54,228 bases of DNA. It comes from Streptacidiphilus sp. ASG 303 (GTDB lineage Bacteria; Actinomycetota; Actinomycetes; Streptomycetales; Streptomycetaceae). The notes under the pieces were generated by a model. That model was not told the DNA's origin. It worked only from the letters and a program-made list of their open reading frames with translations, and searched no databases. Positions 1 through 54,228 of the stretch are shown one piece after another. The stretch covers positions 1 to 54,228 of the forward strand of contig NZ_JAJLRA010000035.1 of NCBI RefSeq assembly GCF_020991365.1, in the 5' to 3' direction. The position numbers and the translations under genes were made by a program. Position 1 is the first letter of the stretch; each line of letters begins with the position of its first letter.

Positions 1-232
1 CGTCCTGCGAGGGCACCGCCACCCGCACGATCTGGCACCCCGCCGCGGTCAGCTGCGCGATCTGCTGCAGCGTGGCGTTGACGTCGGCCGTCACCGTCGT
101 CGTCATCGACTGCACCGACACCGGCGCATCCCCGCCCACCGGCACACCCCCCACCATGATCTGCCGCGACCGGCGGCGGGTGGCGAGCGGCTGGAGCGGC
201 ACGGACGGCATACCGAGCGAGATCGCGGTCAT
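1..232 (-). CDS. ispG: IspG, 4-hydroxy-3-methylbut-2-enyl-diphosphate synthase (N-terminal part, cut by window edge)
   Basis: Only the first 77 codons are present. From the ATG at 232 the protein begins [15 protein letters not shown] and soon reads [18 protein letters not shown] and VSVQSMTTT, followed by [18 protein letters not shown]. This is the conserved N-terminal half-barrel start of GcpE/IspG, an iron-sulphur enzyme that reduces MEcPP to HMBPP in the MEP isoprenoid pathway. The C-terminal Fe-S domain lies outside the window. It follows hpnH on the same strand after a gap of about 200 bp, so it probably supplies precursor for the hopanoid operon. In streptomycetes this copy is usually the second ispG, linked to hopanoid genes (family knowledge). 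The identification is firm for such a short piece. Confidence 0.9.
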
Positions 233-434
233 CGGGTCCACCCTCACTGTGGCAGCGGGTCTGGGGCTCAGGACTGGGGCTCAGGACTGGAGGTCGGGGA
301 GCGGGGTCCGGGGACGGGACGGCGGGCCCGGCGTGACGGGCCCGGGGCGGGGGCCGCCGCGAAGGGCGCCGGCCGGGCGGCGGGCGGCGGGTGCGGGGAT
401 CCGGTCCCCGCACCCGCGCCGCCGGGTGGGCGCC

Positions 435-1463
435 TCAGTGGCCGCGGTTGGCCATCACGGTCTCCTTGGCCGCCCGGATCGACTCCTTGAGCGACTCCAT
501 GGTGGCCAGGACGGCCGTGGGCTCGTAGCCGCAGTGCGCCATGCAGTTCTCGCACCGCGGGTCCCGGCCTCGGCCGTACTTGGACCAGTCGGTCTTCTCC
601 ACCAGTTCGCGGTAGGTGGGCACGTACCCGTCGGACATCAGGTAGCAGGGCCGCTGCCACCCGAAGAGCGAGTAGTTGGGGATGCCCCAGGCGGTGCACT
701 CGAAGTCGACCTTGCCCTCCAGGAAGTCCAGGAAGAGCGGGCTCTGGTTGAGCCGCCAGCGGCGGCGGTTGCCGCCGGCGAACGCCTTCCGGAAGAGCTC
801 CCGGGTCTGCTGGACACCGAGGAAGTGCTCCTGGACGGGCGCCTTCTCGTAGGCGTACCCCGGCGAGATCATCATCTCGTCGACCTGGAGCTCGTCGTTG
901 AGGTAGTCCAGCACCTCGATGACGGTCTGCGGGGTGTCGGTGTTGAAGAAGGTGCTGTTGGTGGTGACGCGGAAGCCGCGGGCCTTGGCCTCCTTGATCG
1001 CCGCCACCGCCTCGTCGAAGGTGCCCTCCTTCGCGACCGAGGCGTCGTGGCGCTCGCGCAGGCCGTCGATGTGGACGGTGAAGGCGAAGTAGGGCGAGGG
1101 CGTGAACCGGTCCAGCTTCTTGCGCATCAGCAGGGCGTTGGTGCAGAGGAAGACGTACTTCCGCTTCTCCACCAGCTGGCGCACGATCTCGTCGATCTGC
1201 GGGTGCATCAGCGGCTCGCCGCCGGCGATGGAGACCATCGGCGCACCGGACTCCAGCACCGCGCCGACGGCCTGGGCGACCGGCATCCGCTGCTTGAGGA
1301 CGCCCGCCGGGTGCTGGATCTTCCCGCACCCCTCGCAGGCGAGGTTGCAGGCGAACAGGGGTTCCAGCTCCACGAGGAGCGGGAACTTCTCGCGGCGCTT
1401 GAGGAGTTTCTGCTGGAGGAGGTACGTGCTGATCCGCGCGGTCTGGCGCAGCGGCATGGCCAT
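435..1463 (-). CDS. hpnH: HpnH, adenosyl-hopene transferase (radical SAM)
   Basis: A protein of 342 residues. HpnH joins the 5'-deoxyadenosyl group of S-adenosylmethionine to diploptene to make adenosylhopane, the first step of side-chain extension. The radical SAM cluster motif CNLACEGC (C39, C43, C46; CxxxCxxC) is clear, followed by the SAM-binding GGEP segment. A second cysteine group, RCENCMAHCGYEP, lies near the C-terminus, as in this family. The ATG at 1463 has an AGGAGG-like ribosome site about 8 nt upstream and begins 2 bp after the stop of hpnG. Much longer reading in this frame upstream is a shadow of hpnG. The length matches the family. Confidence 0.95.
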   Translation of the reverse strand: MAMPLRQTARISTYLLQQKLLKRREKFPLLVELEPLFACNLACEGCGKIQHPAGVLKQRMPVAQAVGAVLESGAPMVSIAGGEPLMHPQIDEIVRQLVEKRKYVFLCTNALLMRKKLDRFTPSPYFAFTVHIDGLRERHDASVAKEGTFDEAVAAIKEAKARGFRVTTNSTFFNTDTPQTVIEVLDYLNDELQVDEMMISPGYAYEKAPVQEHFLGVQQTRELFRKAFAGGNRRRWRLNQSPLFLDFLEGKVDFECTAWGIPNYSLFGWQRPCYLMSDGYVPTYRELVEKTDWSKYGRGRDPRCENCMAHCGYEPTAVLATMESLKESIRAAKETVMANRGH

Positions 1464-1465
1464 GG

Positions 1466-2221
1466 CTAGCTCGCCTCCTGAGGGAGCGTCCGGAGAGGTG
1501 GGGTGTCGGTCGGTGCGGTGCGGTGCCAGGCGGTGAGGGCGGGCACGGCGGAGCGGAGCGCCCGCCAGGCGCGGAGGCCCCCGGTGAGCGTGCCCGGCCG
1601 CAGGAGCTCGTGCCGGGGCGTGTCGACGACGATGCGGACCGTCGCGTACGGCAGACCCGGCGCCGCCCGGCGGACGGCGTCCAGGACGGCTGCGGTCTCC
1701 ATGTCGACGGCGGCGGCGCCGGCCTCGTGCAGGGCGCGGCGGGCGGCCGCGCCGTGCACCACGCCGTCGGCGGAGTGCAGCACGCCGGTGCGGACGGTCA
1801 GGCCGCGGGCGCGCAGGGCGTCGGCGAGGAGCGCGGAGGACGGGACCTCGATCGCGGTGCCCTCCCCGTCGCGCACCTCCTCCGCGACGAAGGCGTCGCC
1901 GGGCCGTGTCCCCGGGGCGGCCGCGGCGCAGAAGCCGGTGGCCACGACGGCGCCGTAGGCCCCGCCGGCCTCCAGCAGGGCGGTGACGACCCGCCGGGCG
2001 CGGTCCGGCCCCATGCCGGTGGCGGCGACCACGGCGCCGGGGGCCGGGACGCCGTCCCCGGCAGGGCGGCCGGCGGTCCAGTCCCCGCCGCGCAGCGCCC
2101 ACCGCTCGGCGCCCAGGGCGCAGACGACGAGCAGCGGGGCGGCCGCGGCGGGACGGGGCACGGCGGGGGGTGCGGCTGCGGCCACGCCGTCGGGGCGGGT
2201 GCCGGAGGGGTCGGGTCTCAC
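1466..2221 (-). CDS. hpnG: HpnG, 5'-deoxyadenosyl-hopane nucleosidase/phosphorylase
   Basis: A protein of 251 residues of the PNP/UDP phosphorylase family. HpnG removes adenine from adenosylhopane to give (phospho)ribosylhopane. The conserved features are the N-terminal LLVVCALGAE strand, the glycine-rich TGMGPDRA turn that binds ribose/phosphate, and the catalytic VDMETAAV motif near residue 180. The start is the GTG at 2221, which overlaps the shc stop codon in a GTGA junction, so the two genes are translationally coupled. The open frame runs far upstream through shc in a different frame; that part is not coding. Its place between shc and hpnH supports the call. Confidence 0.9.
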   Translation of the reverse strand: MRPDPSGTRPDGVAAAAPPAVPRPAAAAPLLVVCALGAERWALRGGDWTAGRPAGDGVPAPGAVVAATGMGPDRARRVVTALLEAGGAYGAVVATGFCAAAAPGTRPGDAFVAEEVRDGEGTAIEVPSSALLADALRARGLTVRTGVLHSADGVVHGAAARRALHEAGAAAVDMETAAVLDAVRRAAPGLPYATVRIVVDTPRHELLRPGTLTGGLRAWRALRSAVPALTAWHRTAPTDTPPLRTLPQEAS

Positions 2222-4401
2222 CGCTCGGTCACCGTCCCCGGGCCGCCCGCCGGCGCGTCGGCGGGCACCCGCGCCGGGCCTCCGGCTCCGCGGAGGGCGT
2301 GCCGCGCCGCGTCCGGGAGGGGGACGCCGTGCAGGTAGCGGCCGAGCGCGGTGACCGGGAAGACCAGCCGGTAGAGGTGGTAGTTGATGGAGAAGTCCCA
2401 CGGGAAGCCGGTGCCCGTGAAGTGCGGCTCGTCCCAGGTGCCGGAGGGGAGCTGGGTGGCGGCCAGCCAGGCGGCGCCGCGGTCGACCGCCTCGCCGCGC
2501 TCCCCCGCCGAGAGCAGCGCCATCATCGCCCAGGCGGTCTGGGAGGCGGTGGACTCGCCGCGCCCGGACCAGTTCTCCGGGTCGTGGTAGGAGCGCATGT
2601 CCTCGCCCCATCCGCCGTCGGCGTTCTGGTGCTCCGTCAGCCAGCGCACGGCGCGCCGGATCGACGGGTGGGCGGTGGGGATGCCCGCGGCGACCAGCGC
2701 GGGGACGACCGATCCGGTCCCGTACACGTAGTTGGTGCCCCAGCGGCCGAACCAGGAGCCGTCGGTCTCCTGCTCGCGCAGCAGCCACTCCACGCCGCGC
2801 CGGGTGCGCGGGTCGCGGGCCCGGCCGACGTCGGCCAGCATCTCCACCATGTGGGCGGTGACGTCGGCGGACGGCGGGTCGACGACCTCGCCGAAGTCGC
2901 AGAACGGCAGCTTGTTGGGCAGGGTGCTGGTGTTGTCGACGTCGAAGGCGCCCCAGGCGCCGTTCTTCGACTGCATGCCGAGGCTCCAGGCGACGCCCCG
3001 GTCGACGGCGGCCCGGACCCGCTCCGGGTCGGGGTGGTCGACGCGGCCCAGCGCGAGCACCACCTCGGCGGTGTCGTCGACGTCGGGGTAGGTGTCGTTG
3101 TCGAACTCGAAGGCCCAGCCGCCGGGGGCGAGGCCGGGGCGCTGCACCGCCCAGTCGCCGCGCCGCCGGACCTCCTCGCCGAGCATCCAGTCGGCGGCCC
3201 GGACCAGCGCGGGGTGGTCGGCGGGCAGTCCCGCGTCGGCGAGGGCGATGGTGGCCAGGCAGGTGTCCCAGACCGGGGACTGGCATGCCTCCAGCCACCG
3301 CATGCCGTCCTCGGTGTGGACGGTGAAGCGGTCGAAGGCGGCGAGGCCGGCCCGCATCACCGGGTGGCCGAGGTCGTAGCCCTCCAGGTGGAGGGCGATC
3401 AGCGAGTACACGGCGGGCGGCTGGATGCCTCCCCAGCAGCCGTCGGCCTCCTGGCGCTCCACGATCCAGCGGGCGGCCTGGCCGAGGGCGAGCCGGCGGA
3501 CCGGGCGGACCGGGCGGCGGTGGTAGGCGTGCAGGAGGCGGTCGAGGCGCTGGAAGAGGCCGTCCCAGGTGGTGGGGGCGGCGAACCGGGACCGGGGGTA
3601 CGGGTCGCGCGGGTCGGTGTGCAGCTCGTCCAGGGCGAAGGGCGCGGGGCGGACCGGCCGGTGGGCGGAGACCACGGTGAGCGGCACGATGGTCTGCCGC
3701 GCCCAGCAGCCGAAGGAGTAGATGTTGAGCGGGACCCACCGGGGCAGGAACATGATCTCGGGGGGCAGCTCGGGCAGCAGGTCCCAGGGCCACCAGCCGA
3801 AGAGGGCCAGCCAGATGCGGGTGAAGACCCGGGTGGCGGCGATGCCGCCGTGGTCGCGGACCCAGGCCGAGGCCGCGGCCATGTGGGGGGCGTCGGGGGC
3901 GTCCCCGGCCAGGCGCAGGGCGACGTACGCCTCGACGGTGGTGGAGAGCTCGGGCGGTCCGTCGTGGAAGGTCGCCCAGGTGCCGTCCTCGCGCTGGCGG
4001 GAGCGGATCCAGGCGGCGGTGGCCCGGGTCTGCTCCTCGGTGCGGATGCCGAGGAACTGCCGGAGCAGCAGGTCCTCGGCGTCCATGGTGACGTTGGTCT
4101 CCAGGTCGCCCTTCCACCAGCCCTCCTCGCTCTGGAGTGCGAGGAGGTGGGCGGTGGCGCGCTCCAGCGCGGCGGCGGCCGCGGCGCGGGGGTCCGGGGG
4201 CTCCCCGTCCGGGGAATCGCCGTCCGGGGGGTCCCCGTCCGGCTGCTCCGCGCCCGCGCGCCCCCCGGGCCGCCCCTCCTCGGGAAGCGGCCCGTCGGGC
4301 CGCTTCCCGTGCCGCCTGCCGGGATCCGGCGGGGCGGTCCTCACCGCGGCCGGCTCGGGATCGTACTCGGGGTCGAGCCGGCCGTCCGCGGTTGTTGTCA
4401 C
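2218..4401 (-). CDS. shc: Squalene-hopene cyclase
   Basis: A protein of 727 residues that cyclises squalene to hopene/hopanol at the membrane. The catalytic acid motif DVDDTA is at residues 440–445 (DxDD type). Several QW repeats are visible: QREDGTW, QEADGCW, QSKNGAWGAF, QETDGSWFGRWG, QNADGGWGE and QLPSGTW. An N-terminal extension of about 70 residues is rich in proline, glycine and aspartate, with tandem PDGxxP-like repeats and no recognisable domain; it is longer than in most homologues. The start is the GTG at 4401, with GAGGTGAACCCAAG as ribosome site, 7 bp after the stop of the upstream prenyl synthase gene. Length and motif order are typical. Confidence 0.97.
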   Translation of the reverse strand: MTTTADGRLDPEYDPEPAAVRTAPPDPGRRHGKRPDGPLPEEGRPGGRAGAEQPDGDPPDGDSPDGEPPDPRAAAAAALERATAHLLALQSEEGWWKGDLETNVTMDAEDLLLRQFLGIRTEEQTRATAAWIRSRQREDGTWATFHDGPPELSTTVEAYVALRLAGDAPDAPHMAAASAWVRDHGGIAATRVFTRIWLALFGWWPWDLLPELPPEIMFLPRWVPLNIYSFGCWARQTIVPLTVVSAHRPVRPAPFALDELHTDPRDPYPRSRFAAPTTWDGLFQRLDRLLHAYHRRPVRPVRRLALGQAARWIVERQEADGCWGGIQPPAVYSLIALHLEGYDLGHPVMRAGLAAFDRFTVHTEDGMRWLEACQSPVWDTCLATIALADAGLPADHPALVRAADWMLGEEVRRRGDWAVQRPGLAPGGWAFEFDNDTYPDVDDTAEVVLALGRVDHPDPERVRAAVDRGVAWSLGMQSKNGAWGAFDVDNTSTLPNKLPFCDFGEVVDPPSADVTAHMVEMLADVGRARDPRTRRGVEWLLREQETDGSWFGRWGTNYVYGTGSVVPALVAAGIPTAHPSIRRAVRWLTEHQNADGGWGEDMRSYHDPENWSGRGESTASQTAWAMMALLSAGERGEAVDRGAAWLAATQLPSGTWDEPHFTGTGFPWDFSINYHLYRLVFPVTALGRYLHGVPLPDAARHALRGAGGPARVPADAPAGGPGTVTER

Positions 4402-4408
4402 CTTGGGT

Positions 4409-5509
4409 TCACCTCTCCCGTACGACGACGAATTCGGCGAGCGCGACGAAGTGCCCGCGCACCCCGTCCGGCATGGGGACCTCGTCCAGGGCGGCGAGGG
4501 CGGCCGCGTGCTGGCGGCGGGCCTCGTCCCGGGTCCAGGCGCGGCCGCCGGCCTCCTCGACCAGGGCGGCGCGGGCGGCGAGCTGCTCCTCGTCCTCGTG
4601 GCCGCGGCCCTCGGGGTCGGCGAGCAGCTCGGCGAGGCGGCGGGAGGCGCTGCCGCCCTCCGCGAGGGCCGCCGAGACCGGCAGCGACTTCTTGCGCTGG
4701 CGCAGGTCGCCCCAGTGCGGCTTGCCGGTGACCTCGGTGGCGCCCCAGATGCCGAGCAGGTCGTCCACCGCCTGGAAGGCGAGGCCGAGGTGGTGCCCGT
4801 ACCGCTCCAGGGCGTCGGCGGTGCGGTCGTCGGCCCCGGCGAGGACGGCGCCGACGGAGGAGGCGCAGGCCAGCAGGGCGCCGGTCTTGTTGCCCTCCAT
4901 CTCCAGGCACTCCTCGACGGTGACCCGGTCGCGGTGCTCGAAGGAGAGGTCCTGGGCCTGCCCGTCGATCAGCCGGCGGGTGGCGGCGGTGATCCGGCGC
5001 ACCGCGCGGGCCGCGTCGGCGGCCTGCACGGCGGGGACGCCGTCGGCGGCGGGCCGCAGGGGGGCGTCCAGCAGGACCTCGGTGGCGAGGGCGAAGAGGG
5101 CGTCGCCCGCCAGGATGGCCTGGGCGGGTCCGAAGACGGTCCAGGCGGTGGCGCGGTGGCGGCGCGTCTCGTCACCGTCCATCAGGTCGTCGTGGAGCAG
5201 TGAGAAGTTGTGGACGAGCTCGACGGCGGCGCCGCCCGCGGCGCCGGTGGCGGGGTCGGCGCCGACGGCCTGGGCGGACAGCACGGCGAGCGCGGGCCGC
5301 ACCGCCTTGCCGCCGTCCCCGGCGGCGGGCCTGCCGTCCCGGTCGATCCAGCCGAAGTGGTAGGCGGCGACGGTGTCCATGGGGGCGGCCAGCCGTGCGA
5401 CGGCATCGCGCAGCAGCGGGGTGCACAGGGTGCGGCCGCGTTCCAGGAGGTCCGGTACCGACACCGCCGCCTCCGCTGCAGGCGTGTCGAGGCGTGTATC
5501 CACGCGCAT
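4409..5509 (-). CDS. Class I polyprenyl diphosphate synthase (trans-isoprenyl)
   Basis: A protein of 366 residues that condenses isopentenyl diphosphate onto an allylic diphosphate. The first Asp-rich motif DDLMD is at residues 107–111. The second, DDLLG from residue 249, is followed by the GDLRQRKKSLP segment of the FPP/GGPP synthase family. In the hopanoid operon it most likely supplies farnesyl diphosphate for the HpnC/HpnD squalene pathway, but product chain length cannot be read reliably from sequence. The ATG at 5509 has GGGAGAGGGA just upstream. The gene is 7 bp from shc and 128 bp from hpnE, all on the same strand. Confidence 0.93.
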   Translation of the reverse strand: MRVDTRLDTPAAEAAVSVPDLLERGRTLCTPLLRDAVARLAAPMDTVAAYHFGWIDRDGRPAAGDGGKAVRPALAVLSAQAVGADPATGAAGGAAVELVHNFSLLHDDLMDGDETRRHRATAWTVFGPAQAILAGDALFALATEVLLDAPLRPAADGVPAVQAADAARAVRRITAATRRLIDGQAQDLSFEHRDRVTVEECLEMEGNKTGALLACASSVGAVLAGADDRTADALERYGHHLGLAFQAVDDLLGIWGATEVTGKPHWGDLRQRKKSLPVSAALAEGGSASRRLAELLADPEGRGHEDEEQLAARAALVEEAGGRAWTRDEARRQHAAALAALDEVPMPDGVRGHFVALAEFVVVRER

Positions 5510-5637
5510 TCCCTCTCCCTCGGGTGTGTGGTGCGCTGCGTTCGGGGGCGCCGCCTGGGGCGGCGCGGGGGCGGCGGTGCGTGACCGCCCCGGGTGGGGG
5601 GCCGGGACCGGCCCGGCCGGGGGCGCGGCGGGCCCGG

Positions 5638-7230
5638 TCACCGGGGCCACCCCCCTGGGGTGCGGGCCCCCGCGGGGGCGGGACGGGCGCCGAGCGCGGC
5701 CAGGGCCCCGTCGGCGGCGGTGTGGCCGCTGCGGACGGCGCCCTCCATGGTCGCGGGCCAGCCGGTGGCGGTCCACGCGCCGGCGAGCAGCAGGCCGGGG
5801 GTGCGGGTGCGGGCCTGCGGCCGCAGCCGCCCGCTCCCCGGGGCCGGGTCGAAGGTGGCGGCGCGCTCGCGGGTGACGAAGAAGTCCAGCACCTTCGCGC
5901 CGCGGGCCGCGGGCAGCAGCCGCTCCAGCTCGGGCAGGTAGCGGCGGCGCAGCTCGGCGACGGGCAGGTCGATCTCGTCGTGGGCGGCGGACTGCGAGAG
6001 CGCGACGTACTGGGCGCGCGGGTCCCGCTCGGCGAGCCCGGAGTGCCGGGTCCGGTCGAACACCCACTGGACGGGGGTCCCGAGCCCGGCGAGGAAGGGC
6101 GTCCGCAGCACCCGGCGGTCGTAGACGGCGTGCACGTTGAGGATCGGCGAGGTGCCCAGGCGCCGCAGGCGGTCCTGGTCCTCGACGGTGCCGGGCGGGA
6201 GGAGGCCGGCGGCGGCGTCCTGGGGGACGGCGAGGACGACGGCGTCCGCGTGCAGCAGCTCGCCGCCCGCGGGCAGGCCGTGGCCCTCGACCCGGACGGC
6301 GTGGCGGTCGTGACCGCGTTCCGTCAAACCGTGCGTGTCCGAACCATGGGGCGCAGGGTGCCCGCCGGCCGCCGCAGCCGCCCGCGGGCGGACCCCCTCC
6401 CCGCCGCCGGGCGCCGCGTGCGGCGCGGGACCCTCCGGGGCGGGACCGTCCGCCCCGGGGGCGGAGGACTTGAGGGCCGTCGCCCTGGCGCGGAGCAGGA
6501 CCCGCACACCGCAGCGCCGCAGCGCGGCGAGGGCCGCGTCGTGGTGGATCTCGCCGAGCGGGACGTCCGCCCAGCCGATGTCGGAGGCGCCGGGCGCGGA
6601 GAGCAGGCCGGTTCTGAGGACCATGGCGGCGAGCGCCAGCGAGACCTGGTCGGCGCGGGCGTTGAGGGTCGCGACGCCGATGAGGTCCCAGAGCGCCTCC
6701 ACGGCGCGCGGGGACTGCCCCTGCCGCCGCAGCCAGTCGCCGAAGGAGTGGGCGTCCAGCGCCGGGTCGGCGGGGTCGAGGCGGGCGAGGGCGAGGGTGG
6801 CGCGGACCACCCGCAGCCGCTCGGCGGCACCCAGGTGCGGGTACCGGGCCAGGCTGCCCGCGAGGTGCAGCGGCACCGGCAGCGCCGCCCGGCGGATCCG
6901 GCCCGGGCGGAGCGTTTCGCCGCCGCCGTCGCCGCCGCAGTCGAGGACCGGCACGTCCAGCCGCCGCTGGAGGGTGGTCAGGGAGGTCGCGCCGAGGCGG
7001 TCGAGCAGGCCGCGGTAGGCCGTGCAGCAGCGCAGGAAGACGTGCTGGCCGTTGTCGACGGTGAGGTCGCCGCGACGGAAGGAGAAGGCGAGGCCGCCGA
7101 GGCGCGGCCGCCCCTCGACGAGGGTGACCTCCGCCCCGGCCTCGGCCAGCCGGAGGGCGGCAGTGATGCCGGCCAGGCCGCCGCCGACGACCACCGCGGA
7201 CGCCCGCCCGGGACGCACGGCTGTGCTCAT
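5638..7230 (-). CDS. hpnE: HpnE, hydroxysqualene dehydroxylase (FAD amine-oxidase family)
   Basis: A protein of 530 residues. HpnE converts hydroxysqualene to squalene in the three-enzyme HpnCDE route. The N-terminal Rossmann motif VVVGGGLAGITAALRLAEAG binds FAD, followed by LVEGRPRLGGLAFSF and the DNGQHVFLRCC signature of squalene-associated phytoene-desaturase-like proteins. The C-terminal FAD motif GLLLAGAWTATGWPATMEGA is also present. A proline/glycine/alanine-rich insert of about 70 residues lies near residues 270–330 and is probably a lineage-specific loop. The ATG at 7230 has a GGGGAGGGG ribosome site. There is a 112-bp gap to hpnD upstream. Confidence 0.93.
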   Translation of the reverse strand: MSTAVRPGRASAVVVGGGLAGITAALRLAEAGAEVTLVEGRPRLGGLAFSFRRGDLTVDNGQHVFLRCCTAYRGLLDRLGATSLTTLQRRLDVPVLDCGGDGGGETLRPGRIRRAALPVPLHLAGSLARYPHLGAAERLRVVRATLALARLDPADPALDAHSFGDWLRRQGQSPRAVEALWDLIGVATLNARADQVSLALAAMVLRTGLLSAPGASDIGWADVPLGEIHHDAALAALRRCGVRVLLRARATALKSSAPGADGPAPEGPAPHAAPGGGEGVRPRAAAAAGGHPAPHGSDTHGLTERGHDRHAVRVEGHGLPAGGELLHADAVVLAVPQDAAAGLLPPGTVEDQDRLRRLGTSPILNVHAVYDRRVLRTPFLAGLGTPVQWVFDRTRHSGLAERDPRAQYVALSQSAAHDEIDLPVAELRRRYLPELERLLPAARGAKVLDFFVTRERAATFDPAPGSGRLRPQARTRTPGLLLAGAWTATGWPATMEGAVRSGHTAADGALAALGARPAPAGARTPGGWPR

Positions 7231-7342
7231 CGCCCCTCCCCCCGGGTGCGGTCGCGGCCCGGGAGCCCCCGCACCGGTGCTGCTGTGGACGCGCCCGCCC
7301 GCCGGTGCGGTTCCGCGGCGGCGGCGGACTGCGTGGTTGCGG

Positions 7343-8245
7343 TCAAGAGCGGCCTCCGGCCAGGCCGGAGAGCGCCACGTACGCCTTCTCCCAGCCGGGG
7401 AGCGACACCCGGCCGCGGAGCACCGACGCCGGGTCCTCGGCGATGCGCCGGAGCAGGCGGTGGTAGATGCCGGCCATGGCGGCCGTGCAGGCGCGGCTGC
7501 GGCGGTCGAGCATCGGCAGCAACAGCAGGCCCTCCTCGAAGTACTGCTGGGCGCGGGCGGCCTGGAAGGCGACCAGCCCGGTGAAGTCCGCGCCCGGCGG
7601 GGGCTGCTCCGTGCCGAAGCCGTCCTCGCAGCCGAACCGGGCGAGGTCCTCGGCGGGCAGGTAGCTGCGGCCGTCCCCGGCGTCCTCGCGCAGGTCGCGC
7701 AGGATGTTGGTGAGCTGGAGGGCCAGGCCCAGGGTGTCGGCGTACTCGGCGCCGAGCTTGGGGTCGGTGCAGCCGAAGACGCCGAGGGACAGGCGCCCGA
7801 TGGAGCCGGCGACGCAGCGGCAGTAGGTGCGCAGCTCGTCGAAGGTCGCGTAGTGCGTCCCGGCGAGGTCCATCTCCACGCCGTCGATCAGCTCGTCGAA
7901 GGCGTCGACCGGGACCGGGAAGCGGTCGGCGGCGTCCGCCAGCGCGACCTTGACCGGGTCGGTGTCGTCCTCGCGGACCTCGCCGGCCCGCACCTCGTCG
8001 AGGAGGGCGCGGGTGCGGCCGAGCAGCTCGGTCTTGCGCTCGGACGGGAGGTCGCCGTCGCCGATGTCGTCGACCCGGCGGGCGAGGGCGTAGATCGCGG
8101 ACATGGCGAGCCGCTTGGGCTCCGGCAGCAGCCGGATGCCGTAGCCGAAGTTGCGCGCCTGCATGCCGGTGACTGCTTCGCAGTACCGGTAGGCCGCCAT
8201 GACCTGCGCGGACGCCAGTGGTGATGCCGCCACCCGGGGGCTCAC
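7343..8245 (-). CDS. hpnD: HpnD, presqualene diphosphate synthase
   Basis: A protein of 300 residues of the squalene/phytoene synthase fold. It joins two farnesyl diphosphates into presqualene diphosphate. Both metal-binding motifs are present: VDDIGD at residues 58–63 and NILRDLREDAGDGRSYLP in the second half. The start is the GTG at 8245, which overlaps the hpnC stop in a GTGA junction, so translation is coupled. It is more similar to HpnD than to HpnC because of its intact RDLRED second motif and the YCRCVAGSIGRLSL segment. Length is normal. Confidence 0.93.
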   Translation of the reverse strand: MSPRVAASPLASAQVMAAYRYCEAVTGMQARNFGYGIRLLPEPKRLAMSAIYALARRVDDIGDGDLPSERKTELLGRTRALLDEVRAGEVREDDTDPVKVALADAADRFPVPVDAFDELIDGVEMDLAGTHYATFDELRTYCRCVAGSIGRLSLGVFGCTDPKLGAEYADTLGLALQLTNILRDLREDAGDGRSYLPAEDLARFGCEDGFGTEQPPPGADFTGLVAFQAARAQQYFEEGLLLLPMLDRRSRACTAAMAGIYHRLLRRIAEDPASVLRGRVSLPGWEKAYVALSGLAGGRS

Positions 8246-9258
8246 CTTCCCTTCACGTATGTGGCCGCCGCTTCCCTGAGGAGGCGGCCCTTGGCGGGTA
8301 CGGGCGGCTCGGACAGGACGTCGTGCCCGGCGGCGGCGATGGCCCCCAGAGCGGCCCGGCCCCCGGCGGTGAAGCCGGCGAGCAGCAGCCTGAGCCGTCC
8401 CCGCACCGTACCTACCAGCGGTGATCCCCGGTCGAGCAGGGTCCCGGCCCGCTCGGCCTCGAAGGCGACCAGGGCGCGCACCCGGCCGCCCGCGGCGGTG
8501 GCGGCGAGGTCCTCCTCGGTCACGCCGAACCGGTCCAGGTCCTCCGCGGGCAGGTAGATCCTCCCCCTCGCACGGTCCTCCGCAACGTCCTGCAGGTGCT
8601 CGACCACCTGCAGTGCGCTGCAGACCGCGTCCGAGCGCTCCACCCGTTCGGGTGTGGAGACGCCGGCGATGGCCAGCACCAGCCGCCCGACCGGGTTGGC
8701 GGACAGCTCGCAGTAGCCCAGCAGGTCCTCGTAGGTGGCGTACCGCGTGGTGTGCTGGTCCACCCGGTTCGCCTGGATCAGGTTACGGAAGGGCTCGGCG
8801 CTGAGCCCGTGTTTTTCCACGGTCGGTACGAGCGCGCGCAGCAGCGGGTGGCGGGGCGGCTCCGCCCCGGGGCCGCCGGGCGCGGTGCCGGGGGCTCCGG
8901 GGCCGGGGGCCCCGGAGTGGCCGAAGACACGGTCGAGGTCGCGCTCCAGGCCGTCCAGCAGGGCGAGCCGGAAGGCGGTCTCCTCCTCGGTGGGCAGGCC
9001 GGAGCCGTCGGGGCGGAACCGGTCCGCGGGCGGCGGCGTGCCGACGCCGAGCACCTCCGCGTGGTGGCCGGGGCGCTCCAGGTCGCCGTCGCCGGCGTCG
9101 TCGACCAGCCGGGCGAACCCGTAGACCGCCATCAGGTCGTCCCGCCAGGCGGCGGGCAGGAAGAAGGGGGCGACGGGGAAGTTCTCCCGCGCCGCCTTGC
9201 CCAGCACCTCGCCGTCGGCGGGGGCGCCGGAGCCGGGGATGCGTGCGTCCGCGGTCAC
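8242..9258 (-). CDS. hpnC: HpnC, hydroxysqualene synthase
   Basis: A protein of 338 residues. HpnC converts presqualene diphosphate to hydroxysqualene. It has the motifs LVDDAGDGD near residue 52 and HLQDVAEDRARGRIYLP, where the HLQD variant replaces the usual RD and is typical of HpnC. A low-complexity Pro/Gly/Ala insert of about 30 residues lies between them. The start is uncertain: the GTG at 9258 gives MTADARIPG, shortly before the conserved VLGKAARENFP segment, but its ribosome site is weak. Longer starts would add unconserved, arginine-rich sequence. This is the first gene of the hopanoid operon, and the upstream 300 bp must carry the operon promoter. Confidence 0.88.
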   Translation of the reverse strand: MTADARIPGSGAPADGEVLGKAARENFPVAPFFLPAAWRDDLMAVYGFARLVDDAGDGDLERPGHHAEVLGVGTPPPADRFRPDGSGLPTEEETAFRLALLDGLERDLDRVFGHSGAPGPGAPGTAPGGPGAEPPRHPLLRALVPTVEKHGLSAEPFRNLIQANRVDQHTTRYATYEDLLGYCELSANPVGRLVLAIAGVSTPERVERSDAVCSALQVVEHLQDVAEDRARGRIYLPAEDLDRFGVTEEDLAATAAGGRVRALVAFEAERAGTLLDRGSPLVGTVRGRLRLLLAGFTAGGRAALGAIAAAGHDVLSEPPVPAKGRLLREAAATYVKGR

Positions 9259-9571
9259 CGGCGACCGCCCGGTGGGCTCCCGGCACGTCGCGGCACCGGG
9301 CCGCGCGCCCTCTCGGAATGGGCCGAAGCCGCCACTGGCGTCACCCCCCCGTTCTACACCGATCTTGACGGCGTGCACACAGCGGACACGCCCTGACCCG
9401 GGGAGAGCACCCCCTCCGCCGCTCTTCTCCGGACCCCTCACTCTAGGACGAGGGACGGACAGCGGCACGGTGAGGGGGTGGCGCCGCGCCGGAGGCGGGC
9501 GGCCGCGGGGCGCGGGCGGGGAGGCGGGACGGGGGCGCGGACGGCGGCGGGGCCGGTGCCGCACACGCGGC
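9259..9571. other. Intergenic region upstream of the hopanoid operon
   Basis: About 310 bp without a credible gene. Being directly upstream of hpnC it should contain the promoter of the seven-gene hopanoid operon, but no convincing −35/−10 pair stands out. A TAGAAC hexamer on the minus strand near 9353 has no good partner. Arginine-rich reading frames here have no conserved motif. Confidence 0.5.
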
Positions 9572-9612
9572 GGGGGCCGGCGCCCGGGAGTGCGTCCCGG
9601 GCGCCGGCCCCC
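9572..9612 (-). terminator. Strong GC hairpin after the ABC exporter operon
   Basis: Perfect inverted repeat with 18-bp arms (9572–9589 and 9595–9612) and a 5-nt loop, 30 bp downstream of the stop of the ATPase gene. There is no U-tract, as is common in Streptomyces. It probably ends the cell-surface operon and separates it from the hopanoid operon read in the same direction. Confidence 0.8.
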
Positions 9613-9641
9613 GTCGGCGGAAGGCCGTCAGGCGCCCGCGG

Positions 9642-10463
9642 TCAGCGCTTGTTCTCCTTCTCGTAGGCCTTGATCACCTCGTCGGTGGGCCCGTCCATGA
9701 TGAGCTCGCCCTTCTCCAGCCAGATCACGCGGTTGCAGGTGTCGCGGATCGACTTGTTGTTGTGGCTCACCAGGAAGACCGTGCCGGCCTCCTTGCGCAG
9801 CTCGCGGATGCGCTCCTCGCTGCGGCGCTGGAACCGGGCGTCGCCGGTGGCCAGCGCCTCGTCGATCATCAGCACGTCGTGGCTCTTCGCCGCCGCGATG
9901 GAGAACCGCAGGCGGGCGGCCATGCCGGAGGAGTACGTGCGCATCGGCAGCGAGATGAAGTCGCCCTTCTCGTTGATGCCCGAGAAGTCGACGATGCTCT
10001 GGTAGCGCTCCCTGATCTCGTCCTGGGACATGCCCATGGCCAGACCGCCCAGGATGACGTTGCGCTCACCCGTGAGGTCGTTCATGAGGGCGGCGTTGAC
10101 GCCCAGCAGCGAGGGCTGGCCGTGGGTGAAGACGGAGCCGCGCTCGGCGGGCAGCAGGCCGGCGACCGCCTTGAGCAGGGTCGACTTGCCGGAGCCGTTG
10201 GAGCCGATCAGGCCGATCGACTCGCCCTTGTAGGCGATGAACGACACGCCGCGCACGGCGTGCACCTCGCGGATCGAGGGCGCGCGGCGCTTGGAGACGA
10301 TGCGGCTGAGCGCGGAGGTCGCGCTGCCCTTGCCGCTGCCGGCGCCGTGCACGCGGTAGACCACGTGCAGTCCGTCGACCACGACGGTGGGGATGTGCTG
10401 CTCGACCAGTCGGTCGGCGTCCGCGGTCCGCGCACCGGCGGTACCGGTCGTTGCCTCAGCCAC
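9642..10463 (-). CDS. TagH-like polysaccharide/teichoic-acid ABC exporter ATPase
   Basis: A protein of 273 residues, the ATP-hydrolysing subunit of an export ABC transporter. Walker A GSNGSGKST is at residues 87–95, the signature YSSGM near 177, Walker B VLMIDEALATGD with D201–E202, and the switch histidine in FLVSH. The YSSGMAARL signature and MIDEALATGD are characteristic of the TagH/RfbE/Wzt export family. There is no C-terminal carbohydrate-binding extension of the Wzt kind. The GTG at 10463 lies inside the end of the permease gene (8-bp overlap), so the two subunits are translationally coupled. The substrate is inferred only from the neighbours: a polyol-phosphate or glycan product of the genes upstream. 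Confidence 0.9.
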   Translation of the reverse strand: MAEATTGTAGARTADADRLVEQHIPTVVVDGLHVVYRVHGAGSGKGSATSALSRIVSKRRAPSIREVHAVRGVSFIAYKGESIGLIGSNGSGKSTLLKAVAGLLPAERGSVFTHGQPSLLGVNAALMNDLTGERNVILGGLAMGMSQDEIRERYQSIVDFSGINEKGDFISLPMRTYSSGMAARLRFSIAAAKSHDVLMIDEALATGDARFQRRSEERIRELRKEAGTVFLVSHNNKSIRDTCNRVIWLEKGELIMDGPTDEVIKAYEKENKR

Positions 10464-11367
10464 GGCCGTACTCCTCCTCAGCCTTCCAGAAGTACACGAA
10501 CCCGCCGAGGCCCACGACGACGGCCCAGCCGACGGCCCAGGCCCAGACGTGGGGCGGCAGGACGTCGCTGTGCACCGAGCCCAGGAGGGCGAAGCGCATC
10601 AGGTCGATGTAGACGGCGATGGGGTTGACGTCCAGCAGCGTCTTGGACCAGGCCGGCACGTGGATGTTGGCGATGTTGAACATGACGCCGGAGGCGTACA
10701 TCCAGGTCCGCAGGATGAACGGCATCAGCTGCGCGGTGTCGGTGACCTTGGCCCCGACCCGGGCGAGCGCCAGCGCCAGGCCCGCGTTGAAGACGAACTG
10801 CAGGATCAGGATCGGCAGCACCAGCGCCCAGGAGGCCATCGGCAGGTTCGCGAAGAGCACGATGCCGAGCAGCACGATCATCGAGAAGAGCAGCTGCTGG
10901 AGCTGGATGATCGTGAAGGAGATGGGCAGGCAGGCCCGCGGGAAGTGCAGCGCCCGCACCAGGCCGAGGTTGTCCGCGATCGACCGGGTGCCCGCCATCA
11001 CCGCGTTCTGGGTGAAGGTGAAGATGAACACACCGATGCAGAGGAACTGCACGAAGTGCGGGGTGTGCTTGCCCGTCTGCAGCAGGATGCCGAAGATCAG
11101 GTAGTAGACCGCGCAGTTGAGCAGCGGGGTCATCACCTGCCACAGCTGTCCCAGCTTCGCCTTGGTGTACATCGCGGTCAGCCGCGCCGTGGCGTACGCC
11201 ACGATGAAGTGGCGCCGCGACCAGAGCTGCCGGACGTAGGCCGGCAGGCTCGGACGGGCGCCGCTCACCGAGAGGCCGTACTTGGCGGCGAGCTGCGCAG
11301 GGCTCAGCCCCTGGTCGGGGCCTCCCGCCACCGCTGCGGGGCGGATGTGCTCACTCACTGTTGACAC
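10456..11367 (-). CDS. TagG-like ABC-2 type exporter permease
   Basis: A protein of about 303 residues with six predicted membrane segments in the ABC2_membrane arrangement. It starts with a cytoplasmic segment containing SLPAYVRQLWSRRHFIVAYA and KLGQLWQVMTPLLN, the conserved entry to TagG/RfbA permeases. The start chosen is the GTG at 11367, five bases after AGGA; a second GTG at 11358 is possible. The longer frame upstream is unlikely. It pairs with the overlapping ATPase gene downstream. Together they should export a lipid-linked glycan or teichoic-acid-like polymer. Confidence 0.9.
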   Translation of the reverse strand: MSTVSEHIRPAAVAGGPDQGLSPAQLAAKYGLSVSGARPSLPAYVRQLWSRRHFIVAYATARLTAMYTKAKLGQLWQVMTPLLNCAVYYLIFGILLQTGKHTPHFVQFLCIGVFIFTFTQNAVMAGTRSIADNLGLVRALHFPRACLPISFTIIQLQQLLFSMIVLLGIVLFANLPMASWALVLPILILQFVFNAGLALALARVGAKVTDTAQLMPFILRTWMYASGVMFNIANIHVPAWSKTLLDVNPIAVYIDLMRFALLGSVHSDVLPPHVWAWAVGWAVVVGLGGFVYFWKAEEEYGRG

Positions 11368-11494
11368 TTTCGTCCTATGCGAGATCGGCAGGTCCGGCTT
11401 CCGTTCAACGGGCGCTCCCCTGCAGTCGTGCCGTTGCTGCTGCAACGGGGATCTTCGCGGGCCCCGGTCCGCAGGTCAAATGAGGACCGGACGA

Positions 11495-12412
11495 TCAGAT
11501 CACCGGCGGCCGGCCCAGCCGGGTCAGCCGCCACACCGTACGCCAGCGCATGGGCCTGCGGGGGCCGCAGGGTGTCCGCCACCCCTCCCGGAATCCTCCC
11601 ACCCACGCCCGCAGCGCCGCGCGGGAGGGGCGGCGCGCCAGGGTGAGCAGGATCCAGGTGCCGAGGTACGCCGGGACCAGCAGGGCGGGGAGGTTCCGGC
11701 GGGCCAGCCACACCCGGTTGCGGGCCACCATACGGTGGTACACCGCGTGCCTGCTGGGCAGGGTGAGCGGGTGGTTCAGGACGATGTCCGCCCGGTAGTC
11801 GATCGACCAGCCCGCGTCCAGCGCCCGCCAGGCCAGGTCGGTCTCCTCGTGGGCGTAGAAGAACTCGCCGGGGAGCTGCCCCGCCTGCGCGAAGACGGTG
11901 CTGCGGACCGCGCAGGCACCGCCCAGGAAGGTGGTGACCCGGGAGGAGCGCAGCGGGTCGGAGGCCCGCAGCCGCGGCACGTGGCGGCGCTGGGTGGTGC
12001 CGGTCTCCGGGTCGGCGATCCGGAAGGAGACGATGCCGAGGCCCGGGTCGGCGGTGAACGCCTCGCGGAGCTTCTCGGCGGCGTCGTCGCCGGGCAGCAG
12101 GCCGTCGTCGTCGAGGAAGAGCACCGCGTCGACGTCGCGGCCGTCCTTCCCGAACGCCTCGATGCCGACGTTGCGGCCCGCCGGGATGCCGAGGTTCTCG
12201 TCCAGCTCGATGCCGCGGACGCCCTGCGGCAGCGGGGGCAGCGGGGCGCCGTTGCCGACGACGACGAGCTCGACGGCGGGGCCGCGCTGCTTGGCCACCG
12301 ACTCCAGCAGGGCGTTGAGCTCCGCCGGGCGGTTGCCCATGGTGAGCACCACGGCGCCCAGCCGGAAGGAGTCGGGGTCCGCGCCGGACGCGGCCGGCCG
12401 GGCGGCGCTCAC
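11495..12412 (-). CDS. Family 2 glycosyltransferase
   Basis: A protein of 305 residues with a GT-A fold. The N-terminal strand GAVVLTMGNRPAELNALLES, the LGIPAGRNVGIEAFG segment and the metal-binding LFLDDDGLLPGDD (DxD type) are clear, followed by the FFYAHEETDLAWRALDAGW acceptor motif (ED) of rhamnosyl/galactofuranosyl-type GT2 enzymes. A C-terminal amphipathic/hydrophobic stretch (LLVPAYLGTWILLTLARR) may attach it to the membrane. The GTG at 12412 overlaps the preceding phosphatidyltransferase stop as GTGA. A 127-bp gap with a small hairpin at 11431–11448 separates it from the permease. Donor sugar and acceptor cannot be read from the sequence. Confidence 0.88.
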   Translation of the reverse strand: MSAARPAASGADPDSFRLGAVVLTMGNRPAELNALLESVAKQRGPAVELVVVGNGAPLPPLPQGVRGIELDENLGIPAGRNVGIEAFGKDGRDVDAVLFLDDDGLLPGDDAAEKLREAFTADPGLGIVSFRIADPETGTTQRRHVPRLRASDPLRSSRVTTFLGGACAVRSTVFAQAGQLPGEFFYAHEETDLAWRALDAGWSIDYRADIVLNHPLTLPSRHAVYHRMVARNRVWLARRNLPALLVPAYLGTWILLTLARRPSRAALRAWVGGFREGWRTPCGPRRPMRWRTVWRLTRLGRPPVI

Positions 12413-13245
12413 CGGAGCCTGCTCGACAGGACGATGCTGGCCAGGTGCAGGAGCGTCTGGACCAGGGCGATCGCGGCGAGCACGCCGACCGCGACCCGGG
12501 TGAGCAGCAGGTCGCCGTGGACGGCGTCGGCGATCCCGGCGGCCAGGACGACCAGGGACGCCTCCACGCCGCCCACCAGGCGGTGGAACTTCAGCGCGGC
12601 GGCCGCCCGGCGGGCCCTGGCCACGCCGGAGGAGCGCGGCACCGAGGCGGCGTCCTGCACGGCGGGCAGGCCGCTGCGGATGCGGGCGACGTCCACCAGG
12701 TCCGTCTCGGCCTTGATCAGGATGGCGCCGAGCGCGGCGACGGTCCCGACGAACGCCCACTCCCAGTGGGCGGCGCTCCCGTCCCGGTGGAACAGGTCCG
12801 CGGCGCGCAGGCCGGCGCCGGTGAGCAGCGCAGCCTCGGCCAGGTAGTGGCCGACCCGGTCGAGGTAGACGCCGGTGACGGAGGTCTGCCGCCGCCAGCG
12901 GGCGACCTCGCCGTCCACGCAGTCCAGGAGCAGGTAGACCTGGATCAGCAGGGCGCCGAGGACCGCGCCGGCGAGGCCGGGGACGACCAGCGCCGCACCG
13001 GCGAGGACGCCGGTGAGCATCATCAGGTAGGTCAGGCCGTTCGGGGTGACCCGGCGGACGTTCACCAGCAGGCGGGTGATCCGCAGGGAGATCGACCGCA
13101 TGTAGATGCGGCCGGCCCAGTGCTCGCCGCTGCGGCGGTCGAGGAGGCCCTCGGGGTGGACGGCCGCGCGGAGCTCCTCGACCGACGGGCGGCCGGCGGG
13201 GCGGGCGGGGGCGGGCGTCGGCTCAGCTGTTGACGGCTTGGACAT
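12409..13245 (-). CDS. CDP-alcohol phosphatidyltransferase family protein (variant active site)
   Basis: A protein of 278 residues with five or six membrane segments. The CDP-alcohol phosphotransferase signature is present as D108-x2-D111-G-x2-A-R116-x8-G125-x3-D129. The fourth Asp, usually four residues later, is His133 (LDRVGHYLAE). That position is thought to be the general base in the family, so either His takes over or the chemistry differs. The ATG at 13245 lies inside the end of the dehydrogenase gene (23-bp overlap). It probably transfers a phospho-alcohol from a CDP-activated donor made by the two genes upstream to a lipid or polymer acceptor in the membrane. Confidence 0.82.
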   Translation of the reverse strand: MSKPSTAEPTPAPARPAGRPSVEELRAAVHPEGLLDRRSGEHWAGRIYMRSISLRITRLLVNVRRVTPNGLTYLMMLTGVLAGAALVVPGLAGAVLGALLIQVYLLLDCVDGEVARWRRQTSVTGVYLDRVGHYLAEAALLTGAGLRAADLFHRDGSAAHWEWAFVGTVAALGAILIKAETDLVDVARIRSGLPAVQDAASVPRSSGVARARRAAAALKFHRLVGGVEASLVVLAAGIADAVHGDLLLTRVAVGVLAAIALVQTLLHLASIVLSSRLR

Positions 13246-14284
13246 AGTCGGAGTACGCGTCCCGGATGGCAGAAGGGTCGAGGTCGAGGTGCTCGAGGAT
13301 GGTGAAGCGGCCCGGGCGGGTCTGCGGTGCGTAGTGGACCGCCTCGGTGAACTCCTCCTCGGAGAAGCCGATCTGAGCGGCGGTCACGGGGAGTCCGTGG
13401 CGCGCCAGGCTCGCGGCGATCAGTCCGGCGCCCTCGCGGTCGCCGCGCAGGAAGGTCGCGAAGGCCGCGCCGAGGCCGACCTGCTCGCCGTGCTGGGCCG
13501 ACCGCTTGGGGTACAGGATGTCCAGCGCGTGCGAGATCTCGTGGCAGGCGCCGGAGGACGGCCGGGTGGAGCCCGCGATGTTCATCGCGATGCCGGAGAG
13601 CACGAGGGCCTCGGCGAGCGCGGTGAGCAGCGCGTCCTGGTCGAGCGTGCCGGGGTGGCGCAGCAGCGTCTCCCCGGCGGTGCGGGCCATGGCGACGGCC
13701 AGGCCGTCCACCGGCTCCCCGGTGACGCGCTGGGACAGCTCCCAGTCGGCGCAGGCGGAGATGTTGGACACCACGTCGCCGATGCCGGCGGCGACGAACC
13801 GGCGGGGCGCGTCGCGGACGACGTCGAGGTCGACGACGATGCCGATGGGGTTCGGAACGCCGTACGAGCCGCGGCCGGCGTCGTTGTCGAGGATCGACAC
13901 CGGCGAGCAGATGCCGTCGTGGGCGAGGTTGGTGGCGACGGCCACCACCGGCAGGCCCACCCGGGCGGCGGCATACTTGGCGGCGTCGATGATCTTCCCG
14001 CCGCCGAGGCCGACCACCGCGTCGTAGTGGCCGGACCGCATCGCGTCGGCGAGCAGCACCGCGGAGTCCAGGGTGCCGTCGGCGACGGAGTACCAGTCGG
14101 CCCCCGGGAGCTGCGGCTCCAGGCGCTCGCGCAGCGCCGCGCCGGAGCCGCCGCTGACCGCCACCGCTATCCGGCCGGAGGTCGACAGCCGCTGGTCGGC
14201 CAGGACGCCCGCGAGGTCGTCCAGGGCGCCCGGGCGGATGTCGACGACGACCGGCGAGGGGATGAGGCGGGTCAGTACCGGCAC
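13223..14284 (-). CDS. sn-Glycerol-1-phosphate dehydrogenase-like (AraM/EgsA) enzyme
   Basis: A protein of 353 residues of the iron-containing alcohol dehydrogenase superfamily, closest in motif layout to glycerol-1-phosphate dehydrogenase. The NAD-binding GLGGGKIID is at residues 92–100, the TNLAHDGICSPVSIL segment typical of AraM/EgsA follows, and the metal ligands appear to be D170 (GIGD), H248 (SGACHEISH) and H265 (AQHGEQVG). These enzymes reduce dihydroxyacetone phosphate to sn-glycerol-1-phosphate. It starts at GTG 14284, overlapping the nucleotidyltransferase gene by 13 bp. The substrate could be another phospho-ketose, since the family is called here from motifs alone. Confidence 0.8.
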   Translation of the reverse strand: MPVLTRLIPSPVVVDIRPGALDDLAGVLADQRLSTSGRIAVAVSGGSGAALRERLEPQLPGADWYSVADGTLDSAVLLADAMRSGHYDAVVGLGGGKIIDAAKYAAARVGLPVVAVATNLAHDGICSPVSILDNDAGRGSYGVPNPIGIVVDLDVVRDAPRRFVAAGIGDVVSNISACADWELSQRVTGEPVDGLAVAMARTAGETLLRHPGTLDQDALLTALAEALVLSGIAMNIAGSTRPSSGACHEISHALDILYPKRSAQHGEQVGLGAAFATFLRGDREGAGLIAASLARHGLPVTAAQIGFSEEEFTEAVHYAPQTRPGRFTILEHLDLDPSAIRDAYSDYVQAVNS

Positions 14285-15027
14285 GCGATCCCCCGGGCCT
14301 TGGCGAGGTCGTCGTGGTTGTCGATCTCGACCCAGGAGACCTCGCCGATGGGCTGCACGTCGATGCGCAGGCCGCGGTCGACCATCTCCTGGTAGCCGTC
14401 CTCGTAGTAGAGCTGCGGGTCGCGCTCGAAGGTGGCCTGGAGGGCGGAGGCCAGGTCGTCGGCGGCGGAGGGGTTGATCAGGGTGACGCCGATGTACTCG
14501 CCGGTGGCGTCGGCGGGGTCCATGAGCTTGGTGATCCGCCGGACGCCCTTCTCGGGGTCGACGACGACCTTCATCTCCTCGTCGGCGAGGTTCTTCACCG
14601 TGTCGAGGGCGAGCAGGATGCCGGGGGCGCGGCCCTCGGCGGTGAGGCGCTCGTTGGCCTCCAGCATCGTGCGCTCGACGGAGACGGGGTGCACGGTGTC
14701 ACCGTTGGCGAGCACGAGGCCCTCGCGGAAGAGGTCGCGGGCGCACCACAGGGAGTAGGCGTTGTTCCACTCCTCGGCCTTGTCGTTGTCGACGAGGGTG
14801 AGGCGGACGCCGTACTTCTTCTCCAGGGCGGCCCTGCGGTCGTACACGGCCTCCTTGCGGTAGCCGACGACGACGGCGACGTCCCGCAGGCCCACCTCGG
14901 CGAAGTTGCCGAGCGTGAGGTCGAGGACGGTCGTCTCGCCGTCCACCGGCACCAGGGCCTTGGGCAGGGTGTCGGTGTACGGGCGCAGGCGGCGGCCGGC
15001 GCCGGCGGCCAGAACGAGGCCGATCAT
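14272..15027 (-). CDS. Sugar/alcohol-phosphate nucleotidyltransferase
   Basis: A protein of 251 residues with the nucleotidyl transferase fold. It opens with the nucleotide-binding signature LVLAAGAGRRLRPYTDTLPK (GxGxRLxP…PK). NGDTVHPVS carries the metal-binding Asp, and a C-terminal WVEIDNHDDLAKAR motif follows, as in the phosphocholine/inositol-phosphate cytidylyltransferase branch (WxEID). It probably activates the alcohol phosphate made by the adjacent dehydrogenase to a CDP-alcohol for the two phosphatidyltransferases. Nucleotide specificity is inferred from neighbours. The ATG at 15027 has CAGGAGACACCGC upstream and overlaps the previous stop in an ATGA junction. Confidence 0.85.
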   Translation of the reverse strand: MIGLVLAAGAGRRLRPYTDTLPKALVPVDGETTVLDLTLGNFAEVGLRDVAVVVGYRKEAVYDRRAALEKKYGVRLTLVDNDKAEEWNNAYSLWCARDLFREGLVLANGDTVHPVSVERTMLEANERLTAEGRAPGILLALDTVKNLADEEMKVVVDPEKGVRRITKLMDPADATGEYIGVTLINPSAADDLASALQATFERDPQLYYEDGYQEMVDRGLRIDVQPIGEVSWVEIDNHDDLAKARGIACRY

Positions 15028-17060
15028 GCGGTGTCTCCTGTTTCGTCGTGGACTGCCGGCGCTTCGCCGCCGAAGACCCAGAAGCGGATGCTCTCGGCCA
15101 GGACGACGAGCGCCAGGACGGCGGCCAGTGCCGCCAGGGTGAGCTGCAGGGCGTGGGCTCCGGGGAGCCGGTCGCCCACCGGCCCGTGCGGGCTGCCGCC
15201 GTACGCGAACGCGGCGGCTGCGGTGAGCAGCAGGACACGGCCCTCGTGGCCGCCCGCCGCACGCACCAGCCATCGCGGCGGCGCCCCGGTGCCGCCGCGG
15301 ATGCGGTACACCGTGTCGTAGTGATGGTAGGCGACGGCCGCGACCAGCCCGAAGGCGGCGGGGAGCGCGGCCCCGGACAGGCGGGCGGCCAGGCCGAGGA
15401 CGGTGAGGTACTCGGCGGCCCGGAAGACGGGCGGGACCAGCCAGTCGAGCGGGCCGCGCAGCGGGCGGGCGACGGCCAGCGAGGAGGTCGCCAGGTAGCC
15501 GGCCGCGGCGGCCGCGGCCCACCAGGTTCCGGCGCCGCCGAGCACGCCCGCGAGGAGCAGCGCGGCGCCGAGGACGGCGACGGCGGGGGTCGCGTAGGCG
15601 GGCAGGGGGCGTGCGAGCGGACGCAGCAGGCGCGCGCCGACCTCCGCGAGCGGGCCGGAGTCGGCCAGCTCGGCCAGGGCGTCGGCGGCCCGGTCGGTGC
15701 GGGCCCGCAGGCGGGTCACCGAGCGCAGCACCCGGCCGGCGGTGGTGTAGCAGGCCGCGAAGGCGCAGCCGACGAGCAGCACGGTGAAGGTGGTCCGCGG
15801 GGTCGTGACGGCGGTGAGGACCGCGATCAGCGCCCAGCGCTCGCCGATGGGCAGGACGACGATGCGGCGCGCCCACACGGTCCAGCCGACCCGGTCCAGG
15901 CGGGTGGAGAGCTGCGCGGTGGGGCTGGTGTTGGCCGCGGCGTCGTGGTTGGCCTCGGTGAAGGAGAAGTCCACGACGTGGCGGCAGGTCTGCAGGACCA
16001 TCGCGCCCAGGGCCAGCGCCCACACGTCGTCGCCGCCCACGGTGGCGCCGACGGCGAGGCCCACGTAGTAGGCGTACTCCTTGACCCGGTCGAAGGTGGC
16101 GTCCAGCCAGGCGCCCAGCGTGGAGTACTGCAGCGAGTAGCGGGCCAGCTGGCCGTCGGTGCAGTCCAGCACGAAGGAGGCGACCAGCAGCACGCCCGCG
16201 GCCGCGAAGCCGGGGCGGGTGCCGGTGGCGGCGCAGGCCGCGGCGAGCAGGGCCACCAGCAGCGAACCGGTGGTGACCTGGTTCGGGGTGAGGCCGCGTC
16301 GGGCGCACCAGCGGGCCAGGTACCGGGAGTACGGGCTGACGCAGAAGGTGGTGAAGAAGCCGTCGCGGGACTTCACCGCGCGCTTCAGCCGCACCGCCTC
16401 GTCGTCGACGGCCGCGACGGCGCGCTCGGCGTGGTGCAGGTCCAGGTCGTCGGCGGGCACGGTCGCGACCAGCTCGCCCAGCTCCGGGCGGTGGACCTCC
16501 GTCCCGGCGGCCTGCAGGGCGGCGGCGAGGGCGTCGGGCAGCACGGCGCCGGCGGTGCGGGCGGCCCGGTCGGCGGCGGCGCTGTCCACCATGACCGTGC
16601 GGCCGGGGTCGGCCTCCGGGCCGTCCAGCGCGACGGCGACGGTGGCCGCGGCCGGGTCGGCGCCCGGCTCGCCGCCCAGGTGCAGCATCCGGGTGGCGTC
16701 CTCGGCGCCCGAGGCGCGGGCGGCCAGCCGCTCGGCGGCGGCGGCGAGCGCGGCGCGGGCCTGGGGCCCGTCGGCGGTCAGCGCGCCGGGGACGGCGGCC
16801 GCGGGGAAGCGCGGGTCCGTGAGGCCGAGCCGCAGGGAGTGCCGGTGGCCGACGAAGCGGCGGTCCACCACGGCGACCCGCTCCCCGGCGGGGGCCTCGG
16901 CCAGCAGCCGGGCCAGCTCGGCCGGTCCGGCGGCGTCCAGGACCCGGCGGTAGCCCAGCGCGGCGAGGTCCGCGGACAGCGCCGGCCGCGCCCCGCTCGG
17001 GCCACCGCCCGCGGCGGGCGCGCCGCCCGGGGCGGGGCCGGTGAGGATGGCGGTGGACAG
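15024..17060 (-). CDS. Large CDP-alcohol phosphatidyltransferase (DUF5941-type), CTG start likely
   Basis: A protein of 678 residues if read from a CTG at 17060. About 230 N-terminal residues form a soluble domain, followed by a CDP-alcohol phosphatidyltransferase domain whose complete signature D-x2-DG-x2-AR-x8-G-x3-D-x3-D begins at DCTDG (residues 299–303). A C-terminal membrane region of about 300 residues corresponds to what is annotated as DUF5941 in streptomycetes (family knowledge). The first in-frame GTG (16871) would cut a clearly coding N-terminus (strong G/C third positions, STAILTGP… start). The CTG has GGGAG 8–9 nt upstream and no ATG or GTG lies between it and the in-frame stop. 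It is the first gene of the operon and overlaps the nucleotidyltransferase gene by 4 bp. Confidence 0.8.
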   Translation of the reverse strand: MSTAILTGPAPGGAPAAGGGPSGARPALSADLAALGYRRVLDAAGPAELARLLAEAPAGERVAVVDRRFVGHRHSLRLGLTDPRFPAAAVPGALTADGPQARAALAAAAERLAARASGAEDATRMLHLGGEPGADPAAATVAVALDGPEADPGRTVMVDSAAADRAARTAGAVLPDALAAALQAAGTEVHRPELGELVATVPADDLDLHHAERAVAAVDDEAVRLKRAVKSRDGFFTTFCVSPYSRYLARWCARRGLTPNQVTTGSLLVALLAAACAATGTRPGFAAAGVLLVASFVLDCTDGQLARYSLQYSTLGAWLDATFDRVKEYAYYVGLAVGATVGGDDVWALALGAMVLQTCRHVVDFSFTEANHDAAANTSPTAQLSTRLDRVGWTVWARRIVVLPIGERWALIAVLTAVTTPRTTFTVLLVGCAFAACYTTAGRVLRSVTRLRARTDRAADALAELADSGPLAEVGARLLRPLARPLPAYATPAVAVLGAALLLAGVLGGAGTWWAAAAAAGYLATSSLAVARPLRGPLDWLVPPVFRAAEYLTVLGLAARLSGAALPAAFGLVAAVAYHHYDTVYRIRGGTGAPPRWLVRAAGGHEGRVLLLTAAAAFAYGGSPHGPVGDRLPGAHALQLTLAALAAVLALVVLAESIRFWVFGGEAPAVHDETGDTA

Positions 17061-17657
17061 CGGAACTCACTCCCTAGGGGGGTGCGGGGGAAGCCGCCTG
17101 CCGGACGGACCGCGGGCAGGGCGGGGGCCGGGACGGTCGGCCCGGTGGTCGGTGTGTCGGCAGAGGCTACCGGATGGCCTGGAGGGAAACGGAAGGGGAG
17201 CCCTCCGGGTCCGGACGGTGCCGGCCGACCCGTGTCGATCATCTTCGCCGACCGCGGGGGCCGCGGACAAGCCGCAGGACAGGCCGCAGGACAGGACCGG
17301 GACGGGGCCGGGCCGGACGGCCCGGCGGAGCCCGCGGGACACGCCCGCCCGGCGCCTCCCGTCCCCCCGCCCCCACGCCCCCACGGGCGCCCGGCGGCCC
17401 GGCGGCTGCCGCGGCCCCGCCCGGCGGACCCGCCCCGGGGGCGCGCGGACCGCCCGTACCCCCCTCCCACCGGCGCGGACCGCGTGCGTCGGGCGGACCC
17501 CGGCCTCCCCGTACGGCAGACTGGGGCACCGGTGCCGTGGTGCACCCGCCGGGCACCGGCGGGTGCACCACGGCACCGGCCGAACCGCCGGACCGGGCGG
17601 CCGGGCCCGGGCACACGGCACGGGCGGCGTCCCGGCCCATGCGCCGAAAGGGGCCAC
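17061..17657. other. Divergent intergenic region between the cell-surface operon and idi
   Basis: About 600 bp of proline/arginine-rich frames with no convincing gene. It must contain the promoters of the leftward operon and of idi. The only strong element is the long palindrome at 17529–17579. The rest is a skewed C-rich tract (17330–17480) without a recognisable motif. Confidence 0.6.
17529..17579. repeat. Perfect 24-bp inverted repeat with 3-nt loop upstream of idi
   Basis: Arms 17529–17552 and 17556–17579 are exact reverse complements, separated by GCA. The element ends 78 bp before the idi ATG, so it lies in the probable 5' leader or promoter of idi rather than after a gene. It could be a transcription attenuator, a DNA-binding site or a cruciform-forming repeat. 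Confidence 0.85.
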
Positions 17658-18260
17658 ATGCCGACCAGCGGAACGACGAGCCCGGCGACCGTCGACGGGG
17701 CTCCGCGCGACGCCCGCGAGGCGCCGGAGATCCTGCTCGAACTCGTCGACGACGAGGGACGCACCACCGGTACCGCGGAGAAGCTCTCCGCCCACCGGCA
17801 GCCGGGGCGGCTGCACCGGGCGTTCTCCGTCTTCCTCTTCGACACCGCGGGCCGGATGCTGCTCCAGCGCCGCGCCCTCGGGAAGTACCACTCCCCCGGG
17901 GTCTGGTCGAACACCTGCTGCGGCCACCCCTACCCGGGCGAGCAGCCGTTCACGGCCGCCGCCCGCCGCGTCTCCGAGGAGCTGGGAGCCGCCCCGGCCC
18001 TGCTCCGCGAGGCGGGGACGGTCCGCTACGACCTGCCCGACGAGGCGTCCGGCCTGATCGAGCGCGAGTGGAACCACCTCTTCGTGGGGCTGGTCACCGC
18101 GCCGCTGCGGCCGGACCCGGAGGAGGTCGGGGAGACCGCGTTCGTCACGCCCCAGGAGCTGGCGGCGCTCCGCGCCGAGCGGCCCTTCTCGGTGTGGTTC
18201 GGCACCGTCCTCGACGCGGCCCGCCCGGCCGTGCGGGAGGCGACCGGCGTCGACTGGTAG
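17658..18260 (+). CDS. idi: Isopentenyl-diphosphate delta-isomerase (type 1)
   Basis: A protein of 200 residues of the Nudix fold that interconverts IPP and DMAPP, supplying the allylic starter for prenyl synthases. NTCCGHP holds the catalytic cysteine (C88) with metal-binding His. The Nudix-like GEQPFTAAARRVSEELG and the EREWNHLFVG segment with the catalytic Glu are present. The ATG at 17658 has an AAAGGGG ribosome site. It is the only plus-strand gene in this part of the window and is divergent from the cell-surface operon. Its neighbourhood to the hopanoid operon, with a prenyl synthase and ispG, fits an isoprenoid supply role. Confidence 0.97.
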   Translation: MPTSGTTSPATVDGAPRDAREAPEILLELVDDEGRTTGTAEKLSAHRQPGRLHRAFSVFLFDTAGRMLLQRRALGKYHSPGVWSNTCCGHPYPGEQPFTAAARRVSEELGAAPALLREAGTVRYDLPDEASGLIEREWNHLFVGLVTAPLRPDPEEVGETAFVTPQELAALRAERPFSVWFGTVLDAARPAVREATGVDW

Positions 18261-18342
18261 CGCGGGTGGCGGTGCGGGCCGGACGGCCGGGGGCGGAACG
18301 CGCCCGACCGTCCGCCCGGCCCGGCCCGCCCGGCCGCCCCGG

Positions 18343-18990
18343 TCAGCCGCCCTGCGGGGCCTGCCGTCCCGGGAGGCCGGGAAACCCGGGGAAGCCGTGG
18401 GGGGAGGACGGGCGGTCCGGCGCGCCCGGACCGGGGACGCCCGGCCGCACCGACGACAGCGGCTGCACGGACGGGGACGGGACGTGCCGGGCGGGGGGCG
18501 GGTCCTGCACGGGCCGGTCCGCCGGGATCGGCAGCGACGCCCAGACGACCTTGCCGCCGTTGGCGGTGCGCTCGACGTCGCAGGCGCCGCCCGCCTCCAG
18601 CGCGACCGCCTTGACCAGCAGCAGGCCCCGGCCCCCGGTGCGGCCGTGGTCGCTCTGCAGCGCCGTGGGTCGGTACGGGTGGCCGTCCTCCACGGCGATC
18701 CGCACCCAGCCGCCGCCGATGACCACCTCCACCACGACGCGGGGGGACAGGACGGCGGCGTGCTTCACGGCATTGGTGACCAGCTCGGAGACGATCAGCA
18801 GGAGCCCCTGGACCAGGTCCTCGCAGTGGGGCCGGCCGGCGATGCCCTGCGCCGCGAGCAGGTCCCGGACCGCGTGCCGCGCCTGCGGCACCGAGGAGTC
18901 CCGGGACGGGGCGGCGAACCGCCAGACCCCCTCGACCGGCCCGGGTCCGGTGCCGCCGGGGGCGGCCGGTGCGCCCCCGCTGATCTGCAT
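18343..18990 (-). CDS. RsbW-like ATP-binding regulatory protein (HATPase_c_2)
   Basis: A protein of 215 residues. The GHKL ATPase domain spans about residues 25–150, with the N-box ELVTNAVKHA, the G1 box VEDGHPYRP and the G2 box GGRGLLLVKAVA. A C-terminal tail of about 60 residues is proline/glycine-rich and likely disordered. Streptomyces genomes encode dozens of such single-domain ATPases; some are anti-sigma factors, most have no assigned target. No sigma factor or anti-anti-sigma gene is adjacent. The ATG at 18990 is preceded by an in-frame GTG at 18993; either may be used. It is convergent with idi. Confidence 0.85.
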   Translation of the reverse strand: MQISGGAPAAPGGTGPGPVEGVWRFAAPSRDSSVPQARHAVRDLLAAQGIAGRPHCEDLVQGLLLIVSELVTNAVKHAAVLSPRVVVEVVIGGGWVRIAVEDGHPYRPTALQSDHGRTGGRGLLLVKAVALEAGGACDVERTANGGKVVWASLPIPADRPVQDPPPARHVPSPSVQPLSSVRPGVPGPGAPDRPSSPHGFPGFPGLPGRQAPQGG

Positions 18991-19042
18991 CACGTCAAGC
19001 CGCCCTTCACGCCGCGGGCACGCGGTGCCCGGAGACCGCCGT

Positions 19043-19069
19043 CCGCCGCGGGTGCGACACCCGCGGCGG
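19043..19069 (-). terminator. GC hairpin downstream of the HdeD-like gene
   Basis: Inverted repeat with 12-bp arms (19043–19054 and 19058–19069) and a 3-nt loop, between the HdeD-like gene and the RsbW-like gene read in the same direction. It probably terminates the former. It sits about 145 bp beyond the stop codon at 19215. Confidence 0.55.
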
Positions 19070-19214
19070 GCGGCCTCGTCATCCGAGGCTAGAGGGCGGC
19101 GGTCGGCGGCGGGCCGGTGACCGGAACTCGACGGATCGGGCCCGGCGGCGGCCCGATGCGACCGTTTCGGCACCTCATCGCAGAGCTTTCCGACCGGCGT
19201 GCGGACAGGAGCGG

Positions 19215-19967
19215 TCAGATGCCCATCGGCGGGGTGGAGGGCCGGTCCGGGCCCCCCGGCTCCGCCCCGGCGGCGTCCCCGCCGCGCCCCCGGTGCCGTC
19301 CGGGTGCCTCGGCGGCGCCGACCTCGCCGACGCCGGCCTCCCTGGCGTGCTCCCGCCCGGCCAGGTAGGCGTCCGCCTCGTCGCGGCGCCGCTCCTCGTC
19401 GACCCGGGAGAGCACCCGGCGGCCGCCGAGCCCGGTACTGATCAGGCTGAGGCCGTCGAAGAGCAGGGCCAGCGAGAAGAACAGGCCCAGGGTGTAGAGC
19501 GAGCTGCTCGGCCACGAGGCCAGGACCAGCGCGCCCAGCAGCAGGTCCAGGACGCCCAGGAAGACCGTCCAGCCCATCTGCGCGCCGCGCACCGCCATGC
19601 CGCCGACCACCCGGAAGACGCCGGCGGTGAGGAAGAGCAGGGCCGCGAAGAGCGTGAGGGCCGCGGCGGCGGCCTTCGGGTGGAGCACCATCACCAGGCC
19701 CGCCGCCAGGTTGACCGCCGCGACCGCGGCGCCCAGCCAGAAGAAGTTGTCCCGGCGGGACTGGAAGGCGTGGACCAGGCCGACCGTGCCGCCGATCAGC
19801 AGCAGGCAGCCGAAGAGCAGCACGGTGGTGAGGGTGGCGACCCAGGTGTAGACCAGGCCGACGACGCCGGCCACCACCAGCAGCGCGCCCAGGAGGACCA
19901 GTACTCCGAAACTGCGGTTCAGCCGGGCCTCCGGGGCTGCCCGCTCCTTGTCGTGCCTTCTCCTCAC
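19215..19967 (-). CDS. HdeD-family (DUF308) membrane protein
   Basis: A protein of 250 residues from the GTG at 19967. Six short hydrophobic segments fall in pairs (for example VLVLLGALLVVAGVVGLVY and LLFGCLLLIGGTVGLVHAF), the repeat pattern of DUF308/HdeD proteins. These are membrane proteins linked to acid or general stress in enterobacteria; the role in actinobacteria is unknown. A charged C-terminal tail of about 70 residues (RVDEERRRDEADAYLAGREHARE…) is probably cytoplasmic. A GTG at 19979 is also possible, but the one at 19967 has a GGAGGT site 4–5 nt upstream. Confidence 0.8.
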   Translation of the reverse strand: MRRRHDKERAAPEARLNRSFGVLVLLGALLVVAGVVGLVYTWVATLTTVLLFGCLLLIGGTVGLVHAFQSRRDNFFWLGAAVAAVNLAAGLVMVLHPKAAAAALTLFAALLFLTAGVFRVVGGMAVRGAQMGWTVFLGVLDLLLGALVLASWPSSSLYTLGLFFSLALLFDGLSLISTGLGGRRVLSRVDEERRRDEADAYLAGREHAREAGVGEVGAAEAPGRHRGRGGDAAGAEPGGPDRPSTPPMGI

Positions 19968-20149
19968 GGCGACCTCCACGGCCTCGGGGGGTGGACTGTC
20001 CGGACTGATCAGCCCTTACCCGCTAAGGGGTGGTCCATCCCGTTCCGCCCGGCTCCTGCGGGACGGATACGCAGGTGAGGAGGGGCTCGCGGGCCTGGTA
20101 TTGTTTTCCCTGTCGCCGCGGGAAACGGAAACGGAACCGCGGACACCCT

Positions 20150-20234
20150 GTCCGGGTGGCGGAATGGCAGACGCGCTAGCTTGAGGTGCTAGTGCCCTTT
20201 ATCGGGCGTGGGGGTTCAAGTCCCCCCTCGGACA
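20150..20234 (+). tRNA. tRNA-Leu (anticodon GAG)
   Basis: An 85-nt class II tRNA. The acceptor stem pairs GTCCGGG with CTCGGAC, the anticodon stem CTAGC/GCTAG encloses TTGAGGT (anticodon GAG, reads CUC), a long variable arm follows (GTGCCCTTTATCGGGCGT), and the T arm is GGGGGTTCAAGTCCCCC. CCA is not encoded. It marks the left end of a region of accessory genes, and tRNA-Leu genes are common integration sites. Confidence 0.96.
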
Positions 20235-20238
20235 CAGA

Positions 20239-20262
20239 CGGGGCGTTCACGGCAACGCCCCG
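20239..20262 (+). terminator. tRNA-Leu terminator hairpin
   Basis: Nine-bp stem (20239–20247 with 20254–20262) and 6-nt loop, starting 5 nt after the tRNA discriminator base and followed by a short T-containing stretch (ATTTC). Position and structure fit a tRNA transcript terminator. Confidence 0.7.
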
Positions 20263-20270
20263 AGGATTTC

Positions 20271-20315
20271 CATCGAAGTGGCTCCCCGATCCTGGATCGG
20301 GGAGCCACTTCGATG
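20271..20315. repeat. 45-bp near-perfect palindrome beside tRNA-Leu
   Basis: Arms of 22 bp (20271–20292 and 20294–20315) are exact reverse complements around a single central T. It lies 37 bp after the tRNA. It is too long and symmetric for an ordinary terminator, and is followed by apparently degraded DNA. It may be a remnant of an inverted duplication or a recombination/end sequence of a former mobile element. Confidence 0.85.
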
Positions 20316-20828
20316 CCGAAGGATGCTTGCAGTCCTGCCCATCCAAGCCTTGGGGCGGTGGTGCGGCGCACGTCCGCTCTCAATGACCCGCCCGGCGTCC
20401 ACACCGGGGATGCGACACCACGCACGGGCAGGTCCGGTACTCGGACACCCACGGCTGGATCCCCCTGGCCGTGGTCGGCCTCCTGTTCGCCACCCTGACC
20501 ACTGGCATCGCCGTCCGCGCACCCGTCCTGTGATCTCCTCGGCGCTCGGACAGAACAATCGTTGCCGGATCCGTGGACGCCGCCTTCCGTGGTCTGCGGG
20601 CGGCCCTCTCCCCGGATGGCTGCTCCTGGCACGCCTGTCCGCCGGACCGCACCAGCCCGACAGTGAACACTGACTGGTGCCACAGCGAGCGGAGCTGCAG
20701 CGTCGCCCGAAGCCGGGAGACCGACGCACATCCGGCCGAGCAGCGTTGAACGGCGCTCTGCCTCCGGAGGCACGGGCCAGTCGAGGAGATGACCGCAGCG
20801 GCACACACCACTGCCCGCGAGAAGCGAC
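20316..20828. other. Degraded accessory DNA between tRNA-Leu and drmC
   Basis: No intact gene is supported. The GC content is lower than around it and frames lack the usual third-position bias. One short plus-strand stretch (20411–20533) does look coding and ends in a stop; it is listed separately. The minus strand of this stretch is open over long distances but without recognisable motifs. Confidence 0.5.
20411..20533 (+). pseudogene. C-terminal remnant of a small membrane protein
   Basis: Forty codons in frame before a TGA read CDTTHGQVRYSDTHGW, then a hydrophobic helix IPLAVVGLLFATLTTGIAV and RAPVL. Codon third positions are mostly G/C. There is no start codon or ribosome site, because the frame is closed by a stop about 14 codons upstream. 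It looks like the tail of a gene lost during integration or decay. No family is recognised. Confidence 0.35.
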
Positions 20829-21590
20829 TCAGCCCAGCGGCTTGAGGACACCGACGCGTTGCAGCTCTCTGATGTGCTCCGCGGCGCGTTGCGGAACACT
20901 CCCCCCGCGGACGACCACCCCGGCCTCGATGTTTCGCCGCGCCCCCGCGGACGTGAGATTGGCGCTGCCGAGGAAGAGCACACGCCGGTCGGCCACTGCG
21001 ACCTTGGCGTGCTGGCGCGCGCCCGGAACCGTCCGCTCCCCCGCCGGCCAGTGCCACAGCTGTACGCCGGGCACCTGGCGGAACGCCTCGGCGGGTTCGG
21101 GCCCGTCGAGGAGGCCGGCCGCACCGAGCCGGGTCTCCACCACGATGTCGACCCGTACATCCCGTGCGGTCGCCGCGCGCAGTGCCCGGATCAGCGGGGG
21201 GAACGGGCGGGCCGAGTAGGTCATCGCCAGGATCTCCTCCCGGGCGTCGTTCACCACCTGGACGAGCACCTGGGCGGTCGCCCGTACCGGTACGCCCCGG
21301 CTGGACGGGCCGCTCCACACGGTGCGGACCTCCACACGGTCGCGCTGCTGGGTCCAGGCAGCCGTGAACCCGCGCAGGTAGGCGGCGGCCTCGTACGAGG
21401 TCACGCCGTCGGCGTCGGCCGCGTCCAGGAGCCCGGCGACGGCCGGGAGTGCCGCGGCGACCTGCACGGCGCCGAGCACGGACTCCCGGCTGCGCCCGCG
21501 AGCGAGCAGGCCGGCCAGCGACCTGGTCTGGACGGGCCCGAGAGCGGCCGCCGCCGCGGCGGCGGCCGCCTCGAACGCCCGGCGGCTCAC
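20829..21590 (-). CDS. drmC: DrmC, DISARM phospholipase D-like protein
   Basis: A protein of 253 residues with a PLD-like fold. A single HKD motif is present as H194-x-K196-x4-D201 (QHAKVAVADRR), followed by FLGSANLTSAGARRNIEAGV with the conserved Gly-Ser/Asn. An N-terminal helical region rich in alanine precedes it. The order drmA–drmB–drmC on one strand is the DISARM core (Ofir et al. 2018). In tested DISARM systems DrmC was reported to be dispensable or partly dispensable, so its nuclease role is uncertain. The GTG at 21590 overlaps the drmB stop as GTGA. Confidence 0.88.
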   Translation of the reverse strand: MSRRAFEAAAAAAAAALGPVQTRSLAGLLARGRSRESVLGAVQVAAALPAVAGLLDAADADGVTSYEAAAYLRGFTAAWTQQRDRVEVRTVWSGPSSRGVPVRATAQVLVQVVNDAREEILAMTYSARPFPPLIRALRAATARDVRVDIVVETRLGAAGLLDGPEPAEAFRQVPGVQLWHWPAGERTVPGARQHAKVAVADRRVLFLGSANLTSAGARRNIEAGVVVRGGSVPQRAAEHIRELQRVGVLKPLG

Positions 21591-23503
21591 GGCGCCAGCG
21601 CCTCGGGTGTCAGGACGATCCGGGGATCGGTGCCGAGCGGCACGAGGAAGCGCCGGTCCAGGAAGCGGTTGCCGCGCTCGCAGGTCGTCTCGGAGACGAA
21701 GAGGCACACGTGGCAGGCCGCGCCGTGCAGGAAGTCCGCCGGGGCGTGCGGGAGGCGCTCCGCGCACAGCGGGTCGGAGGAGCAGTGCGAGGCGTCGCGC
21801 AGCGCACGGCGGACGATCCGCTCGAAGTGCGCCTGCTCGGCCAGGGTCACCAGGCCGCCGAGGGTGCCCTCGGAGTCGGGCACGGCGGTGTAGATGAGGA
21901 TCCCCGTACGGGGATCCTCATCGGTGCCGGCATAGATCCTCTCGGCGAGGCTGGCGGAGTTGTAGCCGCACTCCAGGGCGATGGTGCGGATGAGCAGGTG
22001 GGAGAGGGTGTGCAGGGCCAGGTAGCGCTCCCCGGGCCAGCCGTGCATCGGGTCGAACTCACCGGTGAGCCTGTCCGACCGGCGGTTCTCGCGGAAGCGA
22101 CGGAAGGCGTCGCGGTGGGCGGCCACCTCGGGGGACTTCTCGACGCGCCCCACCCAGTCGGCCACCAGGTCCTCGCGCAGCCGCAGGAAGATCCCCTCGC
22201 CACGCACCTCGCTCGCCGGCACCCAGTTCTGCTGGGTGCGGCTGAGCGGAACGCGGGTGACGAGGCCGGGATCCTCGGCGTCCGGGGCGTCGAGCCGGGT
22301 GAAGCCGATGAGCGCCCTCGCCTCGCGCAGCCGCTCGACCTGCCGTACGTCGGCGAACAGACCGGTGAGGGCGGCCGGCACACCCGCGGGGACCACGGCG
22401 AAGTCGTCGGTGGGGGCGGGCCCGGGGGTGGCCGAGAGCGCCTCCCACTCCGGGGTGAGCAGGTCGGCCTGGGTGACGGCCGGGGGCGGTGCCTCCCCGC
22501 CGGAGAGCAGCGCCTCCCGGGCCTGGACGGCCGCAATGACCTGCTCGGGGTCGTACTGCTTGAGGTAACCGTAGGCGGGTGTCAGGGCGAACGCGTCGTA
22601 CACCGGGCGGCTGGTCACCGGGGCGAGTTCCGTCCAGCGGTCCTCGACCAGCTTGGCGACGCCGTCGGAGGGCGCCGGGGGCAGGGCCAGCGTGCTGAGG
22701 GTGAGCGGGAACCAGTGGTTGGAGGCGCCTGCGACCATCAGCAGCGGCTGCAGGGCACAGCCCTCGGCGGCGAAGGAGTCCGACTGCGGGTGCCGGCCCC
22801 GGCACAGCGGCAGGTTCTGCCGACCGCGCACGCCCTGGGCCTCACTGATGTTACGCCTGGCCTTGCAGGCCAGGCAGCTGATGGTCACGTTGGCGGCCTG
22901 GTTGCCGCCGTGGTCCTCCATCCGCAGGCGGGGCTGGGGGACCTGCGGACAGTTCCCGCCCCCGTGGACGAACTCGGTGTACGGGAACTCGTCCAGGTGC
23001 CCGTCGATGCACACGAGGGTGAAGCGGGCGGCCACGGCGAGCGGCTTCTTCCTGCTGCGCTGGCGCTTGCCGCACTCGGTGTGCTCGAAGCGGGCCTCGT
23101 GCGGCGCGCGGGGAACGCTGTTGACGAGGCGGAAGACGCCCGAATCAATCGCGGCCAGGTCGTCGCAGGCGGTGCACCGCAGCCATTGCGGGAAGGGCAT
23201 CACCGGCACGCCGACCGCCTGGGCCGCCAGGCCTTTGGGGTCGCTGTCCGCGCCCTCCAGCCAGGGGGCGGAGCGCAGTTCGGTCACCTTGGACGGGCCG
23301 TGCAGCTGGAGGGCGCGGTTGACGGCGCTGCGCAGCCGGGGCTCGTCCACCAGGTAGTCGTGGACGTTGTTGTAGACCCATGACTCCAGGCCCTTGACGA
23401 GCACGGAGAAGTAGGGGAGGTCGATCAGGGAGCCGACGCCCCCGGTGAACATGAGGTGACTGGGGCGGGCGGCGCCGACCCTGCGGTTGTAGCCGGTGCT
23501 CAT
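21587..23503 (-). CDS. drmB: DrmB, DISARM DUF1998 protein
   Basis: A protein of 638 residues with the DUF1998 (helicase-associated) C-terminal region. Cysteine pairs that could bind zinc are CTAC (C110, C113), CLACKA near residue 208, and a C-terminal cluster with HCSSDPLC and CHVCLFVSETTCERGN. The segment RYLALHTLSHLLIRTIALECGYNSASLAERIY is highly characteristic of DUF1998/DrmB. DrmA and DrmB form the core complex that loads onto and translocates along phage DNA in DISARM (family knowledge). The ATG at 23503 shares one base with the drmA stop (TGATG), so the genes are coupled. Confidence 0.93.
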   Translation of the reverse strand: MSTGYNRRVGAARPSHLMFTGGVGSLIDLPYFSVLVKGLESWVYNNVHDYLVDEPRLRSAVNRALQLHGPSKVTELRSAPWLEGADSDPKGLAAQAVGVPVMPFPQWLRCTACDDLAAIDSGVFRLVNSVPRAPHEARFEHTECGKRQRSRKKPLAVAARFTLVCIDGHLDEFPYTEFVHGGGNCPQVPQPRLRMEDHGGNQAANVTISCLACKARRNISEAQGVRGRQNLPLCRGRHPQSDSFAAEGCALQPLLMVAGASNHWFPLTLSTLALPPAPSDGVAKLVEDRWTELAPVTSRPVYDAFALTPAYGYLKQYDPEQVIAAVQAREALLSGGEAPPPAVTQADLLTPEWEALSATPGPAPTDDFAVVPAGVPAALTGLFADVRQVERLREARALIGFTRLDAPDAEDPGLVTRVPLSRTQQNWVPASEVRGEGIFLRLREDLVADWVGRVEKSPEVAAHRDAFRRFRENRRSDRLTGEFDPMHGWPGERYLALHTLSHLLIRTIALECGYNSASLAERIYAGTDEDPRTGILIYTAVPDSEGTLGGLVTLAEQAHFERIVRRALRDASHCSSDPLCAERLPHAPADFLHGAACHVCLFVSETTCERGNRFLDRRFLVPLGTDPRIVLTPEALAP

Positions 23504-26500
23504 CAGTCCTGTCCCTTTCGGTCGGTGCCGTCTGCCGCGGCCCCCTCACCCTCGGGGGGTGCGAACCGCCAGCCGGGTCCGGGGGGACCGGAGAGTGCGC
23601 CGCCGCCCGGCAGGAGGAGGTTGATCTCGTTCTCCGTCTCACGCATGGAGTTCGCGACGGTGAGCGGACCCCAGGGGCCGCCGTCGGCGCGGTCGAGGAG
23701 ACCGACGAGCAGCCGGTCCTTGCGCTTCTCGCCGGTGTAGCCGAGGGCGGCGGTGTTCTCCCGCTTCTCGTCCCAGCGGTCCTTGAGGGCGTCGATGCGC
23801 TCCTGCAGATAGTCGCGGGCACGCTCGCCCCCGACCGCCTCGGCCCGCTGCAGCATGCGCTGCTCGACCCGGCGGGCGAGCGGGCCGTCCAGGTCCAGTG
23901 GGCCGGCGTCGGCATTGCGGGAGTGCTCGGCGTGGACGTGCCGCAGGGCGGCCACGTAGGTCGAGGCGGTGCCGCGGTCAAGGGCCCGGCGGGTGTACGG
24001 AGTGACGGACAGCGCCTCGACCTGCCGGTAGAAGGTGGCGTGGTAGTGCTCGAAGTCCTCGAAGTGGGCGAGGTCGCGGGGCCGCGACCAGTTGTAGAGG
24101 GTCACCACGAGGCCGGGCCGGGCGGCGTCGCGGCCCACGCGGGAGGAGGCCTGAATGTACTCAGCGGTGTTCTTGGGCTGGCCCACGACGAGCATCAGGC
24201 CGAAACGGGAGACGTCCACGCCGACCTGGAGCATGGAGGTGGCGAGCACCACGTCGACGGCCCGGCGCCAGTCGGGGGTCGCCTCGGCACGGGGCCTGCG
24301 CGGCGGCTTGCTGCCGAGCGCGTCGCGGTACTCCTCCATGAATGCCCTGCGGCGCACCGTGGTCTCGCGTTCCTGGTCGAACCCGGCCTCCAGCCGCTTG
24401 AGCGCCAGGCTGATGTCGCCCGAGGAGACCCGGGAGGTGAGCTCCTGGACGGTGAGCATCCCCGAGGAGGAGAGGATGCGCGGGGCGATCTCCTTGTAAC
24501 GGCCCTTCCTGACCCGGACCCGGGTGGTGACGTCGTCGTCCAGGTAGCGCCGCATGCCGGCGAGTTCGCGGGTGGCGTTGAAGTAGCCGACCAGGGTCAT
24601 GTACGGGTCGGCGGGCCGACCGTACTGGTCGAACAGCTCCTGACCGGCGCGGAGCAGGATCTCGGCGAGGCGGATCTCGGCCGCCTTGAGCCGGACGCCG
24701 TGTGCGCAGACGCCGAGGTAGCGCCGACCGGGGGCCTCCTTGCTCAGCGGTACCTGGCGGGAGAAGAAGGTGTCGCCGGCGTCGACCACCTGGGGCGGGA
24801 AGACGGCGACCTTGCGGCCGAAGACGCCGAGGACCTGCTCGCCGGCCCGCTTGGTGGTCGCCGTGGAGGCCACGATCTTGGGGCCGACACTGCGCCGCAT
24901 GCCGTCCGGACCGGTGAACTCCCAGCTGCACAGTTGATCAACGGCGGACTCGAAGAGGCCGACGGTGGTGCCGAGCGCGCCGGAGATCAGGTGCAGCTCG
25001 TCCTGGATGATCAGGTCCGGCGGGCGCAGCCGGGTGACGGGGCGGGAGGTGACCGCGTCCAGGCCACCCCTGGCGCTGCCGCCGCCCCTGGCCTGGTGGC
25101 GGCCACCGCAACCGACCTCACTGTCGAGGTCGGCGTGCCGGTAGCCGTGGCGCGGGCACAGTTCGGTGACCCGACCGAACAACAGGCCCGCGTAACCGCG
25201 CCAGGGCAGTTGGGCGAGCTTGTCGACAGTGGCGATCAGCAGGCTGGGCGCCAGGCGGTAGATCTCCTCGTCGACGGTGAGGATGGGCAGGCCCTCGCCC
25301 GGGCTGCTGCGGCGCGAGAAGGGGCAGGGGTCCTCGCCCTCGCCGCGCGGGCAGTAGAGCAGGATGCGGCGGCGCCCGTCATCGGCGGCCAGGTCGCGGT
25401 GGGCGCGCAGGCCCTCGCCGCACCAGGGGCAACCGAGCACCTGCAGGACGTTGGCGCGCTTGCCGTCGCCGGCCTCCCTGGCCTCGGCGATCTGCTCGGC
25501 GGCGGGGGTGTACCAGTTGGGCGAGACGGCATTGCCCACCCACAGGCCGATCCGGAACGGGGTGTCGCCCCAGCGGCGGTCGCCGGCCTTCCATGCCTGC
25601 CGGCGCAGCACCTCGGTCGCGCACACCAGTGCGGCGGCGCGCTGGAACTGCTGGGCGGTCAGCAGGCGCAGGGTGTAGCGCATGAGGACGGCGACGCCCG
25701 CCTCCCCGCTGCGGGCCTCTGATCCGCTGCCGACCACCCCCTGCAGGCGGCGCAGCGCGAAGGCGTACGCGGCGAGGCCGAGATAGGCCTCGGTCTTGCC
25801 GCCGCCGGTGGGGAAGAAGAGAAGGTCGACAAGGGCCTCGCGGCCGGTGCCGCGGTGCGGGTGACCGGGCTCGGTGAGGGAGGCGAGGTTGAGCAGGACG
25901 AAGGCGAGCTGGAAGGGGCGCCAACTGGCTGCGGCGGCACCGCGCGCGCGAACGGTGGCCGCGGCATCGGCGTAGGGGGTGATGCTGCCGTCGGCGGCGG
26001 TGCGCTCGGCGGCGACGGCGGTGTTGCGGCGCTGCAGGGCCATCGCCAGGTTGGCGAAGCGGAAGGCCTCCAGGGCGACGGGGTCGGCTCCGAGCGTGTC
26101 GATACCGAGAGCGATGCGGTGGCAGACGTCCTCCGCCTCGGTGATGGCCGCCTCGGCGGAGGCACGCAGGTCGTCCGGCAGAGCGGCGGCACGCTCGCGC
26201 TGCTGCCCGAGCCACTCGAAGTAGCCGTCGGACAGCGGCTGGAGGACCGCGGCCAGCTCCTTGCGCCGCTCGGGGACGGCAAGTCCGGCGAGGGCGTCCA
26301 TCGACAGTTCGAGGCCGGCGAGCAGCGGCTGGTCCGCAAGGGAGGGGGCCGTGGTGGCGGGCACGTCGTACTCGGGCAGCCAGGTGGTGGCCAGCGCATA
26401 GGCGTTGCGCTCGCCCTTGCGGACCTCGGCGTGGACGGCGACGTTGCGGCCGATCGCGTGGCGCAGCTGGTCGCGGTGGAGCAGCCGCAGCCGGCGCTCC

Positions 26501-27363
26501 TCCGGGTCCTCCGGGTGGCTGTCGGGACCACCGGGGGTGAGCGGGTCGTCGATCGGCAGGAAGACGGCGGCAGCGCCGTCGGGGAAACCGCAGACCTCCA
26601 GGCGGGTCTGGAAGAGCCAGTTGGCGTCGCGCAGCCGGGGGGAATCGTCCAGGGCGTTGACCAGGGCGACCTCGACGACGCGCAGGTCCTCGCCGTCCGG
26701 CCCGTGCGTACGGCGACGCACCTTGACCTCGAGCCGGACGTGCGGCCCCTCGATGCCGTCGCCCTCGAGCAGCTGGGGGGACTGGTCCCCGAGGTCGGCC
26801 ACGCTGACGTCGCACTGGTGGGAGACCGGGCGGCGCGACCACGCGCGGCCGGTGCGGCCGTCCTCGGTGAGCGATTCGCTCTGGCTGTAGCGGCCCCAGG
26901 AGGCGGTCACGCTGACGACGCCGACGAAGGCGGGGACGACGAAGGACAGCCCCATGGAGGAGGCCCAGATGCGACCTGCGGCCTGAGGGGTCAGCCGCTC
27001 GGGGAGTTCGGCGTCCCGGGCGTCGCCGTCGTTGCCGGGTTCGGCCTCGGTGGACTGGGCGGCCTCCTGGGCCGCCGCCTCCCGCCCGAGCGGGGCGGGC
27101 TTGGGGCCGAGCATGCCGACCAGGTACTCGTCGCGGGGGCCGCGCGAGGTGCGGGGCAGCTCCTCGAGGTCCCCGCCCCAGGGGCCGAGGAGATCGCGGG
27201 AGATGTAGTCGCCCAGCCTGTCGCGGACGTCGTACGAGCCGCCGGGCAGGAAGGTCTGCGGCACGTCGTCGACGGGGTGCGGTACAGCGGAGGCGGCACC
27301 CTCCTGCAGGTCGGTCGGGGTGCGACCGTCACCGGCGCTGTCGGCGGGGAGCTGCTCCGGCAT
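23503..27363 (-). CDS. drmA: DrmA, DISARM SF2-type helicase
   Basis: A protein of 1286 residues. Walker A PTGGGKT is at residues 518–524, the DEAH-like box DELH at 788–791, motif III STATTKR follows, and a C-terminal helicase half includes QVGVDVSRFGLMLVVGQPKN and EYIQASSRVGRD. A probable zinc ribbon (CPWCGEG … YCPRGEGEDPC) lies between, near residues 645–680. DrmA binds DNA and with DrmB discriminates invading DNA. The ATG at 27363 follows GAGAGGG. The promoter region is shared with the divergent GmrSD-like gene and contains the GTTGAC-N3-GTTCACA motif 100 bp upstream of the start. Confidence 0.94.
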   Translation of the reverse strand: MPEQLPADSAGDGRTPTDLQEGAASAVPHPVDDVPQTFLPGGSYDVRDRLGDYISRDLLGPWGGDLEELPRTSRGPRDEYLVGMLGPKPAPLGREAAAQEAAQSTEAEPGNDGDARDAELPERLTPQAAGRIWASSMGLSFVVPAFVGVVSVTASWGRYSQSESLTEDGRTGRAWSRRPVSHQCDVSVADLGDQSPQLLEGDGIEGPHVRLEVKVRRRTHGPDGEDLRVVEVALVNALDDSPRLRDANWLFQTRLEVCGFPDGAAAVFLPIDDPLTPGGPDSHPEDPEERRLRLLHRDQLRHAIGRNVAVHAEVRKGERNAYALATTWLPEYDVPATTAPSLADQPLLAGLELSMDALAGLAVPERRKELAAVLQPLSDGYFEWLGQQRERAAALPDDLRASAEAAITEAEDVCHRIALGIDTLGADPVALEAFRFANLAMALQRRNTAVAAERTAADGSITPYADAAATVRARGAAAASWRPFQLAFVLLNLASLTEPGHPHRGTGREALVDLLFFPTGGGKTEAYLGLAAYAFALRRLQGVVGSGSEARSGEAGVAVLMRYTLRLLTAQQFQRAAALVCATEVLRRQAWKAGDRRWGDTPFRIGLWVGNAVSPNWYTPAAEQIAEAREAGDGKRANVLQVLGCPWCGEGLRAHRDLAADDGRRRILLYCPRGEGEDPCPFSRRSSPGEGLPILTVDEEIYRLAPSLLIATVDKLAQLPWRGYAGLLFGRVTELCPRHGYRHADLDSEVGCGGRHQARGGGSARGGLDAVTSRPVTRLRPPDLIIQDELHLISGALGTTVGLFESAVDQLCSWEFTGPDGMRRSVGPKIVASTATTKRAGEQVLGVFGRKVAVFPPQVVDAGDTFFSRQVPLSKEAPGRRYLGVCAHGVRLKAAEIRLAEILLRAGQELFDQYGRPADPYMTLVGYFNATRELAGMRRYLDDDVTTRVRVRKGRYKEIAPRILSSSGMLTVQELTSRVSSGDISLALKRLEAGFDQERETTVRRRAFMEEYRDALGSKPPRRPRAEATPDWRRAVDVVLATSMLQVGVDVSRFGLMLVVGQPKNTAEYIQASSRVGRDAARPGLVVTLYNWSRPRDLAHFEDFEHYHATFYRQVEALSVTPYTRRALDRGTASTYVAALRHVHAEHSRNADAGPLDLDGPLARRVEQRMLQRAEAVGGERARDYLQERIDALKDRWDEKRENTAALGYTGEKRKDRLLVGLLDRADGGPWGPLTVANSMRETENEINLLLPGGGALSGPPGPGWRFAPPEGEGAAADGTDRKGQD

Positions 27364-27462
27364 GGGCGGGCCCTCTCGGTGGGTGGTCCGGGCAGGTGAG
27401 GATACCGACCGGCACGCACCCGCACGGGACGGATCACCGATCACACGGCCAGCATTCCACAA

Positions 27463-27478
27463 GTTGACTCAGTTCACA
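27463..27478. promoter_or_regulatory. Shared island motif, copy 1 (drmA / GmrSD-like divergent promoter)
   Basis: GTTGACTCAGTTCACA on the plus strand, 100 bp from the drmA start and 134 bp from the start of the divergent GmrSD-like gene. It is embedded in a wider dyad, AAGTTG-N10-CAACTT (27461–27482). Three further copies occur in the island. Confidence 0.65.
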
Positions 27479-27611
27479 ACTTAAACTGCCCTTTCGGCCG
27501 GTCCGCAAGCACCTCGCGGACCATCGGACACCGCACCTGTCGGAGGCGGCCCCTACACTGCTCCCCCTCGGATCAGTCCTCGCATTCTTCACGACGGAGG
27601 GTCAGAGCGCA

Positions 27612-30158
27612 GTGCGCGCACAGGAGATAGCCTTCTTCAAACTCGTCCAGGGCGACAAGCAGTTCCAGGTCCCGCTCTACCAGCGCACCTACAGCTGGGG
27701 CCGCGAACAGTTGGAGCGGCTGTGGGACGACGTCTCGGAGCTGGTCGAGCAGCAGTTGGACGGCGGCGAGCCCTCCGCGCACTTCCTGGGGTCGGTGGTG
27801 CTCGCCCCCGGGCAGATCCAGGCCGGTGGAGTGCAGCGCTGGCTTGTGGTCGACGGCCAGCAGCGGCTGACCACCCTCATGCTCGCCTTCACCGCGCTGC
27901 GCGACCATTTCAGGGCCACCGGGGCCGAGCGGGCGGCGGACCGGGTGGACAGGCAGGTCCTGGTCAACGAGTTCCACGAGGGCCGCGACCACTACCGGCT
28001 GCTGCCGACCCAGGCCGACCGCGACGCCTACACCGCCTGCGTGGAGTCCACCCCTCGGGCGGGCGGCGGCGACAACATCGGCGCCGCCTACCGGTTCTTC
28101 CGCGGCGTCCTGGCCCAGGGCGAGGAGGCAGGCGGCGAGAAGTGGGCGGCCGCGGTGGAGACGGCACTGAAGGACCTGCTGTCGATCGTCGAGATCACCG
28201 CCGAGCGGGGCGACAACGTCTACCGCATCTTCGAGTCCATCAACAACACCGGCGTCGGCCTCAGTCAGAGCGACCTCCTGCGCAACTACGTCTTCATGTT
28301 GCTCCCCCGGACCGGCGAGCGCGTCTACCAGGAGCTGTGGCTGCCGATGCAGCAGCAGTTGGGCCCCAGGAACCTCGAGCTGCTGGTCTGGCTGGACCTG
28401 GTGGTGCGCGGACACAGCAAGGCCAAGCAGAGCGAGATCTACCGGGAACAGCAGAAGCGTCTGGAGCCGCTGGCCGGGGACGAGGAGGCGCTGCGGGAGG
28501 AGGTCGCCCACCTCGCCGAGCGGGGCGGCAGGCTGCTGCGCATCCTGGAGCCGCACCGCGAGCCCTCGCCCTCCCTGCGGCGGGCGCTGGAGCAGCTGGA
28601 GGCCTGGGGCGGCCAGATCCACTACCCGCTCGCCCTGCACCTGCTCGGCCTGGTCGACACCGACCGCGCCACTGCGGAGGAGGCCGCACAGGCACTGCGC
28701 TACGTCGAGTCGTACCTGGTACGGCGGATGATCTGCCAGATCCCGACCAACAACCTCAACCGGATCTTCATGGAGGCACCCAGGGAACTGGAGGAGGACC
28801 GCTCCCCGGCCGAGGCCGTGCGCCGCCTGCTGTCGGGTCGGCGCCGCAGGTGGCCCACCGATGAGGAGCTGCGACAGGCGGTGCGTACCAAGCCCTTCTA
28901 CTGGGGTGGCCGGCCGACGCAGCGCATGCACGTGCTGCGCAGCCTGGAGGCGAGCCACGGTGCGAGCGAGCCGGTGGACTTCGACAAGGCGGCGCTGACC
29001 ATCGAGCACGTGCTGCCCCAACGCCCTCAGCAGGCCTGGTTCGACCTGCTCGCGGAGGAGACCGAGGACGGCCAGACCCCGCAGGAGCTGCACGACCTGC
29101 TGGTGCACACGCTCGGCAACCTGACACTGTCGGGAGAGAACTCCAAGCTCTCCAACCACCCCTTCCGGCGCAAGCAGGAGATCCTCGACTCCAGCGCCCT
29201 GCGGATGAACCAGGAGATCGCCGCGGCGGAGCGCTGGGGCCGCGCCGAGATCCTGGAGCGGGCCGACCGGCTGGCGCAGCGGGCGATCACGCTGTGGCCG
29301 GGGCCGATCGGTGCGGTGCGGACGGCGGACGAGGAGTGGGCCGGCTGGGCGACCCTGCGTGCGGCGCTGGTCGCGATGCCGAGCGGCACCTGGACGACGT
29401 ACGGGGACGTGGCGGAGCTGGTCGGCAGCCATCCGGTGCCGGTGGGCAACTACCTGGCGAGCAAGTCGGGGATCATCGGCGCCTATCGGGTGCTCACCTC
29501 GGACGGCCGGGTCTCGGCCGCCTTCCGGTGGCCCGAGGGCCGCGGTGAGGGGACGCCGCAGGAGCTGCTGGAGCATGAGGGCGTGCCGTTCGACGGTTCG
29601 GGCCGGGCGCACCGGTCGCGACGACTGGCCGCCGCCGAGCTGGCCACCCTGCTCGGCCGTGAGGTGCCGCAGGAGGGCCTGTCCGACCCGCTTCCGGATG
29701 CGGAGAACGCAGCAGCGGCCAGACGCTTCGAGGGCCAGCTGCGGGAGAACCAGCCGGAGGCGGCCGAGGGGGTGCTGGAGGCGCTGCGCTTCTGGGAGCA
29801 GCAGGGCGGCTATCGCGACTACGGCCGCACCGCGGAGACGAGCTGCTTCCCGATGCTGGACGCCGGCACCGCCACGCAGCAGCACCTCCTGTGGCCGCTG
29901 GCCCTGTACCCGGTCACCGGGACCGCGGAGGTCGTCTTCCAGTACCTGAAGAACATCAGCCCGTTCGACGACACGGCACTGCGACGCGAGCTGCTGGAAC
30001 GGTTCAACCAGATCGACGGCATCGAACTGGCCGAGGCCAAGCTGGAACTGCGGCCGTCCTTTCCGCTGCAGGTTTTCGCAGAGCACAGCGGGGAGATCTG
30101 CGCGGTCCTGGAATGGTTCGTCCACACCGCGGCCCTGGACCTTGCCCTCCGGAAGTGA
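27612..30158 (+). CDS. GmrSD/SspE-like DUF262–DUF1524 restriction protein with alkyltransferase-like domain
   Basis: A protein of 848 residues. The DUF262 (GmrS-like NTPase) domain has VPLYQRTYSW near residue 20, VVDGQQRLTTL with DGQQR at 81–85, and IFESINNTGVGLSQSDLLRN near 206. The DUF1524 His-Me finger nuclease has IEHVLPQ (H466) and TLGNLTLSGENSKLSN (N503). GmrSD and SspE proteins cut modified phage DNA or sense phosphorothioate DNA. Unusually, residues about 575–645 (MPSGTWTTYGDVAELVG … YRVLTSDGRVSAAFRW) resemble the DNA-binding helix-turn-helix domain of O6-methylguanine transferases, but without the PCHR active-site cysteine, as in alkyltransferase-like proteins. About 150 further residues are unassigned. 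GTG 27612 is the start; GGAGGG lies 12–17 nt upstream. Confidence 0.85.
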   Translation: MRAQEIAFFKLVQGDKQFQVPLYQRTYSWGREQLERLWDDVSELVEQQLDGGEPSAHFLGSVVLAPGQIQAGGVQRWLVVDGQQRLTTLMLAFTALRDHFRATGAERAADRVDRQVLVNEFHEGRDHYRLLPTQADRDAYTACVESTPRAGGGDNIGAAYRFFRGVLAQGEEAGGEKWAAAVETALKDLLSIVEITAERGDNVYRIFESINNTGVGLSQSDLLRNYVFMLLPRTGERVYQELWLPMQQQLGPRNLELLVWLDLVVRGHSKAKQSEIYREQQKRLEPLAGDEEALREEVAHLAERGGRLLRILEPHREPSPSLRRALEQLEAWGGQIHYPLALHLLGLVDTDRATAEEAAQALRYVESYLVRRMICQIPTNNLNRIFMEAPRELEEDRSPAEAVRRLLSGRRRRWPTDEELRQAVRTKPFYWGGRPTQRMHVLRSLEASHGASEPVDFDKAALTIEHVLPQRPQQAWFDLLAEETEDGQTPQELHDLLVHTLGNLTLSGENSKLSNHPFRRKQEILDSSALRMNQEIAAAERWGRAEILERADRLAQRAITLWPGPIGAVRTADEEWAGWATLRAALVAMPSGTWTTYGDVAELVGSHPVPVGNYLASKSGIIGAYRVLTSDGRVSAAFRWPEGRGEGTPQELLEHEGVPFDGSGRAHRSRRLAAAELATLLGREVPQEGLSDPLPDAENAAAARRFEGQLRENQPEAAEGVLEALRFWEQQGGYRDYGRTAETSCFPMLDAGTATQQHLLWPLALYPVTGTAEVVFQYLKNISPFDDTALRRELLERFNQIDGIELAEAKLELRPSFPLQVFAEHSGEICAVLEWFVHTAALDLALRK

Positions 30159-30169
30159 CGCAGTCTGTC

Positions 30170-30199
30170 CCGGGTCGGCCGAGTGTCCGGCCGACCCGG
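30170..30199 (+). terminator. Terminator of the GmrSD-like gene
   Basis: Twelve-bp perfect stem (30170–30181 with 30188–30199) and a 6-nt loop, starting 12 nt after the stop codon of the plus-strand gene. No U-tract. Confidence 0.75.
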
Positions 30200-30352
30200 A
30201 GCGGGTGGCACGTGCAAGGCCGGGAGTGCGGGCGCCCAGCCGACGAGCAGCTGGACCGCGTGGATCATCCGGCGGAAGGAGCGGCTGCGTTCCGCGGCCG
30301 CGGAGAGTTCCATAACTGCGGAGAACATGGCCTGGTGCAGGGTCTCCTTGCA

Positions 30353-30380
30353 GTGACCCCTGTGCCGGCACAGGGGTCAC
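30353..30380. repeat. Perfect 28-bp palindrome
   Basis: Fourteen-bp arms with no spacer (GTGACCCCTGTGCC and its complement). It sits between the ends of two convergent genes, so a bidirectional terminator is the simplest reading. The absence of a loop would also fit a dimeric protein binding site. Confidence 0.8.
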
Positions 30381-30418
30381 CGACGGACCGCAGGGGGCGG
30401 CACAGCTGCCCGCATGGC

Positions 30419-30610
30419 TCACCGTCCCTTGATCACGGCCTCGAGCAGATGGACGCGAACCGGGTTCACCAGCCAGGGCGTGCGGAGCCGGTAGCCGAGC
30501 AGCCGCCCCACAATGGCCTCCGTGTCAGGGGCCGGGTCGGATGCGGAAGCCGGGGAGGCGGCTTCGAGGGTGTCCGCGGTGTCGGCAGGACTCGCGGGCG
30601 GCGGGCGCAT
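30419..30610 (-). CDS. Possible small protein of unknown function
   Basis: Sixty-three codons with high G/C third positions. The N-terminal half is alanine/proline/serine-rich; the C-terminal half, AIVGRLLGYRLRTPWLVNPV then RVHLLEAVIKGR, looks like ordered protein. The ribosome site is weak, so it may be the tail of a decayed gene rather than an independent one. It lies 108 bp downstream of the Hhe-like gene on the same strand. No family recognised. Confidence 0.35.
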   Translation of the reverse strand: MRPPPASPADTADTLEAASPASASDPAPDTEAIVGRLLGYRLRTPWLVNPVRVHLLEAVIKGR

Positions 30611-30718
30611 TCACCACGCTGCTGAGCGGCAGAGGCGGGCCGGCCGAGGAGGATCCCCGACCGGGCGGGTCCGCCGGGCGCGGGCTCGCAGCGGCCCTTC
30701 AGCCGTGTGCGCGGCGGT

Positions 30719-33700
30719 TCATCGGGCCGGCCTGCGCGCCGTCCTGACGGCGTTCTCCAGCGCCGCTCTGATACGCGGACCCATCCGGCTGAAACCCAGT
30801 TCCTGCATGGCCTCGCGGACCAGCTCCTCCTCGGTGCGCAGAAGCGTGTCGCTCTCGATCCAGCGGATCAGACCTACCAGCTGGCGCTCCGAGTAGGCCG
30901 TGATCGGCTGACCTCGGACGAGGGCCGGACGCCTGCCTCTGGCCGGCCCGGCCTCCGCCGGCGCGCCCACGGGCACATCCGTGCCCATCCGACGGGTGGG
31001 CCCGGTGGGGACTCCTGCGCCGGAACGCTGGGCCGGCAGGGAGACGGACTCGGCGGGCCCCGGGGACGGCGACGCCCCGTCGGCGGTCGCGACCGCCCTG
31101 TCATAGGCATCCCTCGCCCTGCGCACTTCACGCTCGGGGTCGCGGAACCAGGCGGTGGACCAGATCCGGTGGAACGTCCAGCCCAGTCGCTCCAGCTGTT
31201 CCTGCCGGAGACGGTCCCGATCCCGGGCGGTGGCGGAGGAATGATAGGTGGCTCCGTCGGCCTCGATGGCCAGGACCATGCGGCCGCGGTCCCGAGGATG
31301 CCGGGCGGCGAAGTCCAGCCAGTACCCGGCGACGCCCCACTGGGCGACGAGCGGGATCCCCTCGGCGGTGAGCCGGTCGCGGACGTCGATCTCGAAGGGG
31401 TTCAGGGCGGGCTTCTCGCGGGCGACCGTGCCGAGGTCGTTGCCGCCGGAGGCGGCGAACTCGATGTAGGAACGCAGCAGCTTGGCGCCCTGCGCCTTGA
31501 GCCGGTCCGGGTCCATGTCGTGGGCACCGAAGGAGCTGACGACGGTCATGCGGTGCCGGGCGCGGGTGACGGCGACGTTGAGCCGACGTTCACCACCGGT
31601 GTTGTTCAGCGGGCCGAAGCGGTAGAGCATCCGGCCGTCGGTGCTCTTGCCGTATCCGACGGAGAGGATGATCGCGTCCCGCTCGTCGCCCTGCACGCGC
31701 TCCAGGTTCTTGACGAAGAAGCGCTCCTCGCGATCCTCCCGGAAGAAGTCGTGCAGGTCGTCGCGCCCGTCGGTGGCGGCGCGGATCGCGGCTTCGATCC
31801 GGTTGGCGTGCTCGATGCCCATGGTGATCACACCGAGCGACTCGGTGGGGCGCTGCTCGGCGTGCTCGATCACCAACCGGACGACGCGGTCGACCTCGGC
31901 GCTGCCGCTCCTCTCCTGCCCGGGGACGGCCGGCCCCTGGTCCACCAGGACGTGGGACAGGGCGCCGTCCGGGGAGACGCCAGGGAAGGTGGTGAGCGAG
32001 GAGTCGTAGATCCAGGCGTTGGAGAAGGCGATGAGCCGCTCGTCGCGGCTGCGGTAGTGCCAGGTGAGGCTGCGCACCTGGAGCATGGCGCCGAGCACGT
32101 CGAGCACCGACTCGTACCCGGTGGTGTACGAGACGGCCGGCCGGCCGTCCAGGCTGTCGTCGGACACCTCCGGCTCCTCCTCGGAGGCACCGGAGAAGAA
32201 GGAGGTGGGCGGCAGCTGGCGCCGGTCGCCGGCCACGACGACCTGCCCGGCACGCATGATCGCGGGGATCGCCTCGGCCGGCACCACCTGGCTGGCCTCG
32301 TCGAAGATGACCACGTCGAAGAGCTGCCGGGCCGGCAGCACCTCGCTGACCACCAGCGGGCTCATGGCCCAGCACGGCTTGAGCCTCGTGAGCACCTCCG
32401 GCGCCCGGTCGAGCAGGTCGCGCAGCGACAGGAGCCCGCGCTTGCGGTTCGCCTGGGCCCGGACCAGGTCGGACTGCTCCGGGTGCTGCTGGAGGGCCTG
32501 GTGGATGCGCTCGGCCACGGCCCGCCTCACCCGGGGCGCCCCGGCACGGATGTGCTCGGTGTCGGCCTGGCGGAACCTGCCGACGGTGCCGTCCATCTCG
32601 ACCGGGTCGAAGGCACCGTAGGCCGCATCGTCGAAGCCGGCCTGCTGCAGGAGTGAGGCGTGCCAGCAGTGGTCGTAGACGGCCGCCGCGGTGTCCTCGT
32701 CCACGCGGCGCCGGACCAGCTCGTCCAGCAGCGGCTGCAGGCCGAGGGCCGCGAGCCGTGTGCTCAGCCCGTGCAGCTCGGGGAGCCGGTGGAGTGTCGC
32801 CTCGTCGGCGGCCAGGGCGTCCAGCAGACGGCCGAGCCCGTCGAAGGGCAGAGTGTCGAGGCTGCGGCCGGGCAGTAGGGCGGCGAGGGCCGTCAGGCCC
32901 TGGTCGAGGGCGGTGAGCGCGGCGGTGGTGGCGGCGAGCAGCTCGGCATAGGAGTCGCGGTCGGGGGCGGCGCCCTCCGCGCCGAGGGCCTTCCACTGCT
33001 CGAGCTGGGCGGACGCGTCGGAGAGTGCCGTGTGCAGCTCGCGTCGGCGCGGCGGGGCCTGCAGCGTGAGGGCCCTGGCCTGCTTGCGGAGCGCACGGCG
33101 CCGGCCCCAGGCCATCTGCACGCCGTGCTCCTTGCGCCAGCTGCCGGTGGCGGTGGCGGCGGTCAGTGCATCCAGCTCCCCCGCGAACGCCTCATGGCGC
33201 AGGACGGCGAGGCTCTGCTGCACCCGTTCCAGCAGTCCGGCTGCTGCACGCAGCTCCTGTGCCGTGCCGGGTACCCGCAGGGAGGTGCCGACGGCGAGGT
33301 CCTCCGCGGCGCGACGGGCCGCGGGCAGGAGGGTGCCGCGGAGCTCCGCCAGCGCGGTCGACGCCCTCCTGGCGGCGTCCCGGTCGGTCACGGTCCGCCG
33401 GGCCGGGTACCAGGGTGAGCTGTCGGCGGACAGCGTGGTGCCGCCCAGGGCCGCGAACCGGGCCAGGTCGTCGCGCGCGCCGAGGTGGGTCTCACCATGG
33501 AGGCGGGAGAGCACCGGGCCGCTCAGCCGCTGGTCGGTGGCCGCGTACGACCGGGTCCCCAGGCAGCGGTTCTGCGCGTCGGCCAGGGTGGTGCCCCAGG
33601 GGCTGCGGGGTCGGTGCATCAGGGCGTCGTGGTGGGTGAGGCGGGTGCGGCGCTGCGTCAGGGTCCGGTGGAGCTCGGTGTTGTCGGGCAGCGGCGTGCG

Positions 33701-34831
33701 TCCGGCCCGGGTGAGGGCGGTGGACAGGTCCTGCAGGATGCGGCGGCGGTCGCCCGCACCGCCGTGGAGGTCCATGACGAGGTCGTCGAGGCCGACCTTG
33801 TCGAGCCGGCCGAGAACGGCGTCGATCGCGGCCCGCTTCTCGGCCACGAACAGGACCTTGCGGCCCCGGGCGGTCAGTGCGGCGATGAGGTTCGCGATGG
33901 TCTGGCTCTTGCCGGTGCCGGGCGGCCCCTCGATGACGAGGTTGTGTCCGGCGAGCACCGCGTTGACGGCGTGGCTCTGCGAGGAGTCCGCGTCGAGGAC
34001 GAGGAACTCGTCGGAGGGGGCGGTGGTGTCGGGGAGGTCGAGCTGTACGTCGCCCATGTCCCGGCGGACGGCGCGCGCGGCCTCCTGGTCGCCGGCGAGG
34101 GCGGCGACGACGTCGTTGCCGGCCAGGAGGGCGGTGGCGTTCTCCAGGTCGTGCACCATCGGCAGCTTCGCATAGGTGAAGTTCCCGACGACGGTGCGGC
34201 CCATGACGCGCAGTCCGGGGACGGCCCGCGCCGCGGACCGCAGGTGGTCGACCGCCCGAGCGGAGTCGGCTGCCGATTCGGCCAGGTCGACCAGCCTGTC
34301 CGGGTCCACCTCCACACCGAAGCGGCGCTTGAGGAGGTGGAGCAGCGGCAGGTTGGGCTGGGCCTCGTCGGCCACGGTGAGGGTGAGGTCGCCCTGGCCG
34401 AGGCCGGACTGCTCGATCCGCACGGGCCACAGCAGCGCGGGGGCCGCGGGCGGGCGCGCCGCCTCGGCGTCGTCCCAGGTGACGAGCGCAGGGACCAGGT
34501 AGGCGGTGAGGATGCCGCGTTCCTCCAGGAGCTCCTGGGCCCTGCGGTGGACGGTGCGGGCCCGCTTGAGGGCGTCCGGCTGCTGGTCCTCGTCGAACAG
34601 CTGGGAGATCCGCTGGGTGCGGCCCTGCAGGAGCGAGGCCAGGGCGCCGGGGCGCGCCCGGCCGAGGTCCAGCGTGCCCGCGGTCAGGTCACGGTAGAAG
34701 AGCAGCGGGTTGCGGGCGCTGGGATCGACGAGGGTGTTCGTCCAGGTCTTGACGGCCTGGCGGACCAGGCGGGTCCGGGCGTCGGACGGCCCCGCCGAGG
34801 CAGGCCGGCCGGGATGCTTGTGCTGGGTCAT
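30719..34831 (-). CDS. DUF4011–SF1 helicase–Vsr-like nuclease (Hhe-type defence protein)
   Basis: A protein of 1370 residues. The N-terminal DUF4011 domain (about 20–230) is followed by a split superfamily 1 helicase: Walker A GPPGTGKS at 302–309, DEASQ from 844 followed by VVVAGDRRQLPPTSFF, and a C-terminal UvrD/Upf1-like motor ending in NVAVTRARHRMTVV. The motor halves are separated by about 500 residues of helical insert. Residues about 1140–1240 form a Vsr/DUF559-type PD-(D/E)xK nuclease: E1147, D1173 (YWLDFA) and E1190-A-D1192 (LAIEADG). A DUF3320-like tail ends the protein. This domain order matches the single-gene Hhe defence type (Gao et al. 2020). Start ATG 34831 has a weak ribosome site; an ATG at 34903 is the alternative. 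Confidence 0.85.
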   Translation of the reverse strand: MTQHKHPGRPASAGPSDARTRLVRQAVKTWTNTLVDPSARNPLLFYRDLTAGTLDLGRARPGALASLLQGRTQRISQLFDEDQQPDALKRARTVHRRAQELLEERGILTAYLVPALVTWDDAEAARPPAAPALLWPVRIEQSGLGQGDLTLTVADEAQPNLPLLHLLKRRFGVEVDPDRLVDLAESAADSARAVDHLRSAARAVPGLRVMGRTVVGNFTYAKLPMVHDLENATALLAGNDVVAALAGDQEAARAVRRDMGDVQLDLPDTTAPSDEFLVLDADSSQSHAVNAVLAGHNLVIEGPPGTGKSQTIANLIAALTARGRKVLFVAEKRAAIDAVLGRLDKVGLDDLVMDLHGGAGDRRRILQDLSTALTRAGRTPLPDNTELHRTLTQRRTRLTHHDALMHRPRSPWGTTLADAQNRCLGTRSYAATDQRLSGPVLSRLHGETHLGARDDLARFAALGGTTLSADSSPWYPARRTVTDRDAARRASTALAELRGTLLPAARRAAEDLAVGTSLRVPGTAQELRAAAGLLERVQQSLAVLRHEAFAGELDALTAATATGSWRKEHGVQMAWGRRRALRKQARALTLQAPPRRRELHTALSDASAQLEQWKALGAEGAAPDRDSYAELLAATTAALTALDQGLTALAALLPGRSLDTLPFDGLGRLLDALAADEATLHRLPELHGLSTRLAALGLQPLLDELVRRRVDEDTAAAVYDHCWHASLLQQAGFDDAAYGAFDPVEMDGTVGRFRQADTEHIRAGAPRVRRAVAERIHQALQQHPEQSDLVRAQANRKRGLLSLRDLLDRAPEVLTRLKPCWAMSPLVVSEVLPARQLFDVVIFDEASQVVPAEAIPAIMRAGQVVVAGDRRQLPPTSFFSGASEEEPEVSDDSLDGRPAVSYTTGYESVLDVLGAMLQVRSLTWHYRSRDERLIAFSNAWIYDSSLTTFPGVSPDGALSHVLVDQGPAVPGQERSGSAEVDRVVRLVIEHAEQRPTESLGVITMGIEHANRIEAAIRAATDGRDDLHDFFREDREERFFVKNLERVQGDERDAIILSVGYGKSTDGRMLYRFGPLNNTGGERRLNVAVTRARHRMTVVSSFGAHDMDPDRLKAQGAKLLRSYIEFAASGGNDLGTVAREKPALNPFEIDVRDRLTAEGIPLVAQWGVAGYWLDFAARHPRDRGRMVLAIEADGATYHSSATARDRDRLRQEQLERLGWTFHRIWSTAWFRDPEREVRRARDAYDRAVATADGASPSPGPAESVSLPAQRSGAGVPTGPTRRMGTDVPVGAPAEAGPARGRRPALVRGQPITAYSERQLVGLIRWIESDTLLRTEEELVREAMQELGFSRMGPRIRAALENAVRTARRPAR

Positions 34832-34931
34832 GGGCGTCTGTCCCGGGGAGGCGGTAGGGAAGGTGTCGGCAGCGAGTGGCCGTGGGCTCGCGCCGCCTGG
34901 CATGCCCGGCCCGTCCGGACAAACGACTTGC

Positions 34932-34947
34932 GTTGACCGCGTTCACA
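34932..34947. promoter_or_regulatory. Shared island motif, copy 2 (upstream of the Hhe-like gene)
   Basis: GTTGACCGCGTTCACA on the plus strand, about 100 bp upstream of the ATG at 34831. A TATGAT hexamer on the minus strand lies immediately upstream of it (34948–34957 region), so the motif would overlap or follow the transcription start if that is a −10 element. Confidence 0.65.
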
Positions 34948-35081
34948 TCATATCGCCGACCCGTACCCCCCTCCAGGGGTCGGCGGGGTCCCGGCGTCGA
35001 CGGCATCCCGCCGGTGGCGGGACTGCGCGGGATCGGGCGCCGTCGGCGGGCCGCACCGCCGGCGCCCGGCTCCCGGCCTCG

Positions 35082-35390
35082 CTACTTCTCGTGCGGACGG
35101 AGCGGGTGGTCGCGCAGGGGGCTGCTGCTCGGTGGGACCAGGGCGCGGACCGGCGCGGCCGGCACGGCCTGCACGATCCGGTGGGACGGCCTTGCTGCGG
35201 ACTCGCCGGGCGCGAGGAACACGGCCCTGGTCGAGCCGCCGCCCCGGGACGGGGCCGCCGTCTGCGCCGCGCGCGACCGGCGGAGGTGGCTGGGGATCTG
35301 TCCGGCACGGATGGCGGCGGCGCGCTCGTTCGCCGCCCGCTTCGCGGCCGCCTTGCGCTTCCGCTTTGCTTCACGGGTCTCGTTGGCCAT
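35082..35390 (-). CDS. Small basic protein of unknown function
   Basis: A protein of 102 residues. The N-terminal third is strongly basic and helical (REAKRKRKAAAKRAANERAA), the middle has IRAGQIPSHLRRSRAAQ, and the C-terminal half is proline/serine-rich and likely disordered. It could bind nucleic acid, but no family is recognised. The ATG at 35390 was chosen because the protein sequence looks ordered from there; the ribosome site (AGGGCTCCCACC) is weak. The frame stays open to a GTG at 35492, which is less likely. A copy of the shared island motif lies 110 bp upstream. Confidence 0.6.
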   Translation of the reverse strand: MANETREAKRKRKAAAKRAANERAAAIRAGQIPSHLRRSRAAQTAAPSRGGGSTRAVFLAPGESAARPSHRIVQAVPAAPVRALVPPSSSPLRDHPLRPHEK

Positions 35391-35499
35391 GGTGGGAGCC
35401 CTGCCTGTCGGTCGAGGAGGTCCGGGACTGCCGAGCACCGCGTCCGGGGTGGGCGAGGAACCTCGCCCACCCCGGACGGACACTGACACCATGTCACGC

Positions 35500-35515
35500 G
35501 TTGACTGAGCTCACA
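35500..35515. promoter_or_regulatory. Shared island motif, copy 3 (upstream of the small basic protein gene)
   Basis: GTTGACTGAGCTCACA on the plus strand, 110 bp upstream of the ATG at 35390 and 177 bp beyond the stop of the next gene upstream. It differs from the other copies by one T-to-C change in the right half. Confidence 0.62.
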
Positions 35516-35691
35516 ATGGAAACGTCGAAAGTGGGTAGGTCGACTCCGGATCTGTGGGGTCGCGACGGCCGGCCGGCTGCACGGGAACGGCGGGAACCGC
35601 CCGCCCGATCCGGCAGGCGGGCAGGCGAGCAGCCGGACAGGCAGGACAGCCGCAAGGGCGGGGGGCGCCCCCGCACCCACCGCCGTCGACG

Positions 35692-37167
35692 TCACCGTCC
35701 GGCGCGGTGGCCGGCGGGCTCCGGCAGGCCGAGCGCGGCCAGACGGGCCAGGGCGTGCTCCTCCCACTGCTCGCACAGCTCCGGGGGCAGGGGGACACGC
35801 ACGGTGCGCAGGACCCGGAAGGAGTGCGGGCCGGCCGGGTACAGGAAGTCCAGGCGGGCATGGCCGAGGCGGGCGAGCAGCAGGAGCTGCCCCATGTCGG
35901 AGCGGCTGGACGGCCGGTAGCGGAACGGCAGCCGCAGCAGGCGGGCGGCGGGTTCGCGGCGGGGCGGCCCGACCTCCAGGTCGCCGGGGTCGTCGGCGTC
36001 GAGGGCGAACTCGGTGAGGCCGTCGCGCTGGAAGTCCAGCGCCGCCCGGATCCGCGCCTCGCCGTCCACCACGGTGAACCACCACGGCACCGAGCCGAGC
36101 ACGCCCTTCCAGGTGGGGTCGATCAGGCCGCGACGCTCGGCGGCCGCCTCGCGCAGCCACCCCTCGACCTGCACGCCGGGGCCCCGGGGCGCGGCCTCGC
36201 CCAGGTAGTCGTCCTCGCCGGCCAGCGGCGCCGGGTACGGGTCGGGGAAGGCCGGTCCCCGCTCCTGCATCAGCCGGACGAGGGCCTCCTCGCCGTGGTC
36301 GCGGCCCGTGCGGAGACCGAGAGGGGCGCGTTCCATCGGCGAGAGCAGCCCGACGACGGCCCCGACCACGTCCTTCTGGTAGGTGCGGGCGAGTGCGGCG
36401 GTCCGGTGGAGGAGGTCGGGGCCGAGCCGGGTGCGGCGGTTGCGTTCGCAGAGCTGCCCCGCGGCGACGGCCAGCTCGCTCTCCCCCCACAGCGTGGCGA
36501 GGTGGGGCAGGTCGTTCAGTTCGTCGGGCCAGGCGGCCATGCGGGCGCGCTGGGCGGCGAGGACCTCCGGCGCGGCGACGAGCTGCCGGACGAGCCCGGC
36601 GACGTCCGGGTCGGCGGTGCGCCCGGCGTACTCGGCCAGCGACGCGCACGGCCCGGCGGGGTCCGGCGGGCCGTCGCAGAACCCCTCGAAGCGGGTGCCC
36701 CCCGGGATCCGCCAGCGGTCGGCCAGCTCGCGGACGGTCCGGTTCCAGCCGGTCTCGGCGGTGCGGCGGCGGGCCCACTCGACGAGCAGGGCGTCGTACA
36801 GGCCGGGCAGGCGCCAGGACCAAAGAGCGGGCTTTCCGGCCTCGCGCAGACGGATGAACGCGACACCCAGGGCCTGCCAGAGGTTCCGCTCGTCGTCGGG
36901 GCCGGTGCCCAGGAGGGCGGCGGCGTCGGGAAGGAAGGGCGGCACCGAGCGCGCGGTGGACTCGGCGAGGGCGACCCGGACGAGGACGGCAGCCGCGACG
37001 AGGTCGCGGCCGCCCAGGTCCCGCGGGACGCGGACGGAGAGCTGGGGCGAGATCTCGCCCAGCGTGGCGGCCAGGTCCCGGACCAGCCGGTCGAACCACC
37101 CCGCCCGACGGCGGGCGAACCCCTCCCCCAGGGTCTCGGTCGGTGCGCTTCTGATGCTGTCGTACAC
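35692..37167 (-). CDS. Unknown 491-residue protein of the defence island
   Basis: Codon use is typical and the frame is clearly coding, but I recognise no domain. The sequence is tryptophan-rich in patches (KPALWSWRLPGLYDALLVEW; LGSVPWWFTVVDGEARIRAA) with a helical N-terminal half and a probable beta-rich C-terminal third ending PPELCEQWEEHALARLAALG. There is no signal peptide, membrane segment or obvious catalytic motif. The GTG at 37167 (MYDSIRSAPTETL) has GGGGAG 7–10 nt upstream; a GTG at 37185 is an alternative. It lies between the unknown helical protein gene and the small basic protein gene, on the strand of the DISARM genes, but no shared motif lies upstream. Confidence 0.7.
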   Translation of the reverse strand: MYDSIRSAPTETLGEGFARRRAGWFDRLVRDLAATLGEISPQLSVRVPRDLGGRDLVAAAVLVRVALAESTARSVPPFLPDAAALLGTGPDDERNLWQALGVAFIRLREAGKPALWSWRLPGLYDALLVEWARRRTAETGWNRTVRELADRWRIPGGTRFEGFCDGPPDPAGPCASLAEYAGRTADPDVAGLVRQLVAAPEVLAAQRARMAAWPDELNDLPHLATLWGESELAVAAGQLCERNRRTRLGPDLLHRTAALARTYQKDVVGAVVGLLSPMERAPLGLRTGRDHGEEALVRLMQERGPAFPDPYPAPLAGEDDYLGEAAPRGPGVQVEGWLREAAAERRGLIDPTWKGVLGSVPWWFTVVDGEARIRAALDFQRDGLTEFALDADDPGDLEVGPPRREPAARLLRLPFRYRPSSRSDMGQLLLLARLGHARLDFLYPAGPHSFRVLRTVRVPLPPELCEQWEEHALARLAALGLPEPAGHRAGR

Positions 37168-37363
37168 GGTGCTCTCCCCTGGCACTGGACCGACGACGGG
37201 CGCCGCTCCGCACGACGGATCTGCCGGCGGAGCGGGTGGAGCGTACTGGGTGTGCGGACGACCCGTTCGGAGCCCGCCGCGGTCGAGGGTGCGGACGGGA
37301 CGGAGCCCGGATCCGCCGCCCCGGCGGGCAGCGGTCCGCCGCCGGCGCGTTCACGGCGGCGCC

Positions 37364-38617
37364 TCAGCCCTCGGCGTCGTGCTCCCCGCCGCCCCCGCGC
37401 CGGCGGAGCACCCGCCCGGCGACGCCGTCGGAGAGCCTGCCCGTCACCGACCTGGCCCGGTCGAAGGTCTCGTTGCCGAGGCGCTTGGCCGCGTTGACGC
37501 CCTCCACCCCCGTCTCGAGCACCTTGTCACGGGTCTCCACGGCTGCGTCCACCCACCGGCGCCCGTCCAGGGACTGCCGGCCGCTCTCGATGCCGAGCCG
37601 GCCGTGGAAGTCGACGACGGCGGTCTCGACCTGCCTGCCCGACTGGACGACGGCCGGGGATGCGTTCGGGTGCAGCAGCACCTTCGCGTTGGCCGTGCCG
37701 ACGGCCGCGTCCACCCGGGCCAGCAGGCGCCCGGTGCTCTGCGCGATGAGTTCCCGGCGGTTCTGCCGGGCAGCCCTGAGCGCCAGGCGGTGCTGGTCCA
37801 GCTCGAGCGGGGAGACCTCCAGCACGCGGTCGAGCTCGAGCACTGCGGACGTGTCGTACAGCTGGAAGCAGCGCGCCAGGACGGCCAGCCACTGCCCGGC
37901 GGCGGACTCCACCTCCTTGGACACCTTGACGAGATCGCCGACGGCGGTCCTGCGCTCCATGCTCTCGGCGAGCGCGTCGAGTTGGAGCAGCGCGTAAGCC
38001 TGGGTCCGGGCAATCGTCATCGGCGCGGCCTGCACCCTCGACCATGTGATCTCGGAGACCCGGCCCACCTGCTCCCGGACGATCATGGCCTCGTCGAGGA
38101 CGAGGCCCGCCCCGATCATGTCCGCCAGCACCGCGTCCTTCTGGGCGCGCAGCACGTCCTCGACCTTCTGGTCGATCACGGCGAGGTAGGCGGCGATCTC
38201 CTCCATCCGCTGCTGCGAGGCGAGCTGCGCCATGAGCCCGGCGGCACCGGACAGGATCGCCGGGTTGGCGAGGAACGAGCCGGGGGTCCCCGCGAACTGG
38301 ACGATCTCCTTGATTCTGCCGTTCTTCGCCATCACGACGGCGCGGCTGACGCCGTCGTGCGGGCCCTTCATCAGCTTGTACTTCTTCATGGCCTGCGCGG
38401 ACTGCTCGGTCAGTTTCACCCAGCGACCCGAGTTGGCCGCGATCTCGGAGGCCGCGTGCGCGGCTCCGGACAGGGAGCCCAGCATGGGGCCGAGCCTCGG
38501 CAGCCCGAGGTCCTTCGACGGCAGCTTCTCGGCGGCGAGGAAGCGTTCGACGGCCTCCGGGCGTCCGATGACCGCCAGGCCGTCGTCGTCCTTGAACAGG
38601 TGGATCTGATTGTCCAT
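37364..38617 (-). CDS. Unknown 417-residue helical protein of the defence island
   Basis: Begins MDNQIHLFKDDDGLAVIGRP. The protein is almost entirely alpha-helical by composition. A moderately hydrophobic stretch (GSFLANPAILSGAAGLMAQL, about residues 113–132) precedes long amphipathic helices (IAAYLAVIDQKVEDVLRAQK and onward), and a basic/acidic C-terminal tail ends GEHDAEG. That pattern is seen in some alpha-pore-forming or membrane-associated proteins, but there is no family match that I can name. The ATG at 38617 has AGGAG 6 nt upstream; the preceding GTG (38620) is too close to it. It follows drmMI on the same strand after a 79-bp gap holding a small hairpin. Confidence 0.7.
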   Translation of the reverse strand: MDNQIHLFKDDDGLAVIGRPEAVERFLAAEKLPSKDLGLPRLGPMLGSLSGAAHAASEIAANSGRWVKLTEQSAQAMKKYKLMKGPHDGVSRAVVMAKNGRIKEIVQFAGTPGSFLANPAILSGAAGLMAQLASQQRMEEIAAYLAVIDQKVEDVLRAQKDAVLADMIGAGLVLDEAMIVREQVGRVSEITWSRVQAAPMTIARTQAYALLQLDALAESMERRTAVGDLVKVSKEVESAAGQWLAVLARCFQLYDTSAVLELDRVLEVSPLELDQHRLALRAARQNRRELIAQSTGRLLARVDAAVGTANAKVLLHPNASPAVVQSGRQVETAVVDFHGRLGIESGRQSLDGRRWVDAAVETRDKVLETGVEGVNAAKRLGNETFDRARSVTGRLSDGVAGRVLRRRGGGGEHDAEG

Positions 38618-38655
38618 CACGGGCTCCTGGAGTGGGTCTGCGCAGGGGAGGGCGC

Positions 38656-38676
38656 GGGCGGGCAGTCCACCCGCCC
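38656..38676 (-). terminator. Small hairpin after drmMI
   Basis: Seven-bp GC stem (38656–38662 with 38670–38676) and a 7-nt loop, just beyond the drmMI stop. It could attenuate or end the drmD–drmMI transcript. Confidence 0.45.
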
Positions 38677-38696
38677 ACGCCGGGACGGGACACGGA

Positions 38697-41600
38697 TCAG
38701 AACAGGGCGCCCTCGGGCGGGAACAGACCGTTGTCCTCGAACGAGCCGCTCGACGCCCTGCCGGTCCGGCTCCGGCCGGACAGCCCCTGCGCCTTGCGGC
38801 GCCGCGCCTCCGCGGAGGGCGGGGGCATGTCGGGGTGGATCCTGGGCTTCCTGTGCTTGTCGAGGAAAACCTCGTCCGCGTAGGCCTGGTGGTTCAACTG
38901 GCGCAGCCGATCGATGATCTCGGTCCGGGCAAGCAGACCGATGGTGTAGCGGGGGCCTTGGTCGGTGTCGTGGAACCCGTGGTCCAGCGGCACGGCGACG
39001 TGCGTTGGGTCGGCCGGCGGGGTGGCGCCGGTCGGGTCGAGCAGGTCGTGCCACCCGTACGCGGCGACGGTCGCCCGGTCGATCTCCACGTGGATGGCAC
39101 GGAGCTCGGCGATGTCATCGTCGGTGCAGGAGGCGTCGTGGACCAGGTTGTAGGTGGCGGTGAGGCCGATGTTGCGACGCAGCATCAGCTCCCGGCGGAA
39201 GGTGTCGAGACGGGTACCGGCGGCACGGAGATCCTCGGTGAGCGGCGGGCGGACGAGGGTCTCAAAAACGTCCGTGGGTGTGTAGCGAAGGTCACCCTTG
39301 AGGGTTCCAGCTCGGTCGAGAGCCCACCAGTAATGCGGAGCACTGCTGAGCATGCCGAGCAGCGCAAAGTCATCAGAAGCAAACACACCAAGCATGTGCG
39401 AAAAGACCTGACCGGTCGGCACCATGACCGGCATCACGACCTTGCTCACGAGGGTGATGACGATGCACCGCTCCAACGGCGCGATGGCCTTCACCATGGC
39501 GGGCCGCTTTTCGGCGTAGTGCCACCAATAGTCCCGATAGACCTTGCGATTGTTGATTTCCCGTTCCGGCTTGACCTGGTGGAGAAGCTGCTCGTATGCC
39601 TTCGGGAAATCCTTCGCCCGCCCTTCGGACCAGTCGTGGAAGTTGATGACCCAGCGCTCGCTGCCGTGCACCGGGCTGGTGTTGACGTCCTGGCCGATGA
39701 GATACGGGAACAGCACTTCGCGGTACCGCTCGTCCTCGGCGATCCAGGCACGGGCCTCGGTCTCCGGCAGCGTGAAACCAAGGCCAAGGACAATCGACCC
39801 CTGGAAGGACTTGCCTTCGTTGCCCTCCAGCCGCTCGGCCCAAAAGGCCTCCCGTGTAGTCGGGTTGAGCGACGTGGAGATGCCCCGCGGGACGGGCGTT
39901 CCGCCCAGTACCCGCACGGCACCATCGGCGACCGCCGCCCGGCTCGTCCACACGGCGCAGTACTCCAGCACTGCCGAAGACGACGGCCAGGGAGCGCTCT
40001 TGACCGCACGGCGGATCTCCACACCGCTCCTGGCGAGCTGGTCGAGCCCGACCTCACGGGTGTCCCCCTGAGCCAGGGTGTTGGTGGCGATCAACCCCGT
40101 CTGGCCGCCCCGGTTGAGCATGTCGTGCGCCCGCAGTTCGAAGTAAGCGACGAGGTCGGCGCTCCCCCGCACCCCGTTCGCCACGTGGTCGACCAGGTAC
40201 TCCCGGTACGCCTCGCCCATCGTCCCCGTGAGCTTCTGCCCGCCCAGGAACGGCGGGTTGCCGATGACGGCGTCGAAGCCGCCACGGTCGGTGAAGACCT
40301 CCGGGAACACCAGCGGCCAGTGGACGGGCACGCGCTCCAGGCCGCCCTCCGGCTGCTCGCTGGCGAGCCAGCGGCGGGCGAGGTCGCGGGCTTCATCAAC
40401 CTTGGCCGCATCGTCGGCGAACTCGCCGTCCGGGCCGATGGCCTGGGCCGTGTCGGCGGCCATGGGAAAGAGGTTCCTGACCCGCTCGCCGCCCTCGTAC
40501 CAGGGCTCGCGGCCGGCCGCGCAGGTGGCCAGGGCAGCGCCGACGACGAGGTCGCCGATCAGGCGCAGCCGCTCGGTGTGCTGCTCGACCAGGGCGAGCC
40601 GGTGGCGCTTGTCGGTGAGGGCGGCCAGGCCGTCGCCGTCGATGCCGGTGATGGCGCGGCGCTCCTCGGCGATGGCCGCGACCAGGGCGTCCGTGCCGGC
40701 CATGGCGGCGACGAGGTCGCGCTTCTCCACGTCCAGGTGGACGGCCTTGAGCTGCTCCAGCGAGGTGACGCCCAGCAGGGCGTCGCCCGCGACGAGGCGG
40801 TCGTCGAGGAAGGTGAAGGGGCGGTCCGGGTCCATGGAGACCAGCCACAGGGACAGCTTGGCCATCTCGACGGCCATGGGGTTGATGTCCGCCCCGTACA
40901 GGCAGTGCTCGATGACCTCGCGGCGGGCCTCGATGACGGCGCGGTCGTGCCCGCCGTCCAGCGAGGGAGCGGCGGACGTGCCCGGCCCGTCCGGGGAATC
41001 GCCTGCGCCCTCCGGCCCGTCCGAACCGGCGCCGGAGACCGGGGCACCCCCGTCCTCCTGCGCGCGGGCCTCGATGAGCCGGTCGGCGAGGTAGCGGCAG
41101 GCGGCGACGAGGAACGCACCGGAGCCCATGGCGATGTCGGCGACCTTGAGCGCGAGGATCTCCTCGGGCGACTTCAGCCGCCACGCCCCGCGGTCGGCGG
41201 TCTGCAGCGGGCCGGGCTCGTGGACGAGCGGCTCCAGGGCGTGCTCGACGACCTCCTCGGCGAGGAAGCGGGGCGTGTAGTGGGTGCCGGTGTTGCCGCG
41301 CAGCGAGGACTCGGTGACGTACAGCCCGCCGGGGTTGATGACGACCGGCAGGCCGCGCAGGTCGCGGCGGATGATGCCGTGGAACGGCAGCAGGCGCTCC
41401 GCCGTGTCCCGGTCGCGGCAGGCCGCGTACAGCTGCTTGCCGGCCTCGGTCCGCTCCTCGCCGGACAGCGGGGCGAGGAGCCGCTCCAGCGCGGCGGGGG
41501 TGCCGATGCCGGGCTTGGGCTCCTTGTACGCGTCGGAGATCTTCTTGGCGAGGGTCTTCAGGCTGCCCCTGCTCGCGGCGGCCATGGCCTCCAGATCGTG

Positions 41601-43148
41601 CAGGCGGACCTCGTGCTCCTTGCCCGCAGGCCCGATCAGGCCCACGACGGTGTCCACGGCGCGCTGCCCGTCGTAGGAGAGCAGGCCCTCGTAGACGTAG
41701 CCGATCTGCTCGACGTCCAGGGCGCGGAAGGTGAGGCGGCGGCGCTCGCGGGTCCTCCCCTTGCCGATCTCGACGTACTGCACGGCGCGCAGCATGTGCA
41801 GCACGGTGCGGTCGTCGACCGGCAGCAGCGGGGAGGCGCCCTCCAGCCAGGCGTAGCGCTGCGGGTCGAAGATCGAGCCGTCGTAGGCGGGCAGGTGCAG
41901 CTCGGGGTGGTCCACTCCCCCGTGCACGGCGTGGAAGAGGGCGATGAGGCGGTGCCAGGCGGCGGTGGTGTGCTCCAGGGTGGCCTCGCCCTCGGCCTGG
42001 GCGCGCTCCTCCAGGTCGGCGCAGAGCCGCCCGGCGGAGTACGAGGCGGCGTACACCTCGTTGTCAGCGGGCAGCAGGCCGCGCTCCTCGGCGAAGAGCA
42101 GGAAGACCAGGCGCATCATGACCGCGACGGCGCCGCGGTAGACCTCCTGGGCGGAGACCTGGGCGGCGTGCAGGCCAGGTGCGCCGCGCTCCATGGCGCG
42201 GGCGTCGGCGCGGCCGATGGCGTCGACGAGGAGTTCGACGGCCTGGCGGACCTGGACGCCGAGCGCGTCGGTGACCTCCTCCTGGTTGTCCAGGCTCCTG
42301 CGCAGCAGCGGCAGGAGGGTCTGCTCCTCGGGGACGCCGAAGAACCGGGAGCGGCGCAGCAGGGAGATCATGGCGCGGACGACGTCGCGCTCGGCCTTCT
42401 CGTTCCAGCCGACGGTGTCGAACAGGGCGGTGGTGGTGACGCCGCCGACCGGCGCCCACACCAGGCACCACCAGCGGCCGTCGGTGACCAGGCCGAGCCC
42501 GGTGCGGTGGTGGCGCAGCAGGTGGGCCATCCGGTCGGCGGGGGTGGCGGACCAGGCGGAGCCCCGCAGGCGGGCGGTGGGGGAGGTGCCGGCGGGCAGG
42601 ACCATGCCGAGGAGCGGGATGCGCTTGGCGGCGGCCTCGGGGCCGGCCTCGGCGGCCGGGTCGGCGCCGGGCTCGACGAGGGCGAAGTCGGGGCGCAGCA
42701 CGGTGTCGTGCTCGCGCACCGGGACGGCGAGCAGGTCGAGCAGCGGGTCGGCGGGCGCGGCTGCGTCCGCGGCGCTGTCCCCCGGGCCGTCCGCGCGGCC
42801 GTCGCTGCCGGTGCCGGTGCCGGGGCGCAGGTGCAGGGCGTCGCCCCACTCCAGCAGCTCGCGCAGCACGTAGGCGATCCACTCGTCGCGCCCGGCCGCG
42901 GGGTCGGCCTGCCACAGGGCGTGCTGCAGGCGGAGCCGGCGGCGCTGGGGCTTGTCGACGGCGTCGAGCTGGGGCCAGGTGTCCAGCAGGACGGGGAGGG
43001 TGAGGAAGGGGCCGGAGACCTCGACGAGGTTGAGCCAGTCGAGGTGCTGGCGCCGGCCGTCGGCGGCGTGGGCGACGGCGGCCGCGCGGCCGGCGGTGCG
43101 TCGGCCGCGTCCGGCTGCGGCGGCGGGGCGGGGGGCGATGCTGCTCAT
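38697..43148 (-). CDS. drmMI: DrmMI, DISARM N6-adenine DNA methyltransferase
   Basis: A protein of 1483 residues of the Eco57I/PglX-like class. The SAM-binding motif MGSGAFL has G675–G677, the catalytic NPPF is at 964–967 (FDAVIGNPPFLGG), and NTGTHYTPRFLAEEVVEHAL marks the start of the methyltransferase core. The first 600 residues resemble the N-terminal region of large type IIG/PglX proteins without a visible nuclease motif. The C-terminal 400 residues should hold the target recognition domain. In DISARM it marks host DNA so the DrmABC complex ignores it. The ATG at 43148 overlaps the drmD stop (ATGA). The stretch 39240–40100 is clearly less GC-rich than the rest of the gene. Confidence 0.9.
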   Translation of the reverse strand: MSSIAPRPAAAAGRGRRTAGRAAAVAHAADGRRQHLDWLNLVEVSGPFLTLPVLLDTWPQLDAVDKPQRRRLRLQHALWQADPAAGRDEWIAYVLRELLEWGDALHLRPGTGTGSDGRADGPGDSAADAAAPADPLLDLLAVPVREHDTVLRPDFALVEPGADPAAEAGPEAAAKRIPLLGMVLPAGTSPTARLRGSAWSATPADRMAHLLRHHRTGLGLVTDGRWWCLVWAPVGGVTTTALFDTVGWNEKAERDVVRAMISLLRRSRFFGVPEEQTLLPLLRRSLDNQEEVTDALGVQVRQAVELLVDAIGRADARAMERGAPGLHAAQVSAQEVYRGAVAVMMRLVFLLFAEERGLLPADNEVYAASYSAGRLCADLEERAQAEGEATLEHTTAAWHRLIALFHAVHGGVDHPELHLPAYDGSIFDPQRYAWLEGASPLLPVDDRTVLHMLRAVQYVEIGKGRTRERRRLTFRALDVEQIGYVYEGLLSYDGQRAVDTVVGLIGPAGKEHEVRLHDLEAMAAASRGSLKTLAKKISDAYKEPKPGIGTPAALERLLAPLSGEERTEAGKQLYAACRDRDTAERLLPFHGIIRRDLRGLPVVINPGGLYVTESSLRGNTGTHYTPRFLAEEVVEHALEPLVHEPGPLQTADRGAWRLKSPEEILALKVADIAMGSGAFLVAACRYLADRLIEARAQEDGGAPVSGAGSDGPEGAGDSPDGPGTSAAPSLDGGHDRAVIEARREVIEHCLYGADINPMAVEMAKLSLWLVSMDPDRPFTFLDDRLVAGDALLGVTSLEQLKAVHLDVEKRDLVAAMAGTDALVAAIAEERRAITGIDGDGLAALTDKRHRLALVEQHTERLRLIGDLVVGAALATCAAGREPWYEGGERVRNLFPMAADTAQAIGPDGEFADDAAKVDEARDLARRWLASEQPEGGLERVPVHWPLVFPEVFTDRGGFDAVIGNPPFLGGQKLTGTMGEAYREYLVDHVANGVRGSADLVAYFELRAHDMLNRGGQTGLIATNTLAQGDTREVGLDQLARSGVEIRRAVKSAPWPSSSAVLEYCAVWTSRAAVADGAVRVLGGTPVPRGISTSLNPTTREAFWAERLEGNEGKSFQGSIVLGLGFTLPETEARAWIAEDERYREVLFPYLIGQDVNTSPVHGSERWVINFHDWSEGRAKDFPKAYEQLLHQVKPEREINNRKVYRDYWWHYAEKRPAMVKAIAPLERCIVITLVSKVVMPVMVPTGQVFSHMLGVFASDDFALLGMLSSAPHYWWALDRAGTLKGDLRYTPTDVFETLVRPPLTEDLRAAGTRLDTFRRELMLRRNIGLTATYNLVHDASCTDDDIAELRAIHVEIDRATVAAYGWHDLLDPTGATPPADPTHVAVPLDHGFHDTDQGPRYTIGLLARTEIIDRLRQLNHQAYADEVFLDKHRKPRIHPDMPPPSAEARRRKAQGLSGRSRTGRASSGSFEDNGLFPPEGALF

Positions 43149-46100
43149 CGGACGGCCTCCCGGCGGGGGATCACGAAGACGACGGCGACGGGGAACAGGT
43201 GCGACCGCAGGTCGCGGTAGCGGGCGGCGACGGCGGCGAGTTCGCGCTCGCGCTCGGCGGACAGGCCCTGCAGGCGGTGCTGCCAGCGCTCGCGGTCCGC
43301 GGCGTACTGGCGCTGTTCGGGGCCGGTGAGCTCGCGGGCGCCGAACAGGGCCATCTGGCCGCCGTCCTCGCCCTCCTCGCGGAGCTTGGCGCGCAGCATG
43401 CCCTCGAAGCGGTCGAGGGTGGCGTGCACGCGGCGCTCCTCCTCCTCGCGGCGCTGGCGCAGGGCGTTGACGAGGGAGTCGCCGCGCTCCTTGGCGCGGG
43501 CCTCCAGGGAGGCGTGCAGGCGCTGCCGGACGCGGGGCCAGCCGGCGCCGAGGCGGGCGCGCAGGTGCTCGGCGGCGGGCTTGCCGTCGGTGAGGGCGCG
43601 CTGCAGGACCTCGCGCTGGGTGTTGACGCTGTCCCAGCGGCGGATCCAGCCGTCGGGGCCGACCCAGCCGCCGGCGTGCAGCACCTCCTCATGGAGGCGG
43701 ACGCCGTCGGCGCCGACCATGACGTAGCGGGCGTAGGCGCCGGCGAGGACGGTCTCCAGCGCCGGGTCGTCGCTGACGACGGCGGTGACGCGGTGCAGGC
43801 CGACGCTGTCGGCGTTCCACACGGCGGCGCGCAGCAGGCGGGTGGACATGTCCACCAGCGGGTGCTTGAGGTGGGCGAGGACGACGTCGTCGCGGCCCTG
43901 CGCGGCGACGCGCGCGTCGAAGGTGACCGGCCGCTGCTCCTCGGGGCGCAGGCGGTGGGCGAGGCCGCGGGTGGCGCGCTCCCAGGAGCCGGTGAGCGGG
44001 GGCACCTCGAACAGGGAGCCGGCGGGATCGGTGCCGCCGGTGCCGCGGGTGTCCTCGGGCCCGGGGTCCGCGTGCCCGGGGTCCTCGGACTCGTCGAGGA
44101 GCAGGTCGAGGCGGTCGTCGACGACGGGGCGCAGCGGCTGCTGGCGGTCGAGCTCGAGCGCGGTGTCGACGACGCGGCGGATGTTCCCGGGGGTGATGCC
44201 GAGTTCCCCCACGGTGCGGTCGTACTGGGCGGTGAGGCGCCTGACCTGCTCGGTGACGTTCTGCTCGGCGGGGACGTTGCCGCCGGTGGCGCGGCCCTTG
44301 ATCTCCTTGGCGCGGGCGTTCTCGATGTCGACGGGGCGCAGGTCGCCGGTCATGCGGCGCTGCACCGCGTCGGCGATGACGGCGTTGACCGAGCCGAGGT
44401 CCGCCTCCATGCGGGCGACCTTCCTGGCGACCCGGGAGAGGAACTCCAGGTCCGCCTCGTACGAGCCGGCTTCGGCGTGCTGCCAGTCGGCGCCGATGAA
44501 GTGGCGGATCTCGGGGTCGGTCCGCTGGCCCCAGCGGTCGATGCGGCCGATGCGCTGTTCGAGCTTGTTGGGGTTGAAGGGGATGTCGTAGTTGACCAGC
44601 CGGTGGCAGTGCCTCTGCAGGTCGATGCCCTCGGAGGCGGCGTCGGTGGCGATGAGGATGCGCACCCGGCCCTCCCCGTCGGCCGGGTCGGCCTGGAAGC
44701 CGAGGCGGACCTCCTCGCGCTCCTCGACGCCCAGTCCGCCGTGGAGCAGCGCGACGCGCCCCTCGTCGGCGAGGCCCTCCTGGCGGAGCAGGCCGTGCAG
44801 CCAGGTCTGGGTGTCGCGGTACTCGGTGAAGACGACGACCCGCTCGTTGGTCCAGTGCCTCCCGTCGGGGCGGCAGACGGCCCTGAGGTAGTCGATCAGG
44901 GCGTGGGCCTTGGAGTCGGCGGCGGCCTCGTGGGTGAGGGCCCAGCGCTCCATCTCGCGCAGCAGACCGGTCTCCTCGTCGTCGGAGCCGGGGGTGAGGC
45001 GGGTGGTGCGGCCGAGGGCGTCGTCCTCGGCGTCGGCGAGGGCGTCGTCGTCGAGGCCGCCGACGAAGTCCGCGAAGTCCTCCAGCCACTCGGGGACGTC
45101 GGCGGCCGCGGCGCGGCCCGCAGCGGAGCCTGCCGCGTCCAGGCCGGCCAGGTAGACCTGCACGGTGCGGGCGAAGGCGGCCGGGGAGGAGAAGAGGCGC
45201 TTCTTGAGCAGCAGGGTGACCAGGTCGGCGGCCCTGCGGCCGCCGCGGGCCTGCGGGGACATGCGCCGCCGGCGCAGCTCTGCGTACGCGCCGAGCAGCT
45301 GGTGGACGCGCCGCTCGGCGTCGGTGTAGTCGACCACGATCTCGGCCGTGCGGCGGGTGCGGAAGCGCGCGCTGCCGTCGGCGTTGGTGACGGCGCTCTT
45401 CAGCCGCCGCACGACGGTGTCGTCCAGGGCCGCCCGGTCGGGCTCGACGCCGCGGGCGAAGCGCTGGTCGTCGATGAGCTCCAGCAGGGCGGTGTAGGAC
45501 TCCTGGTAGCCGTTGTGCGGGGTGGCGGAGAGGAACAGCCGGTGCTCGAAGTGCGGAACGAGGCGGCGGATGAGCCTGGTCTGCTGGGAGTCGACGGCGT
45601 AGACCTGCTTGGGGGCGGCCGGGGCGACGTGGTGGGCCTCGTCGAGGATCAGCAGGTCGAAGAAACGGCGCTCGGCCCCGTCCTGTCCGCCCTCGGCTTC
45701 ACGGCCCGGGCCGCCGGCGGGCAGGACCTCGTCCAGCAGCCGCTGGGCCTTGGCGCTGCGCAGCCAGGGCAGCGAGACGACGGTCAGCGGGTGGACCCGG
45801 AAGGGGTTGGCGGCGGTGCCGTGGGTGCGGCGCAGCTCGGCGCAGAGCGCGGAGTCGACGACGGTGAAGTCGAGGCCGAACTTCTCGGCGAGCTCGTCGC
45901 GCCACTTGAGGGTGAGGCCGGCCGGGCAGACGACCATGATGCGGCGGGCCCGGCCGCGCAGCAGCAGCTCCTGGGCGACCAGGCCGGCCTCGACGGTCTT
46001 GCCGAGGCCGACGTCGTCGGCGAGCAGCAGGTTGACGCGGGGTGCGCCGACGGCGCGGGAGACCGGCTCCAGCTGGTAGGGCTCGACGGCGACGCCGGAG

Positions 46101-46501
46101 CGGAACGGGGCCTGGAGGGTGCGGGCGTCGGCGGAGGTGACGGCGGACCAGCGGACGGCGTCGAGGAAGGCGGCGAGGCGCTCCGGCGGGTCGTACCGGC
46201 CGAGGGAGACGTCGGGCAGGGAACCGGCGGGCAGGACGCGGCGGCCGGGCTCGACCTCCCAGATCACCGACAGGGTCTCGCCGTAGCGGCCGTCGGCGAC
46301 GGACTGGAGCTGGACGAGCGTGGCCGCGGGGGAGGCGGTCCCGGAGCTGTCGGCCGGGCTGCCGCCGGGGGCGGAGCGGCCGGGGGCCGGTTCGACGCGG
46401 GAGACGACCCAGCTCTGGCCCCGCACCTCGACGAGGGCGCCCTCCTCGGGAAGCGGCTCGGACACCGTGCCACCGCCCCTGGTCGTCGTCTCCCCTGCCA
46501 C
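43145..46501 (-). CDS. drmD: DrmD, DISARM SNF2-like helicase
   Basis: A protein of about 1118 residues. The Snf2/SF2 motor has Walker A DDVGLGKT at 162–169, the DEAH box at 287–290 (LLILDEAHHV), SATPHNG, and the C-terminal motifs TDAASEGIDLQ and EQRIGRIDRWGQ. DrmD with a drmMI-type methylase defines class 1 DISARM. Long charged helices fill the C-terminal third. Several GTG starts are possible; 46501 has GAAGGG 7 nt upstream, 46507 and 46465 are alternatives. It is the first gene of the drmD–drmMI pair; the shared island motif lies 138 bp upstream. Confidence 0.92.
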   Translation of the reverse strand: MAGETTTRGGGTVSEPLPEEGALVEVRGQSWVVSRVEPAPGRSAPGGSPADSSGTASPAATLVQLQSVADGRYGETLSVIWEVEPGRRVLPAGSLPDVSLGRYDPPERLAAFLDAVRWSAVTSADARTLQAPFRSGVAVEPYQLEPVSRAVGAPRVNLLLADDVGLGKTVEAGLVAQELLLRGRARRIMVVCPAGLTLKWRDELAEKFGLDFTVVDSALCAELRRTHGTAANPFRVHPLTVVSLPWLRSAKAQRLLDEVLPAGGPGREAEGGQDGAERRFFDLLILDEAHHVAPAAPKQVYAVDSQQTRLIRRLVPHFEHRLFLSATPHNGYQESYTALLELIDDQRFARGVEPDRAALDDTVVRRLKSAVTNADGSARFRTRRTAEIVVDYTDAERRVHQLLGAYAELRRRRMSPQARGGRRAADLVTLLLKKRLFSSPAAFARTVQVYLAGLDAAGSAAGRAAAADVPEWLEDFADFVGGLDDDALADAEDDALGRTTRLTPGSDDEETGLLREMERWALTHEAAADSKAHALIDYLRAVCRPDGRHWTNERVVVFTEYRDTQTWLHGLLRQEGLADEGRVALLHGGLGVEEREEVRLGFQADPADGEGRVRILIATDAASEGIDLQRHCHRLVNYDIPFNPNKLEQRIGRIDRWGQRTDPEIRHFIGADWQHAEAGSYEADLEFLSRVARKVARMEADLGSVNAVIADAVQRRMTGDLRPVDIENARAKEIKGRATGGNVPAEQNVTEQVRRLTAQYDRTVGELGITPGNIRRVVDTALELDRQQPLRPVVDDRLDLLLDESEDPGHADPGPEDTRGTGGTDPAGSLFEVPPLTGSWERATRGLAHRLRPEEQRPVTFDARVAAQGRDDVVLAHLKHPLVDMSTRLLRAAVWNADSVGLHRVTAVVSDDPALETVLAGAYARYVMVGADGVRLHEEVLHAGGWVGPDGWIRRWDSVNTQREVLQRALTDGKPAAEHLRARLGAGWPRVRQRLHASLEARAKERGDSLVNALRQRREEEERRVHATLDRFEGMLRAKLREEGEDGGQMALFGARELTGPEQRQYAADRERWQHRLQGLSAERERELAAVAARYRDLRSHLFPVAVVFVIPRREAVR

Positions 46502-46638
46502 GTCCACACCCTTCGCCGCGTGTCCTCGTGCCGCCCGGCCCGCGCCTTCGTGTGCGGGCGTGCGGCGGCGCCGCCCCGACTGTACGCGCCCGAACGGGCG
46601 AGTCGGAGCTGACGTGACATTAGCAGAAACGGCTTTTC

Positions 46639-46654
46639 GTTGACACAGTTCACA
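46639..46654. promoter_or_regulatory. Shared island motif, copy 4 (upstream of drmD)
   Basis: GTTGACACAGTTCACA on the plus strand, 138 bp upstream of the drmD start. On the minus strand its GTCAAC half is followed 16 bp later by TAATGT, which could serve as −35 and −10 elements of the drmD promoter. Confidence 0.65.
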
Positions 46655-46719
46655 TGAGAAAGGTGGGGCCGATCGGGCCAGGGACCGGGGACCGGGGATC
46701 GGGAACCAGACCGCGCCCC

Positions 46720-48252
46720 TCAGGAACGCGGCCGGACGACGCGGACGAGCCGCTCGACCCGGTCGAGCAGCGCCGCCACCTCCCGGTGGGCCGGATCGCC
46801 GGGCGGCAGCAGACGGTCCTGGTCGTCACGCAGAGCGGCCAGTTCGCTCCGGGCACCGTCCAGGTCGCCCGTGCCAGCCAGCAGGCGGGCGATCTCACGC
46901 CGGGTGCCGAGCACGTCCGGCGACCCGGTCCCCAGGGCGCTGCGCTGCTGCGGCAGCAACGCGCGGAACTCCGCCAACGCCTCGGCCGAACGCCCCAGAC
47001 CGGCCAGACAGCGCGCCGCACCGGCCCGGCAGGCCAGCAGGTCGGCACCGGCGGCCGTCCCCGCGGCGGCACCGGACGCGAGCAGCCGGTCCCCCAGCTC
47101 CCGGTAGCCGTCGTGGGCCTGCTGGAGCTCCCCCGACTCTACGAGCAGCCCCAACAGGGCGAGGCGCCGGGCGACCGTCTCCGGGCGGGTGTCGGCACGG
47201 CCACCGAGGCTCTGCTGCAGCAGAGCCGCCGCCTGGGAGTAGCGCCCCTCCCGGGCGAGCCGCCGGGTACGGGCGAGCAGCTCGGTGCTGCGCTTGGGAT
47301 CGGGGGCGGGCCCGGGCACAGCAGCAGCACTGCGGACGGTCTGCGGTGCGGGGACGGCCGGCGGGACGGGCGGCCGCGCCGACGGCCCCCCCGCGTCACG
47401 CGCCGCCTTCACCGCCTGCGGTCCGTCCCCCTCGGCGGTCCAGGACTCCGCCAGTGCGCGGACCTCCGCCGCGGAGGCGGGCCGCGCGTCCGGGTCCTTC
47501 GCCATCAGGCGGGCGACCAGGTCGGCGAGGCCCTCCGGCAGGTCCGGGCGGTGCTCGCGCAGCGGGCGGGGCTCCTCGTTCGCGTGCCGGTAGACCAGTG
47601 CCATGGGGAGAGGGGCGGTGAACGGCGGCTCGCCTGCCAGCGCCTCGTACAGGACGCAGCCCAGGGCGTAGAGGTCACTGCGCGGCGTCGCCCGCTGCCC
47701 GAGGGCCTGCTCGGGCGAGATGAAGCCCGGCGTGCCGGGGGTGGCCCGGTCGGCGGTCAGCGGCGGCAGGCCGGGGTCCGGCTCCAGGGCGGCAGCGATG
47801 CCGAAGTCGAGCACCTTGACCGCACCGTCGGGGGCGACCATGAGGTTGCCCGGCTTGAGGTCCCGGTGCACCACGCCGTGCGCATGCGCGTGGGCGAGCA
47901 CCCCGGCGATCTGCACGGCCAGGCGGGCCGCCCGGTCCGCCGACAGCCGGCCCTCCGCGGCAAGCAGCTGGGCGAGCGTCCGGCCGCGGATCAGCTGCAT
48001 GACGAGGAACAGCCGGCGGTCGGGGAGCGTGCCCACGTCGTGGATCACGGGGACGCCCGGGTGCTCCAGCCTGGCGGTCAACCGCGCCTCGCGGACGAAC
48101 CTCGGCTCCGCCGTGCGGTCGCCGGGGCGCGGGATCATCAGCTTGACGGCGACCGGCCGGTCGAGGCGCTTGTCGTAGCCGCTCCAGACCTCGCCCATGC
48201 CGCCCCTGCCGAGCAGTGCGGTCAGCTCGTAGCGGCCCTCGATCTCCACCAT
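46720..48252 (-). CDS. Ser/Thr protein kinase with C-terminal TPR-like region
   Basis: A protein of 510 residues. The kinase domain (about 7–265) is complete: glycine loop GRGGMG, catalytic Lys in AVKL (K37), HRD at 129–131 followed by LKPGN, DFG at 149–151, and the SPEQAL activation end. A proline-rich linker (about 290–320) leads to helical repeats of about 35 residues (REGRYSQAAALLQQSLGG, ESGELQQAHDGYRELGDRLL, GRSAEALAEFRALLPQ) that look like TPRs. There is no transmembrane segment, unlike most PknB-type kinases. The start is ATG 48252. The second kinase gene lies 46 bp upstream on the same strand, so they are probably one operon. Target unknown. Confidence 0.88.
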   Translation of the reverse strand: MVEIEGRYELTALLGRGGMGEVWSGYDKRLDRPVAVKLMIPRPGDRTAEPRFVREARLTARLEHPGVPVIHDVGTLPDRRLFLVMQLIRGRTLAQLLAAEGRLSADRAARLAVQIAGVLAHAHAHGVVHRDLKPGNLMVAPDGAVKVLDFGIAAALEPDPGLPPLTADRATPGTPGFISPEQALGQRATPRSDLYALGCVLYEALAGEPPFTAPLPMALVYRHANEEPRPLREHRPDLPEGLADLVARLMAKDPDARPASAAEVRALAESWTAEGDGPQAVKAARDAGGPSARPPVPPAVPAPQTVRSAAAVPGPAPDPKRSTELLARTRRLAREGRYSQAAALLQQSLGGRADTRPETVARRLALLGLLVESGELQQAHDGYRELGDRLLASGAAAGTAAGADLLACRAGAARCLAGLGRSAEALAEFRALLPQQRSALGTGSPDVLGTRREIARLLAGTGDLDGARSELAALRDDQDRLLPPGDPAHREVAALLDRVERLVRVVRPRS

Positions 48253-48301
48253 CACCCCGGCATCGTAGGAGACGGGGCCGGCGGGGCGCGGACGGACCGG
48301 G

Positions 48302-49255
48302 TCAGTCGCGGTGGGGCGCCATGGGGTGCCGGAAGGGGTGGCGGGGGTCGCACGGCGGCGCGGGCCGCAGAAGCAGTTCGGCGGGCAGCGGGGCGGGCAG
48401 GAACGCGGCCAGGCGGGTGTAGACGGCGGCCGCGTCGGCGGGCCGGTCGGCGGGCTCCTTGGCCAGCAGGGCCAGCACGAGGGCCTCGATCTGCTCGGGC
48501 ACGTCCTCGCGGAGCTCGCGCAACGGCACGGGGGCCTCGTACAGGTGGCGGCCGGCCACCAGGGCGTGCCGGTCGTCCTCCAGGAACAGCGGAGTGCCGA
48601 CGAGCATGTGGTGGAGCAGGCAGCCGAGGGCGTACAGGTCGCTGCGGTGGTCCAGTTCGCGGCTGCCGCCGAGCAGTTCGGGCGAGGCGTAGAGCTGGTT
48701 GCCGACGCTGTCGGCGGTCGCGGTCAGCGGGGTGACGCCGTCGCCGAGCAGCTTGACCAGGCCGAAGTCGAGGATCGCGAGCACGCCGTTGCGCCGGACC
48801 ATCACGTTGTCCGGCTTGAGGTCGCGGTGGACGAGGCCCCGGGCGTGGGCGGCCGTGAGCCCGGCGCACAGCTGGGCGCCGACCGCGGCGGCCGTGTCCA
48901 CGTCGAGCCGCTCCTGCTCCGCGAGGAGGTCGCCGAGCGGCATCCCGTCGAGCAACTGCATCACCAGGTAGCAGACACCGTCCTGCTCCCCCGCGTCGTG
49001 CACCGCCGCCACGTTGGGGTGGTCGAGGCAGGCGGCGGCCTTCGCCTCGCGCTCGAACCTGCGCAGCACCAGTCCGCGGTCGCAGCCCTGGGCGAGGACC
49101 TCGGCAGCGATGGTCTTGACCGCCACCGTGCGTTCCAGGTGGCGGTCCCGGGCCCGCCACACCTGGCCCATGGCGCCGCGGCTGACCGGGGCGAGCAGCT
49201 CGTAGCGCCGGCCGTGGCCGAGCGTGTCCCCGACGCGGGGCAGGGGGACCTGCAC
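48302..49255 (-). CDS. Ser/Thr protein kinase, kinase domain only
   Basis: A protein of 317 residues from the GTG at 49255, which has GGAGG five bases upstream. The frame stays open much further upstream, but that part is repetitive (arginine–threonine repeats) and not coding-like. The kinase domain is complete: SRGAMG glycine loop, K47, HRDLKPDN (H143, D145), DFG at 163–165 and ASPELLGG. It ends soon after the C-lobe (RLAAFLPAPLPAELLLRP…), with no sensor domain or membrane segment. It is divergent from the RelE–helicase gene and precedes the TPR kinase in the same operon. Confidence 0.87.
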   Translation of the reverse strand: MQVPLPRVGDTLGHGRRYELLAPVSRGAMGQVWRARDRHLERTVAVKTIAAEVLAQGCDRGLVLRRFEREAKAAACLDHPNVAAVHDAGEQDGVCYLVMQLLDGMPLGDLLAEQERLDVDTAAAVGAQLCAGLTAAHARGLVHRDLKPDNVMVRRNGVLAILDFGLVKLLGDGVTPLTATADSVGNQLYASPELLGGSRELDHRSDLYALGCLLHHMLVGTPLFLEDDRHALVAGRHLYEAPVPLRELREDVPEQIEALVLALLAKEPADRPADAAAVYTRLAAFLPAPLPAELLLRPAPPCDPRHPFRHPMAPHRD

Positions 49256-49737
49256 ACTGACCTCCGTACGACGGATGCGGTGGAAGGCCCGCACCTCGTG
49301 CGGCGGGGCGGCTGCGATTGTGCCACGGCCCCGCCGGGCCGCGGCCCGGCGCTCGGAGGCGAGGCGGACGGCGGCGCGCCCGGAGGCCCGGGCGGTACCG
49401 ACGGCTGCCGTCGGGGACACGGGGCACCCCGACCGGTGGGGAGCGGTCCGCCGTGAGTACGCCCAGCCGCGCATCGGGCCTCGGCCGGGCCCGCACAGTT
49501 CCTTCCGGGTCCGGGTCCGGGTCCGGGTCCGAGTCCGGGGACATGGGCGGTGGATGCGGGCGCCACAGGCGGAGTGGTCCGAAATCAACCGGTACATGCC
49601 GCGACTACGGGCACCGCTGCTCCGATAGGGACATCTGTGATCACGGTCGACGGCTCCATGCCGCTACGGTGCCGTCACCGGGTCACGCGGCCGCACGGCA
49701 CCGGGGACCGCACGGCACTCGCGAAGGAGGGGCTCGT
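49256..49737. other. Divergent intergenic region, kinase / RelE–helicase
   Basis: About 480 bp without a supported gene. It must carry the promoters of the kinase operon (minus) and of the helicase gene (plus). It contains the hexamer repeat at 49505–49540. The shared island motif is absent here. Confidence 0.55.
49505..49540. repeat. Tandem CCGGGT hexamer repeat
   Basis: Four exact copies of CCGGGT followed by CCGAGT and CCGGGG. On the minus strand it would encode alternating Arg-Thr, but upstream of the best kinase start. It is probably a slippage-prone simple repeat. Confidence 0.9.
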
Positions 49738-51939
49738 ATGCCGACGTTGGGGATCCACAAGGACTTCATGAAGGAGTTCGCGCTGCTGGAGAGGCCCGTG
49801 CAGAAGCGGGTCGCCGAGGCGTTCGAGAAGTTCGAGCACTCCTCGTTCGCGGGGCAGCACCTGGAGAAGCTGGAACGGGCCCGCGACCCGCGCATCCGCA
49901 CCATCAGGATCACACAGTTCCATCGCGGTGTGGTGCTCGCTCCGGAGAGCGGCGACTGCTACCTGCTGTTGCGGGTCATGCCGCACGACGACGCCATCGC
50001 CTGGGCGCTCAAGCAGCGGGCCTCGGTCAACACGGCCACCTCGGGCATCGAGATACGCGACGACGTCGCCCTGGAGCGCGCGGCCACCGGACTGGCCGCA
50101 GTGGCAGGCGACGGCGGGCAGCCGCCGCTGTTCGCCGGCGTCTCCGACGCCGATCTGCGGCGCCTGGGCATCGACGACACCATCCTCCCGCTCGCCCGGC
50201 ACATCACCTCCGTGGACCTGCTGGACTCCCTCCAGAACGTCCTGCCCGAGCACCAGTACGACGTGCTCATGGGTCTGGCCACCGGCATGACCCCGGAGGA
50301 GGTGTACCGGGAGACGGTGCAGAACAGACCGACCACCGGGCCCGACACGACCGCAGCGACCGCCGGCGTCCCTGTCGGCCGGCCGGCCGACGCCTTTGCG
50401 ACCGCGATGGCCCGTTCGCAGGACCGCATCGCCCTGGTCTCCGGCCCCGCCGAGCTCATGGATCTGCTCGAGCGGCCCTTCGACGCCTGGCGCGTCTTCC
50501 TCCACCCGAGCCAGCACCGGATCGCCCACCGCCCCTCCTACAACGGACCCGCACGCGTCACCGGCGGACCGGGCACCGGCAAGACCGTGGTCGCCCTCCA
50601 CCGCGCCGCCGGCCTCGCCGCCCGGCTTCCCGAGGACACCCCCGACGGTGCCGTCCTGCTCACCACCTTCACCCGCGACCTGGCCGCCGAACTGGAACGC
50701 AGCCTGGACCTGCTGGTCACCGACCCCGCGCAGCGGCGCCTCATCCGGGTGGCCAACGTCGACGCCCTGGCCAACCAGGTGGTGCGCGAGCACCGCGGCA
50801 CCGCCCGGCTCGGCGTCCTGACCGACCACCGCGAGATCACCACCCGCTGGGGACGGGTGACCCGACGTCTGGACCTGGACCTCACCGACGTCTTCCTGGA
50901 CCAGGAGTGGCGCCACGTCGTCCTCGCCCAGGACCTCACCTCGGCCGAGGAGTACCTGCGGGCCCCGCGACCCGGCCGGGGCCGGGCCCTGGGGCCGCTC
51001 AAGCGAGCCCAGGTGTGGCGGGCGGTGGCCTCCTTCACCGAGGAGCTGCGCCGCGAGGGGCTGTGGACCTTCCTGCAGATCTGCGCCGAGGCCGCCCGCA
51101 TTCTCGACGAACGCGCTGCCGGCGGTACCGGACGCCCCTTCCGGCACGTCGTGGTCGACGAGGCCCAGGACCTCCATCCGGCCCAGTGGCGGCTGCTGCG
51201 TGCAGCCGTCGCCCCGGGCCCCGACGACCTGTTCATCGCCGGCGACACCCACCAGCGCATCTACGGCAACAAGGTCTCCCTGCGCAGCCTGGGCATCACC
51301 GTCACCGGGCGCTCGTCCCGCCTGCGCATCAACTACCGCACCACTCAGGAGATCCTGCGCTGGTCGACGGCGCTGCTGACCGGTACCCGCGTGGACGACA
51401 TGGACGACGGCCAGGAGCACCTGACCGGCTACCGCTCGGTCTTCCACGGCGAGGGGCCCGAGGTGGCGGGATTCGCCACGAAGGCCGCCGAGATCGAGGC
51501 CCTGGTGGCCCGCATCGCCGCCTGGCGGAAGGCGGGCGTCGCCCCGGAGGAGATCGGCGTCTGCGCCCGGTTCGTCCAGCTGGGCCGGGACGCCGCCGAA
51601 GCCCTGCGCCGCGCGGGCATCCCCGCAGTGGTACTGGGCGCCGAGGCGGCCGGCCCCGACCGCGAGGGCGTGCGGATCGGCACCATGCACCGGATGAAGG
51701 GCCTGGAGTTCCGCTGCACGGCCGTGCTGGGCGTCGGCGAGGGAACCGTGCCGATGCGCAACGCCCTCACCCCGGTGGAGGTCGACCCCCTGCAGCACCA
51801 GGAGGACCTGCTGGGCGAACTCAGCCTGCTCTTCGTCGCCTGCACCCGGGCGCGTGAGGCCCTGTCGGTGACCTGGCACGGCAACCCCAGCCCGTTCCTG
51901 GCACCCGCCCTCGAACCCGCCCAGGCGGCCCGCGGGTAG
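49738..51939 (+). CDS. UvrD-family helicase with N-terminal RelE-like domain
   Basis: A protein of 733 residues. Residues 1–95 resemble RelE/ParE toxins: KDFMKEFALLERPVQKRVAE, GQHLEKLERARDPRIRTIRI, FHRGVVLAPESGDCYLLLRV and MPHDDAIAWA. A linker follows, then an SF1A helicase with Walker A GGPGTGKT at 276–283, VVVDEAQD at 471–478, AGDTHQRIYG, NYRTTQEI, GTMHRMKGLEF and FVACTRAREAL. RelE toxins are ribosome-dependent mRNA nucleases; here the domain is fused to a helicase, so it could act as a nuclease, an RNA-binding module or a vestigial fold. ATG 49738 has GAAGGAGGGG upstream. No antitoxin gene is adjacent. Confidence 0.85.
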   Translation: MPTLGIHKDFMKEFALLERPVQKRVAEAFEKFEHSSFAGQHLEKLERARDPRIRTIRITQFHRGVVLAPESGDCYLLLRVMPHDDAIAWALKQRASVNTATSGIEIRDDVALERAATGLAAVAGDGGQPPLFAGVSDADLRRLGIDDTILPLARHITSVDLLDSLQNVLPEHQYDVLMGLATGMTPEEVYRETVQNRPTTGPDTTAATAGVPVGRPADAFATAMARSQDRIALVSGPAELMDLLERPFDAWRVFLHPSQHRIAHRPSYNGPARVTGGPGTGKTVVALHRAAGLAARLPEDTPDGAVLLTTFTRDLAAELERSLDLLVTDPAQRRLIRVANVDALANQVVREHRGTARLGVLTDHREITTRWGRVTRRLDLDLTDVFLDQEWRHVVLAQDLTSAEEYLRAPRPGRGRALGPLKRAQVWRAVASFTEELRREGLWTFLQICAEAARILDERAAGGTGRPFRHVVVDEAQDLHPAQWRLLRAAVAPGPDDLFIAGDTHQRIYGNKVSLRSLGITVTGRSSRLRINYRTTQEILRWSTALLTGTRVDDMDDGQEHLTGYRSVFHGEGPEVAGFATKAAEIEALVARIAAWRKAGVAPEEIGVCARFVQLGRDAAEALRRAGIPAVVLGAEAAGPDREGVRIGTMHRMKGLEFRCTAVLGVGEGTVPMRNALTPVEVDPLQHQEDLLGELSLLFVACTRAREALSVTWHGNPSPFLAPALEPAQAARG

Positions 51940-52120
51940 TCGGCACGCCCACGGCCCCGCCCCCGTCCGGGACGGGGTCGCCGAGAATCAGGACGCGCCC
52001 GCCACCGTGCCGGCTCCCGTGTCCCGCAACCGGCGCACCCCCGCCCGGTCCACGTGCAGGGACAGCACATCCGACGCCCACTCGACGACTGCCCCGTGTC
52101 CACGTCCCCCATCGGGCACA

Positions 52121-52160
52121 GAAGGAGGAGGCCCCGGCCGCGGAAGCGGCCTCCTCCTTC
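52121..52160. terminator. Bidirectional terminator
   Basis: Thirteen-bp stem (52121–52133 with 52148–52160) around a 14-nt loop, between the convergent RelE–helicase and substrate-binding protein genes. The arms start with GAAGGAGG and end with CCTCCTTC, giving short A/T-bearing flanks on both sides. Confidence 0.75.
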
Positions 52161-52241
52161 ATCCCGCCCCTGCCCCGGTCGGCCCGCCGTGGTGGCACCT
52201 GGACGTCCGGCCGGGGACGCGACGGCCAGGGGGCCCGGCGG

Positions 52242-53780
52242 TCAGGGGGCGCAGCGGGCGAAGCCCTCGGGCGAGTAGCAGGGCAGGTCGCGGTGGGCGG
52301 CCAGCACCTCCTGGCCCCGGCCCCTCGCCGCGAAGTCGAGGAAGCTCGCGGCCAGGGAGCCGCCGGCCGGGTCGCCGTAGGTGTAGGCGTACTCGACCTC
52401 GGTGAACGGGTAGCTCCCGTCGCGGATCGCCCCCGGGGACGGCGCACGGCCGTCGATGCCGAGGACGTGCAGGCCCCTGGTGCGGGCGGCGGCCTGGAGC
52501 TCGCCGTAGCCGACCGCGCCCGGCACGGCGGCCACCTCCTGCAGCACCTCCTCCGTGGAGCCCCGTTCGCAGCGGACGCCCCGAAACCGCCCGTTCGGGT
52601 ACTCGGGGGTCGTGCAGTCCGTCGAGGTGCGCGGCGGCTCGGCGGTCCGGTCCAGGACCAGCCGCTCGAAGAGGGAGCGGGTCCCGGAGCCGTCCCTGCG
52701 GCTCACGAGCCGCACGGGGAGGCGGGGCCCGCCGACCTGTGACCAGTCCAGGACGCTCCCGTCGTACAGGGCCCGGATCCGGTCGCCGGAGAGGCTGCGG
52801 ACCGGCACCCGGTCGTTCACCACGACGGCGAAGGCGGAGACCGCCACCCGCGTCGCCGCCAGCCGCGGCGCGCCCTCCCGCGCGGGGCCGTCGGAGAAGG
52901 CGACCACGGCGGGGGCACCGCCCCCCGCCTCCTCGCCCCTGCGCACCAGCTCCCGCACGCCCTCGTCGCTGCCGCGCAGGTCGAGGGCGATCCCGGAGCC
53001 CGGGCAGTCCCGCGCGTACTCCCGGGCGAGGCCCTCCAGGACCGGGCGGAAGGCGGTGGCGCCGAGGAGGGTCAGACGTCCGGTGGCGCAGCCCCGGGGC
53101 GGCCCGTCGCCGGAGGCCACGATGACGCCGGCCAGGACGAGGACCCCGGCCGTGAGGAGGGCGACGATGCCCCGCGCCGGACCGCTCAGCGCGGGCGGCC
53201 TGTCGTCGACCGTGGTGCTCCGGTTCGGCACCACCGCCCCGTCCCGGAGGCCGCCGTCGACCCGGACGGCGCAGCCGACGCCGCCCCCGGTGAGCAGGAC
53301 CAGCAGCTTGTAGTGCTCGCCGCGGTTGAGCGGGACGCGGGGCAGGTGGAGCGCGTTCCCGGTGTGCCGCATGGCCCCGGGCGCGGCGAGGTGCCCCATG
53401 AGGTGGGCGGCGCCGAGCTGGGTGACGGCCGCACCGCGCACCACGCGGTCGGTGAAGACGGCGGTCAGGCCGTGCAGGGGGTCGGGCCCGGTGTAGTCGG
53501 CCTCGGCGACGGCCTCCGCGCCGTCGTTCTCGATGCGGAGGAGGACGAGGGTGGCGTCGGACATGTCCGGGAGGTCGTTGAAGAGGCCGAGGCGGACGTT
53601 CGGCTGCCCGTGGCCGCCCCGGTGGTCGCTGCCGATGGGCGTGTCCATCTGGACGCGGTAGCCGATGCGGCGGCCGCGCTGCACCCCGCGCCGGTACACG
53701 GCGGTGACGGCCGGGGGCGCCACCGTGCTGAGCAGTGCGGTGAGGACGGCGACGACGTTGTCCGGGCTGAGCCAGTCCAC
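52242..53780 (-). CDS. PstS-like substrate-binding protein with N-terminal membrane-anchored half
   Basis: A protein of 512 residues from GTG 53780 (GGGAGAGGG upstream). The N-terminus has a hydrophobic segment (DNVVAVLTALLSTVAPPAVT), then a beta-rich domain of about 160 residues (VRLGLFNDLPDMSDATLVLL, HYKLLVLLTGGGVGCAVRV). A second membrane helix (GIVALLTAGVLVLAGVIVAS) precedes a periplasmic-binding domain of the PBP_like/PstS type: LTLLGATAFRPVLEGLAREY, IRALYDGSVLDWSQVGGP, RRDGSGTRSLFE and VGYGELQAAA. PstS proteins bind phosphate; here the ligand is unknown, as no PstCAB transporter is adjacent and the two-helix topology suggests a sensor rather than a free binding protein. Confidence 0.8.
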   Translation of the reverse strand: MDWLSPDNVVAVLTALLSTVAPPAVTAVYRRGVQRGRRIGYRVQMDTPIGSDHRGGHGQPNVRLGLFNDLPDMSDATLVLLRIENDGAEAVAEADYTGPDPLHGLTAVFTDRVVRGAAVTQLGAAHLMGHLAAPGAMRHTGNALHLPRVPLNRGEHYKLLVLLTGGGVGCAVRVDGGLRDGAVVPNRSTTVDDRPPALSGPARGIVALLTAGVLVLAGVIVASGDGPPRGCATGRLTLLGATAFRPVLEGLAREYARDCPGSGIALDLRGSDEGVRELVRRGEEAGGGAPAVVAFSDGPAREGAPRLAATRVAVSAFAVVVNDRVPVRSLSGDRIRALYDGSVLDWSQVGGPRLPVRLVSRRDGSGTRSLFERLVLDRTAEPPRTSTDCTTPEYPNGRFRGVRCERGSTEEVLQEVAAVPGAVGYGELQAAARTRGLHVLGIDGRAPSPGAIRDGSYPFTEVEYAYTYGDPAGGSLAASFLDFAARGRGQEVLAAHRDLPCYSPEGFARCAP

Positions 53781-54117
53781 CCCTCTCCCTCCCCCCTCTC
53801 CCCGCGCCACGCCCCGCACCCCGCGCCGGGTGCGCCGGTGCCGTGCGGGCGCCGGCGGCCGGTGCGACGGCTCGGCCACCGTACGGACCGGGCGGCGGGG
53901 GCGGGCAGCTTTGGCCGACCGGCCGCCGGATGTTCGCCGGCCGTTCGCCGGCGGGGTGCGGCGGGCCTCGCCGGGGACGCCGCGGGGACGCCGCGGGGAC
54001 GCCGCGGGGACGCCGCGGGGACGCCGACGGCGCGGGCCCCGGTCGGGTGCGACCGGGGCCCGCGCCGTCGTGCGGGCGCTGCCGTCCTGCTCTGCTGCTG
54101 GTGCTGGTGCTGGTGGC
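53781..54117. other. Intergenic region with 11-bp tandem repeat
   Basis: About 340 bp between the PstS-like gene and the stop of the last gene, both on the minus strand. It holds the tandem repeat at 53973–54027 and a short GCTGGT-type repeat near 54095–54115. No gene or clear promoter is seen. Confidence 0.55.
53973..54027. repeat. Tandem 11-bp repeat, five copies
   Basis: Unit GGGGACGCCGC repeated four times exactly and a fifth time with the last base changed. It lies in non-coding DNA between two minus-strand genes, so it is probably a variable-number repeat. Confidence 0.92.
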
Positions 54118-54228
54118 TCAGTACCAGTGGTGGGTCTGCCAGAAGGCCCAGGCGGCGTTGGGGCTGCCGTAGCGGGAGTTCATGTAGTCCAGGGCCCAGC
54201 GGATCTGGGTGGCGGGGTTGGTGCGCCA
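54118..54228 (-). CDS. Secreted lysozyme-like/transglycosylase protein (C-terminal end only)
   Basis: Only the last 36 codons are present. The sequence TNPATQIRWALDYMNSRYG followed by SPNAAWAFWQTHHWY is the characteristic C-terminus of actinobacterial soluble lytic transglycosylase-like/Rpf-related secreted proteins, which remodel peptidoglycan. The catalytic Glu and the signal peptide would be outside the window. The stop is at 54118–54120. Confidence 0.85.
   Translation of the reverse strand, partial: WRTNPATQIRWALDYMNSRYGSPNAAWAFWQTHHWY

What the first reader, a model, noticed from the sequence alone, without database searches (positions are those of the whole stretch)
27612..30158. DUF262–DUF1524 restriction protein carrying an alkyltransferase-like DNA-binding domain
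Between the His-Me nuclease domain and the C-terminus, residues about 575–645 match the helix-turn-helix fold pattern of O6-alkylguanine transferases (PSGTWTTYGDVAELVG … RVLTSDGRVSAAFRW) but lack the PCHR reactive cysteine. Alkyltransferase-like proteins recognise bulky or alkylated guanines. In a GmrSD/SspE-type enzyme this could be a sensor for modified phage bases.
Basis: partly seen in the sequence, partly recalled or inferred. Interest (0 to 1): 0.7.

Follow-up and report, generated by a model that had tools for sequence, protein, structure and literature searches.

The report
GmrSD restriction enzyme with alkyltransferase-fold domain
A probable bacterial anti-phage DNA-cutting protein carries a domain with the fold of a DNA-repair protein that lacks the residues used there for repair and for flipping bases; the combination was reported in 2015, but the altered pocket and the gene's place in a defence island make its role testable.

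Summary
The 848-aa ORF has a GmrSD core (DUF262, DUF1524) followed by an O6-alkylguanine-transferase-fold domain: PF01035 at 34.4 bits, cut-off 27; its predicted structure matches Atl1 on DNA at Z 11.4.

In 53 distinct family proteins (window included) the reactive cysteine is replaced (Ala 52, Pro 1). The arginine finger, which alkyltransferase-like proteins keep for flipping bases, is absent in 53 of 53; V, Q, I, M, L or A stands there. The flipping Tyr, an Arg and a nearly invariant F-x-W remain. So it is not a canonical alkylguanine sensor; a re-tooled DNA reader or a plain DNA clamp is likelier.

The architecture is in print: Machnicka 2015 found PF01035 in GmrSD homologues "mainly from various Streptomyces species" (passage). 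Added here: the gene sits in a complete DISARM island; in 16 of 53 carrier genomes of its family it lies within 25 kb of a full-length DrmA, a placing that recalls BrxU in BREX. Three related GmrSD proteins carry RAMA plus this domain. Function is untested.

The parts
27612..30158 (+). GmrSD-AGT-fold gene, 848 aa, GTG start; GGAGGG at 27596-27601, ten bases before the start (read from sequence)
27639..28295 (+). GmrSD_N / DUF262 domain (residues 10-228), NTPase-type
   Evidence: DGQQR invariant in 53 of 53
27852..27866 (+). DGQQR motif, residues 81-85
28851..29279 (+). GmrSD_C / DUF1524 His-Me (HNH) nuclease domain (residues 414-556); H466, N503, N510, N515 invariant in 53 of 53
29340..29639 (+). 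AGT/ATL-fold domain, about residues 577-676 (PF01035 stretch 584-658 = 29361-29585)
29400..29402 (+). Tyr597, equivalent of the base-flipping Tyr, 53 of 53
   Evidence: alignments; tally
29436..29438 (+). Val609 at the Arg-finger position; no Arg in 53 of 53 (V31 Q11 I6 M3 L1 A1)
   Evidence: alignments to Atl1, 2kif, Ada; tally
29481..29489 (+). Ala624-Tyr625-Arg626 in place of Cys-His-Arg of PCHR (Ala 52, Pro 1 of 53; four proteins have a Cys one place earlier, at 623)
29523..29531 (+). Phe638-Arg639-Trp640, aligned with the Tyr-Arg-Trp of E. coli Ada
29694..30155 (+). C-terminal domain, about residues 695-848, no Pfam match; fold unassigned
20829..21767 (-). DrmC (DISARM)
   Evidence: PADLOC E 1.4e-108
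21587..23503 (-). DrmB (DISARM)
   Evidence: NF038324
23503..27462 (-). DrmA (DISARM helicase), divergent from the gene in question
   Evidence: NF038325
30719..34903 (-). DUF4011 / SF1 helicase with MTES_1575 nuclease domain (PDC-S37/ProA-like)
38697..43148 (-). DrmMI (DISARM methyltransferase)
   Evidence: PADLOC 1710.7 bits
43145..46507 (-). DrmD (DISARM helicase)
   Evidence: PADLOC 1390.2 bits
49318..51939 (+). UvrD-like helicase, a recurrent neighbour of the gene elsewhere (true start uncertain)

Best explanation
It is a single-chain GmrSD-type (type IV-like) restriction nuclease in a DISARM island. The DUF262 domain binds and hydrolyses NTP and gates the DUF1524 His-Me nuclease; these steps rest on motifs and on characterised relatives (BrxU, DndI, SspE). 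The AGT-fold domain is the DNA-contacting accessory module and would sit in the minor groove as AGT/ATL proteins do. It cannot do the repair chemistry (Cys to Ala) and cannot flip bases with an arginine (finger to V/Q/I/M/L/A). It most likely works as a re-tooled reader, with a pocket formed by Tyr597, Ala624, Arg626, Phe638 and Trp640, that tells modified (phage) from unmodified DNA and so licenses cleavage, while DISARM handles unmodified DNA. Shown: architecture, predicted fold, motif conservation, island placement. Inferred: nuclease activity, DNA binding, pocket geometry, reading of a modification, division of labour with DISARM.
For: Domains and intact motifs. Fold. Pocket positions nearly invariant while the finger position varies among small hydrophobics and Gln. 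The domain stays open and conserved in 53 proteins, down to about 45% identity to the window protein. Three other GmrSD proteins carry RAMA, called a modified-base reader in PMC12839542 (passage), next to the same domain: L024, L025, L026. The gene lies in a complete DISARM island and within 25 kb of full-length DrmA in 16 of 53 carriers. Precedent: BrxU, a GmrSD homologue inserted in a BREX island, cuts modified DNA while BREX acts on unmodified DNA (PMC8565348, passages).
Against: No direct evidence that the domain binds DNA or any modification. 37 of 53 carriers have no full-length DrmA found within 25 kb, so DISARM partnership is not general. The loss of the Arg finger removes the best-known flipping device of this fold. 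The domain is less conserved than the nuclease domain (mean entropy 1.15 against 0.86).
Confidence: 0.45

Rival explanations
1. The AGT-fold domain is a non-specific DNA clamp only: it helps the nuclease hold DNA and reads nothing.
For: Loss of both the reactive Cys and the Arg finger; AGT helix-turn-helix contacts are described as non-specific in the minor groove (PMC10779285, passage).
Against: Pocket positions remain nearly invariant (Tyr597 and Arg626 53 of 53, Phe638 52, Trp640 51), which a plain clamp does not obviously need, although they may be structural.
Confidence: 0.28
2. One reading: it recognises O6-alkylated or bulky guanine as Atl1 does and directs cleavage of such DNA.
For: The best-scoring solved folds are ATL proteins; no reactive Cys; flipping Tyr kept.
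Against: No Arg at the finger in 53 of 53, a feature that ATL proteins keep. A GmrSD-fused relative in another lineage, L035, does have Arg there, so the loss is not general to all such fusions.
Confidence: 0.1
3. The domain is a docking surface for a partner, such as the UvrD-like helicase encoded nearby, in the way ATL proteins are thought to hand lesions to excision repair (recalled).
For: A UvrD-like helicase gene is found in the fetched flanks (about 8 kb each side) in 18 of 28 close loci; it is adjacent and divergent in L097, L102, L105, L107 and L109. One such gene is in the window at 49318-51939, about 19 kb away.
Against: Defence islands are rich in helicases; in 12 divergent-subfamily loci only one weak hit (35% identity) was seen. 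The orientation is not constant (convergent in L098-L100, same strand in L096). No contact evidence.
Confidence: 0.1
4. It is a phosphorothioate (PT)-sensing enzyme like DndI or SspE.
For: DndI (9jfl) is the best solved sequence match (E 3.9e-18); Tyr23 aligns with the PT-sensing Tyr25 of DndI (PMC11662687, passages).
Against: That Tyr belongs to the YQR-x-YSW stretch shared by the three aligned relatives. No DndC relative (TIGR03183) was found in the window's genome, so no host PT mark is expected; other PT genes were not searched.
Confidence: 0.05
5. The domain is a decaying relic of a fused repair enzyme without present function.
For: Catalytic residues lost; entropy higher than in the nuclease domain.
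Against: 15 positions of the domain invariant and the frame open in 53 proteins.
Confidence: 0.02

Closest known systems
PF01035-bearing GmrSD homologues of Machnicka et al. 2015 (PMC4619093; passages seen)
   Same: DUF262 and/or DUF1524 plus DNA_binding_1, mainly Streptomyces; very likely the same family
   Different: In the passages seen the paper only names the domain; residue loss, the RAMA combination and DISARM placement were not in those passages
BrxU (GmrSD homologue in a BREX island; PMC8565348, passages)
   Same: DUF262-DUF1524 core; inserted in a defence island beside a methylation-based system
   Different: No AGT-fold domain mentioned in the passages seen; BREX, not DISARM
DndI / SspE (PT-sensing DUF262-DUF1524 nickases; PMC11662687, passages)
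   Same: Best solved-structure matches by sequence in the N-terminal domain
   Different: Work with host phosphorothioation genes, of which DndC was not found here; no AGT-fold domain mentioned in the passages seen
Atl1 and other alkyltransferase-like proteins (3gva, 3gx4, 2kif)
   Same: Fold, no reactive Cys, flipping Tyr
   Different: Arg finger lost, Ala instead of the usual Trp at the Cys position; fused to a nuclease
E. coli Ada C-terminal domain (1sfe)
   Same: Fold and the (Y/F)RW segment
   Different: Ada keeps PCHR and the Arg at the finger position

Membership tests
GmrSD family (DUF262 + DUF1524, type IV) | DUF262 with DGQQR | tested here: met
   motif 53 of 53
GmrSD family (DUF262 + DUF1524, type IV) | DUF1524 with conserved His/Asn of the His-Me nuclease | tested here: met
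   H466, N503, N510, N515 53 of 53
GmrSD family (DUF262 + DUF1524, type IV) | NTP-dependent cleavage of modified DNA | not testable with these tools
   needs purified protein
Alkyltransferase-like (ATL) proteins | AGT C-terminal fold | tested here: met
   predicted model, Z 11.4 to 3gx4, 99 residues, 3.7 A
Alkyltransferase-like (ATL) proteins | reactive Cys replaced | tested here: met
   Ala 52, Pro 1 of 53
Alkyltransferase-like (ATL) proteins | Arg finger retained | tested here: not met
   0 of 53; position fixed by alignments to Atl1, 2kif and Ada
Alkyltransferase-like (ATL) proteins | flipping Tyr retained | tested here: met
   53 of 53
Alkyltransferase-like (ATL) proteins | binds O6-alkylguanine DNA | not testable with these tools
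   binding assay needed
O6-alkylguanine transferases (AGT/Ogt/MGMT) | PCHR active site | tested here: not met
   GAYR here; no Cys at the position in 53 of 53; a Cys one place earlier in 4
SspE/DndI phosphorothioate-sensing systems | host phosphorothioation genes (DndC-type) | tested here: not met
   TIGR03183: no match at E 0.001 in the window's genome, 200 contigs, 99.5% complete; the same search rang in 5 of 14 control genomes, none over the cut-off; other PT genes not searched
DISARM core component | constant member of DISARM loci | tested here: not met
   19 of 43 genomes with full-length DrmA also carry the gene; accessory at most

The most novel reading that the evidence does not exclude
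The AGT fold has been turned into a base-flipping modification reader of a new kind: a V/I/M/L/Q plug replaces the Arg finger, an Ala-floored pocket with an Ada-like aromatic lid takes the flipped base, and binding of a phage guanine derivative (for example a 7-deazaguanine or another bulky purine) licenses the GmrSD nuclease. It would serve as the modified-DNA arm of DISARM islands.
Probability: 0.22. Interest if true: 0.75.

Novelty: new member of a known kind. Interest (0 to 1): 0.42.

Why it matters
Readers of phage DNA modification known from restriction enzymes come from a few folds (recalled). A DNA-repair fold recruited as such a reader would link damage recognition to phage defence, and would give DISARM a second layer, as BrxU does for BREX. 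The residue swaps found here (finger and cysteine) point to mutants that separate reader, clamp and relic. The architecture itself has been in print since 2015, so the value lies in the testable detail.

Tried and rejected
Considered and set aside: canonical ATL sensing of alkylguanine (Arg finger missing); repair activity (no Cys); PT sensing (no DndC match); decay (domain and frame kept). The antisense ORF 27573-30422 overlaps the gene and is taken as spurious.

Led nowhere or spoke against: the domain alone gave no significant match in a single-sequence search of solved structures (2kif E 0.14, Atl1 E 0.91). Pfam for the C-terminal domain at E up to 10 gave nothing (0 of 4 proteins); VIA rows for it reach Z 5.8 at most, with unrelated proteins, so its fold stays open. 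NCBIfam for the protein itself: 0 families. At E 1e-5 phage records hold no match to the domain, plasmid records one. A scan of IMG/VR gave 4 distant relatives at 31-32% identity; three matches end at query residue 565-566 and one at 609. No exact repeat of 14 bases or more of the tRNA-Leu gene was found in the window. Paper searches for GmrSD with alkyltransferase, alkyltransferase-like with modification-dependent and restriction, DUF262 with MGMT and PF01035 with restriction and phage defence listed no paper. One search listed 19 papers holding at least two of its terms; passages of five of them were seen (PMC4619093, PMC10952713, PMC11662687, PMC8565348, PMC12707154), the other 14 only in the listing. 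The searches cover open-licence PMC papers only. The full-length model (mean pLDDT 70.6, poor N-terminus) was not used for fold claims.

Rows dropped or mended: L015 has a broken frame (13 stops on reading through) and was left out. Of 53 carrier genomes, the window's own and 12 others (partial, split, with an internal stop, or simply not taken) were not among the 40 fetched. In one search, 57 proteins became 53 after removing duplicates. The first tally wrongly held the window itself and a chromosomal alkyltransferase of the same genome among its 48 rows and is replaced. Two control rows look gap-shifted at the finger column. One search lists only part of its matches; its 43 rows at E = 0 were used as full-length DrmA. 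Weaker listed rows in nine carriers (G451, G518, G551, G584, G597, G601, G621, G665, G674) lie on other contigs or over 200 kb away; rows of three more (G618, G684, G692) were not printed. Frames printed were partly of the wrong strand; one search repeated this on both strands. The helicase neighbour was met with an antisense query; one search gave the right frame and one search used it.

Full report
What is there. The ORF at 27612-30158 (+) encodes 848 residues. Pfam finds GmrSD_N (10-228, E 2.5e-34), GmrSD_C (414-556, E 9.3e-26) and DNA_binding_1, PF01035 (584-658, E 2e-8, 34.4 bits, cut-off 27). PADLOC's best match is a model called Orf5 over residues 11-562 (E 6.5e-140), that is, over the GmrSD core only.

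Fold. A model of residues 565-848, made from 17 sequences, has mean pLDDT 78, with ten-residue blocks of 70-93 over the domain. Foldseek's first 37 ranks are all alkyltransferases, ATL proteins or tags made from them. VIA-align gives Z 11.4 (99 residues, 3.7 A) to S. pombe Atl1 on DNA, 10.7 to 2kif and 9.2 to human AGT. By sequence alone the single domain finds nothing significant (2kif E 0.14), but a profile of eight domains finds 2kif (E 4.9e-6), Atl1 (7.5e-6) and Ada (1e-4).

Homologues. A scan of genome contigs gave 17 relatives, 55-76% identical; 16 have intact frames and keep the domain, and L015 has a broken frame. In 394 genomes of the window's family, 53 have a match; a few are fragments, split, or carry an internal stop. 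Forty of these loci with about 8 kb flanks were fetched. Intact proteins from both sets plus the window came to 57, of which 53 were distinct: 40 close (window included) and 13 divergent. They were chosen by similarity to the full-length protein, so they speak for conservation of the domain, not for its frequency among GmrSD proteins.

Key residues. Alignments to Atl1, 2kif and Ada fix the positions. Over the 53 proteins: Cys position Ala 52, Pro 1; Arg-finger position V 31, Q 11, I 6, M 3, L 1, A 1, and no Arg; flipping Tyr597 53; Arg626 53; Trp594 53; Phe638 52; Trp640 51. Four proteins have a Cys one place before the reactive position. Trp640 aligns with the Trp of E. [quoted passage not shown] the numbering was not reconciled). 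As a control, 29 other frames found with the same profile have Cys at the reactive position in 19 rows and Arg in the finger column in 21; the rest are GmrSD fusions, other unusual forms, a truncated row and two gap-shifted rows. The review passages say that ATL proteins keep the Arg finger and the Tyr. So the domain has the fold and part of the pocket, but fails one defining feature of ATL proteins.

What that means. The known repair chemistry is excluded by the missing cysteine, and flipping by an arginine at this place by the missing finger. Flipping by another plug residue is not excluded: V, L, M and Q serve as plugs in other base-flipping proteins (recalled, no call). Conservation of the pocket positions speaks mildly for a re-tooled pocket, but they may be structural. 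The domain is less conserved than DUF1524 (mean entropy 1.15 against 0.86) and more than the C-terminal domain (1.36).

Relatives with other layouts. A phylum-wide search with the domain profile matched 46 of 396 genomes, 49 rows. Thirty rows gave loci and were read. One is the window; five others are GmrSD fusions, L022, L024, L025, L026 and L035; most of the rest are short PCHR-type frames. The other 19 rows had no locus. L024, L025 and L026 carry RAMA (59.2, 63.5 and 55.4 bits, cut-off 35.2) between DUF1524 and the AGT-fold domain, though PF01035 itself falls below its cut-off there (26.7, 22.8, 21.3 against 27). L035 has Arg at the finger position. RAMA is called a reader of modified bases in PMC12839542 (passage). 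Machnicka 2015 also lists DUF4268 and DUF4357 as extra domains of GmrSD homologues. GmrSD proteins thus vary in their added modules, which fits a reading role but does not prove it.

Neighbourhood. The window holds DrmC 20829-21767, DrmB, DrmA, DrmMI and DrmD, all on the minus strand: the gene set of class 1 DISARM (class label recalled). The gene lies between DrmA and a DUF4011 helicase-nuclease, facing the other way. Among the 17 named relatives, 6 (L006, L009, L010, L011, L014, L015) show a DrmA, DrmB, DrmMI or DrmD match in their flanks. In the family, 43 of 394 genomes have a full-length DrmA row at E = 0, 53 have the gene, 19 have both, and in 16 (window included) the two lie within 25 kb, at gaps from 0.4 to 22 kb. 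Fisher's one-sided p is 9.5e-8, uncorrected for relatedness. DISARM is thus a frequent but not constant neighbour. Of the 40 loci fetched, a UvrD-like helicase is in the flanks of 19 (18 of 28 close, 1 of 12 divergent) and a 2000-residue helicase-nuclease in 10.

Precedents. BrxU, a GmrSD homologue inserted in a BREX island, cuts modified DNA while BREX handles unmodified DNA (PMC8565348, passages). DndI, the nearest solved relative by sequence, is a PT-regulated nickase (PMC11662687, passages). The window's genome has no DndC match, so a PT role is unlikely. It has three other PF01035 matches, so the fusion is not its only gene of this kind, and a second GmrSD-like gene.

Prior art. Machnicka et al. 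[quoted passage not shown] The architecture is therefore known. The searches listed no study of its function; one search listed two papers naming GmrSD, DISARM and Streptomyces, seen only in passages. Subscription papers were not searchable, so work on it may exist.

Verdict. Observation confirmed; interpretation partly supported; architecture not new. The likeliest account is a DISARM-island type IV-like nuclease whose AGT-fold domain contacts DNA as a re-tooled reader (0.45), with a plain clamp as the main rival (0.28).

Noticed in passing
L024, L025, L026: GmrSD proteins with RAMA followed by the AGT-fold domain: two putative reader modules in one chain.
   Followed up: partly
window 49318-51939 (+); L097, L102, L105, L107, L109: A UvrD-like helicase recurs near the GmrSD-AGT gene; adjacent and divergent in these five loci, convergent in L098-L100, on the same strand in L096; possibly a two-gene unit.
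   Followed up: partly
window 30719-34903 (-); L004 830-6880 (-): Two different SF1 helicases with MTES_1575 nuclease domains (PDC-S37-like) beside the gene in different genomes.
   Followed up: no
window 46720-48255 (-) and 48302-49597 (-): Two neighbouring kinase genes, the first matching PD-T4-6 models (E 3.6e-93), the second a Pfam Pkinase.
   Followed up: no
window 34943-37354 (-) and 37364-38620 (-): Two proteins inside the DISARM island with no Pfam (E 0.001) or PADLOC (E 0.01) match; the second recurs at about 60% identity in L006 and L008.
   Followed up: no
window 29694-30155: C-terminal domain of the gene (about residues 695-848), present across the family, without any Pfam match.
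   Followed up: partly
L030, L034, L041: Other AGT-fold proteins with Pro or Ala in place of the reactive Cys (NPHR, GAHR, GAWR), not fused to GmrSD as far as seen, of unknown role.
   Followed up: no
L019, L020 (window's own genome, another contig): A second GmrSD-like gene in the same genome, 47% identical over residues 2-99 and matching no further than residue 523.
   Followed up: no
window 20150-20235 (+): tRNA-Leu gene near the DrmC end of the island; no exact repeat of it within the window.
   Followed up: partly
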